DNA from: Erigeron canadensis
Lineage: Eukaryota; Streptophyta; Magnoliopsida; Asterales; Asteraceae
Assembly: GCF_010389155.1 (NCBI RefSeq)
Contig: NC_057768.1
Coordinates: forward strand, 5,826,501 to 5,890,500
Direction: 5' to 3'
Length of the DNA: 64,000 nucleotides
Shown: positions 1 to 64,000 of the stretch, piece by piece
How positions within the stretch are numbered: position 1 is the first letter of the stretch
Layout of the letters: each line of letters starts with the position of its first letter
Notes under the pieces: model-generated
Database searches by the model: none
Told to the model about the DNA's origin: nothing
Seen by the model: only the letters and a program-made list of their open reading frames with translations
Position numbers and translations under genes: made by a program

Positions 1-90
1 CTCTCGTGGTGGGTGATTAATTTGGTGAAGTATCACAAAAGACTACCAAAAGTTCAACTTATTTGCTTCAATTCATTTGAATCAATTTTG

Positions 91-94
<4 letters not shown>

Positions 95-137
<43 letters not shown>
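95..137. repeat. (TA)n microsatellite
   Basis: This is an uninterrupted TA dinucleotide run of about 20 units. The rest of positions 1-268 is AT-rich sequence in which I see no gene. Confidence 0.95.
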
Positions 138-141
<4 letters not shown>

Positions 142-268
142 TTACAACAAATTTTAACAATCTACAACAAATCCTGCATAATACAGTTGTACACTGTGTA
201 ATACAACTTGTACTTTTATTGTAGATGGCTAAATTTTGTTATATAAATATCACTCTCCTTATATAAAA

Positions 269-643
269 GGGGTAAGTACGCCGGAATTCAGTTAACTAAT
301 CCCAAAAAGTTATTGTGTACACGAACTTTAGGTTTGTTTTATTGTATTCAGAAAACTTGACAAGATGGTTATAGTAAACATGGAACCGGTTTCCTACTTA
401 TGAGCACCAATTTCTTATTTTTATTGTGTGCATAAACTAATCCCAAAAAGTTATTGTGTGCATGTCACGTAAGCAGTCAACGGGTCAACGTAAATTGGTG
501 ACCGACTAACTTCTTACCCGGTAACTTTTGTTTACTATGGGACTCTTGAACAAGTTTCATGGATACAATAAAACAAACCTAAAGTTCGTGCACACAATAA
601 CTTTTTGGGATTAGTTAACTACATTTCGGCGCACTTATCCCTG
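269..643. mobile_element. Non-autonomous TIR element, possibly hAT- or Mutator-like
   Basis: The two ends are inverted repeats of about 115 bp. GGGGTAAGTACGCCGGAATT on the left matches the reverse complement of the right end, and both arms share GTTAACTAATCCCAAAAAG and the block around AACCTAAAGTTCG. The direct repeat TATAAAA abuts both ends (262-268 and 644-650), which looks like a target-site duplication of 7-8 bp. There is no coding capacity. The superfamily is unclear because the TSD length is ambiguous in AT-rich flanks. Confidence 0.6.
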
Positions 644-668
644 TATAAAATATAGAGGAATGGTTATT

Positions 669-1490
669 TAAGAACTTTTAATAAAAAAGAATGCGAGAAT
701 TATTCTAGGCAATACATTCTCTTTTTTTTTTTCTTTCTTCAATAAAAAATGAAAATTCATCCATATCATTTAAAATGTTTTATATCACAAACCGTAAATC
801 CTTAAATAAAAAAAAAGTATGGGTAGTCTTGAAAGTTCGTTCTCTTTCATTAGAGTTGCGACTCGATATACTTTTGATGACTTTTTAATTTTCATTTTTT
901 CCCCTTGTACTTGTGTACTTACACATGTGTAGGATCTTTGTTTCACATGTAAATTACTAAATGACCATTTGTACACAACAATAAAGGTTAAGGCTGGGCG
1001 AAGCTTATCAATCCATGGCAGAGCCATGGTGGCCAAGGGTGGAGTCCGTCAGTCCATGGTGGAGCCATAGCGGCTATGATGGAGCCCGTTTGGTAGATCA
1101 CCCATTAACGATCACCCCTTGTGACCTATCATCCTCTATGACCTATCACCTCATATGACCTATCACTCCCACCAGCTACCCTTTTTGAATTTCCTTAAGG
1201 GCGAAGCCCGTTCCGAATCACAATTTTCATTTATCCTACACATGTGTAGGTAAGTAGGATATGTGTAAGTACAAAAAAAAACGAAAATTGAAAAGTCGCC
1301 AAAAGTATATCGAGTTGCATCTCTAATGAAAGAGAACAAAATTTGAAGACTACTCATAGTTTTTTTTATCTAACAATGTAAGGTTTGTGAGATACATTTG
1401 GATGAATTTTCATTTTTTATTGAAGAGAGAGAAAAAAGAGGAGAAAATGTGTGGTCTAAAATTTTTCTAACGTTCTTTTTTTTTAGTTCT
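669..1490. mobile_element. Fold-back element with arms of about 250 bp and a 17-bp minisatellite loop
   Basis: Positions 669-945 and 1235-1490 are long imperfect inverted repeats. Both carry the block TTCTCTTTCATTAGAG, followed by a region ending CGATATACTTTTG. The loop holds the near-palindromes CATGGCAGAGCCATGG and GGGCGAAGCCC. Between about 1098 and 1175 it holds tandem units of roughly 17 bp resembling TGACCTATCACCTCATA. Related elements occur at 15787-16318 and, degraded, at about 44560-45075. No transposase is encoded. The short predicted reading frames inside the arms are artefacts of the inverted repeat. Confidence 0.65.
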
Positions 1491-2800
1491 TGATGTGTCG
1501 TCTGTCTATAATGAAAAGCGGTCAAGTTTAATCAAGGAAATACCAAACCAAATACACACTTACAGACAGTGGTAAAACCAGGTTCGTTCGTAGGGACTAT
1601 GTTTAAGAACTAAGCGAGATCAAGTAATACCAAGATTGGTTGGGGGTTTTGCGACCGAGTTGTTATGTTGCTTTAAAAATCAGTTAGCAAATATAAATCA
1701 AGTTAGTAATTCCGAAGAATTAATTAAAAAGAGTTTTTGTTTTAAACAGAAAAATTAAAAGTCATCTACCTCGAATCAGATCCATAACATGTTCAGGTTG
1801 CCCTATTCAATACAATAATTGAGATCTAAATAAGTCACTAGACTCGATCACGTGGGTATCATCATATCCGCTAACAAATCAGTGTCTCATACTCAAATCT
1901 CCTAACCGATTAGCTACAAGTGTAAGTACCACCCTGTCCACCTATAGTTCCCTAACCAATTAGTTTGTTTAACTATTTAAATAATAATCTTGTCTAATTG
2001 ACTTGCCAAGCCATTTAACAGATTAATTATTATTATTATTATACCGTTCACTATCATACCACGACCTAGCGATAATCGTTTATACCATAAACAATTAAAA
2101 TCATATACGCACACAACGGGTACCACCACAAAGCATACATATATCATCAACAGTAATAATAATAAACTACAAAGAATTATTTTATCAAGATCACGACAAA
2201 ACGTGAAGTGTATCTAGCATGCAACCATCACATAATTATGTCACATCATCTTAGTAGATGATTTAATACCTAGTTACTCATGACAAAACAAATACTACTA
2301 ACAATCATTAATATAAATAAGTTCATAATAGTAATAGTAATTGTCAAATAAACAAGTCTTGCAACAAAGTAACCTAATGATAACAATAAAAGTAAATAGA
2401 AAAGAATGATCAAACAACGAAAGAGGTGAAAAACTGTTGATGTCGAAAAACTTAGGGTTTAGGGTTGGTATTTATAGGTTTAAAGCAAAATCCTAGCTGA
2501 CCGACCTACTCCCAGCGGCGCTGGGGTGAATGGAGCGGTGCTAGAGGCTTAAGAGAGGTGCTGGAGGCTTCAAGTTCAGCACGAAAGTTGTAGATCTTTC
2601 TCTCGCCTTTCCGTGGACAACTTATAAGTCAGAACCTGAGTTCGTATGAAAAAGTTATGCCCAAAATACTAACACATGGTCATTTGCTCCATGTCGACCT
2701 AAAGCAAATCTATTTTTAAAGATTTCATATGATTGGAAGTAAACTTAAGAAGTTTGATGGATTTGGTGTTACGGATATTCAGTAAAACGAACACAACTGG
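1491..2800 (-). mobile_element. Probable Ty3/gypsy LTR remnant (minus orientation)
   Basis: Read on the minus strand, this stretch has the look of a plant gypsy LTR. There is a GC-rich segment near 2510-2580 (GCGCCGCTGGG), then a TATA-like TATAAATACC at about 2466-2476, then a long AT-rich U5-like part. The minus-strand end at 1491 reads GACACATCA. The LTR-like sequence near 32.8 kb ends CACACATCA, which suggests the same class. No internal domain follows on either side, so it may be a solo LTR. The upstream boundary near 2800 is a guess and no TSD was found. Confidence 0.4.
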
Positions 2801-3220
2801 ATATATATGAATTTTTGAAAGCATATGTTCATTTCTAGATTGAAACAAATTTTGATGGTTCATCCAAACTATTTAATTTGATATAATCAGTCATTGATAA
2901 TTTCAGTATATATATTTATCTGGGAGAAAAGAGCCTGGAGATGAGAAGAAGATAATGACCACTAATGGGAAATCTCTTTAGTCATATTAGAGCAAGGAAC
3001 AACCAATTCGACAATTTTTCCAATTTGATGGAAATAAAAAAGTTTCATTAAATTTTCACCATAGCAGTTTGGAGGTTCTTTTTTACCTTTTGTAAAACTT
3101 GGAAACATCCTCTCTATCTTTGGTAGGTGTAAGAGTGTCTACATCTCAACCTCCCGCACACACCGTTGAAGACGGTATTGGGACTCAAAACTCGTGGAAA
3201 ACAGCATTAGAGGTTACTTA

Positions 3221-3646
3221 GGGCGTGTTTAGTTGTGGAAATGTTTTATAGTTTTCCATTTCTAATTTTTAAGAAAATGAAAAAAGTTTTCCATCTCTAA
3301 AAGACTAATAAAAAATTTGAGAAAAAAAACTAGAAAATGCAATTTTTATTTTCCATATTAAAAAACATGTTTTAAATATTTGGTTAAGTGGGAGGTTGGG
3401 GCAAGGGTGGGGGAGGGCAGGAGCGAGGGATGACCGCGCGAGGGGGGGGGGGGCGTAGTGGAATGTTGATATCATTTGAGGTTTATAACTTAGAAAATGG
3501 AAATGAAAAGTATAAAACAATTACAAAAAACAATGTCTTCTGTTTTTTTTTTTTTTTAAACATTTTTAAAAATTATGATTTGATCATGTTTTCTATTTGG
3601 AAAAGAAAAATAAAAACATGGAGTATTTTCTCAGCTAAACACGACC
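3221..3646. mobile_element. PIF/Harbinger-like MITE with TTA target duplication
   Basis: The left terminus GGGCGTGTTTAGTTGTGG mirrors the right terminus, whose reverse complement begins GGTCGTGTTTAGCTGAG. TTA directly flanks both ends (3218-3220 and 3647-3649), the signature of PIF/Harbinger and Tourist-type elements. The interior is AT-rich except for a purine-rich stretch with a run of 12 G near 3440-3451. No transposase is present. Confidence 0.7.
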
Positions 3647-3762
3647 TTACTTTCTCTATAAACACCTTAAAAGAACTTAGTAGCTTAACAACTTATTTTT
3701 ATAAGCTAATCAAAATACTAGATTCTAATTTATAAGCTCGTTTTGTAAATAAATATATGCCA

Positions 3763-4041
3763 ACAAATGGTCCATGTGGTTGTCGGTATTCACATTTTGC
3801 CCCATGTGTTTTTTTTCCGTTGCAAACAATCCTTTGGTTTTTCATTCTTATTGTCAGCGGTCCCTGACACTAACTTCTGTTAGTTTTAACCGTTAAACCC
3901 CTCACTTGCATACCAAGTGATTTCGTAATAGACCAAAATGCCTTCAAGTGCATACCAAGTGAAAAATCAAAGGACTGTTTGCAACGGAAAAAAAACACAG
4001 GGGGCAAAATGCGAATACGAACAACCACAAGAACCATTTGT
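3763..4041. mobile_element. Palindromic MITE-like element upstream of the MSL gene
   Basis: The outer arms of about 80 bp are inverted copies. The left begins ACAAATGGTCCATGTGGTTG and the right end is its near complement, ending CCATTTGT. Both arms contain CAAAATG and TTTTCCGTTGCAAAC blocks. It ends about 155 bp before the MSL start codon, so it lies in the probable promoter or 5' UTR region. The target duplication is not clear. Confidence 0.65.
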
Positions 4042-4196
4042 GACATTTTCACTTATATTATTTAATGATTGGTTGTAGGTCTTGAACCGTTGACTTTTAC
4101 TTGCTGGATTAGAATTTTGTTTTAATTCACAAATACAGAGTAATAGAAAAGGGAAAAGAATCCAAGAAAGTTAAGAATTTAGTTTGACTTTTGTTC

Positions 4197-6860
4197 ATGG
4201 AAATGAAGTTGGATAGTGATGAAGTCATAGTACAGATTCCTCCTGGTACTGACTTCAAAAATTCCATTTCTGACAACCACCCAAATATAGAGGATGTTCA
4301 TTTACATCATCATGACTCTGATTCTGGCCTCAGATCAAGGAGAAAATTACCTGCATCTACGTCACACTCACATCAGCAGGTTGAGGAGCAGGACAATGGC
4401 CAACTGAAGACAAAATCTAGCTTCATTGAACCAGCAATTCCTAGTGAAAGTGAAACCGAGAATTTTGATAAAGAAAATGCAGCTGCTGCTTCTTTTGAAA
4501 CGTTAGAAAGCCCGAAAGCAGCCTCTCCTCCTGTCACACCTTTCAAGGCATCACAAGGCGAAGCGAATGATGACTACAATGAGGTGTATGCTCGTGTTCG
4601 TAAACCAAAAAAACGTATGAAAATAAAGGTTCTGTTTATTATCGAGTTCAGTTTATTTGTTTTCATCACATTGGTTTTAATTCTAAGTGTAACTACGAAA
4701 AAACTGAGGAATAAAAAGATTTGGCGTTTAGAATTATGGAAATGGTGTGGTTTAGGATTAGCAATTTTCTGTGGGCGTTTATTTTCAGAGTGGTTAATGA
4801 ATATTATAATTTTCTTGATTGAATTTAGTTTCTCACTTAGAAAGCATGTTCTGTATTTTGCTAGAACCGCACGTAAGAGCTTTCAGGTTTTCATTTGGTT
4901 AGGTTTGATTCTAATAACTTGGGTGCTTTTGATTAATCGAGGTGTCGATAGATCAAGAGATACGGAAAAGGTGTTGGATTATATAACGAGGGGGATTGCC
5001 TCGACACTAGCTGTTGCTGGTGCGTGGATACTTAGAACTATAGTTGTAAGTTTTTTATACGCTTCGTTTTATGAGAAAAGATTTTTCGAAAGGATTCAGG
5101 AAAATTTGTTCCATCGATACATACTTCACACCCTTTCAGGGCCACCAGTGTTGGAATCTTTAATGTCTATGGAGTTCAATAATAGTTCTCGAGTAGTGAG
5201 TGAGAAGGCATTAAAAAACGTGGAGATGAAACGTGAAAGGGTATCTGCTTGGACAATGAGTTTGTTAATTGAAATCGCATCGAAGTCTGCTTTACCACTT
5301 CCTAATACACTTGATGAAAGTCAAGATACGATGAACCCGGATGAGGAAAATAACAGAGTTATTACGAATGAATGGGAAGCTAAAGCTGCCAGTCATCATA
5401 TATTTAAAAATGTAGCTCGACCCGGGAGCAAGTAAGACTACTAGTCTGTAAATTCTGTTTGTTAAAATACCAGTACACTAGTCCATTATTCCCGGTTTGT
5501 CTTATATTTAATCATATTTTCATATGAACTAGGTACATCGAAGAGGAAGATCTTAGGCGTTTTATGATCAAAGAGGAGGCGGATTTGACGTTTTCATCCT
5601 TAGGAGGAGCAGAGGAAAGCGGAAGAATTAACAAGAAGTCCTTTCAAAATGGGGTGGTACTTACTCTATCGAACTTTCACCTTTATCTAAAATTATCAGC
5701 TTTTGATGTCAATTTAAGTTATCCCATTCCCTTGAAATTTTATTATGATTTTCAGGTGAACATGTATATGAAGAGCAAATTTCTGGAGCATTCTCTCAAT
5801 GACATAAAGGAAGCCATAAAGGAATTAAACAAGTTTGTTACCGGGCTTTTGGTAGTAGTACTCGTGATCCTTTGGGTAATACTCATGGGTATTGTTAAAA
5901 CCGAAGTGTTGCTTTTCATCTCATCTCAGTTCTTACTTGCTGTTTTCACATTTGGGAGCTCTGCTAAGTCAACCTTGGAATCCATGCTGTTCGTTTTTGT
6001 AAAACACCCATTTGACGTTGGTGATCGTTGTGTCATTGATGGTGTCCAGGTAGGTAACTTAATCGACCTAATCTATCTGTTACAATTTGGTTTTAACTAC
6101 CATGCCAAGTTATTCTGCTTTACTTATTCAAGTGAATATGAACCTAAAGGTTGTCGTAGAAGAAGTGAGCATTTTGACCACCGTCTTCCTGAGATATGAC
6201 AATGAGAAAATTTACTATCCGAATGCAATATTAGCTACAAAATCTATCAGCAATTTTAACCGAAGTCCAGATATGAGGGATATTGTGGAGTTTGATTTGG
6301 ATGTTTCCACTTCAGTTGAGAACATTTCAGCTCTAAAAGCTAAAATTAAAATGTATGTCGACTTATTCTACTTCTCTATCTCCTGTTAGTCTTGCTTTCA
6401 TTCAAATTTAGCTAGTCTCTTACTATAACACACTTAAATAATACTGCCATTATTCAGGACTAGATATCCATGTATGTATGTAATTTTACATGGAGTGAAG
6501 GTAGGATTCAAACTTAAAACTTTGCTTGTCATTGACAATTTCTATATCTTCTGAATGATCTCAATATTAGGCTTGATTTAGGTATGATATTATTTTCTAT
6601 ATAATAACAATGTGGTTTTATTTCCTGTCAGGTACATGGATAGCAAGCCTCACTTATGGCGACCAAAGCACAGCGTTCGGGTTAGAGAGATCGAAGATGC
6701 GAACAAGATGAAAATGAGACTGTACGTAACTCATACGATAAACTTTCAAGATTACGAAGAGAAAAGTGATAGAAGATCAAACTTGGTGCTGGAGTTGAGG
6801 AGCATCTTCCAACAACTTGGAATCAAGTATCATATTCTTCCCCCAACAAGTTCTGATTAG
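4197..6860 (+). CDS. MSL10-like: MscS-like mechanosensitive ion channel, MSL10 type (5 exons)
   Basis: The product is an anion-preferring channel opened by membrane tension, normally in the plasma membrane of plant cells. Exons read as 4197-5431, 5533-5656, 5756-6049, 6150-6352 and 6632-6860. All phases agree and give 694 residues, normal for class II plant MSL proteins. The N-terminal ~140 residues are soluble and acidic. Hydrophobic segments lie near residues 144-166, 181-203, 231-246, 266-288 and 480-499, then the pore-lining MscS segment, which ends FVKHPFDVGDRCVIDG. After it come LTTVFLRYDNEKIYYPNA and SPDMRDIVEFDL, hallmark blocks of the MscS beta domain. The first ATG in frame is at 4197; 4203 is a close alternative. 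The exon 2/3 junction could shift by one codon (GTG|GTG). No stop or frameshift interrupts it, so it looks functional. MSL4/5/6/9/10 cannot be separated by eye. Confidence 0.93.
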
Positions 6861-7339
6861 GTACCATTGGTTACTACTGTCACATTGTTGTAGTATATCT
6901 TGATCAAACCTAATCATGTTTCGTAATTAGTCTTTGCTTATCAATTTCAATGGTAATCACTATTAGTATTATTTCCCCTGACATGTGGAATTTCTTTGAA
7001 ATGAAATTTGGAAATAGAACAGATGAACAGATAAATTGATGATCCTGTGCATTTAAATTAATAATTTTACATAAGCCTGTATGAACATTTAAGTTAATAT
7101 TATCATTTTAATCATCTACTGATCTGAATAACTTTATATTTGCACTTTTTAATTGATTATGGATATACCTGGCATTACTATACATTAATGTCCTATCTAG
7201 TGTATGCAACTTGCGTCATTGCTGTTGAAAATTGTGTTTGCTCAACTGCAAGTAAAAACGGAAAGAACTCAAGACTAAACAAAAAATATGATGTGAATTT
7301 GATTTAATATCTGGGCTCTGTGGTAATAATAATTCTTGA
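6861..7339. other. 3' flank of the MSL gene
   Basis: This is AT-rich sequence after the stop codon, probably the 3' UTR followed by intergenic DNA. I see no gene, repeat or clear polyadenylation signal that I would assign with confidence. Confidence 0.5.
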
Positions 7340-8390
7340 AAACCTGTTGGATGGTCATGAAGTCATAGTATAGATTCAGTGTGGTGAACATATATAATTC
7401 GAAATCTAGCGACAAATATTTAGAGATTGAAGCCAATGACCCACTAACAGGTAACTAAATTTGAGGTGGTTCAGTTGGATTAGAACCAATGTCTCTGATC
7501 ACAGAAAAAATGTCATCATGTACTGATTCTTTGAGTATATATAGAAATACTAAAAGGTATTCTAATTTCTATACAATAGCAGGTCAATGTGGCCCTGTCA
7601 TTCCCGAAGCCAAAACAAAGAATCACTGAATGAGAAATACCAAGCACTTGGAAGATAGTGAATGATGAAGTGAGTACATCCACTACTCGCCCCTCCGCTA
7701 GCACCGACAGTAGAGGATGATGACGATGATATATATATATAGCAAAGAAGTTATGACTAAAGCTAAACGACAGGAAAACTATGTAAGAAAATCATGCTTC
7801 TGTTCTTTTATCAAGTATATTTTTATATTTACAATAACTATAGTTTTAAATTTTAGCAACACTATAGATAAGCTATTGAATATGGAGATTTGGATTTTCC
7901 AATTATGGGAATGGTGTGTTTTGATATTGAGTGGTCCTTTTCTTTCGACCTAGTATATGACTGCTATACTTTTGTGATACGAAGCAGATGGTTGTATCGA
8001 TATAAAACTAAGATAGATAATCGATATTCGAGAGCTCGATCAGCTCTCCTAATTAATAACCAAATTAACAATATATTTCACACATAATAAAGTTACAACC
8101 CTAATATTCTATTTATACTAATCCTATAGCTTGGTTAACAAGCTAGCTAACTAAATAATTATAATAATAACTCTTTTCGAAGTGGGTATAAGTTAGCAAG
8201 CAGGAGGTTGAGTTCTTTAAGTTCTATTGAAGATGAAGGAGAAAAGAAAAAAGAAAGGAAGGGCTATGAATGTGCAGACTCTGGAAGTTAAATCCTAACA
8301 ACATATATGTTTGGACGATGAATTGGTTGCTTAAAGTTGTAAGGGAGTCTGACTTTCCTAGTCCATCCGATGAAAACTGATACAAATGCT
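7340..8390 (+). pseudogene. Degenerate tandem copy of the MSL channel gene
   Basis: Three collinear pieces resemble the intact gene upstream. At about 7352-7380 the DNA (GATGGTCATGAAGTCATAGT) matches the start of exon 1. The frame at 7717-7953 keeps KLLNMEIWIFQLWEWCVL, equivalent to the KIWRLELWKWCGL segment between the first two membrane helices. At 8309-8383 the frame VWTMNWLLKVVRES matches the SAWTMSLLIEIASKS region that precedes the end of exon 1. The order is the same as in the gene, but spacing is distorted and stops interrupt every frame. The exons after exon 1 are not visible. This looks like an old tandem duplication, now dead. Confidence 0.65.
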
Positions 8391-8689
8391 GATGTAATAG
8401 TATCTAATGACCAAAGGCCCAGAATTGTGCATGTAGTTTCTAAAAGGGAGATGAGGGAAATGCTAATAATCATTGGTCTGACCTATGCCATCAACCTGCC
8501 ATTTCTGTTCTCGCTTGCTGCTCTAAATGAAGAGTCATTCTGTTGAAAAACGGGTTGAATAACGTGAGGAAAAAATTTAGCTTCTTGAAATCAATGTTGC
8601 AGGTATCAACTTATGGCTACAAACCTTGGAGAGTGACAAGGTCTCATCCACTGAATTTCATAAGGTGATATTTGGGAGCCTACTCCTCC

Positions 8690-9640
8690 CAAATCTTCTG
8701 ATGGATTGCCCTCGGCAGTGAAGGAAATCAAATTACTAGAATTTTATGTATTCGATTGTCAAAGTTGGATTTGGAAAGCGAAGATGTATCTTGACATCAG
8801 CGGTACCCCTTCTAATTTACAGCTCAACTTAGTATGACTGGTGTTGCATAAAACTGATTTACGATTATTATACAAGTCCATGAGTCATTAACTTGGTTCA
8901 ATTTCAACTGGAGTTGTTTGTGTGCTGGAAATCCAGAATTCTTATCATCAATTGGCAACAATAAATAAAACAAACTTCATTGATTCATGATTATATTGAT
9001 GATTTTGAACATCTGTTGTCGTTATTTCCTCATTTTAACTTTTCGATCTTTCTTCACTTATATATGATATTTTTTTCCTACGAAAACTTTACCTGAATAT
9101 CAGGTGTTAGGCTATTTTGTCGCTGGTCTTCGTGATGAGGTCAAGCATTGGATTCGATTACATTCTAGACCTTCTAATCGATTAGACACCATGTATTTGG
9201 CCAAGCATGTGAAAGAGATACTCCACCCTTCATCGGGAGGTATTTCACAGTTTTGTTTCGTTATTAACAACAGGGGTCGACTAGTGTTCCTCTGTTTATT
9301 AGGTCGTAATGAGTCTCCTGAGCCGGTGTCCCCAAAGACGGTAAATGGGCCTGTTCGGATGGAGCCCAATCCTGCCTCTTACCCTCTTCGGCTAGAATCG
9401 ATCTAATTTTGCTGAGATCTCAAATGTTCTTACGTCTAGTCGTGATCGAGGAGTTAGATCACTTACAGTACACATCGGAGGAGAGAAGAAAAAAGGGGCT
9501 TGTGTTTTCGGTGTGGGCTAACAATTTGGTCCTGCACACAAATGGACAGAGGATAAATTAGAAGCTTTGCTGTTCGGTGATTCTGAGTACACTGGTGACA
9601 GTGGCTCTCAATTAGGGGGTTTAGACTTTAGATATGGTAT
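8690..9640 (+). pseudogene. Ty3/gypsy gag remnant with degenerate zinc knuckle
   Basis: A frame near 8725-8815 gives CQSWIWKAKMYLDISGTPS, like the start of plant gypsy gag domains (typically GWxxKAExYFxxxxTP). The open frame starting 9104 gives FVAGLRDEVKHWIRLHSRP then MYLAKHVKEI, matching the FxxGLxxEVxxxV and AxxLAKxxE parts of the Retrotrans_gag domain. Near 9500-9545 the sequence recalls a CxxCGxxxxxxHxC zinc knuckle that has lost residues. Stops and frameshifts separate the parts. No pol or LTR was found nearby. Confidence 0.6.
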
Positions 9641-9669
9641 TGACTCTAATTGTTCTTTTTAACATTTGT

Positions 9670-9985
9670 CTATTTTAAAAAGGGATTAGTTTCTTCGAAT
9701 GTAAGAAACTTTGAACGAATGTCTATAGTAGGAAATAACTAAAGTTGTGTGTATTGTATGTAAACAACTTTGAAATGATGTTTATTGTATGTAAGAATTT
9801 CGTTTCAACCAATTACAATCTGACAAGTGGCACCTGTATATGGTTGCCACATATGTTTTCTTACATACAATAAACATTTTTTCAAGTTGCTTACATACAA
9901 TACACATAACTTTAGTTTTTTCCTACTATAGACATTCGGTCAAAGATAGTTACATTCCATGAAACTAATCCCTTTTAAAAAATAG
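9670..9985. mobile_element. MITE with terminal inverted repeats of about 120 bp
   Basis: The left end CTATTTTAAAAAGGGATTAG is mirrored at the right end by the reverse complement CTATTTTTTAAAAGGGATTA. Both arms go on through GAATGTCTATAGTAGGAAA and TGTATGTAA blocks, leaving a short centre near 9815-9850. Possible flanking direct repeat ATTTG, not decisive. No coding capacity. Confidence 0.7.
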
Positions 9986-10227
9986 ATTTGGAATAAAAGT
10001 TTCCAATTCCTCATGGAGACTTTTCTCCCTGTTCTTGTGTTGGAACATACTCATAAAAACCCAATTTTGTTGTAGTGTGAAAACAACAAAGTTAAATAAG
10101 ATAATGAATTAGTTAGAATTATTTTTGTATTGAAACCATGTAGAATGACCTTTATTTTTGCTATCTGACCTCAACTTGGTACATTCAAAATTATTAATCT
10201 GAGATAACTTGTTTCAAAAACATAAAA

Positions 10228-12456
10228 TTAAGTAGCTTTTCTTCGAAGAAGTATAAAGCATTCGGAAACTGTCTTTATGTTTTCTAGCGTAAGAACTGAC
10301 GATGTCACAATCCTCTTTCTTAACAAGCAAAACACCTGTTCTACAACTTCGCTTCCAAAATGTTTTTCAATAAGCCATCCCCAAGATGTTTGTAGGAACA
10401 ACATGAACATATATATGTTTGGAGGCTTATTCACAAAAGATGAAGGAGGACCCAAGCTCTGAAACTTTTCTACTGTAAAGCGATCATTTTTACGGATGAC
10501 ATCCTCTATCTCCTTTGGAGTCGCATTGTATCTTGGAAAGTTGAAGGAGTCAAGTTTCTCTTCGCTCAGCAATCCCTTCAAAAAGATGATTATAATTGAT
10601 GATTAGAAACCTCAAAAACAGTCTTTTATAAATTTTAAATGTACTGTGGTTGATTTTTCAACTTGTTTAACATATTAGTATATTTAAGTTAAATCGTTTA
10701 GAGTAGTAAACCAAAACTTCTTGTTATTGAGACCATCTACCAACGCGCGCACACACTAGAAGGGTACTTGCGCAACATGACGGCCCCGAACAAGATGATG
10801 ATTCTATTTGTTGATATACTTATTGTAGTGTTTTAGTTTGATGTCTTTTGTTAGTTTAAATATGAGAAGAAAAACAAATATGAATTATTCAAAATAAAAT
10901 AAAAGAAACCAATTAAACTGTTGAATGATATAATGAAAGATAAAAAATTAATATTCATTCTTCCATAATTTTAAAAAGTCAAAAAGTAAATTCCTAAAAT
11001 CATAAATCATTCCTCATTTATATATATTGCTCTGTAAACGGAAAATGATAAATCCTTTTAAAAATTAGCTAGCCGAAAAAATCCTTCCAAAACCACATGA
11101 TTATGACATTTGGATTCTATTGGATTTTTTTTCTAATTTTACCTCTTAATTAAACTAAATATTATCATCTGATTGTTAAGCATTTTTAAGCTAATAATTA
11201 TTACCTTCTCTGCCATGACCATGAGGCAATCGCCTAAAAGATCAACGACTTGAACAAGAGGATACTTCTTGACCTCAAAACAAGGAAGTAAAAGTGTCAT
11301 GAGACCACCCGGCACGAGCTCTTCAGCCCTAGCATTCAAGAACACTTCCATATCTCTAGCAAATTGCTTTGCATAAACTTGAACTACTTCATTACATGAA
11401 TCCGTGTAAAAGATCTTCCCTTTATTAAACGCTGGTGATTTCTTATCAATCAACTCGTTAGGAATGCTTGATAGCCAATGAAGAGCATAAGACGAGTTCA
11501 CAAAATGAAGTGTGCCCTTTGGAAACAACCGGCCGTGGATAGAACCAGGTACCCCGGCTGCAAAATATTCCCGGTTTGGTGGTAGTGACTTGAAGAGTGT
11601 ATCAAAACAATTACGTACGTGGTCATTGAAGAATACTTGAAACTGAACCTTGTCTTGTTTGTTTTGGGGTATTTTTCTTTTCATTGACTCCACAATGTTT
11701 TTAACTACCATGAATCCAACTGAATTTCCCAAGTCTGCAATGTTGAGTGAGTTTGAAGTAGCAAGAAACCGATTTACGTCTAGCTTATCCATGATCGCGT
11801 CATTGATCAAGGACATTGCCGCATATCCTCCCACATGCTGCAAATGAATGATTTTCACTTGATAAAATTGAAGAAACAATAGTATGGTGGGCCTTAAATT
11901 GTTCAAAGATAATATAAAACTTCTCTATTAATTGGGATGAGATTTCTTCAAGTTACCCTTGACTACTTGACATTTGATTTAAAATCAAGTTTGGAGATTA
12001 AATGATCATTTTATAATGTTAACCCTTGATTTTAATTTAAGAGTTAAGAGAATTGTTCTAACTTGACCCCTCAAGTTATTCCATCCTAATTGGGACCGGT
12101 TAATTAGGGTAGATCGGTAGGAAACCTTTGATTTCATGTACCATATTCGTATCTATGAAACTCTGATGTAGAGTTTTTTTGCATTAATGGTGTTAGTTTT
12201 TATATTGTTTTGACTTTGTGAGTTTGATCTTAAATATTTTTGTATGTATTAATATAATATATGAAGGCTTGAGTTTTTACATGTATATATCTTCATTGGC
12301 ATTGATTTTAATAACTATTATATAACACATAAGAAAAATAAATTAAGATCAATGTTGAAAAAAATGGGCATTTCAATTGTGAGGGAGTCATAATAATTAA
12401 ATTTAATAGCTTACCCGAGTCAATACGAAGGGCCCATCGTTTGCAAGAACTTCCAT
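10228..12456 (-). CDS. SABATH-family SAM-dependent carboxyl methyltransferase (3 exons)
   Basis: SABATH enzymes transfer a methyl group from S-adenosylmethionine to a carboxyl group (or ring nitrogen) of small molecules such as salicylate, jasmonate, loganate, farnesoate or gibberellins. Exons on the minus strand are 12456-12415 (14 codons, MEVLANDGPFVLTR), 11837-11205 and 10575-10228. All junctions are in phase and give 340 residues, slightly short for the family (about 350-390). SAM-site motif: IADLGNSVG. Then come FNDHVRNCFDTLF, PPNREYFAAGVPGSIHGRLF and LHFVNSSYALHWLSSIP, all diagnostic. Late motifs include EELVPGGLMTLLL and the C-terminal FGSEVVEQVF. Oddities: the usual N-terminal substrate motif (SYxxNS) is not apparent, and the usual Cys and Pro-Asn-Thr around DLGCSVGPNT are changed to DLGNSVGFMV. 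This may alter cofactor or substrate binding. The substrate cannot be predicted. Confidence 0.9.
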
Positions 12457-12536
12457 TTTGTCCAAGCTTGGTGTGTTCGAATAATGTAATTGCATATACA
12501 AATAGAGTTATATACATGATGATTGATATGAAATCG

Positions 12537-12544
12537 TATATATA
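12537..12544 (-). promoter_or_regulatory. Candidate TATA box of the methyltransferase gene
   Basis: On the minus strand TATATATA lies about 80 bp upstream of the start codon at 12456, a normal distance for a plant core promoter with a short leader. No other core element is obvious. Confidence 0.45.
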
Positions 12545-12802
12545 GTGATACGATGATGTCATGATGATGATGTGGTAAAGTGACAGATGTAAATAACAAA
12601 GGCGGGAAGTGTTAATAAAGAGGGAAATTAGGTGTGTCACAAAGTTTGTTCGATTATAGCTATGTGTAATACATGTAAAATTTTGTAATGAAAGCAGGCG
12701 ATGAATACGTGCGTTTAGTTTTTAATCCGGGAATTAGTCTCGTACATCTAGTTATAGTAAGTTAGTTTACTCTTTCCTTCCCAATTTAAACTAAATTATA
12801 TC

Positions 12803-12954
12803 ATGCGTAATATGTAGATAGACGTATATAACTTATAAAATGTTAATGTTTCATGATATCGTATATTAACAAAATAAAATGCGTAATATGTAGATAGACG
12901 TATATAACTTATAAAATGTTAATGTTTCATGATATCGTATATTAACAAAATAAA
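12803..12954. repeat. 76-bp direct tandem duplication
   Basis: The block beginning ATGCGTAATATGTAGATAGA occurs at 12803-12878 and again at 12879-12954 with no difference that I can see. It lies upstream of the methyltransferase gene. Such identity implies a recent event. Confidence 0.95.
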
Positions 12955-14748
12955 AGGTGTTATATTTATTTACATATAATAATACAGTAATATATATAGA
13001 ATAAAAATTGACATAGTGTAAAAAAGAAAGAATGTAATGATCAATTGTCAATATCCCTAATCTTCATACGTAACAAACATAGAGGCTTATAGTTTGATGC
13101 ATCATTGAAGATGGTAAAAGATTTAGAAAATATTATAATATAAAAAGTCAATGTTTTAAACTTATATGGATCAATTATATATATATATATATTGCTGGTA
13201 GAACTGAAAGAAAAAAAGGTTGAATTCTCTAGCTTCTTATTGGTTGATGGTTTTATTTTCTTGTGTTTTGATTGGTTGAGTCTATTTTTGGAAATGACTT
13301 AGAATTTATTTAAGAAGAATTTTTTCACTAGTGAAGTTGAATATAAAACAAATATATTAGTAATTATATTTGGAATTTAAAAAAGATGCTTAATGCTAGA
13401 TATAAACAAATTATTTAAAAAAAATACGGAGTATAATAGTTTTTATTTATTTTTAATTTAATTTGAACATAATAAAAACCAAATTAATATATGGGTTGGT
13501 AAATTGACTGCAGTCTATATAACTAGAACACGAGTCTAAATTTTAGTCTCTTACGAAAGAAGTTGGGAGCTTTGATATTTTTAAGAATTTTATATTTCTT
13601 TCAACAACTAACTTATTCATAATCTAATATACCAAATACTTTAAAGTATTTCAAGCTTAAGATTATTGAACTTCTTATCATTTATTCATTTCTAAATGAC
13701 TTACGATGCCACACATGTTATCACCTTAAAAACTTTCTCTATAACCATGACTAAAAGTAACCCGTAACACAAAAAAACATATGACTAGCCTTGTATCGGC
13801 ATATGACATGCAATGACTAAATTGTTACGAGTTTCAACGATTTCTATACATTGTTCGCACTTTGCTAATTAAATTTATCATTAAGCTGCACAAGTATGTC
13901 TTTATAGACTTTATTGTTAGGATAATTTTTGAGAATTTAAAGTTAATTACATTGACCAGTATGTTTAACTATAGCACCAATAAAAAATACATCATTTTTT
14001 AAAAACATACGCTACTTGGATCTAAGAGACCCGTAGCCCCATTCCAACATGCTTGTATAACCCGACCAAATCCTTAACAGAGAAAATGGTGAGAGGGCCC
14101 ATTTTGCACTGTTCGCTAATCAATTGCCAAACAACCGACGCAATCATACATAAGCAAAGCAGATGATCGATAGATTCGCTATCATACATAAACATCCTAA
14201 TGATTATTAATTAATGCCTCGATATAACCTGAATTTTGTATTACTGATTTTACCATATAATTTCCATCACTTTTCTTTTATTTTTCTTTCTTGTTTGGAA
14301 GGTTAAATTGGTCAAAAGTAAGAAAATAATAATAATTTTGTATTGTTTCGAGAATCCTATGTACGTTGTCTAGTAACTTTTGAAAGATAGCTGAAAGATA
14401 AACAAAACAAACAACATTTGACATGGGACGAGGTGGCACGTAGATATCAAGTCTTGGAATTACCGACCAAAGTATGCTTAAAAGAAGACCAATATTCGTA
14501 TCTAAGAACTTCCAATCTCCATGGCCTATGGACAGGAGTCAAGGGCATGTAGTGTGACGAAAAGGATCGAATATTTGTCTTGTTTATAGGTTTAAGGGAG
14601 TTCCATTGTTATAATTGTAACCATTTGATTACTTTGGTGATTATGTGAAGTTTATTTAACCAATGAATGGCTGTTTTTACTTTGGTTATCCACGTCAAAT
14701 ATATTACAACCACTCCACCTCAATAATTCGATCATCTTCTTGACTCTT
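12955..14748. other. AT-rich intergenic region
   Basis: I see no convincing coding region. Open frames here are short and have no recognisable motifs. The sequence contains a TA run near 13177-13191 and is otherwise unremarkable. Confidence 0.5.
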
Positions 14749-15292
14749 GGGTGTTTGGTTCGCAGAATTCTAAACAATTCGATAGAATTGGAATTGGAAT
14801 CTGAATTTCATTCCATATCTTGTTTGGTTAGCAGAATGGAATTCAGATTTCATTCCAAATTATTTTTTTATTTGAAGATAAAATTATTTTCTAAAATTTT
14901 TACAAAATTAAACTATTATATAAAATATTATTAATATTTATAAGTTTATTACTATCTAATAAAAAGTTTTCTTAAAAAAGAACCAACTTTAGTTTATACA
15001 ATTTAATATTATTCGATAAAAAATTTATTATTATATAAAAATTAATAATATTTTATATAATAGTTTAATTTTGTAAAAAGTATTAATATTACTAATTAAA
15101 AAATATATATTTCAATTTATATTATTATTATTTTTATAATTAATATTATGAATTCATTCATTTCCAGCCACCCAAATACAAAAGATTATAATTCAATCAA
15201 ATACCAATTCCATCAGATTTTCCAATTCCATCATATTTCAATTTCTTTGACAGATTTCAATTCATTCAAAAAAATTCTACGAATCAAACGGT
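14749..15292. mobile_element. Large palindromic MITE, about 540 bp
   Basis: The left end GGGTGTTTGGTTCGCAGAAT is mirrored at the right by the reverse complement CCGTTTGATTCGTAGAAT. The middle contains a near-perfect inverted pair, ACAAAATTAAACTATTATAT near 14900 and its complement near 15065. The outer arms carry internal repeats of GAATTGGAAT type. The ends resemble PIF/Harbinger MITEs (GGGTGTTTGG), but no TTA duplication is seen here. Confidence 0.65.
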
Positions 15293-15786
15293 CTCTTTCT
15301 TTCTGTTTTCTAAAAAGTTTTTATCTTCAAATAAAAAAATAATTTGGAAAATCATATTCTATATTAAGATGTTAGTCTTCAGCCTCATCCAATGATTGAG
15401 TAGTCTCAATATATATATATATATATATATATAATCAAAGTTATATATCAAAATAATAATATGTGTTCAAAATCTTCAAAATGAACCAACGTTGTTTTTT
15501 TATTTATCTAACAAATAATAACAAATTTATGTCATATTTAAAAAAAAAAAAGTGTTGAGATGGTTTATGCAAATTTAAAAAGAAAAAAATAAATTAGGTT
15601 TTTCTAAAAAGGAGGAAGAAGTGTTACGGTTTATGGGGTAGAAGTGTGGAGTTTTATTATTCACTGGATTTTTTGTGGTAATGGGTATAAGTGGAAACGA
15701 CGTCGTTTTGTCTTGTTTTTTGTATAATTTGGGTGTGTGACAATCCCACACTCACTTTCCCCATATATATATATATATATATATAT

Positions 15787-16318
15787 ATGATAGAGATCCA
15801 GAGAGAAGGTGCGTTTTTTTTTTAGCTTGTTTATTTTAATATTTTTTTATTTTTTCACTTTTTTCATTCTTTTTTTTAATTAACTCAATCCATAAAAAAA
15901 AAATTTAAAACTTTAGAATTTTTTTTTTTTTAACCCGAGTTAGTAAGTTATACATGTGAGCATACGGTACGGGCTTCACTTTTAAAGATATTAATAAAGG
16001 GTAGCTAGTGGGAGTAGTAGGCCATTGAGGGTGATAGGTCATAGGGATGATCTACCTTACGGGCTTCGCCCTTAGCTATCATGGCTCTGCCATAGTCTGA
16101 GAGGCTTCGCATATAGCTTACGGGCTACACCCTTTGAAATTAAAATATTTCAAAAAAATTTTTAAAATTTTTATATAAAATTGGTTAATTAAAGAGAGAA
16201 TGAAAAAAGTGAAAAACGGAAAAAAAGTTCAAAAAAAGAAGCTAAAAAAAATTAAAAAAAATCGAACATTCTCTCTGTTCTCTCCTTAAGGTATCTTCTC
16301 ATTTGATCTCTATCATAT
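15787..16318. mobile_element. Fold-back element related to the one at 669-1490
   Basis: The arms are inverted: GATAGAGATC, then a T-rich stretch with AGCTTGTTTATTTT and CACTTTTTTCATTC on the left, and the complements ending GATCTCTATCATA on the right. The core near 15985-16130 repeats the modules of the other fold-back: GTGATAGGTCATAG, GGGCTTCGCCC and ATGGCTCTGCCAT. Both ends abut TA-dinucleotide runs (15764-15788 and 16318-16338), so it may have inserted into a TA microsatellite. Confidence 0.65.
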
Positions 16319-16346
16319 AAATATATATATATATATATAAAGGGAA

Positions 16347-16516
16347 TATAAGGATGTTCGGCACCTAAGCTTAGGTGTGGAACCCCTCACATACTAATAT
16401 TTTATTATTTCTTGTTTAATGAATAAATGCATGAGCCCCCATGCATGATTTTTATGGATTAAAAAAACAATATGTGAGTGTTTCATACCTAAGCTTAGAT
16501 ACCCGACAACCTTATA
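16347..16516. mobile_element. Short palindromic MITE (170 bp)
   Basis: The termini TATAAGG and CCTTATA are complementary. Both arms contain ACCTAAGCTTAG and CTCACATA/TATGTGAG blocks. The centre has ATGCATGAGCCCCCATGCATG. No coding capacity. Confidence 0.65.
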
Positions 16517-16546
16517 TTACTATCCCCTATATATATAGTTTTCTTA

Positions 16547-16831
16547 TTTTGAGAACCATTTTTTTTTAAGAACCATGAGTCTCTTAAATTATATATTTGT
16601 TCACATGTTTTTTTTGTTCATTCACATGTGAAATTATATAAAAGTTTATGTTGTAAAAGAAACTTCTTAGAAAACCTTCAAAGTAGCATTTTGTGAGCTT
16701 GTGAATGAATTTGTTTTCTTCTGCAACATATATTTTTATAATGTTTCACATGTGAATGAATAAAAAAAAATATGTGATCTAATATTAAGAGTTCTCACGA
16801 TTCTTATAAAAAATGGTTCTTCAAAATAAAA
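16547..16831. mobile_element. Palindromic MITE with arms of about 100 bp
   Basis: The left arm carries TTTTGAGAACCATTTTTTTT and TTCATTCACATGTGAAA. The right arm carries their complements TTTCACATGTGAATGAA and AAAAATGGTTCTTCAAAATA. The stem is imperfect and the target duplication is unclear. An open frame at 16736-16984 overlaps it and is not considered real. Confidence 0.6.
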
Positions 16832-16975
16832 GGATGTAATCTTGGACCCAGATTTATAAAATGCTATCAAAATATACCCACAAGCAAACCCATAGAGCAA
16901 ATTTCTAGCAACATATTGAATCTCCAATGGAGACATATTATACATGCATGGAATCTCCATTGATGGCCTTAGTTC

Positions 16976-17210
16976 TAGTGGCATAAAGCATATGTCACAA
17001 AATTGTCTTTAGTCATCAATCACACAATACAATAATAACATAAGGTTACAACGGCACAAGAAAAAAATGTCACAAAAGAGTTTTAAGGGTAACGATTGTA
17101 GTGATTTTTTTTATTTGTATACCACTACATTTTAAGTGGGCTTTTAAAAACACTTATTTTACTTTTTGAGACATTTTTTGTATGCCTTTAAATAGTATAT
17201 TATTTGTAGT
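16976..17210. repeat. Dispersed repeat, copy 1 (partner at 36838-37075)
   Basis: This block shares the order GCATAAAGCATATGTCAC, TAATCACAC-like, GTCACAAAAGA, GATTGTAGTGAT and CACTTATTTTACTTT with the partner copy, at roughly 75-80% identity by eye. It is probably an old non-autonomous element. Superfamily not determined. Confidence 0.6.
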
Positions 17211-17470
17211 AATAATTATCTATCTAATATATAACAAAAATCAATAGTGGCGGTGGGTGTATGCGGCCCGAATTCTCAAGAATTAAAACGGAGAAAAAAA
17301 TTAGTACGTGAAACCTAGAATGTTAGCTCGATTGTCATCTTAAGTTATAATTCTCTATTTTATTTTGTTGTTAAGAACTAGAGTTCATAATGTAGAAACC
17401 GGAGGTTTTGAGTTAGATGATTTATATAATATTAATGAACTGAGAAAATTAATCTTGCAAAATGACACAA

Positions 17471-17757
17471 TGTAAACTATGCTAAAATGTGTATTGAACC
17501 TTTAAGTAAAATGGGAAAGTAGGTATTTAGAGAGAAATTAGGTATTAGAACAATGAAAGATTAATTGGACAAAAGGTTAACTTTTTATTACATGTGGGGG
17601 TTTATATAGCCACATAATTTGCAATTAAACCCCCTATATAATTACAAACAAGTGCATGACTAATTACATGATAAACCCTTCATCAAATCTTAATAAACAT
17701 TAAGGACAAGACAAATGTTAATATACAAAACACGCACTACAAAATATAAAGCTAACA
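17471..17757 (-). repeat. 3' LTR of the Sirevirus-type element
   Basis: This is the 287-bp long terminal repeat next to the polypurine tract, so it is the 3' LTR in element sense. On the minus strand a candidate promoter, GGCTATATAAACCCCC, lies near its middle (17601-17616). The match to the other LTR is about 96%. Confidence 0.92.
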
Positions 17758-17770
17758 ATCTCCCCCTTAG
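17758..17770 (-). other. Polypurine tract
   Basis: On the minus strand CTAAGGGGGAGAT immediately precedes the 3' LTR. A purine tract at this position primes plus-strand DNA synthesis in LTR retroelements. The second, truncated element at 58.7 kb has a similar tract, AAATGGGGAGAT, before its LTR. Confidence 0.85.
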
Positions 17771-17787
17771 TGCTGTTTTGTAAATGA

Positions 17788-20700
17788 TCATTGGTGAGCT
17801 CTCTTCTTTTTCCTTTGACGTCTATTTCTTTTCTTTGTGGATGATTCAGGTTTGTCTTGAGAGGCAACCTGAGATTTGAACACACGTTTCTCATATTTAT
17901 GTTTTGATTCTTTCCAGAACTTCTTTGGCACAAAATGATACTTTGGATCCTCAGGGCGGTTAGGTGGCTCGATAATGTTGTCAGCAAAGTTAACGGGAGG
18001 CATGTTATGAATTCCTTGCTCGTTGTTTGGTGAATATCTGACCCAGGTGCCTTCTGGAACGTGAATGACCCCTTTTTGTTCTTTTGGAAGTCTGGCTGCT
18101 AAGATTCGTCTTGATCTTTCTCTGTGATCCAGCCTTGATTTGATCTTTTGAATAACCTTGGTCATCCTTCCTTTTTCCTTCTCAGTTTCTTCAAACTCAT
18201 GAAGGCTTTCAAACATGGTTAAACATAGCTTCAATGTTCCATCAGAATACTTGGCAAGTTCGTCTAATCTTATGAAAATCTTATGACCTTGATCGCTTTC
18301 AAAAACAAAACCTCTTGGGTTGTCAAACACTGCACAATTGCTGAAATTTTCTAAATTGATGCCATGGATTCTCTGATTTGGTATGGTGAGGTTGACTTTC
18401 TTCCTTCTCTTTTCAATGGCCAGTTGGAAGTCTTTTTGAGTTTGGCTAAGAATAAGACTATCCATGTATCTTTTAACTACATAATAGGCCTCTTGATTTT
18501 CAGGATCAGGCTGAATAAGTTTTCGAGCAAAGTAATGAAGAAGGAAGATAAAATCATCTGCAGAAAGATAGTTGAAGCGAGCTTCCCCAAACATATATTG
18601 ATGATTATCCTCACGTAGAACCACTAACCAGATCAGGCCAGGAGGTCTTGCAAATCCAGGATCTCGCCATTCTTTGAAGTGAATTCCCACAACATCGACA
18701 ATCTTTAATCCAAACTGCTTCTTCCATTCTTTATTAGCTTTGATGTTTTTGGCAGTGACAAGATCTTTCAAATACTTTGCCCTATGAAGCTCTACATCAT
18801 ATGCTCTACGAGCCCTTAATTCGTCAATGTCGATCTTTTTCAGTTCTTCTTTTTCGGAGAAAATCTGTGAGGCTTTTTCCTCAAGAAACTTTGTCAATTT
18901 GAACAAATGAGGATGGAGGGAAAGATAATTGACTCTACTTCTTTGATTTGCTTGGAAACCTCCTTCATTGATTTGAATGGGTCGAATTCTGGTGTGATCT
19001 TGAAATTGAGGATGATTAAGGTGGTGAATAAGTTGACGAAGGTTTAATTGGTTAAGGGATGGATTGGGTTGAGGAACAGTTGGATAGTTATCAAAGCCAG
19101 GTGGTGGAAGATCATCATTGTCAGAAGAATCCATTTCATCATTTGGATCAACGTCATTGCCCCCAACTTCAAATGTGTCATCATCTTGGATTTCATTGTT
19201 AACATCTTCAACAATCACAAAGGGATCAATATTGAGTTCTCGAGATATAGCATCATCCCTATCAGCTGAGCCAAGTATAACTTCTGTATTAGCACTTGCT
19301 CCGATCACAGAATCAACAACATTAATTACTTCAGTGATCTCTATATCCATTTGTTTATCATTAGGAGCATCTCTAGATTGAGCTTCATCTCCAACAACTT
19401 CGTTGCTTCCAATAACATCTGTTTCAGCACTAACCCTTACTTCAGTCGTCGCATCTCCTCTGTTCTCCCCCTCGTGTTGATCCTGATCATCAGGGTCATC
19501 ACGCCTACGATGGACGACTGCAGCTGTTTTGCAAGACTCTTCTAATTCAGCAATTTGTTTCATTGCTGCCTCAAGTTGAACGTCAGCAAGAAGCTTTTCT
19601 TGTTTGGCTTGTTGATTTAGAAGCAAGAGTTGATGTTGATGGTCGAAGCGAGCTTGGAAAGTTGCAAGGATGGCTTTATCAAATGGATCGGCGTGATTGT
19701 CAAGAGAGATAAGAGCGACATATAAATCACCATACATGGTGTTGATATTGGAGTGAAGAGATTGAATATGTTGAGGAGAGGAGTGTTGAGGAGAACGGCT
19801 GTGATGAGATGAGGATGCGGGAGGTGACGAGTGTAGTGGAGATGGTTGAGGATTTGTGTGAGGGAGAAGTCCAGCAGCTTCAAGATCTTTAAATAGTTGT
19901 CATTCTTCTGGATTAGCTTTAAGCCTAATGCCATCTGGATTTGGAGGAGGGCTAGAAGTTGAAGAGGATGATGGAGATGTGACAGGGGCTTTTCCTTTAT
20001 TAATAGGAGAACGGAGCACTGCGGTTGGTGGCGGTTGAGTTGAAAGAGCAGGAGCGGCCGACATAGATGTCGTTTGCACACATGTAGGCTCCGTAGGGTT
20101 TACAGTGTGGCCTGAATGGTGTTGGCCACCAGGACTTCCCAATGATTTATGAAGCAATTGCTCTACATTGGTTGTTTCAGAACTAGTTGGCTCAAGACAA
20201 GTGTCGGGCTCAATGTTCCGGATGGTGGGACTTCCGGGTTCTCCAAGATTGCCCGTTGTACAGGGAATTGTATCCCCAGCGCCTGTCATATTATCATGAG
20301 CAAGACTTCCAGACACTCCTTGAGAAGGTGGAATCACCGACTCTCGGTCTGTTGATGCAACATCCAAAGGATGTGCGTGCTCAGACACATGTGACCTAGG
20401 CGATCTAGACTCAATTGTGTGAGAAAATGAAAGTGGGAGAGAGGCAAGAGTCTCCGCTGCTACAATATCGACATCCTCCGAGTGAGGAATTGATAGTGGA
20501 CGTGGTTGGTGCCTGTGCAAAAATGAAACTGGATCCTGTAAAGAGAATCCAGAGTGGCGAGTAGGTGAAACATGCGAGGGTGGGAAATCCTCGGCTTCTA
20601 TCCTACTGGTGTCATCCCGGCTAGTTGTTTGAACTATCGGAGGGCCATCATTTTCTTTTTGCCCTATTCTTAGCCCTGACCTCTCATCCTCTCCAGTATG

Positions 20701-22035
20701 TTTTTCAACCCCTCCCTCAGGACCACCTTGTACCTCCGGAATATCAAACACATTATCACAAAAAGGAATTTCATTGTTAATATCGTTGTGATCAGAGGAA
20801 GAGCGTTCATCATGTGATTCCTCAGGAATTTGTTGAAGAGAAGTTCTTATAACGGTAGTAGAAGAAGGAGAAGGTGATGAAATAGGATCGGAAGAAGAGG
20901 ATGAAGGAGTGAGAGGAGAAGGAACAGAGAATGTTGATGAAGTTGTTTTTGATTTTGATTTTGATTTGGATTTTGAGTGATGACGAGTTTTGCGTTTCTT
21001 TTGTGTAGGTGCTGAAGATTGAGGAATTTCGATAGAAGAAGAAGTAGGAACAGATAAGCCAGGTGCAAAATCATCAACTAACCCCTCTTTTCTTTTTCGA
21101 CACCTAAAACCCTCACTTGGTGACCTATGCAAGCGTGGGGAAGGCACACCTCGGTTTTGAGTAGCCATACGCTCGGCTAAATACGCTCTGTAAATCCTGA
21201 GATCAGGATTATCTATGGGCACCTGGCTGAGCAGAGATTCAGAAATTGGCATGAAATTGATGTGAGCAATGCGATTGTTTGTATATACATGACGAAAGCT
21301 GGAGATAACTACACGTCTTGAAGCAGGAAAACGTTTGATATTGCTGTGATTGTTGACAAAATGCTGCATAATGACAGACAAGAAACGGATAAACGCGATA
21401 TATTTCTTGTTAGAAGTGTGTTTACCGTTAACTTGGAGTCGAAGATGATCAAAAACAATGGCAGCAAAATCAAGATAGACATCGAACGCGATTCCAAAGA
21501 GATATGTTAGAGTGGCCTTGGTGAAGTCATCTTGACCTTTTCTTGATGGTGACAAGCAGTTGTTGATGATGGAACAGAGAGTATGCCACATCGGATGAAA
21601 ATCCTTCTTTTTAATGTCTCTTAAAGCTGAGAAGTCATCATCGTAACCCAACTCGTGTACTCGATGTATCATCTCAGGAGTTGGTGGAGTTTCAACAAAG
21701 CTCGATTCTCCCGGTCTTGAATCAGCAGCTGGAAAGCGAAGAATTGTTTGGAAATCATCCAGATTGAATGTAAATTGCTGTGAAGTACCATCTGTTGTTT
21801 GAAGGGAGAACCAGAAGAATGGACGAGCTCTTCCTCTTGTAGGAACATACTCCATTGTCCGCCACATTTGATATAATAATTCTTCTTCAATGCCTTCAGT
21901 CGTGATAGTGAAGATATTGATCAATGGATGATATGTGAGCATAACTGGAATAATACCGAATGGACAGGTAAACGGTATCATAAGACGAAGGTTATTCGTC
22001 ATTTGTTCTGTGGCTCCATCTTTAAGAAACTCCAT
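17788..22035 (-). pseudogene. Large extra ORF 3' of pol, split by one in-frame TGA
   Basis: A single reading frame runs from the ATG at 22035 to 17788, about 1,415 codons, with one interruption (TGA at 19902-19900, followed by CAACTA). The frame is open further upstream but without ATG. The N-terminal ~330 residues look globular (QFTFNLDDFQTILRFP, MWHTLCSIINNCLS, TLTYLFGIAFDVYLDFAAIVFDHL), loosely like plant transposon-associated domains seen in Asteraceae proteins. Then follow ~400 residues rich in Ser, Pro and His, including a KSKSKSKSKTT run. After the TGA come a coiled-coil start, an acidic region (residues with DDPDDQDQ and DSSDNDDLPP), a conserved globular part (GTWVRYSPNNE, PPVNFADNIIEPPNRPEDPK) and a very basic tail (KKRNRRQRKKKRAHQ). 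There is no signal peptide or membrane span, so despite its env-like position it does not look like an envelope protein. Function unknown. A diverged second copy of the C-terminal half lies at 56966-58706. Confidence 0.75.
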
Positions 22036-22099
22036 CCTAAAATTAACAAGTAGACGAATGGGAAATATCGTTTCCAAGGTTAGAAAAGATTGATTATAC

Positions 22100-22410
22100 A
22101 CTGATTTTCGCAAAAGATGTAAAGGTAGTACAACAAGGCGTTCAATACCTCACGTCTTATGGAAAATCAATGTACAATTATGAAAAACAGATTTTATTAA
22201 AAGAACTAGTCATACACCTTGTTTCACAGAAGATGCAAAAGACAGTATATCAAGGCGTTCAATGTCTTGCTTCTAAAGGAAACCCGATGTATGAAAAGTA
22301 GAACAAGGGTTTAAAAAAAATGATCATTATGTGTTCACGAAAGATGTAAAGGTAGTACATCAAGGCGTTCAATACCTTACTTCTTAAGGAAAACAGATTG
22401 ATAATCAAGA
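22100..22410 (-). repeat. Three tandem units of about 113 bp before the extra ORF
   Basis: On the plus strand GATGTAAAGGTAGTACAACA (22116), GATGCAAAAGACAGTATATC (22232) and GATGTAAAGGTAGTACATCA (22343) each lead into CAAGGCGTTCAAT. In element sense the array spans the region just 5' of the extra ORF ATG. Confidence 0.8.
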
Positions 22411-22684
22411 AAGTGAAGGTACAAAAGGAGAGTTGGCAACAAGAGTGTCTGTGGACCCAAGAGATTTTATGATCATCAAATTGTTCATAAATAGAATTAT
22501 TTGAGGTCACAATTTTGTGGAGAGAAAAAAAAAATTTTGAGTTATTGGTGGAAGGAAAAAAATTCGATGAATATATGGAAAAATGATTTTAAATGTGACA
22601 AAAACTAGTGAGTTTTGGTTGAAAATTGAAAGATCATAAAAAAAAAGGGCAGAGTGACTTTTCATAAAATTGTGAATTTAAGAA

Positions 22685-23260
22685 TGCATACCGGTGTTTT
22701 GATTTCCGGTATGTTGCAAAGCATCAAGATATCAAGTCGAAACTAGATATCGATGCACTTGCGAAATCTAATTAAAGCAAGATAAGCACATATAATCATG
22801 CAGATAATAAAATAAGTATGCAGAGCAAAACGAACATCACATAAGAAACACATAAGACAATTAATCATTGAGAAAAGAAAATGAAAATAGAAGAAATAAG
22901 ATACCCGAATACGTAAAATAAGATGATAGACAATAATGAATCACGTAAACGAGAAATAATCACCCCTGAAAGATAAAACACAAATACACAAAAAACCGGT
23001 ATTAATGCGTTTGAAAAATAGGAAACCGGTATTAATGCATTGAAAAATAGGAAACCGGTATTAAAACATTGAAAAATGAGGAAAACCGGTATAAGTAAAT
23101 GGAAAAACCTGCATGCCGGTTTTGAAGAATAGAAGAACTAATACCGGGTTTCTTTCCTGTGGTTTATAGGTTATAATGTCGGGTTTCTTTTCAGAGGAAC
23201 TAAAATCGGGATTTGGTTTGAGAAAGCCGGTTTTGACTGAGAGAATTCCGGTTTTTGATA
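22685..23260 (-). repeat. ACCGGT-rich repeat region in the pol-to-extra-ORF spacer
   Basis: The motif ACCGGTATTAATGC and close variants recur in tandem near 22995-23100 with spacers of GAAAAATAGGAAA type. Further ACCGG, GCCGGTTTT and TTCCGGTTTT motifs follow to 23255. The same palindromic core ACCGGT recurs in the 5' leader (28824-29470), so both non-coding regions of the element share a motif. Confidence 0.8.
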
Positions 23261-23638
23261 AGGTTAAGAATACTTAGAAAATTTTTGCGAAAGGGTCAAA
23301 AGACTTCGTTTTTTTTTTTTTTTAGAAAAGATTTATATATGGAAAAGTTTGGAAAAAATGGAAAAGATACGAAAGATTTGAAAAAAAAAAAAATTTGGAA
23401 AAGATGGGAAAAGTTTAGAAAACTTTTGGGTAACACATAATCAGAAGAAGAGCATAGATAAATACAAACTCCCCCTAGGAACATGCATACAGATAAACTG
23501 ATAAAAATCGACTTACTCCCCCCAGAAGCATGCAATCTACCCTTGTTCTCCCACTCAAATATTGCATGTATAAGTACGGAAACATACATCAATTGTTTGA
23601 AAAAGAAAATAAACATAGATAGCATGACAAGATGGCAA

Positions 23639-25074
23639 TTAAGCTTGAAGATCGAGCATACCCAACTTGGTTTTCAAAAAATTAAACCTTTGTTCATCTA
23701 AGGGTTTAGTGAAAAGATCCGCAAGTTGGTAGTCTGTAGGGACAAAGTAGAGTTCGATGTTACCTTTTTCGACGTCATCTTTTATGAAATGGTACCTTAC
23801 ATCGATATGCTTTGTCTTTGTATGCTGAACAGGATTGCAAGAAATTGCAATTGCACTTTTGGAGTCACAGTAAATCGGAATGCGCTCATACTTAAAACCA
23901 TAGTCAGAGAGTTGTGTCTTCATCCACAGAACTTGAGAACAACAACTAGCAGCAGCGACATATTCAGCTTCAGCCGTTGAGGTAGAAACACAAGTTTGTT
24001 TCTTTGAAGACCACCCAACTAACATGTCACCAAGGAATTGCACACTACCAGAAGTGCTTTTGCGGTCTAACTTACACCCTGCATGATCTGCATCTAAGAA
24101 AGCCGTTAATTCGAAACCGGTTTCTTTCGGGTACCATAAACCAAGGTTAATAGTACCCTTAAGATACCGAAATATTCGTTTAACAGCTTGAGCATGGCTG
24201 TCCATAGGGTTAGCTTGAAATCTAGCACACATACATGTTGCAAACATTATATCCGGGCGACTAGCAATTAGATATAGGAGAGATCCTATCATACTGCGAT
24301 ACAATTTCTGGTTAAACGGTTTTTCATGTAAATCAGCATGAATTTTGGTACGAACCTCCATGGGTGTCCCAATCGGTTGACAGTGAGACATATCAAACTT
24401 TTTTAGCATGTCAAGAATGTATTTATTTTGACAAATAAAAATACCATTTGACAATTGTTTGACTTGAAGACCAAGGAAAAATTTTAATTCACCCATCATA
24501 CTCATTTCGAAATGTTTAACCATTAGAGCAGCAAAGTTTTTGCAGTATGTAGGATTAGTAGACCCGAATATGATGTCGTCAACATAGATTTGGATTAACA
24601 GAATATCATTACCTTGCTTTTTAATAAACAAGGTGGTGTCAATGGTACCTTGGAGAATCCAGATTTCAGAAGATAAGTAGAGAGAGCATCATACCATGCA
24701 CGAGGGGCTTGTTTTAGACCATAGAGAGCTTTATCTAACTTGTAGACAAAAGTAGGATATTTTGGATCAACGAAGCCCTCAGGTTGCTCAACATACACTT
24801 CTTCTTTCAAGATTCCATTGAGAAAAACAGACTTGACATCCATTTGATAGACTGTAAAGTTCTTAAAAGCAGCATAGGCAAGAAAAATACGAATGGCCTC
24901 AATTCTGGCAACAGGAGCAAAAGTTTCATCGTAATCCACACCGTCTTGTTGAGAGAAACCTTTGGCTACAAGACGAGCCTTGTTACGAACAACAATACCA
25001 CCTTCATCTTTCTTGTTCTTGAAGATCCACTTTGTCTTAATTGGTTCTTTGTGAGAATGCGGATTTGGAACCAA
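23639..25074 (-). pseudogene. Copia reverse transcriptase and RNase H, frameshifted
   Basis: This region encodes the polymerase that copies element RNA into DNA and the RNase H that removes the RNA. The first frame (25074-24660) has [58 protein letters not shown] and [13 protein letters not shown] frameshift near 24650 moves into the second frame (to 23639). That frame holds the catalytic YVDDIIFGS, FFLGLQVKQ, SMIGSLLYLIASRPDI and the RNase H motifs FLDADHAGC, STAEAEYVAAASC and YCDSKSAIAI. The end HTKTKHIDVRYHFI and ADLFTKPLD is complete. Upstream the frame joins a linker without integrase sequence. The frameshift makes it inactive as written. The stop after RNase H is TAA followed by TTGCCA, not a CARYYA context. 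Confidence 0.92.
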
Positions 25075-25181
25075 TACACATTTCGTTTTTTGTTAGAAGT
25101 TTGACCGACAGGCGACACTTGTTTCTTTGGAGTGGAAGAAAACCAACCATATTGATCTTGGTATCTAGTTATTCCTACAGC

Positions 25182-28100
25182 TTAATCTCTTAAAACTTTT
25201 AAAGTGCACCTAGGTGTGGTTAGAGATTGTTTAGGGTAACCAGAAAACTTTCGATCCTTGGGTTGCTGTTGGAGTTTCATTTTAGTTTTGGGAGAGGGGT
25301 TGGTGTGGACTGTAGGAGTCTGGGGTTTGTTTTTGTTCTTGCAGCTGTCAGGCAAATTCCTTGAATTGGTAATGATTACCTTTTGTTTTGGTGTCTTCCT
25401 TGGTAATGAAGCTGCTTTCGAGGGATGTGAGGGTGGAGTCTTTTTCAAAGAAGGTTTGTTTTTCTTAAAAAATTTATTTTCAAAATCCGGATCATAAGTA
25501 TTATTTTCTTCCAAAAATTTGTTTAGATCAGGGATTTTAGAAATATTTAGATTAAAACCGTTGTTCTTTGAATCGGAATTCACAGTCACTTTAGAAACTG
25601 GAGTCTTCAGAGGACTGGAAGTCTCTTTGTATTTGTTTGATGCATTGTCATTTAGAAAAACGGGTTGGTGACTCATTAGTTCTTGAATGATTTTACAGTA
25701 TCGCTTTTCCCTTGTTTCAAACTTAATTTAAAATTCCTTTTTTATTTTTTCTAATGAGATGTTTATTGCATCAATTTCATCCAAATAGACTTGGACATTG
25801 ATTTGAGAGGTGGTCGAGTTGATGGAAGAGCATGAAGTATCAGTAGATGACTTTGACTCATGTGATAAATGTGGTGGAGTCAAATTGGACACAATTTTTG
25901 AAAATGGACCTGAGGACAGTAACTTTGTTGCCTTTTCAGTGTTGTGATCCACAAAAGCTTGAAGTATAATGTTTTTATACTCCATTTCCATCTTAAGTTT
26001 ATTGAGTTCAGTGAGCAAATTCAGTCTTTGATTTCTTTCAAATTTATATTGTTTGGAAAGAGAGTTAAACTCGTTACAATACGAGTCAGTTTCCTCAGAA
26101 AACTTGATTGGCTCAGTATCAAAGAGATTTGGAAAAATGTGTTCAATTTTATCCACCGACATTTGTTCATCATAATCTTCATCATACACACAATCAATGT
26201 TAGAAACAAAATCATCTTCAGTTTGGGTAGCAACAGAATTGGTCTTAATGGAATCCCAGTTGGGTTGCACAGAAACATCTTGAATGTCACACGCTTCATC
26301 ATTTAAGGAGCAATTGTTGGGATTTACAATGACACACACTGGTTGGCTAAGATCAGTACAGTCATAAACAACACTGGATGAGCTATTGGGGACAGATTTG
26401 TTATGGTGATTTTGAGACAAAATAACATTTATCACATCTTGTTTTTCAGTTATAGTTTGTTTCAAATCTTCTATTTGTTTTTCCAAAACACTTTGTGGAA
26501 TATATGGTCGAACTGGAGCTGGTTTTGGATGAATGATTTCTTTTTCAAGTTTGGGCTCACTTGTATGACCAACAGATTGTTTTTCAGTTGAATCTGCACT
26601 TGAGTTTTCATCCAGTTCAACTATAGTAGCAGAGTGTTTTTTAGGTTTAGGACAAAGTGGAAGATTAAACAAATCATAAGAATCATTGATTTGATCATAG
26701 TTAATTTTGATTTCACATTTGGATAACTGTTCTTCTGTATCAAAATCATCATAACTGGGTCGAATAAATTGACTTAGCAAACCATATCGCATCATGATTT
26801 CATCATACATGGGTGGTACAATTAGTTGACCCGTGAGTAAGTTCTTGGGATCTTCAAATCCTAACCCTTTGGTGAAATCATCAAAATCTCTTGGTTTGTT
26901 TAAAAAGATTTGCTTGTTGGATTGATCAATTCTATAAACCTTAACTTTATAAAACTTGATTTCATCAGTGAATTCATCAATTTTATTTTCAAGTTTTTGG
27001 TTCTGAGAATCTTTGATGCAACATGCATGATTTAAATCAGAAATTTGATTTTGTAATTCTTTCACAAAAGGGTTGGAAATGTTGAACTTAGACTGAAGGG
27101 CTTCAAGATCTTCGGCCAAAGCATTTGCTCTAAACATTTCATTTGACTGAGCAATTTTTAATTCTTTGATGGTTTTGTTTAGTTCAAATACTTTGAGCTC
27201 AAGTTCTTGATTAGCAAGATGTAATTCAGAAGAAGCAGTAAAAGAAACCGATGCATTACTAGTTGAAAGATCTTTAAAGTCCTTTTGAAGGATTTGAAAT
27301 TTGTTTTGAAAATCAGTTAAAGAGTTTTCTTTTTCTTGTAAAGCATTGGTTAAGTTTGCTACTTCTCCTTTTAGAGATGTATTTGTGAGAGCAGTTTGTT
27401 CACATTCATGCAATAATTGTTCTAAAGCAAGTTACGGAAATTCGCATACCTCATCGTCATCAGTTTCCGATTTGTTACCTTTATCACTCAGCTCATTGGA
27501 ACGCTTGATCTTAGTCATGAAGCACACATTTGCAGCAAGTTCTTCAGTTTCTTCATCAGAGAGATGTAGTCATTTATCATCTTCAGCAAGAAGAGCAACA
27601 CCACTTTCTTGTTGCTTCACTAACATGAGTTTGTTTTGATAGTATGTGGAGTTCTTCTGACGAGGCTTGGTACAATTGATTGCTAAATGACCAGTTTGAC
27701 CACAGTTGTAGCATTTCCTTTCTTCAGGTTTTCTTTCAGCAACTTTCTTCTCAAGTGACCTTGGAGATTCAAACTTCTTTTCACCAGTTGTGCTTCTCGG
27801 ATAATGATCAAATTTGGGAGCTTGGTTGTTCTTGACATAAGATGAAACAGAAGATGTTCGAAGTTGATTATTGGTCGGTCTCCTTGTCATATACTTTTTC
27901 TTGAAGGATCGAGTAAAATATGCAAGATCTCTGCACATCTCCTTTTCTTTATCATCCATGTCAGATTCGATGAGGTCATTATCACCAAGATTAGAAAAGG
28001 TGTTTTCATCATTGGAGTTCATAGAGAGATGTGACATTCTGTTGGCCACAAGAGCAAGAGGATTAGTGGATGAACTTTCTTGAAATTTTGCTTGTTGTTT

Positions 28101-28802
28101 CAGAATAGCTTTTTCATTCAATCTCAACTTCTCATAGAGATTGTGAATGTTAAGCTTGTTGAAGTCTGGTTGAACATTTATCTGTGTGCCATAAGGTTCC
28201 CAGACTTCTTCCAAGCATCAGATAAACTTCACATTGAGCTCAATCTCAGTTTTGTTCACCTTTTCTTTTCTTAAATCATTGATCACATTGCAGAAACGAT
28301 CATATGTTTTCACTAATGGTTCCCCCTTCTCCTGTTTGAAGGTCTCATATTGATCAATTAAAAAAGAGAGTTGAATGGTTGTTGAGATTTCTGACCCTTG
28401 AAACTGTTTTTCAAGTTCGTCCCAAATTTCTTTCCCAGTGGTATAAGAATCAACGTTTCAATATATCTCATTAGGAAGAGCAAAGTACAGATAGGTAACA
28501 GCAAGATCATCTGCTTGGGATCGGTTTCTCTGTGTGGTATTTCAACTCTCGGGTGGTAGAAGTTTTTTAGTTACAGGATTTCTGTGAACAGCCAGTCCTT
28601 TTTTGAGAGATGTCTTTACATCAGCAGCATTAGGTTGTTTAGCAACCCAATTCAGAAAACGATTTCTCCATTGGGGATAGCAGTCATGATAGAGGACAGG
28701 TGGGTGAGTTTCAGAACCTATGATTAAAGAATCTTGAAAAGCCATTACACAGTGTGAGGAACTGGTATTCAAGCTGAAAATTGAGCAGCGTAACTTTTCC
28801 AC
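25182..28802 (-). pseudogene. Gag polyprotein with CCHC knuckle and long coiled-coil extension
   Basis: One frame (minus strand) runs from the ATG at 28802 to 25182, interrupted only by in-frame stops near 28542, 28460, 28216, 27570, 27432 and 25728. The N-terminal part (HPPVLYHDCYPQWRNRFLNW) and the middle (GKEIWDELEKQFQG, FKQEKGEPLVKTYDRF) match copia Gag (UBN2 type). The zinc knuckle CYNCGQTGHLAINC sits near 27710-27670. From 27413 to about 26950 the protein is heptad-rich (LTNALQEKENSLTDFQNKFQ and similar), a coiled coil, followed by acidic and Ser-rich segments and a basic linker up to 25182. Several stops are TGA where TGG or CGA is likely ancestral, which suggests decay by cytosine methylation and deamination. 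No DTG protease or HHCC/DDE integrase motif follows. Confidence 0.85.
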
Positions 28803-28823
28803 TAAATTGATGAAAAGAGCACT

Positions 28824-29339
28824 AATACTGGTTTTGGTGTAAACCAGGTATTACAACATACAACCACACAGCAAAGCACAACAGAAACCGATTTTTCAGA
28901 AACGGAAGAACTAATACCAGTATTCGTATGTAGGAATACCAGTTTTTAGGAAAGAAATTGAACAGAGTTTTGATTAAGAAAAATGATTAATGGAGGAACT
29001 AATACCGGTTTTGGAGTAAACCAGGTATTAATACATTCAAAACACAACTTAAACCAACAATCCTTTACTAAAACCGGTAATCAGTAATAAGGGTACTAAT
29101 ACCGGTTTTCTTCGAAAAATTTGAAGATTATAACAGCTTGAAATTTAACTATTAGAAGAACAAATACCGGTTTTGGGGTAAACCAGGTATTATAACATTC
29201 AAACTATGAATAAAGTACTAATACCGGTATTCTGAAAGTAACAGAAAACCGGTATTGAGAAATTAAATTAAGATTAGTTAGAGTTTTAATAATCTATAAA
29301 TGGGAGAACAAATACCGGTTTTGGTATAAACCAGGTATT
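28824..29339 (-). repeat. Four near-identical 29-nt hairpins in the 5' leader
   Basis: Copies lie at 28824-28852, 29001-29029, 29163-29191 and 29311-29339. On the plus strand each is AATACCGGTTTTGG (first copy AATACTGG), two variable bases, then TAAACCAGGTATT. The arms pair as AATACC with GGTATT and GGTTT with AAACC, leaving one bulged base and a 6-nt loop. Spacing is 148-177 bp. Additional single ACCGGT or AAACCGGTAT motifs lie between them. They lie between the primer-binding site and the gag start, where packaging or translation signals of retroelement RNAs are usually located. Confidence 0.85.
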
Positions 29340-29694
29340 TTTATTGAAATTAAAAGTTCTTGAGACAAGTAAAACCGGTATGGAAACCCAATTTTAGTAT
29401 GTTCAAAGCCAATCAGAAACTCGGTATTAGAACTGTGATAGAAAACCGTGATTGAATCCCGGTTTTTGAAACAGAAACCTAAAAATTTGATTTCAAGACA
29501 TTGTGATTAGAGATAGGAATAGATACTTTATGGGTGATATCTTGGGATGATAAGGAGTGAATAAACACAAGAAATTCGATTACTTTAACATGGTAAAGGG
29601 AAAAAGATTGAAAATTTCGGAATGGGAGTAAAAACACAAGTTAGCACAAGGATGAACAAAATCAAGCTATGGATCTCTCACACGTTGTGATTTT

Positions 29695-29706
29695 GCTCTG
29701 ATACAA
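29695..29706 (-). other. Primer-binding site (initiator tRNA-Met type)
   Basis: On the minus strand the sequence just inside the 5' LTR reads TGTATCAGAGC. This is one base short of the TGGTATCAGAGC complementary to the 3' end of initiator tRNA-Met used by plant copia elements. Confidence 0.8.
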
Positions 29707-29708
29707 AG

Positions 29709-29995
29709 TGTAAACTATGCTAAAATGTGTATTGAACCTTTAAGTGAAATGGGAAAGTAGGTATTTAGAGAGAAAGTAGGTATTAGAACAATGAAAGATT
29801 AATTGGACAAAAGGTTAACTTTTCATTATATGTGGGGGTTTATATAGCCACATAATTTGCAATTAAACCCCATATATAATTACAAACAAGTACATGGCTA
29901 ATTACATGATAAACCCTTCACCAAATCTTAATAAACATAAAGGACAAAACAAATGTTAATATACAAAATACGCACTACAAAATATAAAGCTAACA
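29709..29995 (-). repeat. 5' LTR of the Sirevirus-type element
   Basis: This is the 287-bp partner of the LTR at 17471-17757, next to the primer-binding site and therefore the 5' LTR. It drives transcription toward lower coordinates. The TATATAAACCCC element is on the minus strand at about 29839-29850. Confidence 0.92.
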
Positions 29996-30534
29996 CACGA
30001 TTATAGATTGTTTTGGTAATAAAAGTTCTTACGTTTATTTTTTATTTTTTTGTAGTTTATGATAGTGAATTTTATAGGTTAGTAATCCCAAGAACTTTTA
30101 GTCTCGATGCTTCAGCTTCACCCTATTTGTCCTTAAACCAATCGTTTCGGTATATTGTTAGCGTGGTACCGTGGTTGATTTTTGGTCAAATATAATTGTG
30201 TTGTTTTAAGAAAGTGGTTGATATTTATATTCACAATAGTTGTTTTGTATTTGTTGGAGAGTTTATAAGTGGTCGCTCAAATAACTTTGTAGTTGGAAAC
30301 AATAAGACGCGTGTATGAGACATTAGCCCATTTGGTCGCTTCATTGGTATATTAAGTGTGAAATGAGTTTGATATGTTTCATATGTTATGACTTATGTTA
30401 ACAAAATTTATAAGTTAGGGTAATAAATTTTGGGCTACTAAAAATGATTAGAAATGTTGAATGTAAAAAAGGAAATGTGATGGCAGGCCCATAAACTTAG
30501 GACCCTTAGCCGTAAATTTCTGGCCTATGTAACA

Positions 30535-33500
30535 TCTCTTCTCTTCTCTTCTCCCCTCTCTCTCTCTAATAAAGCAATGTTTCTTAGACTAATTATTTTT
30601 AAAAAATTGCCAAGTGGCAGCCTCTACTTTTTTTTCACTCGGCTTCCCATCATCAGATAGAAAAATTAAAATAATTTATTTATTTATTGTTTAAAAAAAT
30701 CATCAAATAAAACTAATTAATTTATTTAAATTAAAATAAATGTAAGTAAGAGTTTTCTTCCTTCTCAACTTTTCCCATAAACAAAATCTTCATCATAGGA
30801 TTGAGTTCGTGAATTCCAACTTTGAGCCAATAACATCATCTTTATTCATCAAAGAAGTTAAAGAGACTGATGTGTTTCAGATTTCTAACCCTAGGCAGTG
30901 TGTAAATTCCGATCCTGAATTTCATGATTTATGTCCTCGTGTTTCAATATGACGGGTATTCGGGTGTAATGGATTTCAACTTTTCAGGTATCTTCCCAAA
31001 TTCAATTAAGGTTTTTTTATATTTCAATTTTAGGGTTCTTATTTTCATTCTTAATTTGTTTTTTTTTCAACTCCGATGTGTAATTTTATAAACTTCCCCT
31101 TCATATTACCTTTCTCTTTGACTTACATGTATAAATTAAAACTTTTTTTTTTAGGTCGTGCATAATATCATATAATTATAGATAGTTAGCACTCGATCAC
31201 GATAATAGTAAGTGAGCTTTCCTATTTTCTACATGTTTTTTCTATCTTAATTATTGAGACCATATGGATGATTTGGTGTTTAAGTTGTAATTAATATGCC
31301 TCTGTTTTGAATCCCCTGCTTTTTTGAAATGATTTGTGATATGTCCATTTATATGCATATTCCCATATCGTTTCTAAGACGTTTTAAGCTTAATTATGTG
31401 TAAATTATATGTATATTCGATGCTTTGATGGTGTTGCTAGTGATTTCAGGCTTAGAATAGGTAAAATGGTTAGAAACAGCTGTTGGAAGACTTTGAGATG
31501 CATTGGGATGGTTCGTGGACGCATACGAGTGAAGATGGAATGGAAACTACAAGTTTTGGCTGAAAACAAGGTTGGTGCGTCACACCATGTAAGGAGGTAT
31601 GGAGCATTTTCTAATCAGAAACTTGGAAGAAGTTGGAAAGCAGGGAGGTGCGACGCACCAACCCTGTGGTGCGTCGCATATCGGGCAGCTTCAAATTTGG
31701 TAACAAGGCCAGGTGCGCCGCACCTGAAGCTTGGTGCGTCGCACCTGTAGGTCGGTTTGTGAAGACCTCTAGCAAACTCTATAAATACAGGACCATAACC
31801 CTCCCATTCGACACACAATCACTTCTAGTCGACTTTAGGGTTCTTTGGGGGTATTCTCAGCAGCTTTTTCGTCCATCAAGGTCTAAGGGTTGTTCGTGAT
31901 CTCCAAGGCATTCGGTTGTCGATTTTTCTTAGCGTTTACTTGTTTTCTACACATTGGTACAATATGTTCTTCTATATTTTTACTCTTTGTGCTTTGTTTT
32001 TGATTATGAGTAGCTAAATAATTCGTCATCCACTGAGATGAAGTGATACATTGAATAATGGTTGCATAAATCTTTTGAATTCAAGTTGATTTGATTTAAC
32101 GTTGTGTCGTAATCTTAGCTTATTAACTCTTTGTTATTTAACTTTCAATTGCGGATAGTTTTTGCATAACTTCAGTGGTAACTAGGTTGTGTCGAAGTTA
32201 TTTTGATTGCTTGGTTAGAAGCAATTGTTTCTATGACGGGTACGGTAGGAAGTAATTGATAGTTAATAAGGGTTAACGGGTTAATGGTTGGGTACAATCA
32301 ATAGACACAATTGTTATCTAAATAACCAAAACAATTCATTGGCTAGGAAAGTTATGAAAGGCGTCTTGGGGTACCGGTCTTAGTAATGGAACTAGTTAAT
32401 TAAGGGAATTTAATAAAGTAACGAACTTGACGGGTACGGGGTGAGTCTTTGTTAGTTCTCGGTTATAAAATCAACGTATTTGAATTGGTACTTTAAATAT
32501 ATGCAACCTAAATAATGTGTATCATGGAGTCGAAGTGGATGATCTTCTCATCCTATTTGATTTAAAACAAATCTCTTTTCGATAAATTCTACGGAATTTC
32601 TAACTCTTTCAATCTAACTAACTTTCAATTTAAAATCAAGATGACGTGGTGTCTTTAAAGACCAAACTCTTTCTAAATTACTTAAAACTCACTAACTTTT
32701 ATTAGTCTCCGTGGAAAGAACCTTTACTTACTTTAATCTATATTACATACGAACGGGTCTACTGCCCGATTGCGTGTGGTAAACGATTCAGAGTATTTAT
32801 AGGATTTTAATTTAATTAGATTTTCACACATCAATTTGGTTGCCTTTTTTTATATAATTCACAAGATAAACTGCGTCTTATTACACAGATGAGTTACTCT
32901 CAGTATATTGATGGTCTCTTGATGATTTAAAATCTTTTGGGTGTCTAGACTTGCCAGGAAATTTTCATGGTCCATGGACGAGGTGTTGATGCCCGGAGAT
33001 AGAAATTAGTTACCCAATGCAACTTGATCACGTATGACTTTGTTATCTCTATTACTCCACTCATTTTTAGCCATTAAAATGTGTTATTGTCATACTTCCA
33101 ATGGTTAAATGTAGAATATTGTTATTTTGATTTATACTTTCGATACATACCTTTATTAAGTTGAAGGATATGCAAAGCTCTGCGTAAGCCATGGGAAAAA
33201 AACTGATTTTGATTGATGACTAAAACTTTCATAATTTGTAAATGTTAAAATCGGTCTACAAATTCTCATTTTCAATCAAAGATGCAAAGATGCAATGATG
33301 CTTGGTGGTCGTTATTACCCTCTAAAGATCAACATCTATGACTTTTTTTTTCCCTTATATATATTGTAAATTCTGTCCATCCATGCCACTTTTATGATGA
33401 AGCAAACATGACGGTGAACCTCTACTACTATTCACAACAATTCTTTTTACAATCCAATCAAGTATCACACGATTTACAAAATTCGTCATATCATATTCTT

Positions 33501-34190
33501 TTCTTTTATTTGATTGCAGTATATACCTATTCAATTTTGTAGAAGATATTTGACTTGTGAAACATAGTGTATGGACTGTGCTATTCATATGTGAGGTGGG
33601 TGGAAATTGGGTCCAATTCAATGCAATGTGTACAAGGGACGTGCTACACTGTATCGAAAAATTTGAAGAAATTTACTAATGATAATCATTTGGTTCATTG
33701 GTTGTGGATGATGTACATTTGTTAGAACTGGCAAGTGAGATTGGAAAGGTGCAGAAAGTCTCCATCACTTTGGCTTGGTAACATGAACTAAGAAAGATAG
33801 TGTAGATATATTTGATTTTTGGTGTAACTGTATGTCAGTATCATTGTCTTTTCTTCTTCTTTTTGCTTTTCGTTAGTATTGTTGGAGTTGACCTGTCGGG
33901 TGGTGCTTCTGAGTTTTGACAATTTCTTATGATGCTTTGTTAATTGACTATGATTAGTCTAAAAGTTGAATAAGGAAATATGGTGTAGGTATTCCCCTTT
34001 ATATTTCCCAATCTTTGGTTGTTTTGCTTAATCAAAACGTTGGTAACATGCCACCATATACATGGCTTTTGCAATGACCCTTTGATCTTTGATTCAGTCA
34101 ATCGTGATCCATATAACAAACATGTAATTATTTTTCTGTATACATTATTTATTAAAAAAATTTATTTAGATACCCGGGTTAATTAGCTAG
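30535..34190 (+). mobile_element. Candidate Helitron, possibly carrying captured sequence
   Basis: The left end starts after an A as TCTCTTCTC and runs through CT-rich sequence into CTCTAATAAAGCAATG and an AT-rich stretch, the style of plant Helitron 5' ends. The right end is ACCCGGGTTAATTAGCTAG followed by T, which has the CTAG terminus; the terminal hairpin is short. Between lie unassigned single-copy-looking stretches (30780-31400 and 32880-34140) and a gypsy LTR remnant (31420-32835). No RepHel protein is encoded. Pairing these two ends is inference; they may belong to different elements. Confidence 0.4.
31420..32835 (+). mobile_element. Ty3/gypsy (Athila-like) LTR remnant
   Basis: GC-rich short palindromes (GGTGCGTCGCACC type) lie at 31574-31745, followed by the TATA-like CTATAAATAC at about 31780. 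A long U5-like part ends GATTTTCACACATCA and is followed by ATTTGGTTGCC. This recalls the LTR end plus a damaged TGGCGCCGTTGCC primer site of Athila-type elements. No internal domain was found. The upstream boundary is uncertain. Confidence 0.5.
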
Positions 34191-34195
34191 TTGTA

Positions 34196-34550
34196 ACATA
34201 TATCACAGGGACTCTGTAACGTACTCTGAACATAAATTACGATAGTTTAAATATTGAGTCGTAAATTATGATGACTAGCGTCTAGCCATAAACTTATAGC
34301 CAGTTTAAAATAAAACAAATAATTTTAATCAGGATTAAAAATCATTCCTTAAAAAAATTAGGACACATTAACATCAATATATGTGTTATAGATCTTGATC
34401 TCGGATCAATCTCTCTTGTTACAATAATCAACATAAAACATACTAATAGATAGATGAATGAGAAGAAGAGATGTCAGAGACGGCACATAATAAAAAAGAA
34501 GATGATCTAGAGCAATATATTAGTGTAATAATTTAGGTTACAAAGATTAG
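34196..34550. repeat. Duplicated segment, copy 1 (partner 37742-38090)
   Basis: About 350 bp match the partner in the same orientation, sharing ATTATGATGACTAGCGTCTA, CATAAACTTATAGCCA, ATCAATATATGTGTTATAGA and GAAGATGATC at roughly 88% identity by eye. Neither copy has coding potential. The partner sits inside a Helitron-rich block. Confidence 0.85.
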
Positions 34551-34872
34551 AATTAAGACGCAAACATAGACTATACATATTTAAACGTCATCTGAAAAAG
34601 TACAACCACACTTTTTTTGTTTTCGTTTCCCTCTATTGTTTTTTGGTATTCCCCCTTTTGATATTTCCTTCTTGTGAATAAAGCAAAATGGATCCGGAGT
34701 GGTACCATGGATTAATTTGTATGTACAGGCAAAAATTTAAGTCATTTGGTGTATTTGGGAACTTGCTTCACAATATTTGCAAAAATAGTTAGTGGTATCG
34801 AAGACACCGTTTTTTTATCTTAAGTGGCCCAACTTCGACTTAAATTAAAGAAGGGGTGTTAAAAGAAAAAAT

Positions 34873-35204
34873 TGTCAATTAATACATGTTTTGAATGACA
34901 AACTTGTATTACAGAACACTTATAGTCCTAGAACTTCATAAAAATAGTAATTTTATCTATTAAAGATTTAAACCAACCTGTAAATAAAAAGAAATTTAAG
35001 TACGGTGTTTAAGTGACCGACTTTCAAAAAGCTGCATGCCAATTAATATATGTTGTTTTGAATGACAACCTTTATTACAGAATACCTATAGTCCTAGACA
35101 CTAGTAAAAACAATAGTCTTCTCTATTAAAGATTTAAACCAACATGCAAATAAAAAAAGAAATTTAAGTATGGTGTTTAAGTGACCGACTTTGAAAGAAA
35201 AAAA
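34873..35204. repeat. Imperfect tandem duplication of about 164 bp
   Basis: Units start at 34873 and 35037 and share TTTTGAATGACAA, CTATAGTCCTAGA-like, ATTAAAGATTTAAACCAAC and GTGTTTAAGTGACCGACTTT. They differ at many sites, so the event is not recent. No gene is seen here. Confidence 0.8.
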
Positions 35205-35611
35205 AGAAAGACCGGTGTTGTAGACACCGGACCTTAATGATTTGGTGAAGCTCGATCTTTTCAATACCGTTTTTCCTACTTTCACAAAGAATATGTGCCA
35301 TATTCCTAGATACACCACATGACTAAAATTTTGTCCTATCCGTACAAAATTTTTGGTACCACATGCTACACCATCCCTTTAACTAAGATGGTAATAGACG
35401 AAGAATGTGGGATAAAAAATGACATCGTCTTTACACTTTTCATCTTGTTCTCTACATCTCTCTCACTTGTATTACTTTTTGTATTTTCTTAAATAAAAAA
35501 GTGGGTAAAAGATGAAAAATGAAAAAAAAAAAATATATCATCCCTTGTAAAATGAGATGTTTGTCGATGTTTGACAGGATTAGACACAACACTGGATTGT
35601 TATGCTCATTT

Positions 35612-36222
35612 TTTTTAACAACTTTGATATTATATAAATAATGTTCTGGCAAGAAGTCGGAGCATAATACAAAACATTACAATTACAATAAAAAAGGACC
35701 AATTGCCCATATGGGCCATGACATATTAGATTTCCTATCGCGACTAGAAATCCAAAAATAAAAATGAGTTACAATAGATTGAAATACCTCGTTGGCTAAA
35801 GTGTTACTTGCCCAGTAAACAACCTTGTTTCTATGCTTCCAAAGTGACTACCACAACACATAACAAGATGCTTCCAATACACGTTTAAATTTTGACGGGA
35901 ACAGGGCATCGTTGATCCATTCTAACATCACCTCTGGGGTGTTAATAGGGAAGTCGATGGAGAACCATTTACTAAAATGTTGTGCAAGTTCATTAAAAAA
36001 AAAGCGCAAAAAGATAAGAGATGTGCAGTTGATTCGACATTGTGCCGAAAAAGAGGACATGAAAGATTGGTGATTTCCAGCCCCTCCGACTTAAATTTAA
36101 CCGAGAGGGAAGGCGATCTCGTAGAAGTCTCCACATGAAAATATTAACCTTTTCTGAAACTAATGAATTCCGACGTGTCTTGATCGGCTCACAAGGAAGA
36201 AGAGCACGTTCAAGGCGCAGTC
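35612..36222 (-). mobile_element. 5'-truncated LINE with perfect 18-bp target-site duplication
   Basis: The 18-bp repeat GGATTGTTATGCTCATTT occurs at 35594-35611 and 36223-36240. Between them the minus strand encodes, across frameshifts, the reverse-transcriptase zinc-binding (zf-RVT) end of a plant L1-type LINE: SEKVNIFMWRLLRDRLPSR, ESTAHLL then CAFF, KWFSIDFPINTP and SFKRVLEASCYVLWWSLW-like text. A short poly-A, seen as a T run on the plus strand near 35607-35616, lies at the 3' end. Only about 610 bp of the 3' part was inserted, typical of aborted target-primed reverse transcription. Confidence 0.88.
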
Positions 36223-36310
36223 GGATTGTTATGCTCATTTCCTCATGTTTTTCTTTTTGGCATTAAGTTATGTGTATTTAGTACGTTCCATATTGTATTT
36301 AACTAATTTT

Positions 36311-36646
36311 ATTTCCAAATATATGAACAATGTCAATAGACAACTGAATTTTAGTTTGTATGTTTCTTGTTTTGTTTTTATATTGCAAATACATTAAAAT
36401 TATGAATAATAGATTTGTTTAGACAAATCAAATTAATTAAAAAATATATCTTATGTAGCATCATTTGTTAAAGTTAAGATTTCCAAATATATGAACAATG
36501 TCAATAGACAACTGAATTTTAGTTTGTATGTTTCTTGTTTTGTTTTTATATTGCAAATACATTAAAATTATGAATAATAGATTTGTTTAGACAAATCAAA
36601 TTAATTAAAAAATATATTTTATGTAGCATCATTTGTTAAAGTTAAG
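36311..36646. repeat. 168-bp direct tandem duplication
   Basis: Copies 36311-36478 and 36479-36646 both begin ATTTCCAAATATATGAACAA. I see only one or two differences. The array abuts a Helitron-like element that starts at 36659. Confidence 0.95.
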
Positions 36647-36658
36647 CATTAGTTTCTA

Positions 36659-36836
36659 TCTCTACTTCTTAATAAAGCAAATCCTCCCTCCTATTAAATA
36701 TTTTTGTTTTTGAAATACCTTATTTGTCTTTGAACTTTTTTGTTTTTTTGTTTTCTTTACGTAACTACTCAAAATCCCTAATAAAACAGACTGTCTTTCC
36801 CACTACTGTCGTCGTATTGCGCGAGTACCATGCTCG
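36659..36836 (+). mobile_element. Small Helitron-like element
   Basis: It starts after A with TCTCTACTTCTTAATAAAGC, a typical plant Helitron 5' end. It ends in a GC-rich hairpin-prone stretch, TATTGCGCGAGTACCATGCTCG, followed by T. The end is CTCG rather than CTAG, the same deviation as in the Helitron at 60243-61452. Confidence 0.5.
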
Positions 36837-36837
36837 T

Positions 36838-37075
36838 TTTAGTGATACAAAGCATATGCCACCAAACTATCTTTTGTCATTAATCACACGATAAATAATG
36901 TCACAATCACTACATAAGGTTCAATGACTACATAAAATTATTGTGGCACAAAAAAATTGTCACAAAAGAATTTTAGCGGCATTGATTGTAGTGATATTTT
37001 TGTATGTCACTATATCTTAAGTGCTTTTAATAGCACTTATTTTACTTTCTGTGGCATTGTTTTATATCATTACAT
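36838..37075. repeat. Dispersed repeat, copy 2 (partner at 16976-17210)
   Basis: Shares ACAAAGCATATG, ATTAATCACACGATA, GTCACAAAAGAATTTTAG, GATTGTAGTGATATTTTTGT and CACTTATTTTACTTTCT with copy 1. It is non-coding. Confidence 0.6.
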
Positions 37076-37079
37076 GACA

Positions 37080-38110
37080 TCTTACTATATATTACAAAAC
37101 AGTTGAACTAATAACTTATCAACTAGTTAAATTGTTCAATTTCTTAAAATTGACTATCGCTGATGTTATCATTTAATTTAACTATAAATTAAAAATTTTA
37201 ATTATCATTATCCAAATATACTATTATATTAGTATTTATATTAATGTTTGTAAAAAAAGTCTCATTAATTTATATTTTTTTTATTTTTCATCAGTAATTA
37301 CACTTTTTACTTTTGAATACTTAATTTATATTTATTTTTAGTCATTAAAGCTTATTAGAGTCAAAACCAGAGGATTTTTCTAAAATATTTAATTTATAAA
37401 AAACTTCAACATATGAAATATTGTTTACAAAAAATTATTAAAAAAAATGAAATACAATATATGTGTTCAATGTTTAAGTAATCAAAGAATATGAAACAAT
37501 TTTATGTTATCTAATTATCACAAGACAGGTGATTGAAAATAAACCTTTTTGTGTTATGAACACGTATCATCATCAAAAACATATATTTGAATATTGTCAA
37601 GTTCGAGATTATAAGTATGTTTATATATATTTTACTGTAATTCTTAATTATTTTTCATAATCATATCACATTATAAATACAACTGGTTTCAAATAATTCT
37701 ATACTAAAATGTAACTTGTGGAATGACTAATTAGCCTTAAAATATATCACTGGGACTTTGAAATTCTGAACGTAAATTACAATAGTTAAAATATTGAGTC
37801 GTAAATTATGATGACTAGCGTCTAGCCATAAACTTATAGCCACTTTAAAATAAAGATAATAATTTTAGTCAAGACTAAAAAAGTAAAAATCATTCCTTGA
37901 AAAAATTAGGACACATCAACATCAATATATGTGTTATAGATATTGATCTCAGATGAATCTCTATTTTTACAATAATCAACATAAAACATAATAGATAGAT
38001 AAATGAGAAGAACTAGAGATGTCAAAAACAACATATAATAAAGAGGAAGATGATCAAAAAGAATATATTAGAGTAATAATTTAGGTGACCCTAAACATAG
38101 ATTATATATA
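37080..38110 (+). mobile_element. Helitron-family element A, 5' part (3' end not resolved)
   Basis: Starts after A with TCTTACTATATATTAC and continues ACAGTTGAACTAATAA. This start and the following ~400 bp (AAAAAGTCTCATTAATTTA, TTATATTTATTTTTAG) match element B at 38552-39412, so both are one non-autonomous family. From 37742 the sequence is the duplicated segment shared with 34196-34550, so A has been interrupted or recombined. Confidence 0.55.
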
Positions 38111-38496
38111 TCTTCTATTTTATTATATAAATAAAAGAAAATTGTGATGACATAAGATTTTTGAAAAATTGTCATGTATGGTTCTCCCACAGATCTTTTT
38201 AATTTAATTATGACATCATTATCATACTTTATTAATTTAAAATACAAAATATCTTTTCTTTTCTAAATATGAATAATTAATATAGATTTTTATTAAATTA
38301 AATGTCATATTAGTAGGTAAGATTTTAATCACCTTAATTTGTCGTTATAATAACTTGTTACAACTTATCAACTTATTTAACGTTGTTATTATACATTTTA
38401 ATATGATAAAATAATTTAAAGCTATCTCGGTATTAATTGATTTATTTGCAAAACGTTTATTTGTTAACCCGGGTTCAACCCATGTTGATTAGGTAG
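38111..38496 (+). mobile_element. Helitron-like element C
   Basis: After A it begins TCTTCTATTTTATTATATAA and soon has GATGACATAAG. It ends with CCCGGGTTCAACCCATGTTG and ATTAGGTAG before T. The end is an eroded form of the hairpin plus CTAG terminus seen at 59433-59752, which also has a GATGTCAT block near its 5' end. Confidence 0.5.
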
Positions 38497-38551
38497 TTTG
38501 TAAACAACAATAGGTGATTAATAGCAAGTCAAACGATAATCTTAATCTTAA

Positions 38552-39412
38552 TCTTAATATATACTATAAGACAGTTGAACTAATAATTAATTAACCAAGC
38601 ACATCGTTCGATTTAATCAAATTGACTTTTGATGATGTTATCATTTAGATAAACTACAAATTAAAAAACATAATTAATCATTATTCAAATTTATTATTAT
38701 ATTAATATTTATATTAATTTGTAGAAAAAGTCTCATTAATTTACATTTTTTTGTTTTCCATCAATAATTTACACTTTTTAGCCCTGAATACTTCATTTAT
38801 ATTTATTTTTAGCCATCAACTTGAGAGAATTTTTTTAAAAATTGCAATCATTTAATTAAACAAAAAAAAAAATTTAACATATGAAATATTTTCTACAAAA
38901 AATAATTTGAAAACCTAATGACTTATTAACAAATATTATAAGAGCCCTAATTGTTATAAAATAATATAAAAACAATTCTAATTGTTATCATATTATCATA
39001 GAACAAGTGATTGAAAATAAACATATGCGTGTTATGAACGCACATCATGATTAAATACATATACTTGAGTGTAAAGTACATGATCACAAATATGTTTATA
39101 TTTTAATTCTTAATTATTTTTCCTAATAATATCACATTATGAGTACACCTGTTTCAAAATATTCTATTATGAAGAAATTATTATATATAGCATGTGCCTT
39201 GTGGAATGACTACGACAAATAATTCCATCAATATATCTAGGCTAATAATGACAGTGAGGAACCTATGATTATTGTACTACAACTTGCAAAATATAACACT
39301 TAAAACCGTATTTTTTAAAATTGTAAACTTTTATGACTTAAATGTCTGGATATTTAATATTATTAATATCGTAAATCCTGTGTCCAGTGTTGGACACGGA
39401 TCTAAAATCTAG
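38552..39412 (+). mobile_element. Non-autonomous Helitron B, 861 bp
   Basis: The 5' end after A is TCTTAATATATACTATAAG. The 3' end is a stem-loop, GTGTCCAGTGTTGGACAC, followed 9 bases later by CTAG and then T, the canonical Helitron terminus. No protein is encoded. It stops about 375 bp before the ASF1 start codon and so borders that promoter. Confidence 0.7.
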
Positions 39413-39554
39413 TAAATTTTCTATAAGTGTTTTTTTCAATCTTTTCAATTAATTTTTACAAAACACGTGATTATCACATGCTTCAATTCCCGCCATCAGT
39501 CTACTCAAAAAACATAACCGCTTTAATCCGTAATCACCGGCTGCAGCCGGTCAA

Positions 39555-39564
39555 CTCTATAAAT
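39555..39564 (+). promoter_or_regulatory. TATA box of ASF1
   Basis: CTATAAATAC lies about 230 bp before the ATG. A pyrimidine-rich leader with a CT microsatellite (about 39737-39757) follows, as is common in plant 5' UTRs. The open frame at 39427-39699 overlaps this region and is not considered a gene. Confidence 0.65.
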
Positions 39565-39788
39565 ACCTCCCACAACACAAATATTTCACATAATCCAAAA
39601 TTTCTTTCTTCAGAATTCCCCCAATTTCACACAATAACAATAATAATCTCTAATTTTCCTTTCGTTAATTTTACAAATCAAACCTTGAAATTAGATTAGC
39701 ATATTTTCTCTAATCACTTAAATCTCTCTTAATTTTACTCTCTCTCTCTCTCTCTCTTTTTTTTAAATTTAATTATATCATCATAAGA

Positions 39789-41357
39789 ATGAGCGCAGTA
39801 AACATAACTAACGTCACGGTGCTGGACAATCCGGCGTCATTTCTCACACCTTTCCAGTTTGAAATATCTTACGAATGTGTTTCCTCACTTAAAGAAGGTA
39901 CTATTTTTTTTTTTCAATTTATCTCTCTTTTTTTTATTACACTTTTAATTTTATCGAGGTAAAGAATTCGATCCTCACTCCCTATAAAATGAGCACAGGT
40001 CCTAATAGAAACAAACTCTTTACCTTAAAGTAGGCGTAAGATTGTTTACATCTCACCTCCCCCATACCTCGTGGAAGACGGTATTGGGTACGAGTTTTTA
40101 CTTTTTGTAATTAATTTTATTGCAATGTTAGTAATTTTATTATGTTATAATTAGGGTTTGGTGTGTAAATAGTACTGAAAAATTAGGGCAAATTTAGGGC
40201 ATTCTGCTTTTTGGCTTTTATACTATCTTGTTAAGGTTTTGCTGAAATTTGCTATAAATATATATATATATATTTTCCTAAAAATAGACCTTAAAAATTT
40301 TTAAATAACGTCGTTAACCTCAATTATATTAACGTAGTCGTTGTGAATTATGTGTCACCTACCCGTGTTACCAATACATGTTTTGTTAACCAATGCATAA
40401 AATAAACGGATGCTAATCTTATGTTGAGACTCGGCGTTTAATGATGTTATATGAACTAAATGGAAACTTTTGTATCTGCGAAGATTTGGAGTGGAAGCTC
40501 ATTTATGTTGGATCTGCAGAGGATGAAACTTATGACCAACTGTTAGAAAGTGTACTCGTCGGTCCTGTCAACGTGGGAAACTATCGTTTTGTTTTGCAGG
40601 TAACACGTACTACACTAACCTACCAATCGAAATGATCTGAAATAATTATGTTAAAAGTGTCAAACTGTCATTTTTGACCCGCTTGTCAGTGGGTCGTCGA
40701 TTTGAGATTCTATATATTTCTAGGCAGAAAAATGTTACCAGATTTTATATACTGTACGAGTTTTATATGTCTCAAAAGTATCATTTTTTCTTCATATAAC
40801 CTTCAGATCTTTTTAGGTTAAAGATTTGGATTATTGTTGTAATAATGGTGTTGGTTAAACCAACTCAGCCTTAGCCCGTTTTGATATTTTTCAACCTAAA
40901 CGCGTTTATATCTGTTACCCAAGCTGCCGACCCACTCATTTTGTTACTGTCAAATGATATCATACAATATTGGTTATTGATGACCCAGATAATTCATTGA
41001 CATTGTTAGGCAGACCCTCCCGACCCATCAAAGATTCGTGAAGAAGATATAATTGGAGTGACAGTGCTTTTGCTAACCTGCTCATATGTCGGTCACGAAT
41101 TCATACGAGTGGGATATTATGTGAACAATGACTATGATGATGAGAAGTTAAAGGAAGAACCTCCACAAAAAGTGATTATTGATAAGGTCCAAAGGAACAT
41201 ATTAACAGACAAGCCGAGAGTGACAAAGTTTCCGATTAACTTTCACCCAGAAAACACTGAAAGTGGAGATCAAGAAGCCCCTCCACCTGAAGCCAACGCA
41301 AACGAACAACCGCCTAATTCACCTGGTAGTAATCCCATAGACAAGGGGGAGCCCTAA
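39789..41357 (+). CDS. ASF1: Histone chaperone ASF1 (3 exons)
   Basis: ASF1 binds the H3-H4 dimer and hands it to CAF-1 or HIRA during replication-coupled and replication-independent nucleosome assembly in the nucleus. Exons are 39789-39897, 40484-40599 and 41010-41357. Phases agree and give 190 residues, the usual length for plant ASF1. The N-terminal immunoglobulin-like core is complete: MSAVNITNVTVLDNP, FQFEISYECV, DLEWKLIYVGSAEDETYDQL, LVGPVNVGNYRFVLQADPPD, IIGVTVLLLTCSYVGHEFIR, VGYYVNNDY and VQRNILTDKPRVTKFPINFH. The C-terminal tail is acidic and proline-rich (EAPPPEANANEQPPNSPG), as in plants. There are no interruptions, so it is probably functional. Plants often have two ASF1 genes (A and B), which cannot be told apart here. 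Confidence 0.96.
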
Positions 41358-42209
41358 GTCTAGTTCTAGATGCCAACTTTCTCTTTAATAGTTCAATAGT
41401 GAACTGTAAACATGTTTAGTTTTTATTTTATTTTATTTTATTTTTTTATGTTAATGGATTCGTTTAAATGGTGATAGATGAAATTTCAATTGTCAGAGCA
41501 AAATTATTGAACAAACATTTCCAACCCGAAATCAGGCTAGTGCAAACAAAGGAAAGAAACTGTGACAAAGATATAACCACAATAGCAAGCTTTGTGTGGC
41601 CATCTCAGTCTATTCGGGGATGTTACCCGATTTAGAGGGATCATGTGATCTGGTAGGCATATATCAGGCGGAATAAAAAACCAAGTGATAACTGATGTGC
41701 AGGTATTTTTGTTTGCCAGATAGAAGAAAGTTGACCATCTTTCTTGGTCCTTATACCCGATTGAATTTTGTAGACCAGACTTAATGATTCACAAAATGTT
41801 AAACATATGGCTTAAAACATATTCAATTTCTTAGTTGATCAATTCAATAATGCACTGCACATTGCCTGATACTGTGATACATGGGTTCTTTTAATGATTT
41901 CTAATTTTTTATAATTAAAGTATTTCTTTATTTATGATACTAATTTAAATTATGTAAGCAATGTATTCTTGTTTGTGAACCTAAGACCTACTCCCCCATA
42001 TATCTATATTAACTTTTGGTGATTTACTAACATATACCATTAGACCAAATTGTGTCAATTACTCTTCATTCTTAGACTACAATGACATCCTTACTAAATT
42101 TTTAAACTTATCAGTGGACTCTTTATTGAGTGAAGTATGTTTGAGTATTTGACATAAGGTGTATAAGAATCGATGGGAGTTTGATCTTATGGTTTTCATC
42201 GTCTCAACC
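41358..42209. other. 3' flank of ASF1
   Basis: Probable 3' UTR followed by AT-rich intergenic sequence. No further gene or clear element was recognised. Confidence 0.5.
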
Positions 42210-42217
42210 TTATAACC

Positions 42218-42889
42218 TAGGGGTGTTCACGGTTTGGTTTTTACCCGGTTAAACTGTAAACCGAACCGTTTAAAAAACTGAAAAAAATCAAACTGTTTTT
42301 GAATTTGGTTTTGGGTTTGGTTTGTAACTGAAACCGAATTATATATTCGGATTTTGGTTTGGTTATGGGTAAAGGATAATGAATTTGGTTAAACCGAAAA
42401 AACCGAATAACTTACATTACTATTATGTATTATTAAAAATATTTAATTCGTATCTTTTTTTATGGACAATTATTAATGTATTTTTTACTTTATATATCTA
42501 TTTGTTTATCATATTAACTTTTTTTTATGAAATTAGATAAATTCAATTTTGATGAATAATTTTTAATAATAATGACAAACAAGAGTTTAGTCGTTTCACT
42601 TATGTTATTTGTTTATCCATATGGTTTAAATTTACTACTTTGGTGAAAATTGAAATGATGAACCTATTTTGGTTAATCACAACTTAGACAAAAAGAAATG
42701 GTAAATTTGTGTTTTTCATATTTGGTTTTTTTGGTTTTAAACTGAAACCGAACCGAATTCTAATTTGGTTTTCGGTTTGGTTTTTCTATTTCGAATTAGG
42801 TTTTAGTTTTGAAATATAAAAATAATAAAACCGAAAAATCCAAACCATATAGACCAAATAACCAAAAACCGAACCGATGAACACCCCTA
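42218..42889. mobile_element. Non-autonomous hAT element with perfect 8-bp TSD
   Basis: TTATAACC flanks both ends exactly (42210-42217 and 42890-42897). The termini are TAGGGGTGTTCACGG and the complement ending GATGAACACCCCTA, hAT-style short inverted repeats. The subterminal regions are full of GGTTTGGTTT and AACCGAAAA motifs in opposite orientations. 672 bp, no transposase. Confidence 0.9.
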
Positions 42890-43296
42890 TTATAACCTTC
42901 GTCTAGCTACCAAATTTATTTTAATAGCTTATAGTTGATTTCTATAGGCTCTAAACTATAAGAAATGTGAAGTAGCTTTTGGATAGTAGCTTATATCTTA
43001 TGCAATAGTAAAATACATAAGCTGACAAACTGGTTCTTTTAAGTTATTTAAAATTCATAAGCTACAAATTCTAGCTACTGTACCAAACACGTCTTGTAAC
43101 AAAATGATCCAGATAGAAACCCAAACTAATAGCTACAAGCTCTATTACATGCTATCAGCTTTAGTTATCTGTTGGTTTCGGCAAACATATCCTTAGTGCT
43201 CTACCTTATTTTAAACATATTATTTGTTTTGGTTTGGTTTTTTTAACCCCTGGGTTGAGGAAAGGATGTCGCAATAAATTGCACTATATAATTTAT

Positions 43297-43632
43297 AGAA
43301 AATTACATTTTTCGTCCCGGAGTTTGACACGTTTTACAATTTTCATCCTTAAAGTGAAAAAATAGCAAAAAACCCCTAAACTTGGCACTTTTTTCCCTTC
43401 TCGTCCCCGCGATAACGGTGTTAGTTTTTCTCCGTTAAGGTTGCCAATATTTGTTAGTTTTTTTGTTCACTTCTTGTCCTTTCCATTTTTTTCCCCACTT
43501 TTTTTCATTTTGATAATTTCAAAACCGTTCAATGATGTATAAACCTTATTTGAAAGTAGAATATGAGACATATTACAATTTATTTTTTTATATTTATACT
43601 TATTAAAATATATTTATTGAAATTTAGATAAC

Positions 43633-43665
<33 letters not shown>

Positions 43666-44292
43666 CAAAAGCAATATAGTATAACTGTGGGTTGGTTTTA
43701 ATAATCGAAAATGTTAGAAAAATAATTTACATATATATGTTTAATTAGATATGATTATATATAATAATAAATATAATACTAAATAATATAATACTAAATC
43801 TAGTAATACTAAAAGTATGAGTATTTATTGTTTATTAATGATAATCTTAAGAGAATTTTTTTTTTAAAAATTAAATATAGCCTAAAAGAGACATGCGTCG
43901 TTTAAATATAGTGTCATGCGTCACTTAAAGAAAACCTTAATCGTATTTTAATACATTAGTTGAGATGACATATTATGTGTTTGATTTTATTTATCCATCG
44001 TGTTAATTGTACCTTTATGTGATTGTCTCGTCCGATAAATCATCATGTGTTCATAGATATTCGTGCTTTCTTTGTTTTATTTGATACTGACTCTACCCAT
44101 TCAATAGTTTCTTTTAAGATTCGTTGTCTACTCCTTTACGATTTCTAAATCGCCGGACACTTTTTACATTTTCAAAAATTTTAAAATAAAGTGAAAAAAA
44201 TGCCAAGTTTAAGGTTTTATTTACTATTTTTTCATTTTAGGGACCAAAAATATAAAATGTGCCAAATTGACGGAAAAAAAATGTAATTTTCT
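43297..44292. mobile_element. Mutator-like (MULE-type) non-autonomous element, about 1 kb
   Basis: Inverted terminal regions of about 100 bp: AGAAAATTACATTTTTCGTC on the left, and GGGACCAAAAATATAAAATG leading to TGTAATTTTCT on the right. Both arms carry CAAACTTGGCA/TGCCAAGTTTA blocks. Long TIRs suggest the Mutator type, but I could not identify a clear 9-bp target duplication. Inner sequence includes a TA microsatellite (about 43637-43664). The open frame near 44267 is not considered real. Confidence 0.65.
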
Positions 44293-44559
44293 CTATATTT
44301 TATTACCACTATCAATAAATACTCCAATAAATTTACACATTGTAGCTTTGTTTAGGCTAAAATCCAAGTTTATTGAGCAGTGTAACATACAAACTAATAA
44401 GAAAATCCAACTTGTTCTAATTCGTTGTATGGTAGTGAACTTGTTAATTTATTACGTAGAAATACAAGTATTTTATTAAATTACGTGTTTTCTTGTACAA
44501 GTAATTTACATCAAGCATTTGTTTTCTTTATTTTTTTTTTCAATTTTTCAACTAAGTTT

Positions 44560-45075
44560 TTGAAAACCTTATAATGTCCTATTAGCCACTCATTTTCATC
44601 TTTTTTTCTCAAATCTCTACCACTCATCTTTTTTTCTTTCCTCGATATATCATTTTATTTTTCTAATTCATTCAATTTTTTTTATCTCAAAACTGTACAT
44701 CGATAAATTATAAAAATTATATGGGTGACTATCATGCTCTTTCATTAGAGAGGTCAATTAATATACTTTTGACGAATTTTTAAATCTGAGGGGGAACCTA
44801 TACCGCTAAGGCATTTAGCCTTTTTTTTTTTAAAACGGCAAAGGCGGAATTTGCCACCAATTTTGACCTGTTGGAGATCCATAAAAAAGAGATGGATCTA
44901 ATTTCTTCAAATATGAGATTGGGAGAGAAATGAACATTTTCATGAACCAGTTTATTACGTTTCTTCCACAAGCACCATATTGTAACTTGGATGATTGCAT
45001 TTAGCTATCACACTTTATGATCTATCACCTCCTATGACTTATCACACTTTAAGACTTATCACTTAATGACCTATC
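44560..45075. repeat. Degenerate fold-back relative with CTATCAC repeats
   Basis: TTTCATTAGAGAGGTCAATT then ATACTTTTGACGAATTTTTA at about 44740-44790 resembles the arms of the element at 669-1490. At 45010-45075 the TGATCTATCACCTCCTA-type 17-bp repeats recur (about four units). The opposite arm is poorly preserved. Confidence 0.45.
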
Positions 45076-45086
45076 CTATAACCCTA

Positions 45087-45174
45087 GGGTACTTTCTCTC
45101 GTGATATAAAATTTGTATGAGTATACGGCCGGGTACTTTCTCTCGTGATATAAAATTTGTATGAGTATACGGCC
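45087..45174. repeat. 44-bp direct tandem duplication
   Basis: GGGTACTTTCTCTCGTGATA begins each of the two copies (45087 and 45131), and each ends GAGTATACGGCC. The copies appear identical. Confidence 0.95.
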
Positions 45175-46103
45175 GTTTTAAACTTTCTTTTAGATTGGAA
45201 TACATATATGTTAGCATAACATTAGAGGTCATATCGTATACTGCCACAGTTTTAACCGATTCAAAGAAACTACTCGCTTGATAGTTGACATTAAACAAAA
45301 CATACAAAATGAAGAAATATAACAAATTTGTGTCATTCGGTAAAACAACCAAATTTTCTTAATTAAGAGTTCAAGAGTCCAAATTCATAAATTCAGACTA
45401 TTAAGGGCGTGTTTGGTCAGAAAAAACACCTTTTTTTTTTTATCCATTTTTGTTTAAAAAAAAATGAAAAACATTAATGAATTCAAATCATAGTTTGCAA
45501 GAAAACTTTCTAAAAAAAACAAAAAACAATTTTTTATCATCCACAATGCAGTGCGAGCTTTTCTAACTTGTTGATTTATAAAAGAGATAATGACATGTGA
45601 GTGTAGCTAAAGGAAGGGAAATCATAAGCTGGAGATATATGGGATGAAAATGGGAGGAAAACTGGGCAACATAAGGCTACATGGCAGCTGACATGGAGCA
45701 CATATTAAATAACTGGTCATTTTGTAAGGTTTATCCGGTACATACATTACATAGATACAAATTCGTTTTTAGTTGCATTGGATAGACGGCTTTCGAGATC
45801 GTTACATTACATATATAGACATTTTGGCTTAATACACTCAGACGTCATTATCCCCTTATAAAAACCATATAAAATAAATACTAGGCCTGTCATAGGATTG
45901 CTGATTTATCTCCCACAAAGTTTAACTTCTACAGTCGTATACAACATATGTTTGTGTGTCCACATGATAACGATTGATTTTGCACGATGTTTTTTTCAAG
46001 TAAAATGAATATTAAATCATCTCCATTACGCCTTTACTTTGTCTTTTCATTGTACTAATATATATACTTAAGGCAGTTTTCTATATATGTGTAATAACTA
46101 GAA
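45175..46103. other. Promoter region of the MATE gene and intergenic sequence
   Basis: A MITE-like start, GGGCGTGTTTGGTCAG, is at 45405-45420 with no clear partner end. Two TATA-like sequences could serve the MATE gene: TATAAAAACC at 45857-45866 and AATATATATAC at about 46055-46065. I cannot choose between them. Confidence 0.4.
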
Positions 46104-48775
46104 ATGGAAATGGCAGGGGAAAGGAAGCAGAAATCCGAAAGATGGGCAGATTTTAGTACTGAGGTAAAGAAGGTTAGTGTAATCGCGGTACCAATGGTGG
46201 TGGTAGCAGTGTTGCAGTATATGATGCAAATGGTAGCGGTCGTGATGGTTGGCCATGTTGATCAACTATCTTTGTCTAGTGTCGCCATTGCAACCTCCCT
46301 CACCAATGTCACTGGTTTCAGCCTTCTTGTAAGTTCACTCTATCAGTAAACTTGTACACGAAATAAGGAGACTATTTTGATCACAAGTTGTTTGTATACT
46401 TAGGGGTTATTTGGTTTTTACAATGTATTAGAATTTGGTTAAATGGAATTTAGAATTTCTAATGTTAAGCTAACTAGACAACGAAGAAATTACAAATTCC
46501 ATTACACCAAATTTCTCTACATTCTACGAATCAAACGGGCCTTAATTAGTTTATAATGCCACTTAATCTCAAATTCATTATTTATGATGCATATTTGATC
46601 TAAATGTATATGTCCCAAATATATAGTCAACTTTTATATCATACAGGTATTAAGGCTTGTATATATGTGTAATCATTCGATGAAAATGTATCTTGGAAAC
46701 ATACAAGTCCATATTTGATACATGCAAAATGCATCTTTAAATAGATGCATGAAATGAAATGTGATTTTGAAGAATTAATACATTAAAATACTAAACAATA
46801 TTTCATTTGTGATGCTAATATGTGAATATGTTGATTTTGTGGATTTCTAATGCTCAATCTAAATTTTTTAAACATTTGCACTTTATCATCAAGTAACAAA
46901 ACATTATTCTTGGAAATTGGAATACAACTGTTGATTAATATCAATAGTCAGGACTTGTGGGAGGCTTGGAGACCCTTTGTGGGCAAGCATTTGGAGCCAA
47001 GCAACATGACAAAATTGGAATCTACACTTGCAGTGCAATTATCTCATTGCTATTGGTCTGTATCCCAGTTTCTATCTCCTGGATTTTTCTAGACAAATTT
47101 CTAATCTTAATAGGCCAAGATCCAATGATCTCACTTGAAGCCCGAAAATATTCTGTTTATCTCATTCCAGCTCTGTTTGGAGGGGCAATAACTAAGCCTC
47201 TGGTGAGATCACTTCAATCCCAGAGCTTGACTATGCCGTTGCTATTGAGCTCTATGCTTGTTTTATGTTTCCATGTCCCTCTTTGTTGGGCATTCGTGTT
47301 CAAGTTTAAGATGGGAAGCGTCGGTGCTGCAATAGCGTTTAGTTTGTCAAACTGGTTTTACCTGCTACTGATGGTGGCTTATGTTAGATTCTCGACAATG
47401 TGTGAGGATACCCGTGTGACTATCTCCATTGAAGCACTGTTTGTCATCAAAGAATTCTTTCAGTTTGCAGTCCCGTCAGCTGTAATGGTTTGGTAAGCTC
47501 TGTATACCTTCATACATATGGGTGGTTTGGCAGGGGTTTTTTGAGGGCTTTTTGGGAACTGGGGCTTAAGGTTATAAAAAAAAGCTCCTCTTGGTAAAAA
47601 ATATTGTTTGGTTAAAGAAGGCTTGGAGATTATATTATTTTTTCAAAGAAAGCCCCAATCGGCATGTTATGTTATTCTTCTGGATTTGCTTTCTTATGAA
47701 AATGTACATACTTGTTAGTCTCAAATGGTGGGCACTAGAAGTACTTATCTTGGTCTCAGGATTATTACCAAATCCAAAGCTTGAAACCTCAGTTCTTTCG
47801 ATATGGTATACTTTCATTGCTTCTGTTATTCATGGCTAATTCCTAATTACAATCATAACGATAATTTAACGAATAATCTTTATTTGCAAATGATTTTATT
47901 CAATCAGCCTAACTATCTCAACGTTACACTTCACCATACAATATGGCTTTGGAGCAGCTGCAAGGTAACTTTCCAGAACAACAAACACAATTAAACTTCA
48001 TTAGTTTCCATTTATCTGTTGTTATTAAAGAAACTGATGATATATCCAATCACATAGCACCCGAGTTTCAAATGAATTAGGTGCTGGGAACCCAAAAGCA
48101 GCCCGGCTAGCCGTTTACACCACTATTTTTCTAGCCATCACCGAAGCCATAATAGTTAGCGCAGCAGTTTTCAGTTGTCGCAGTTTTCTTGGAAACGCTT
48201 ACAGCAACGAAATGGCAGTTGTGAATTATGTTGCATCAATGGCTCCTTTTATATCCCTCTCTCTCATTACAGATAGCCTACAAGCAGTGATTTCAGGTTA
48301 GTATGTGTCCATCTCTTTCTGACATATATAGACCTTGGGTGATGTTAAAAAATATGGACTAAAATTTTCATGTTCGTGTTTTAGGAATCGCTAGGGGAAG
48401 TGGATGGCAACATATTGGAGCTTATGTGAATCTTGTAGCGTTTTACGTATTTGGGATCCCAGTAGCCGTTGTATTGGGGTTCCCTTTACATTTGAAAGCA
48501 AAGGGACTTTGGATTGGGATTATGGTAGGATCCATAATCCAGTCAACGAGTCTGTCACTGATAACAGGAGTCACTGACTGGCAAAAACAGGTCTGGTTAT
48601 TGTGCTGTATTCCTTCATTCGCTAATATTGTTATCTATGTTTGTCTAACGAGTGTCTTAAAATGTTTTCTTTGCAGGCAATGAAGGCTAAAGAGCGAATT
48701 TCAAAAATTACATTGCTAGTATATAACAATAACAAAGGCAATGATGTAGACATTAGGGAATATGAATGTGCATAG
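46104..48775 (+). CDS. DTX: MATE efflux transporter, DETOXIFICATION (DTX) family (7 exons)
   Basis: Plant MATE proteins export or sequester small organic compounds using a proton gradient, at the plasma membrane or tonoplast. Exons read 46104-46328, 46948-47492, 47719-47805, 47908-47964, 48058-48296, 48385-48590 and 48677-48775. The phases are consistent throughout and give 485 residues, the standard size. Conserved blocks: [20 protein letters not shown] (helix 1) with [44 protein letters not shown], the [20 protein letters not shown] stretch, [29 protein letters not shown] and [18 protein letters not shown]. The C-terminus is short and hydrophilic. It resembles the DTX clade around Arabidopsis DTX14/DTX16 (from memory of motifs). 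Substrate unknown. Intron 1 contains a Harbinger-like MITE. No stop or frameshift seen. Confidence 0.94.
46403..46541. mobile_element. PIF/Harbinger-like MITE in MATE intron 1
   Basis: 139 bp flanked by TTA on both sides (46400-46402 and 46542-46544). The left end GGGGTTATTTGG and the complement of the right end, GGCCCGTTTGATTCG, are roughly inverted, and both arms contain AGAATTTGG/CCAAATTTCT. Confidence 0.7.
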
Positions 48776-49965
48776 AAATGAATGTAAAACTTGTAAATTT
48801 TGGTTCTCTTTGTCCTTTTAATGAAGAAAACAGGGAAGACGTTAGAACTTAAAAGATTGTCCATAGTTTATAATAAGAAAAATGAAGTTGGCACCCACAA
48901 ATTGAAAACATTTTGGTGTTTTCTTGAACAGAAAATAATTGAAATATTGTGGTGTCCCTTGTATTATGGCTCAACAAGTGCTTTGTTCAGACTGTGTGTG
49001 TCAAGATATTGTACATATATAATTCGAGAAAATTAGATTTAGATTACAGATTATAAATCAGCATACATGTATCCTTACTATCAAAAAGAAGTATAGAATG
49101 TGAATTGTCTCAACTTCAAAGTTCACACTAGACTTTCAAAGTTCAGATTTTATGACATATAGTTGAAACCAAAGAGTTACAAAAGATAAAAACTGATCTT
49201 TCGTTATCTGATATACATTTGAAACCGGAAACCCAACCTAAAACCGGCCCAAGAAAAAAGGGGTTAGGGTTACTAACCTGATTTTTATTGGTCTGGTTCG
49301 GGTTGACCCTTTGGGTTAACTGGCCAACCCGTCAACCAAATATCGTTTTATGTTTATATATTTTTTACAAGGTTGCGGAAGTCGCTAATCGTTCCCAGGT
49401 CGGTCGACAAGCGAGTTGGGAGTATTCGGGTGTATGCGGTGAGTCTCGGGGTTCAAAGTGACCAAATAGGGGAGTACTCGGAGTAATCGGCCGACTCGGG
49501 TCGACTCGACACCCTACCTTGTAGCGAGTACTCGGAGAGTACTCGGCTCTACTCGGTGAGTTTTACAACAGTGATTTTTTATAATAGTTCGACCCACCAG
49601 CCAAGATGCTAATCTACAACCCATTTGACTTCAAATCAACCCTCTAACCCTCCAGCCCACAACCTATATCACCTGTTCGACCTAAAGTTAACCCGCCAAC
49701 CCACCAACCTATTTGCCCCGCCAACCCGAAACTCGACTCGCCAACCAATGTTTTTCTAGGTTGGGGTTGACAAGTTGTGGCTCAGGGTTGAAATTTTCGA
49801 TAGGAAATTGAAGAAAAGAAGAATGGGGTGTCTTCGACCATCTTGAGGAACTCATTATGACCCTAAAGAATTTTTGACTTGAGATCATATAGGATTCCTT
49901 CCAAACTTGGCACTTTTTCATCAAGGATTCTTGAATTTTTATGAACATGGTTTCTTCGGCCGTTA
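48776..49965. other. 3' flank of MATE gene and intergenic sequence
   Basis: No gene recognised. At 49380-49560 there is a GC-richer stretch with repeated ACTCGG motifs. Short open frames here show no family features. Confidence 0.45.
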
Positions 49966-50992
49966 GGGGGAGAGGTGTAGTCGACTAGTTTTATCGGCAA
50001 AAACCATCGGCAAGCATCGGCTAATCGGCTACACTATAGCATCTCCAACGGCTTGTATCGGCAAGTTTAATCGGTTAGTATTGGCTATATATATCGGCTA
50101 GTCGCCGGCAAAAAACGTTCACTTTTACGGCCAAAACTTTGTTTGGCTTTGACAAGGGTGTAGTTGGCTATGTTACTACTTGTTCCTTCGGTTTTCCGGC
50201 GATCCCTTTTTGGGGTTTCCGGTTTTCCGATGTGCTTCCTGTTGCTTCTTCCTGTGGTCTTGCATGTTGCATCGGTTCTCCGGCGAGCCCTTTCTTGGGT
50301 TTTCCGGTGAGCCCTTTGCTGCTGCTGCTACTGCGGCTTGTGGTTTTCCGGCGATCCCTTTCTGGGTTCTTGGTTAACTGCTACTGTTCTGCTACTGTGG
50401 GATGTTTTCCAACGACCCCTTTTTTGGGTTTCCGGTTAGACTTCCTGCTTATATATGTATATTTATGTATATTTATATATTTACATTGCCGGATTTTTCC
50501 TTGGTAGTGTTACGGTAGCGATGCCGGATTTTTCCTTGGCGTCGTTGCCGGATTTTGTTCCATTAAAGCAATAGGTAGCCGGAAAAAGTAGCTCGTAGCC
50601 GATGATGATATCGTTGAACAGCTTTTTAGGTTGCCGGAAAAAATGGACGATGATGATACAAATGTTCGTAAAAATGGGACTCGGATGATCCGGGGCGTAT
50701 CTTGGCGGGGTAACCCTTCGGGTTAGCAACCATGGCGTCTCCGACTTCCGAAATTCCCGACCCCCAAATTCAGAGCCCAAATTTTACAAAAAACGGTCAC
50801 ATTTTTTAGTTTTCCGGCAACTATTTCCGGTTACATTTATTTTAGTTTTAAAATTGGCAAATTGGTTACTTTTCGTATACTACACCGCATGTTTTGGCTA
50901 GTTTTTGGCAATGACACATGGCGATATATGATTCGCCGATAGCTTGCCAAACTTGCCAATTAGCCAATTTAGTGGCACTACACCTCTCCACC
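49966..50992. mobile_element. PIF/Harbinger-like element, 1027 bp, with TTA TSD
   Basis: Flanked by TTA at 49963-49965 and 50993-50995. Left end GGGGGAGAGGTGTAGT; complement of the right end GGTGGAGAGGTGTAGT. Subterminal regions contain many ATCGGCAA/TTGCCGAT-like motifs. The interior (50150-50440) has several copies of a unit like TTCCGGCGATCCCTTTTTGG. The long open frames inside it arise from these repeats and show no transposase motif. Confidence 0.75.
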
Positions 50993-52943
50993 TTATTTCC
51001 TTGAGATCATTGCTTTGGGAAACATCTTTTTTTACTTTGCCAATCTAAGGTGGCTTCCATTTAAGGTGGCTTTGGTGATCTAGCTTGTGGTCTCACTAGG
51101 ATCCATAACCTAAGGGGCATGGACCTTCCAAGTGGTACAATCTAGACTCCCCGATTTTGATTTAAGAAGTCGATTACAAAAAGTTGGTCTTGATGGTGTA
51201 CAAAATTTGGAGTTGTTATAGTCTGAGGTGGAGTTGCTTGTTTAATCTGTGTAATTAGTTTTGTGAGCTCTTCTCTGGCATGTTGTAGCGTTGGTACTAA
51301 TGTTTGTGAGCAACGTATCACTACCAGAGTCATTTTGACCGGGAAATATGATGTCCAAACAATGATCTTGGACTCCGTATGCCATCTAGTAGTAAAACAT
51401 AGCCGGAAAGGTATTGACCTGTGGGGTTCCACCAATCTAATTTGAGCTATCAAGGCTGTCATCAGTGAAGGATAATTAAGAGGCATTTTCAAGTTGGGGT
51501 AGAAGTATATAAAGAATTTTCTAGTGTTTCTTGTAGTCTGGATTGTACCAATTAATACATGCGTGTTGGTATTCTTTGAATCATGTATCGACTAGGCGAA
51601 AAAACAATGGTACACCTTTTCACCCATAAAATGTAAGCGTAAACTTCACTGCGCCAAGGTGGATGTGGGTATAACCTTGGTTTAGATAGATCCTTGGAAG
51701 ATCTTACCTTAAGGATTGTGGCAGGGAGTTGATGTAAAACTGGAGGTTTGAACAAACTCTTTGATGCCTGAGTTGGTTGAAGTACCTATTATGTTTTTCT
51801 TTTTTTTACTCTTTTTGTAATTTTTTTAATTCTGGTTTAGATAAGATACATGTGGATTGACTAAGGGGATACCAGTAATAAGGAGTGTAGAATCATCAGA
51901 CACCTCATACGGCTGATTATCCTTTTGGCAAGTTGTTATCTGGATTCATAAATGTGTCCCAACAACACTTATTGAGATTTCCAAGCTCGTACCAAAATTT
52001 AGACTTATCGTGACCCTCTATCGGCTTACTACTCACACATAAGGTTTCATGAGGGGATAAAAGTTTGTTATACTTTTGTATTCAGTGTATCGGATGTGTC
52101 TGTTATACTCATGTAAGATTGGTCTTCTGATGTGACGAAGCTAGACCAGCAGTCACAGAGCATACGTGTCATAACTAAGTCATAAATCAGACAAACAAAT
52201 TCCCTCACGTTAATCGCATGTTTCTAATTACACAATGAAAGTATGTGTCAATATTCCAGATGGTGATAACACTGTATATATAAGATTTTATCAACCATAT
52301 TTCTCTTCCTAAACTATGTCTATTAAATAGTAGCCTAGTGGTCACTAACATACAACACTAAGTGGAGGGTTGACATTCATATCTCGGCCCCATGACCCAT
52401 GTATACCTTTTCAAATTAGATAAGCATTGTTAGCTAATACTAGCAAATGAATCATCTGTTGTATTTCCTTGACTCACCAATTAATGCAATTTCCATTATC
52501 TCATGATCGATGGCCATATATTGGAGCTTAATTATTTCGTTATTATTGCAATTAACCTGCAAATAGACAACTATATATGCGTCTAGAAAACATTACTTGT
52601 ACGAGTATGTTGAACAAGTTGTGTCAAAGATTGCCTTATCTAAGGTAGTTAATGAGTCATACCATATGACTCTCATATGTAAGCAAGTCATGAAATATTA
52701 AGCTAATGGTACAAATACTACTATCCTACTTTACTAGATTATAGTGCAGGGTTTTATGTATCATAGATTGATTAGAGTATGTGTTTATATAAAAATAAAG
52801 CCTTAATATAAATAATCGATCATTCTGTTAATTAGCAATATAATGATAAATTTATGATGACGAGTAAAAATGAAGAAACCACATCATAAATGAATATGTA
52901 TTATATCTTAAATAAATAGTAATTAAGAGGAGATGAAACAAAA
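50993..52943. other. Intergenic region with possible decayed coding traces
   Basis: Open minus-strand frames at 51142-51492 and 51552-51755 have protein-like composition but no motif I recognise, and stops break the frame between them. They may be remnants of an old gene or element. The remainder is AT-rich with no visible gene. Confidence 0.3.
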
Positions 52944-53030
52944 GGTAATGACAGAGGTATAGAGAGCACGAAGGAGGAAGATGCAAAGTTCATCGTTCTT
53001 CTCTGTGCTCTCTATCTTCTGTCAACATCC
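52944..53030 (-). ncRNA. MIR157: MIR156/157 microRNA precursor hairpin
   Basis: On the minus strand positions 53025-53005 spell the 21-nt mature miR157 exactly as I know it from Arabidopsis (starts TTGACAGAAG, ends AGAGAGCAC). The opposite arm, 52967-52947, gives the star strand GCTCTCTATACC then TCTGTCATT, pairing with one asymmetric bulge. The loop region is about 35 nt (52970-53004), with partial further pairing. The 5' arm carries the mature strand, as in all MIR156/157 genes. The product represses SPL transcription factors and controls juvenile-to-adult phase change. The open frame on the opposite strand (52981-53199) is a shadow of the hairpin. Mature sequence and fold together make this a confident call. 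Expression is not shown by sequence. Confidence 0.95.
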
Positions 53031-53950
53031 ATCATTGACTACTCCTCTTCGAAAACAATTTACAGAATTGAAGCTAATGCCGCTCTCAACAGTTATAGGT
53101 TACATAAAGTTTAATCTTGGTATGATTCTTAATATTAAAGAATTATACGATCTCATTACATTTGGTCATGTTGATACCTATATAGTTGCCTATCTATAAA
53201 GATGTTTACGACCTTTTCTGGTAATCAAATGATCTTGTAAATAAAGTTTCTCCCTTAAATTTTTTAGTTTTGTTAGTAGTATAGTATGTTACACTAGATT
53301 CAGCAAAACAAGTTGTTGCAAACGTCATGAATACGTGGAAAATGGTGAAGAAATCAATGAAAATAAGAGTACAACAATATATAGTATCAATTAAAACACA
53401 CAATATATAGTCGAAATTATATATATTGTTATTGTATAAAATTTTAATATGCCCTATCACGATTATAGAGAGAAGACTGCGGTATTCAGCAGGTGTTACC
53501 AAGGCAAAAGTCTCATATACAGTTCTCGGAAGGGAAACACACCGATATTAATAGAGTCTATGATTAATATCGAAATGGAATTGGAAAAAGAAGTATAATT
53601 TTACTAGAATGGATGAAATACAAATGAGATTGGCGTTATGCTCCATTTTGGCATATATAAAATCATGCAAATGTGTTTTCAAGTATGAGCTTAATAGTGG
53701 TCACACATACCTTTGGTGCTGCACGTTTAATCTCTTAGTGAGTTAAGTAAATAAACATATATGAGAGAAACAACTTGTCTAAAACATAAGTAGGCTAGTT
53801 TAACAGAGAACGAAAAATAGCACAAATTGAAAAGTGAGATGTATATTACTCTTTGCTTTCTTCGCCGAAAAAGGAAGAGGGAATTGAAGGCAAGAAAGAA
53901 AGAAGGAAGAAGTGAATTCAGTTTTTGATGAATAGGAAGATGATTTGTTT

Positions 53951-53965
53951 CCTCTATTTATAAGG
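53951..53965 (-). promoter_or_regulatory. Candidate TATA box for the MIR157 primary transcript
   Basis: On the minus strand CCTTATAAATAGAGG lies about 930 bp upstream of the hairpin. It is followed by a purine-rich leader (about 53870-53935). Plant MIR genes often have promoters at such distances, with an intron in between. An alternative, nearer start cannot be excluded. Confidence 0.5.
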
Positions 53966-53969
53966 GAAA

Positions 53970-55573
53970 AAACAAAAGCTAGCATAACTTTTACCTATGG
54001 TCATGTAATGCTAGCTAGCTAGGGCTAATGCGTGGTTAGGGAAAGTTTTCTAATCTAGAAATTCGAATGATTGTGACAAATTAATAACAAGAGTATCTCA
54101 CAAACGATAGCATTCCCATTAAACTTTTTGAATGGAATTATTCCATTCGTTCAATATGGCCAACCAAAGCCAATATTAACATAGCAATGGAATGATTTAT
54201 TCTATTCCGGAAGTCATTCTAACATGTTGCACACCTTAGGATCCAGATCAGAATAATTACGAAGTGGTGGTGACATATAGCAACAAAATAAGGCATTATT
54301 TATACCCAATTGATATGGAGGCTAATTGCTTTAAGAGATAATGGGTCGATATGTACCCAACTATACAAAATTGTCTATACTATGTATTTAACTACAATTA
54401 TGTTTATTGTATGTATTTGACGCTTTAATTTTTAATGTTATATGCATCCGACCAAATAAAATCTTGCAAGTTTAGAATTTGACACTCAACGTGACAAGGT
54501 ATATATATGAATCTCACATATACTCAGGTTTATACAATGTTAAAATTTTGAAAGTTAAATACCTAGCTACAATGAGCGCACGATTTGCGTTGGATACACA
54601 TATAGACATTCATTTATAGTTAAAAACATATTGAAATCATTATTCGTTGTTTTTACTAGTAATAATAGTCCACGTGTTAAAATGAGTTGCAGCCTCAACT
54701 AGAGAGATCATCTTGTGCCTTTGATGTTAGGCCTTGGCAGAAAGATTTCCGAAACCGGAACTAACAAGGCACGCTATGGTAACAGTTCAAAAGCTAGAGA
54801 GAAAACATTATTAAGGTTAATGCTCTCCTTTTGGAAGTAACATTTAGCAACAAGTCTAGCTTTTCAATTTTCCTATTGGATTATTCTTAACTTTATACAC
54901 CAATTTGCAACATATACGAGTTTTCTGTTTGATGCGAGATCCTTTAATTCGGAAGTACTATTTTTATAGGCAGGCCTCAATTTCAGAATTCATTGGATCA
55001 ACCCATAAGGGTCCTTGTATATGTTCATAAACCTTTTTTCAAAATAGCACCAAAGAAAGAATTCTCAAAATTCAAACTAGTAAAACACAATATTAGAGGT
55101 TTGCAGTTTTGGTAGATCTTCCAAGTTCAACAATGATAGGAAGATCATCACCAAGAGTTAACGTTTCAGAAACTGGTTTAGCAACAATGTTTGAGTAGAT
55201 GGTTGATCAAAGCAATTATAGTTGTGCTGCCAGAGGGATCAGGATCACTGCTATCACGCGCTTCCCGATGCATCTTACTTACTTCAACATTGGAACTTAG
55301 AGGGATAGATGCAGGTTATCATTTTATAAGAAACATGTAATTAAAATATCGTTGAATACAAAACAGTTTATGATCAAGACTCAAAATTTGTTGACATTTT
55401 ATAAGGAGAGTCATTTTCATTAAACTTCAGATAGATTACTCACTCATGCTTGGTCGCTTGGAAGAATTTGATCTCCTGGTATTTTAACATGGGAGGACTC
55501 ACGAGGTCGTGAACTACATGATTTCTATCTACGTATGTGTAACATGCATTTTGAATAAGAAATACCATTTATA
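53970..55573. other. Intergenic region, no confident gene
   Basis: Some minus-strand stretches (about 55085-55330 and 55450-55510) have balanced base composition and short open frames, for instance VAKPVSETLTLGDDLPIIVE. I cannot identify a family and stops interrupt them. They may be an old pseudogene. The rest is AT-rich. Confidence 0.3.
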
Positions 55574-55868
55574 TCTATACTATATCATAAAATAAAAATA
55601 GCATTTTATTTTTGGATCTATTGAGAACATGTAATATATCACTTAGCACATCTTAAAATATTTTCAACTACACTACCCCATTAACATTAACATTAATGAT
55701 TAAATTACACTATTAAACTTTATCTTTTAAAATATCTTTATTAACCCTTTACATTAAAACTTTAGCATTAATTATCTACACAACTTGACGTCTTATCGGT
55801 AACAGGCCCCCACCACCACATCGTCGGCGTCATGTCCACTACCGCCGCATTGCGCGGTTAAATCCTCT
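55574..55868 (+). mobile_element. Short Helitron-like element
   Basis: Begins after A with TCTATACTATATCATAAAAT, the plant Helitron 5' style. Ends with the GC hairpin ACCGCCGCATTGCGCGGT, then TAAATCCTCT and T. The terminal CTAG has become CTCT. 295 bp, non-coding. Confidence 0.6.
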
Positions 55869-56744
55869 TAAAAATCCCCCTAATACCCTAACTACTTCAC
55901 AAATATTTCACTAATTTTTTCTCCAAATCTCATTCTTTCACTTTGACAATTGTTACAATTTTATAATTAAGAGGTTTTTTAGACTATTTAGTTAGGATAA
56001 TCATTAATTACATCGAGTCTATACATCCACTTTGTGTTACAATAGTTATTTTGTTAATCGATATCCATCACATCTTTAGATATAAAATAAAAACCACCTG
56101 TTAAGAAGCCATGGGTCTACCCTTGTAAAAAGAGAAATAATATTGAAATATCAAGATGTGACTACTCTTAATTACGTACGAACTCTTTTGTCTAATCTTA
56201 CATGAAAATTCAATGGAGATGATTGAAGCATTGATTTTGTGGAATTTAAAGTTTATGTCGCTAATGTATTCCAACTGTTACTTAATCTTTGGTTCGTTTT
56301 AAATAAAGTTTCTACACATGCACACAAAGTTTAAAAATAACTGATTGATCTAACACAAGTGGGAGAAGAAGCATGCTTGGCTATAAAGGAGAAGAAACCC
56401 TATACACATATCCCTTATCATCATCGACATCAAACAATATTCCAATCTCATCACCACTCTAGTTGTCAATCCCCCCATGTTTCCACTCTCATTATACACT
56501 TTCTCTTTCTCCTATCTTCCTAGAATCGTTTTAACAATATAATCTAACGAATCCAATCTTGAAAAACAGCAAAAATATCTAGAAAACGAATTTTACTATT
56601 TGTAACATTTAAATATATTGAAATAACACACAGTAAAATATCATAAATAAAATTAGACTATTGTTAAATGCAGTCTAAACTATACTTAACGTGTTTAAAA
56701 AAATTTACATTGTTCTGGATTTTATAATAAGTATATAACTATTT
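55869..56744. other. Intergenic region with an orphan TATA-like motif
   Basis: GGCTATAAAGGAG at 56378-56390 is followed by a leader-like pyrimidine-rich sequence to about 56525. No coding region follows in any frame and I recognise no conserved microRNA. Confidence 0.3.
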
Positions 56745-56965
56745 AATAAACTTTAAAGGGTTGGCTTAGCAATACCCATAAAAATTACCGACTTTTAAAA
56801 TTAGTTATCAAATGTTAATTGTTACGTAATATAGTTTCATCTTCCTTATTGCCTTATTGGCAAAATCTTATTATGTGCCTTATTTACAAAATCTTATCGG
56901 TGAATACGAAAGTATTATCTTCCGGCAATATTGACCATTATATGGGAATGTGGGCAAGATGGTTG
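56745..56965. repeat. Local duplication, copy A (empty site)
   Basis: Collinear with 59811-59945, 60209-60242 and 61453-61487. Shared blocks are TAATAAACTTTAAA, GTTACGTAATATA, TATTGGCAAAATCTTATTA, CGAAAGTATTATCTTC and CATTATATGGGAATGTGGGC. Copy A lacks the MITE and Helitron insertions of copy B. At its right edge it joins the retroelement fragment. Confidence 0.85.
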
Positions 56966-58706
56966 AAGCCACTTGTAGGCAAGTTGTTGCCTCCTCAAGG
57001 AGACGTGATGATCCAGATGACGAGGATCAACACGAGGGGGAGAAAACTGAAAGGTCAATCTTGATGATACTGAGGTTAGAGCTAGTGATGCGACTGAAAT
57101 TATAGGAGATTTAGATATCAGAGTTGATGCTCAGTCTCAAGATCCTCAACATGATTCTGTCATTGGTGAAGATTTTCATGATCTTGACTTTCCAGATGAT
57201 CACGTTGTTGATTCTAATGATGAAGATGGTTCTCCTAAGCCTTCTCACGATGACGATGATGACTTTGGTTTTGATAAATACCCAGGTGTTCAACAGCCAA
57301 TTTCCTCCCTGAACCAAATGAACTTTGACAACCTAATCGATCATCATGCAAACCTCCATCTCTTCAGAAGCACCTTTTCTCTCAGAGCTTCAATTAATCA
57401 AATTAATGATGGTGCTTTCAAAAGGAATACTCAGAAAAGAATTAATCATCTTGAAACGCCAACCTAACTGATCAAGTCAACAAAATTCCTTGAAGAAAAG
57501 GCATACAGAATCTTCTCTCAACAACAAGAATCGAGCTTTATAACGATAAAATAAAGGCAAGACGTGCTTATGATCATGATCATCAAAGGGAAAAATACTT
57601 GAAGGATCTTGTTGAAGCAAAAGTCACAAGATTCCTAAAGCCTGGAAAGATCAGTTCAAACTCAAGATCACTGAAGTTGTCAGCCTTCATTTCAAAAAAT
57701 GGCGTGATCTCGGCTTCGCCAGACAACCAGGCTTGATGAGGTTTATTGCCAAAAGAGAAGACAATCGAAAGTATGTGATCAGTGAAGCCAGATGCAATCT
57801 TCTCTCTATAGATGATCTCATTTTTCTCCAAAACCATTTTGCAAGAAAACTCATTCAACAAGAACTCGAAAACCAAGAAGCTGCCAGATGCAATCTTCTC
57901 TCTGTAGATGATCTCATTTTTCTCCAAAACCATTTTGCAAGAAAACTCATTAAACAAGAACCCGAAAACCAAGAAGCTTATCATGTTATAAAGAGATACA
58001 TAGATAGCTTTATTCTAAGCCAAACACAAAAAGATTCCAAATTGGAATTGAGAAAGAAAAAAAAGAAGATAAATTTTACCATGCCCAACCAGAAGATTAA
58101 AGGTGTTAATCTAGATAACTTCAACACAGGTGCCATGTTTGATATTCCTAAAGGGTTTGTGTTCGAAAGTGAACAAGGGCACAAGATCTTCATTCGACTC
58201 GACGAACTTTCCAAATATTCTGATGGTACTCTGTTGCAATGCCAAAATGTATTTGAAAGCTTGAATGAACTTGAAGAGTCAGAGAAAGAAAAGAAGAAGA
58301 TGATGAAGGTGATTGCAAAGATTAAAGCAAAGAGCAACCATAGAAAAAGGACAAGGCAAATTATGAAAGCACGTATTCCAAAAGATCGCCCTAAAGTGAT
58401 TCATGTTCCTGAAGGCACATGGGATAGATATTCACCAAATCATGAGTTCGGGCCTCACAACATTCCACCAGTAAATTTTGCTGACAACATTATCGAGCCT
58501 GCCAGCCGAATGACTGATCCAAAGTTCCATTTCATTCCTAAATGTTAATGGAAAGAAAAATACACTGAATACAAGAAACGAGCCTTCAAAAATCAATCCA
58601 ATCAAAAACCTTAACCCGAACCTTCAAAGAAAAGGAAAGAACCCTCAACCAAGAGAAAAAACAGGAGACAGAAGAAAAGATCCTCACATAAGAGAAAAGC
58701 CGGATG
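56966..58706 (+). pseudogene. Second copy of the Sirevirus extra ORF (C-terminal half)
   Basis: Homologous to the 3' half of the extra ORF at 17788-22035. The best-preserved part is the open frame 57733-58548, with FVFESEQGHKIFIRLDELSK, KDRPKVIHVPEGTWDRYSPN and PPVNFADNIIEPASRMTDPK. The first part (56966-57730) contains the RRRDDPDD and DQHEGE region but is broken by frameshifts. After 58548 a stop splits off the basic tail (KRKNRRQKKRSSHKRK). It contains a 96-bp in-frame internal duplication. Followed by a polypurine tract and LTR, so it is the 3' end of a related but different element, truncated on the 5' side. Confidence 0.88.
57787..57978 (+). repeat. 96-bp in-frame tandem duplication within the extra-ORF copy
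   Basis: Units 57787-57882 and 57883-57978 encode two successive 32-residue blocks around ARCNLLS, DDLIFLQNHFARKLI and ENQEA. They differ at a few bases. The full-length element at 17.5-30 kb has only one such block. Confidence 0.95.
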
Positions 58707-58730
58707 AAAGACTACATTCAAAACAACACT

Positions 58731-58742
58731 AAATGGGGAGAT
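58731..58742 (+). other. Polypurine tract of the truncated element
   Basis: AAATGGGGAGAT directly precedes the LTR start TGTTAG, the same arrangement as in the full element. Confidence 0.8.
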
Positions 58743-59046
<304 letters not shown>

Positions 59047-59432
59047 TTAAAGACGGTTTTCGGTTAATACGCGGGTGAATCAAAGAAAATTTATATCGAT
59101 ATACCAAAAAAAGAAGTATAATTAGGAAAACAAAACTAAAATAAATATAATGAATGACGTAACACATGTTTTACAAAATCATATGTTATTTTAAAAAAAT
59201 TATATGAGAATATGATTAGATGTTCAAAAAATATCTTATTTTAAGTTTGACTATTTTTGACAAACTTCTTAACGGGGGATTAAAAATGAAAATTTTAATA
59301 CGATGTCATAAATATAATTACATAAAAAAGATTGTTAATAAGAAAAAACCTAAAAATGCCAAATAAGGTTTGTTCTAAAAATAATAATGTAATCAAAATT
59401 TTGTTTTATTTTCCTCCATATTTTGATGTATA

Positions 59433-59752
59433 CTAGCTAATTAAACCCGGGTTTAACCCGGGTCATCTAATTGAAAACTTTACAAATAGAAATACATAAT
59501 TATCTATAGCATTTGTTCATACACCCTTTGTTTAAAAAACTCCAACGATAACACTTTGTTTAGATATTTAAAATATGGGGTTAAAAGAGTTCCATGTAAA
59601 AACATGAATTTAGTTAAACTTTATTAATGGGGAGATGACATCACATTAACAAAATTAGTATATATCAAGGATTAATGTAAGAAAATATTGAGAAGCCATG
59701 TAAGCAAAAGATGATGTCATAACAATTTTACTTTATTAATATAAGAGATAGA
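59433..59752 (-). mobile_element. Non-autonomous Helitron (320 bp)
   Basis: On the minus strand it starts after A with TCTATCTCTTATATTAATAA. It ends with the hairpin CCCGGGTTAAACCCGGG, TTTAATTAGCTAG and then T. Both canonical termini and the A/T target are present. No coding. Confidence 0.8.
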
Positions 59753-59945
59753 TTATTCTTTCATTACACACACTTACCCACATTAATACTTCTTGATCTA
59801 GCATATGTTCTCATTAATAAACTTTAAAAGGTTGTATTTAGTAAAACCCATAAAAATTACTGACTTTTGAAATTATATATCAAATCTTAGTTGTTACGTA
59901 ATATAATTTCATGTTTCTTATTTTCTTATTGGCAAAATCTTATTA

Positions 59946-60208
59946 GGGCATCTCCGATGAAGGTTATTGTAAAGCTTTTTACTATTTGAAGAAGCTTTTG
60001 CAAAAGCTTTTTATCATTGGATTAAAAAGCTTTTTATCAATAGCTTGAGAAATTTTAAGTCTTTGTAAGAACATGACATTCTCTTTTTTCACTATTTTAT
60101 AATTAAAAATAATTAAAAGACTTTTTTTAAGTTTTAACCATTAGAACCATCATTTAATGAAAATTTTTTTATAAAAAGCTTTTAGAAAAAACTTTTACAG
60201 AGTTGCTC
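59946..60208. mobile_element. PIF/Harbinger-like MITE with TTA TSD
   Basis: Flanked by TTA (59943-59945 and 60209-60211). Ends are GGGCATCTCCGATG and the complement of the right end GAGCAACTCTG. The interior has multiple AAAGCTTTT palindromes. Its absence in copy A (after CTTATTA at about 56872) supports a true insertion. Confidence 0.75.
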
Positions 60209-60242
60209 TTAGTGAACACGAAAGTATTATCTTCAGGTAATA

Positions 60243-61452
60243 CATATTATAATATATATTAAAAATAAAGTCTCGTAATCTGTGTAAAGAATAGTAACTT
60301 TTTTATTTTTTTTATTTTCACCACATAAGTTTCAATCTTTACATTTTTAACACTAAACTATAATAATTTTTAGTAAACTTTTTGTTCTATTTATTTTCAC
60401 CACAAAACTTTCAATCTTTACACTTTTAACACTAAACTATATTATTTTTTAGTAATGGTATACTTTTTATTCTTTTTACTTTCATCACAGAAGTTTCAAT
60501 CTTTACACTTTTAGCACTAAACTATAATACTTTTATTAAACTTTTTAACGTGTAAAGAATAGTATATTTTTTATTTTTTCACTTTCACCACAGAAGTTTC
60601 AATCGTTACACTTTTAGCACTAAACTATAATTCTTTTTAGTAAAATTTTTATTCTTTTTATTTTTTCAACACAAAACTTTCAATCTTTACACTTTTAGCA
60701 TTAAACTATAATATTTTTTAATAAACTTTGTATTCTTTTTATTTTCACTACAATATTTTAACTCTTTACACTTTTAGCATTAAACTTTTATAGTTTTTAA
60801 TTTTCTTTTATTTTAAGGTACGCGAAAGCGTGTATAGAATAATATACTTTTTATTTTATTTTTTATTTTCATCACAATAGTTTCACTCTTTACATTTTTA
60901 GAACAAAACTTTGATAATTCTTAGTAAACTTTTTAATCTTTTTATTTTCACCATAATATCTTAACCCCTTAAACTTTTAACACTAAATTTTTCTATTTTT
61001 TGATAATCTTTTATTTTAACTACAACATTTTAACCTCTTACACTTTACCAACAAACTTTACCAACAAACTTTTTAACACATATATTAAAAAGAAATGTAC
61101 GGGAAAACTTGTAAAGAATAATAGACTTTTTATTCATTTTATTTTCACCACAACATTTTAACCCCTTATACTTTTAGCAACAAATTTTTATACTTTTTGA
61201 TTTTCTTTTATTTTCACCACAACATTTAAGTTTATTACACTTTTAGCACTAAACTTTTATATTAACGACTTTCACTTTCACACAAAACTTTTACAGTTCA
61301 TTTTTTAATTGACAAATGTCAGTTTTTAATAATTTGAATAATACGTGTTTTTTTCAAAAAGTTTATGACACGTTATCTCTTGAATAATATTTTTTATTAA
61401 ATCGTTAACAAATGTAATATTTCCCGGGGCAATATCCGGGTAAGATATCTCG
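60243..61452 (+). mobile_element. Helitron-like insertion defined by an empty site
   Basis: Copy A reads AATATTGACCATTATATGGG. Copy B reads AATA, then 1210 extra bases, then TTGACCATTATATGGG. The insertion therefore lies between A and T, the Helitron target. The 3' end holds the stem CCCGGGGCAATATCCGGG, then TAAGATATCTCG and T. The 5' end, CATATTATAATATATATT, lacks the usual TC, perhaps by mutation. No RepHel gene; the interior is a minisatellite. Confidence 0.7.
60298..61260. repeat. Diverged minisatellite of about 80 bp, around 11 units
   Basis: Units read approximately CTTTTTATTC, TTTTTATTTTCACCACA, TTTCAATCTTTACACTTTTA, GCACTAAACTATAAT. Some units carry an extra segment ending GTGTAAAGAATAGTATA or GCGTGTATAGAATAATATA. 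Identity between units is roughly 70-90%. It makes up most of the Helitron interior. Confidence 0.85.
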
Positions 61453-61837
61453 TTGACCATTATATGGGAATGTGGGCAAGATGGTTGGACAAAGAGGGAA
61501 TATCAATTATTGCCATAAAAATACAAGTATCCAATAACGGTCAATAGTGGGATAAGGCACATTAATGGAATTTTTATCTTTCTGCATGGCAGCCTTTTAT
61601 TGGTAGAACTCCAAACTTTCCGTCTTTGGACATATAGAATCCCTCTTTCACAAAAAGTGAATTTGTGACTAGTCTTTTCACGTTTTTTACTTTTGTTTTA
61701 ATTTACCCCATAAAATTTATCGCAATATATTTGAGGTCTAGCCCATTATATCATACATTCGAAAAATTACTTTTAAATTCGAGAAAACATAATAGATCGT
61801 TATATATTTGAGGTGCCTCAGCCGATCATACTCGTGT

Positions 61838-62010
61838 AGGATTTTTTTTTTTTTTTTTTTAACGTTCGTGTTACGGGACAGTTAGCAATTACATCCATAC
61901 GGGCAGGCAGTCACTAGACTGATCCACGAAGTCCGGACCACAGAGAAGGAAAAACCCACCAATTTAACCGCTACAGAAGGCACGACGTTAAATTAGAGGT
62001 AAAACCTCGA
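61838..62010 (-). mobile_element. Possible 5'-truncated retroposon with poly-A
   Basis: A T run of about 21 bases (61839-61860) would be the poly-A tail of a minus-strand retroposon. The direct repeats CGTGTAGGA (about 61830-61838) and CGTGTAGAA (about 62011-62019) may be the TSD, with one mismatch. The enclosed ~150 bp has no motif I can assign to a SINE or LINE family. Confidence 0.35.
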
Positions 62011-62795
62011 CCGTGTAGAAGAAAGCTTTTAATTTCTTCAAGAATTTTATTGGTATGAATCTAATTTTTCGATTGTAAAAACTTTTTAAAAAATTATCAC
62101 AATAATATTATCTTTTCATCGACTGGCAGAATTCGTTTTAGTAGTGATAAAATAGAATCGAAACGCATGTTTATAAAATATTAATAGGCCAATGGAGAGT
62201 AACTATCATTCAGACTACCCGGAAATTTAAACCCTTGACCCGTATTTTGTGAAGTTTTCCGAACCTTTTTTTATTTTTCTTGACCATTTCAATATGTTTA
62301 ATTAGTATGGTCCAATAATCTCACTTCACTTACTGAGATATTTATGCCCAAAATTAAACAAAGGCCAGGCCATATAAACAGTTGGCCGGATGGCCCAAGG
62401 CTACCAGTACCAGTTTTATATATTCACAATGACAATTAAATGAGCTTTGACATACACTCCAAGACGTTCTGAGTTCTAGTCTCGTTTAAGTCTGTTTATG
62501 TACATATAGTACCAACTCCAATCAAGTATTGGTACCAATACCAAGAGTTACAACTAGCAAATTAGTTTCAATTAATACACAAGCCTGCTGTTGTTCAGAT
62601 TTTGCAACAACATTACCATGGACACCAACTTCGACCCTAAATTATTAGTGCTATTTTGATGGTATTTTAGCAGATCAAGTGAGTATAATTAAAACCACAT
62701 TTTTGCTCCATCTCACATATATAGGGTATCAGAAGTAAATACATTTTCTCCTCACCAGGGTACGTTAGGGCGAGCAAGTGATGGTTGATAATATC
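62011..62795. other. Intergenic, no gene seen
   Basis: AT-rich sequence without a recognisable gene or element. Confidence 0.5.
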
Positions 62796-62797
62796 TA

Positions 62798-63478
62798 CAG
62801 TAAAATCTCTATAAATTAATAATGTCGGGACTAGGATATTTTATCAATTTAATGAGATATTAATATATTATTATATTGATAAATTAATATTTTATTAACT
62901 TAAAGAGGTTTTATGATGTAAATTGTGAAAAAAAAATTCGTGAGTTTGATAACTTGATTACGAGTATGCATTATCAACACAAAATGTATATGAAGCACTT
63001 AATTGTTTATCTCACCTGATGTAAATAATGAAGGTTATGAGATTCAAAACATTAAAGAAATTATGGCAAAATCATTCAAAATTTGGTTAATGACGAAGTT
63101 GAGGATGATTCAATAGCTTTAAAAAGAAACATTGTAAACGACAACAAGTCTTCACAACTTTTTGTAACATTACAAAAATACAATGCCGCAACTCTTAGTA
63201 CAATGAGAATACTTAAAGATAAGATCAATATAGATTTGAAGTTCAACAAAAAAAATGTGACTTTTTAGTGAACAATCTTAAAATTTGAAAGATTCTAATA
63301 ATTATTAATTTATAGTTTCGCTGGCACCAATATAAATATTATGAGATTTCAAAAAAGTTATTATCTTATTATTTTAATGATTGGAGTTCAATTTTGTACT
63401 GGTCCCAAGTTAGAATCGGATAAACTATTAGTTTTATCGCGATTATTAAATTATCGAGTATTTATAAAGGTTCGACTG
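62798..63478 (+). mobile_element. Deleted pogo-like (Tc1/mariner) element with TA duplication
   Basis: The TSD TA lies at 62796-62797 and 63479-63480. Ends CAGTAAAATCTCTATAAATT and the complement of the right end CAGTCGAACCTTTATAAAT match the Emigrant/Lemi1-type plant pogo family. The frame at 63083-63268 (SSQLFVTLQKYNAATLSTMR and KKNVTF) may be the last part of a CENP-B/DDE transposase, but most of the gene is missing. Confidence 0.8.
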
Positions 63479-63480
63479 TA

Positions 63481-64000
63481 TATTAATTAAACCTCGAATG
63501 TACGAACCAAAATGTCCCATTCTTCTAATAGTAGTTTGACATCCGTTGTTGATGAATAATGATCATAAAAAGAAGTTCCGGTTTTGCTCACCAAGTATAG
63601 TCAATTATGACAACAACAAAAGAAACTTGTAAGTGTTGTCGGTTCCCCACGCACCTTATGATATCACGTTTAAACCTTGGGATGCCCGAGCCCCGAGGCA
63701 CCATATATGCTCGCTTCATATTTGTTCATGGTATAATAAAACTTTTGCACATTTTGATTACATAGTCATATTCTTTATCGCTCTAGTTTGGCTACATCTA
63801 CATTAGTCCATGATGCTGGTTTATTTGCTGATGAATAATGGGAACAATCAAAACGCCTACATATAATCCAACTGGATTATTGGAGGCGTTGTAGGACCTA
63901 TTTAAACATCAATAACCTTAAATGATGTTTTTAATTAGTACAAGATTAAGCGGTAATCGTTCTAGAGAAAACTTGGTTTGAATATTAACATTGTTACTAC
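63481..64000. other. Intergenic right end of window
   Basis: No gene or element recognised. Confidence 0.5.

Follow-up and report, generated by a model that had tools for sequence, protein, structure and literature searches.

What does a long additional reading frame, lying between pol and the 3' LTR of a plant Ty1/copia element, do for the element that carries it? The question is raised by a 64,000-nucleotide stretch of Erigeron canadensis DNA (hereafter the window), in which a sequence-only reading had proposed a Sirevirus-type copia element with an extra frame of about 1,400 codons, not an envelope gene and possibly kept for nuclear import, chromatin tethering or RNA binding. We propose, with a probability of about 0.5, that this extra ORF is the eORF-3'F of a SIRE-like Ty1/copia element and encodes a nuclear accessory protein of roughly 1,400 residues. 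The proposal starts from what was observed: the ORF itself and its place in the element, related proteins in other genera of the Asteraceae, and a C-terminal domain (C-domain) under purifying selection.

A decayed Ty1/copia element with SIRE-like junctions

The element occupies 12.5 kb on the minus strand (17471–29995). Its two LTRs, of 287 bp each (5' LTR, 29709–29995; 3' LTR, 17471–17757), differ at 11 of 287 positions (K2P 0.0395) and are bordered by a target-site duplication that agrees at four of five positions (CACGA at 29996–30000, CACAA at 17466–17470). All internal features are likewise on the minus strand. Two gag fragments, at 28221–28457 (Pfam PF14223, Retrotran_gag_2, E 1.1e-9) and at 27573–28217 (CCHC zinc knuckle, PF00098, E 1.5e-7), are followed past the zinc knuckle by a long coiled-coil-like frame (25731–27431; 567 codons from stop to stop) with a weak match to the coiled-coil Pfam family Rod_CreS (E 0.006 and 0.043). 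The reverse transcriptase is divided between two frames, its N part at 24598–25092 (PF07727, E 1.1e-48) and its C part at 23639–24688 (PF07727, E 2.4e-21); the latter runs to the pol stop at 23639–23641 and includes what we take, from its position and characteristic motifs, to be RNase H. Fewer than 100 bases separate the start of the reverse transcriptase frame from the preceding frame. A scan of 10 stop-to-stop pieces of the element detected neither a protease nor an integrase domain. Since integrase and protease were not found, the reverse transcriptase is frameshifted and the extra ORF carries a stop, we regard this copy as dead.

Assignment to the Sireviruses was assessed by the primer binding site, spacer, polypurine tract (PPT), inverted-repeat and LTR characteristics given in the available sections of PMC2829016, and only part of the expected pattern is present. 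The Sirevirus 9-mer TATCAGAGC forms the primer binding site (29695–29703), and the PPT octamer AGGGGGAG (17760–17767) starts 10 bp upstream of the 3' LTR, from which it is separated by AT, giving an AT/TG attachment site. An inverted repeat flanks this terminal PPT, with ACAAAACAGCACTA before it and TAGTGCGTGTTTTGT within the LTR, the two arms differing by one single-base indel. The spacer between LTR and primer binding site has the Sirevirus length of 5 nt but reads CTTTG, not ATTGG (G at the second position in six elements; PMC2829016). Sirevirus PPT octamers are clustered by the 3' LTR, with 83% within 0.5 kb (PMC2829016), whereas of the three sense copies found here, at 23476, 19472 and 17767, only the last is near the LTR. 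The CGG-CCG motif is absent from the LTRs, the sole CGG-N(0-4)-CCG match in the element lying at 20060 inside the extra ORF, and the 287-bp LTRs fall outside the 0.54–1.68 kb of the genus in the portion of the published table that was consulted (PMC2829016). Of the Sirevirus pattern of a large gag with a central CCHC knuckle and a coiled coil beyond it, gag and the knuckle were found, and the coiled coil is no more than weakly suggested. The Sirevirus-type label proposed from the sequence thus holds for the primer binding site, PPT, attachment site and inverted repeat and fails for the spacer sequence, the clustering of PPT octamers, the CGG-CCG motif and the length of the LTRs. We therefore describe the element as SIRE-like, a placement suggested by junction motifs rather than by a reverse transcriptase tree.

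The extra ORF encoded a single long protein

The extra ORF (17788–22035, minus strand) comprises 1,414 sense codons in a single frame with one internal stop. It is a sense ORF located after pol and before the 3' LTR, is no part of the polyprotein, and reaches the PPT. It had been placed 3' of RNase H, which is correct in order; it does not follow directly, the pol stop being about 1.5 kb upstream. A direct repeat of about 51 nt occurs three times just upstream of the ORF, at spacings of 117 and 110 nt (22121–22398, minus strand), and an acceptor-like TTTTAG immediately precedes the GATGG that holds its first ATG. The in-frame stop at 19900–19902 splits the frame into 711 codons, counted from the ATG at 22035, and 703 codons. 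From stop to stop the open stretches measure 749 and 703 codons; when this DNA was simulated 500 times with a first-order Markov model, the longest frame in any of the six frames was 217 codons. The matching place is open in the E. canadensis protein P0001, which aligns unbroken to both sides of the stop, indicating that the ORF originally encoded one protein and that the stop reflects decay of this copy. The claim of an ORF of about 1,400 codons is thus borne out in length and frame, but it had overlooked this stop, as well as the missing integrase.

Several distinct regions can be recognised along the protein. The N-terminal region (21103–22035), present once in the window, contains a stretch at about 21397–21705 that weakly matches Pfam PF20167, Transposase_32 (E 2e-4); at 21.7 bits the match does not reach the curated cut-off of 45 bits, which suggests a distant relationship only. 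The following linker (19903–21135) is rich in Ser and Pro (17% and 12% of 441 residues), and across residues 322–681 individual blocks share 41–54 identical positions per 57–60 aligned with P0001. An NLS-like basic cluster, KKRKTRHHSKSKSKSK (20953–21000), is identical letter for letter in P0001. RRRDD, shared with a second copy at 57 kb, precedes an acidic region (both within 19000–19509), after which come the conserved C-domain of 323 aa (17923–18891) and a basic tail (17791–17949; net charge +15 over residues 651–700 of piece C). The linker, acidic region and basic tail correspond to what had been described from the sequence.

The C-terminal domain is under purifying selection

A further copy of the C-terminal half lies on the plus strand at 57001–58742, with its own PPT-like site (58733–58740), a 3' LTR beginning at 58743 and the same inverted-repeat and PPT layout as the element at 17471–29995. 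The earlier suggestion that a second element retains the same C-terminal region is correct for the C half, but this copy is a shortened and frameshifted 3' fragment, not a full element. Comparison of the C-domains of the two window copies over 277 codons gave a pN of 0.206 against a pS of 0.795, with 72, 50 and 145 differences at the first, second and third codon positions. As dS is saturated, omega can only be bounded, with a bootstrap upper 95% value of 0.119 when infinite dS is scored as 0; among eight sliding windows, omega was finite in two (0.13 and 0.17). The C-domain is under purifying selection, as measured for this domain alone and in one pair of copies, and the dN/dS near 1 between many copies that would have spoken against a retained function was not seen in this pair.

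Relatives of the C-domain occur in at least 58 Tanacetum proteins (P0003–P0060; 22–37% identical), while no Pfam family matched it at E ≤ 0.1 and no description of it was seen among the papers listed by searches of the open-access literature. The protein searches scored the 7,983–7,998 candidates that shared most words with the query at 0.55–1.75 times its length; because of these candidate and length limits the family may well be more widespread among plants, and little can be read into the absence of other genera. A copia reverse transcriptase piece accompanies the domain in one (P0024) of 10 Tanacetum proteins scanned, and some Tanacetum gene models are fused to other retroelement pieces. 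The C-domain appears to define a retroelement protein family of Asteraceae, so far unnamed. In Erigeron at least two further proteins are related to the ORF, P0001 ('mucin-5AC-like') and P0002 ('flocculation protein FLO11-like'). P0001 extends from the end of the N part through the linker and the acidic region into the beginning of the C-domain, with 367 of 445 (82%) and 254 of 358 (71%) aligned residues identical to the two ORF pieces; P0002 covers the linker (210 of 363 identical). Both differ from the extra ORF in that their gene models start or stop inside its frame. Their names fit a Ser/Pro-rich composition and are uninformative on function. Recognising the C-domain would improve the annotation of dozens of Asteraceae proteins that are now unnamed or named after their composition.

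An AlphaFold model of the C-domain, built from an alignment of 36 of the 58 Tanacetum proteins picked by eye (22 and P0001 being left out), is helix-rich at a pLDDT of 69.4 and a pTM of 0.44. For this C-domain model the structural comparison that the sequence-only reading had recommended yielded no relative: Foldseek searches of PDB and BFVD gave no match at E ≤ 0.001. Basic motifs recur in the family to varying degrees. Of the 59 proteins that match the C-domain, 29 contain a KRRR cluster. An RRR-plus-acidic cluster precedes the domain in only 14 of 58 Tanacetum proteins, and basic clusters occur in 46 of 51 Tanacetum members, where chance alone would give 36.1. The basic tail is absent from the 31 Tanacetum rows viewed, many of which stop short of its position. 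The NLS-like clusters are compatible with a nuclear role, yet short basic motifs often arise by chance.

A possible nuclear accessory role

The arrangement of a PF20167-like N domain, a Ser/Pro linker with an NLS-like cluster, an acidic region, a helix-rich C-domain and a basic tail suggests to us a protein that functions in the nucleus. It would be translated from a separate, probably spliced mRNA, for which the acceptor-like TTTTAG upstream of the first ATG is a candidate site, and would then enter the nucleus and act there as an accessory factor of the element. Its basic segments may contact nucleic acid or chromatin, and the benefit to the element could be that its cDNA is helped to reach or stay at chromatin, or that the element is shielded from silencing.

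This proposal has to be weighed against an action at membranes. The N part has Kyte-Doolittle peaks of 1.57 (residues 16–44) and 1.68 (residues 176–195), around the usual membrane threshold of 1.6. Together with a position equal to that of the Sirevirus env-like gene (PMC7264820, PMC2829016, as far as the available sections describe it), these stretches could be taken as traces of a SIRE1-type envelope-like or membrane protein, diverged past recognition, with a role at membranes or in spread from cell to cell. Both are borderline, however, and contain Pro, His or Asp, and a maximum at least as high appears in 19.7% of 1,000 shuffled versions of the N part. N-glycosylation-type sites number only two per piece of the ORF, and the NLS-like clusters and basic tail point elsewhere. 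The earlier statements that the protein has no signal peptide or membrane helix and is not an envelope are only partly supported: hydropathy reveals no strong helix, and the protein could be related to no known envelope, but the two borderline stretches remain. We consider an envelope unlikely, and equally so an anti-silencing protein or RNA-silencing suppressor of the element. Such roles are known or proposed for other accessory ORFs, as in Vandal, and Tekay 5'aORFs have been likened to DRBM proteins (PMC11728184, in the sections available); the purifying selection on the C-domain would suit a suppressor too. The searches made did not link the sequence to any known suppressor, however, and this role overlaps the nuclear accessory one and is inseparable from it here.

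The helix-rich C-domain model and the basic segments might also fit a second, gag-like structural particle protein (a capsid or nucleocapsid helper). As the element already has a gag with a zinc knuckle, and the extra ORF is without a gag-type Pfam match, we regard this as improbable, somewhat more so than an envelope. Least plausible of all is a recently captured piece of a host gene without function for the element, which the C-domain's lack of a Pfam family would allow. Simulated neutral drift up to the observed protein divergence produced a mean of 8.2 stops (range 0–17, 200 runs) against one in this copy, although at least one run gave none. A functionless capture also sits poorly with the purifying selection between the copies. 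A captured host exon found nowhere beyond these two elements had been named as a possible refutation; instead, the protein is found in two differing elements of the window, in at least two Erigeron and at least 58 Tanacetum proteins, and the relatives bear composition-based names, 'hypothetical protein' or retroelement labels and include no characterised host gene.

Comparison with known systems

Extra ORFs at the 3' side of SIRE elements have for a long time been termed envelope-like, mainly from their position, and the family described here is a concrete test object for whether they are nuclear accessory proteins instead. The env-like protein of soybean SIRE1 shares its place in the element with the extra ORF, has membrane helices and is reportedly made by stop codon suppression. 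The extra ORF differs in the 1.5 kb that separate it from the pol stop and in showing no strong membrane helix by hydropathy. Among surveyed SIRE elements 74% carry an eORF-3'F (PMC6317226), so an ORF at this site is not unusual, and these highly heterogeneous ORFs resemble ours in sense orientation and in their position between pol and 3' LTR. The survey distinguishes 45 copia eORF groups; its available passages are without the domain content of the SIRE ORFs, and the extra ORF could be among these groups.

The closest parallel for the N part comes from sunflower Athila elements, whose 3'aORF(+) shows partial similarity to PF20167 and a nuclear prediction of 0.80 (PMC11728184, in the sections available). 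In one open-access literature search it was the only paper to combine two of the terms PF20167, Transposase_32 and retrotransposon. The Athila ORF resembles the extra ORF in its 3' place, PF20167-like domain, NLS and Asteraceae host; it differs in belonging to Ty3/gypsy and in encoding 487 aa, and the likeness, drawn from its description, has to be read with the sub-cut-off PF20167 match of the extra ORF in mind. We tentatively suggest, as a conjecture well short of even odds, that a PF20167-like N-terminal module is common to the 3' ORFs of SIRE (copia) and Athila (gypsy) elements, and that the C-terminal module represents an Asteraceae-wide family strongly selected for service in the nucleus.

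An extra gene in a defective element

The minus-strand LTR element at 17471–29995 is a dead copy carrying a real, conserved extra gene. In sense order it comprises an LTR, the primer binding site (PBS, TATCAGAGC), gag (PF14223, E 1.1e-9), a CCHC knuckle (PF00098, E 1.5e-7), a coiled-coil-like frame of 567 codons, a reverse transcriptase split over two frames (PF07727, E 1.1e-48 and 2.4e-21), the pol stop (23639–23641), a 1.5-kb stretch, the extra ORF, the polypurine tract (PPT) and an LTR. The copy is taken as defective because Pfam scans of ten pieces of the element found no protease or integrase domain. The two LTRs (287 bp each) have 11 mismatches (K2P 0.0395), which corresponds to 1.5 My if the rate is 1.3e-8 substitutions per site and year and to 2.8 My if it is 7e-9, and the bordering 5-mers, CACAA and CACGA, are identical at 4/5 positions.

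The extra-ORF frame runs from 22149 to 17788 on the minus strand with a single internal stop (19900–19902), compared with 46 to 144 stops in each of the remaining five frames, and its longest open frame is 749 codons versus a maximum of 217 among 500 Markov simulations. The sequence-only reading had placed an ORF of about 1,400 codons at 17788–22035, 3' of RNase H; the long frame downstream of pol holds, but it is interrupted by the stop into pieces of 711 and 703 codons (counted from the first ATG, 22035), and the 1.5-kb stretch separates it from the pol stop. TTTTAGG immediately 5' of this ATG is a candidate splice-acceptor-like site. Searched separately, both pieces match P0001, an 819-aa Erigeron canadensis protein (N piece, E 1.6e-215, 367/445 aligned residues identical; C piece, E 1.6e-125, 254/358), and since P0001 reads uninterrupted across the position matching the stop, we regard the extra ORF as one protein. 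In 200 runs of a neutral simulation to equal protein divergence, stops averaged 8.2 (range 0–17) against the one observed, weak evidence in that all change was put on one lineage and that P0001 is a gene model, stop-free by construction. P0001 and a second matching Erigeron protein, P0002, bear the database names 'mucin-5AC-like' and 'flocculation protein FLO11-like', probably due to Ser/Pro-rich composition.

Conservation of the C-terminal domain

The conserved C-terminal domain (17923–18891, minus strand) recurs on the plus strand at 57.6–58.5 kb, and over 277 codons the two copies show pN 0.206 and pS 0.795, with 72, 50 and 145 differences at codon positions 1, 2 and 3. Because dS is saturated, these data set no more than a bound on omega: its upper 95% bootstrap value is 0.119 when replicates with infinite dS are scored as 0. 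Any neutral decay that the copies underwent after insertion would push the ratio up. The dN/dS comparison proposed earlier gives pN far below pS, for one pair of copies and the C-domain only, the N part and linker being present in a single DNA copy in the window. The second copy, a frameshifted 3' fragment, contains a 96-bp duplication and has a PPT-like site and an LTR start of its own. It comes from another element, as the earlier reading held, because likeness to the first element beyond the ORF is limited to 59 bp at 80%, covering the PPT and the first ~35 LTR bases. The duplication (57787–57978) is tandem, in frame, 97% identical and inside the C-domain. Duplicated unrelated sequence flanks this copy at 56743–56965 and 59814–61487, the latter with an insert at about 59950–60210 and a tandem array (units of 79–103 bp and longer) at about 60280–61264.

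Nor is the frame confined to these two elements: besides P0001, a protein search (7,992 candidates scored, within a length limit) returned at least 58 C-domain relatives at E ≤ 0.01, all named Tanacetum among the matches listed. Judged by these relatives, the host is probably an Asteraceae plant, perhaps close to Erigeron. These cover about residues 61–260 of the domain, and 36 of them aligned with both window copies share 10 invariant columns. Among ten relatives scanned, P0024 has a copia reverse transcriptase piece above the cut-off, and P0058 (RVT_1) and P0040 (SH3_11) have other retroelement pieces under it; P0053 is, judged by eye, apparently fused to a gypsy-like integrase. Such joins may stem from gene prediction or from nesting, which leaves a gypsy context no more than putative. 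No Pfam family matched the window's C-domain at E ≤ 0.1. Its model (38 aligned sequences; mean pLDDT 69.4, pTM 0.44) has a long N-terminal helix, two strand/helix groups and a low-confidence end, and the Foldseek check suggested by the sequence-only reading retrieved nothing at E ≤ 0.001 from either PDB or BFVD. Modelling the N part without an alignment yielded no usable model.

Putative role

Our preferred explanation, to which we give about even odds (0.5) as a whole, is that the extra ORF encodes a putative accessory protein that would act in the nucleus. This is suggested by the basic cluster KKRKTRHHSKSKSKSK common to the window ORF and P0001, the basic tail, the acidic and Ser/Pro linkers, selection on the C-domain and, by analogy, a 3' extra ORF of a sunflower Athila element; the available text of PMC11728184 describes for that ORF an NLS, partial similarity to PF20167 and a nuclear location predicted at 0.80. 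The window's N part scores 21.7 bits (E 2e-4) against PF20167 (Transposase_32), under the cut-off of 45. Against a nuclear role, basic motifs this short often arise by chance (46/51 observed versus 36.1 expected), and none of the 31 Tanacetum rows viewed in the alignment shows the basic tail. An envelope product, dismissed by the earlier reading, draws some support from two N-part stretches of borderline hydrophobicity but is improbable; the available text of Neumann et al. (PMC6317226) terms an env-like function 'rather speculative'.

Other features in the window

Direct repeats of ~220 bp (91–93% identity) at 34225–34445 and 37765–37993, ~3.54 kb apart, possibly mark another small LTR element, and a 168-bp tandem repeat lies between them (36311–36646). 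Frames at 11139–11906 (minus strand) and 46957–47496 (plus strand) look like candidates for a SABATH-type methyltransferase gene and a MATE transporter exon, respectively.

Comparison with known elements

Compared with the Sirevirus criteria in the available text of PMC2829016, the element has the PBS, PPT, attachment site and PPT inverted repeat, but differs in spacer sequence, PPT cluster, CGG-CCG boxes and LTR length; because of this mixture we label it 'SIRE-like', on motifs rather than a reverse transcriptase tree. Directly 5' of the extra ORF, at 22121–22398, lie three direct repeats of ~51 nt, two of them 73% and 82% identical to the one taken as reference (spacing 117 and 110 nt). Their position is comparable to that of the repeat boxes which Sireviruses are reported to have 5' of env, but they contain no CGG-CCG core. 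The protein family is unnamed as far as searched, and the kind of extra gene is already known: the ORF fits the sense 3' extra ORFs which, in the available text of Neumann et al. (PMC6317226), occur in 74% of SIRE elements with heterogeneous sequences.
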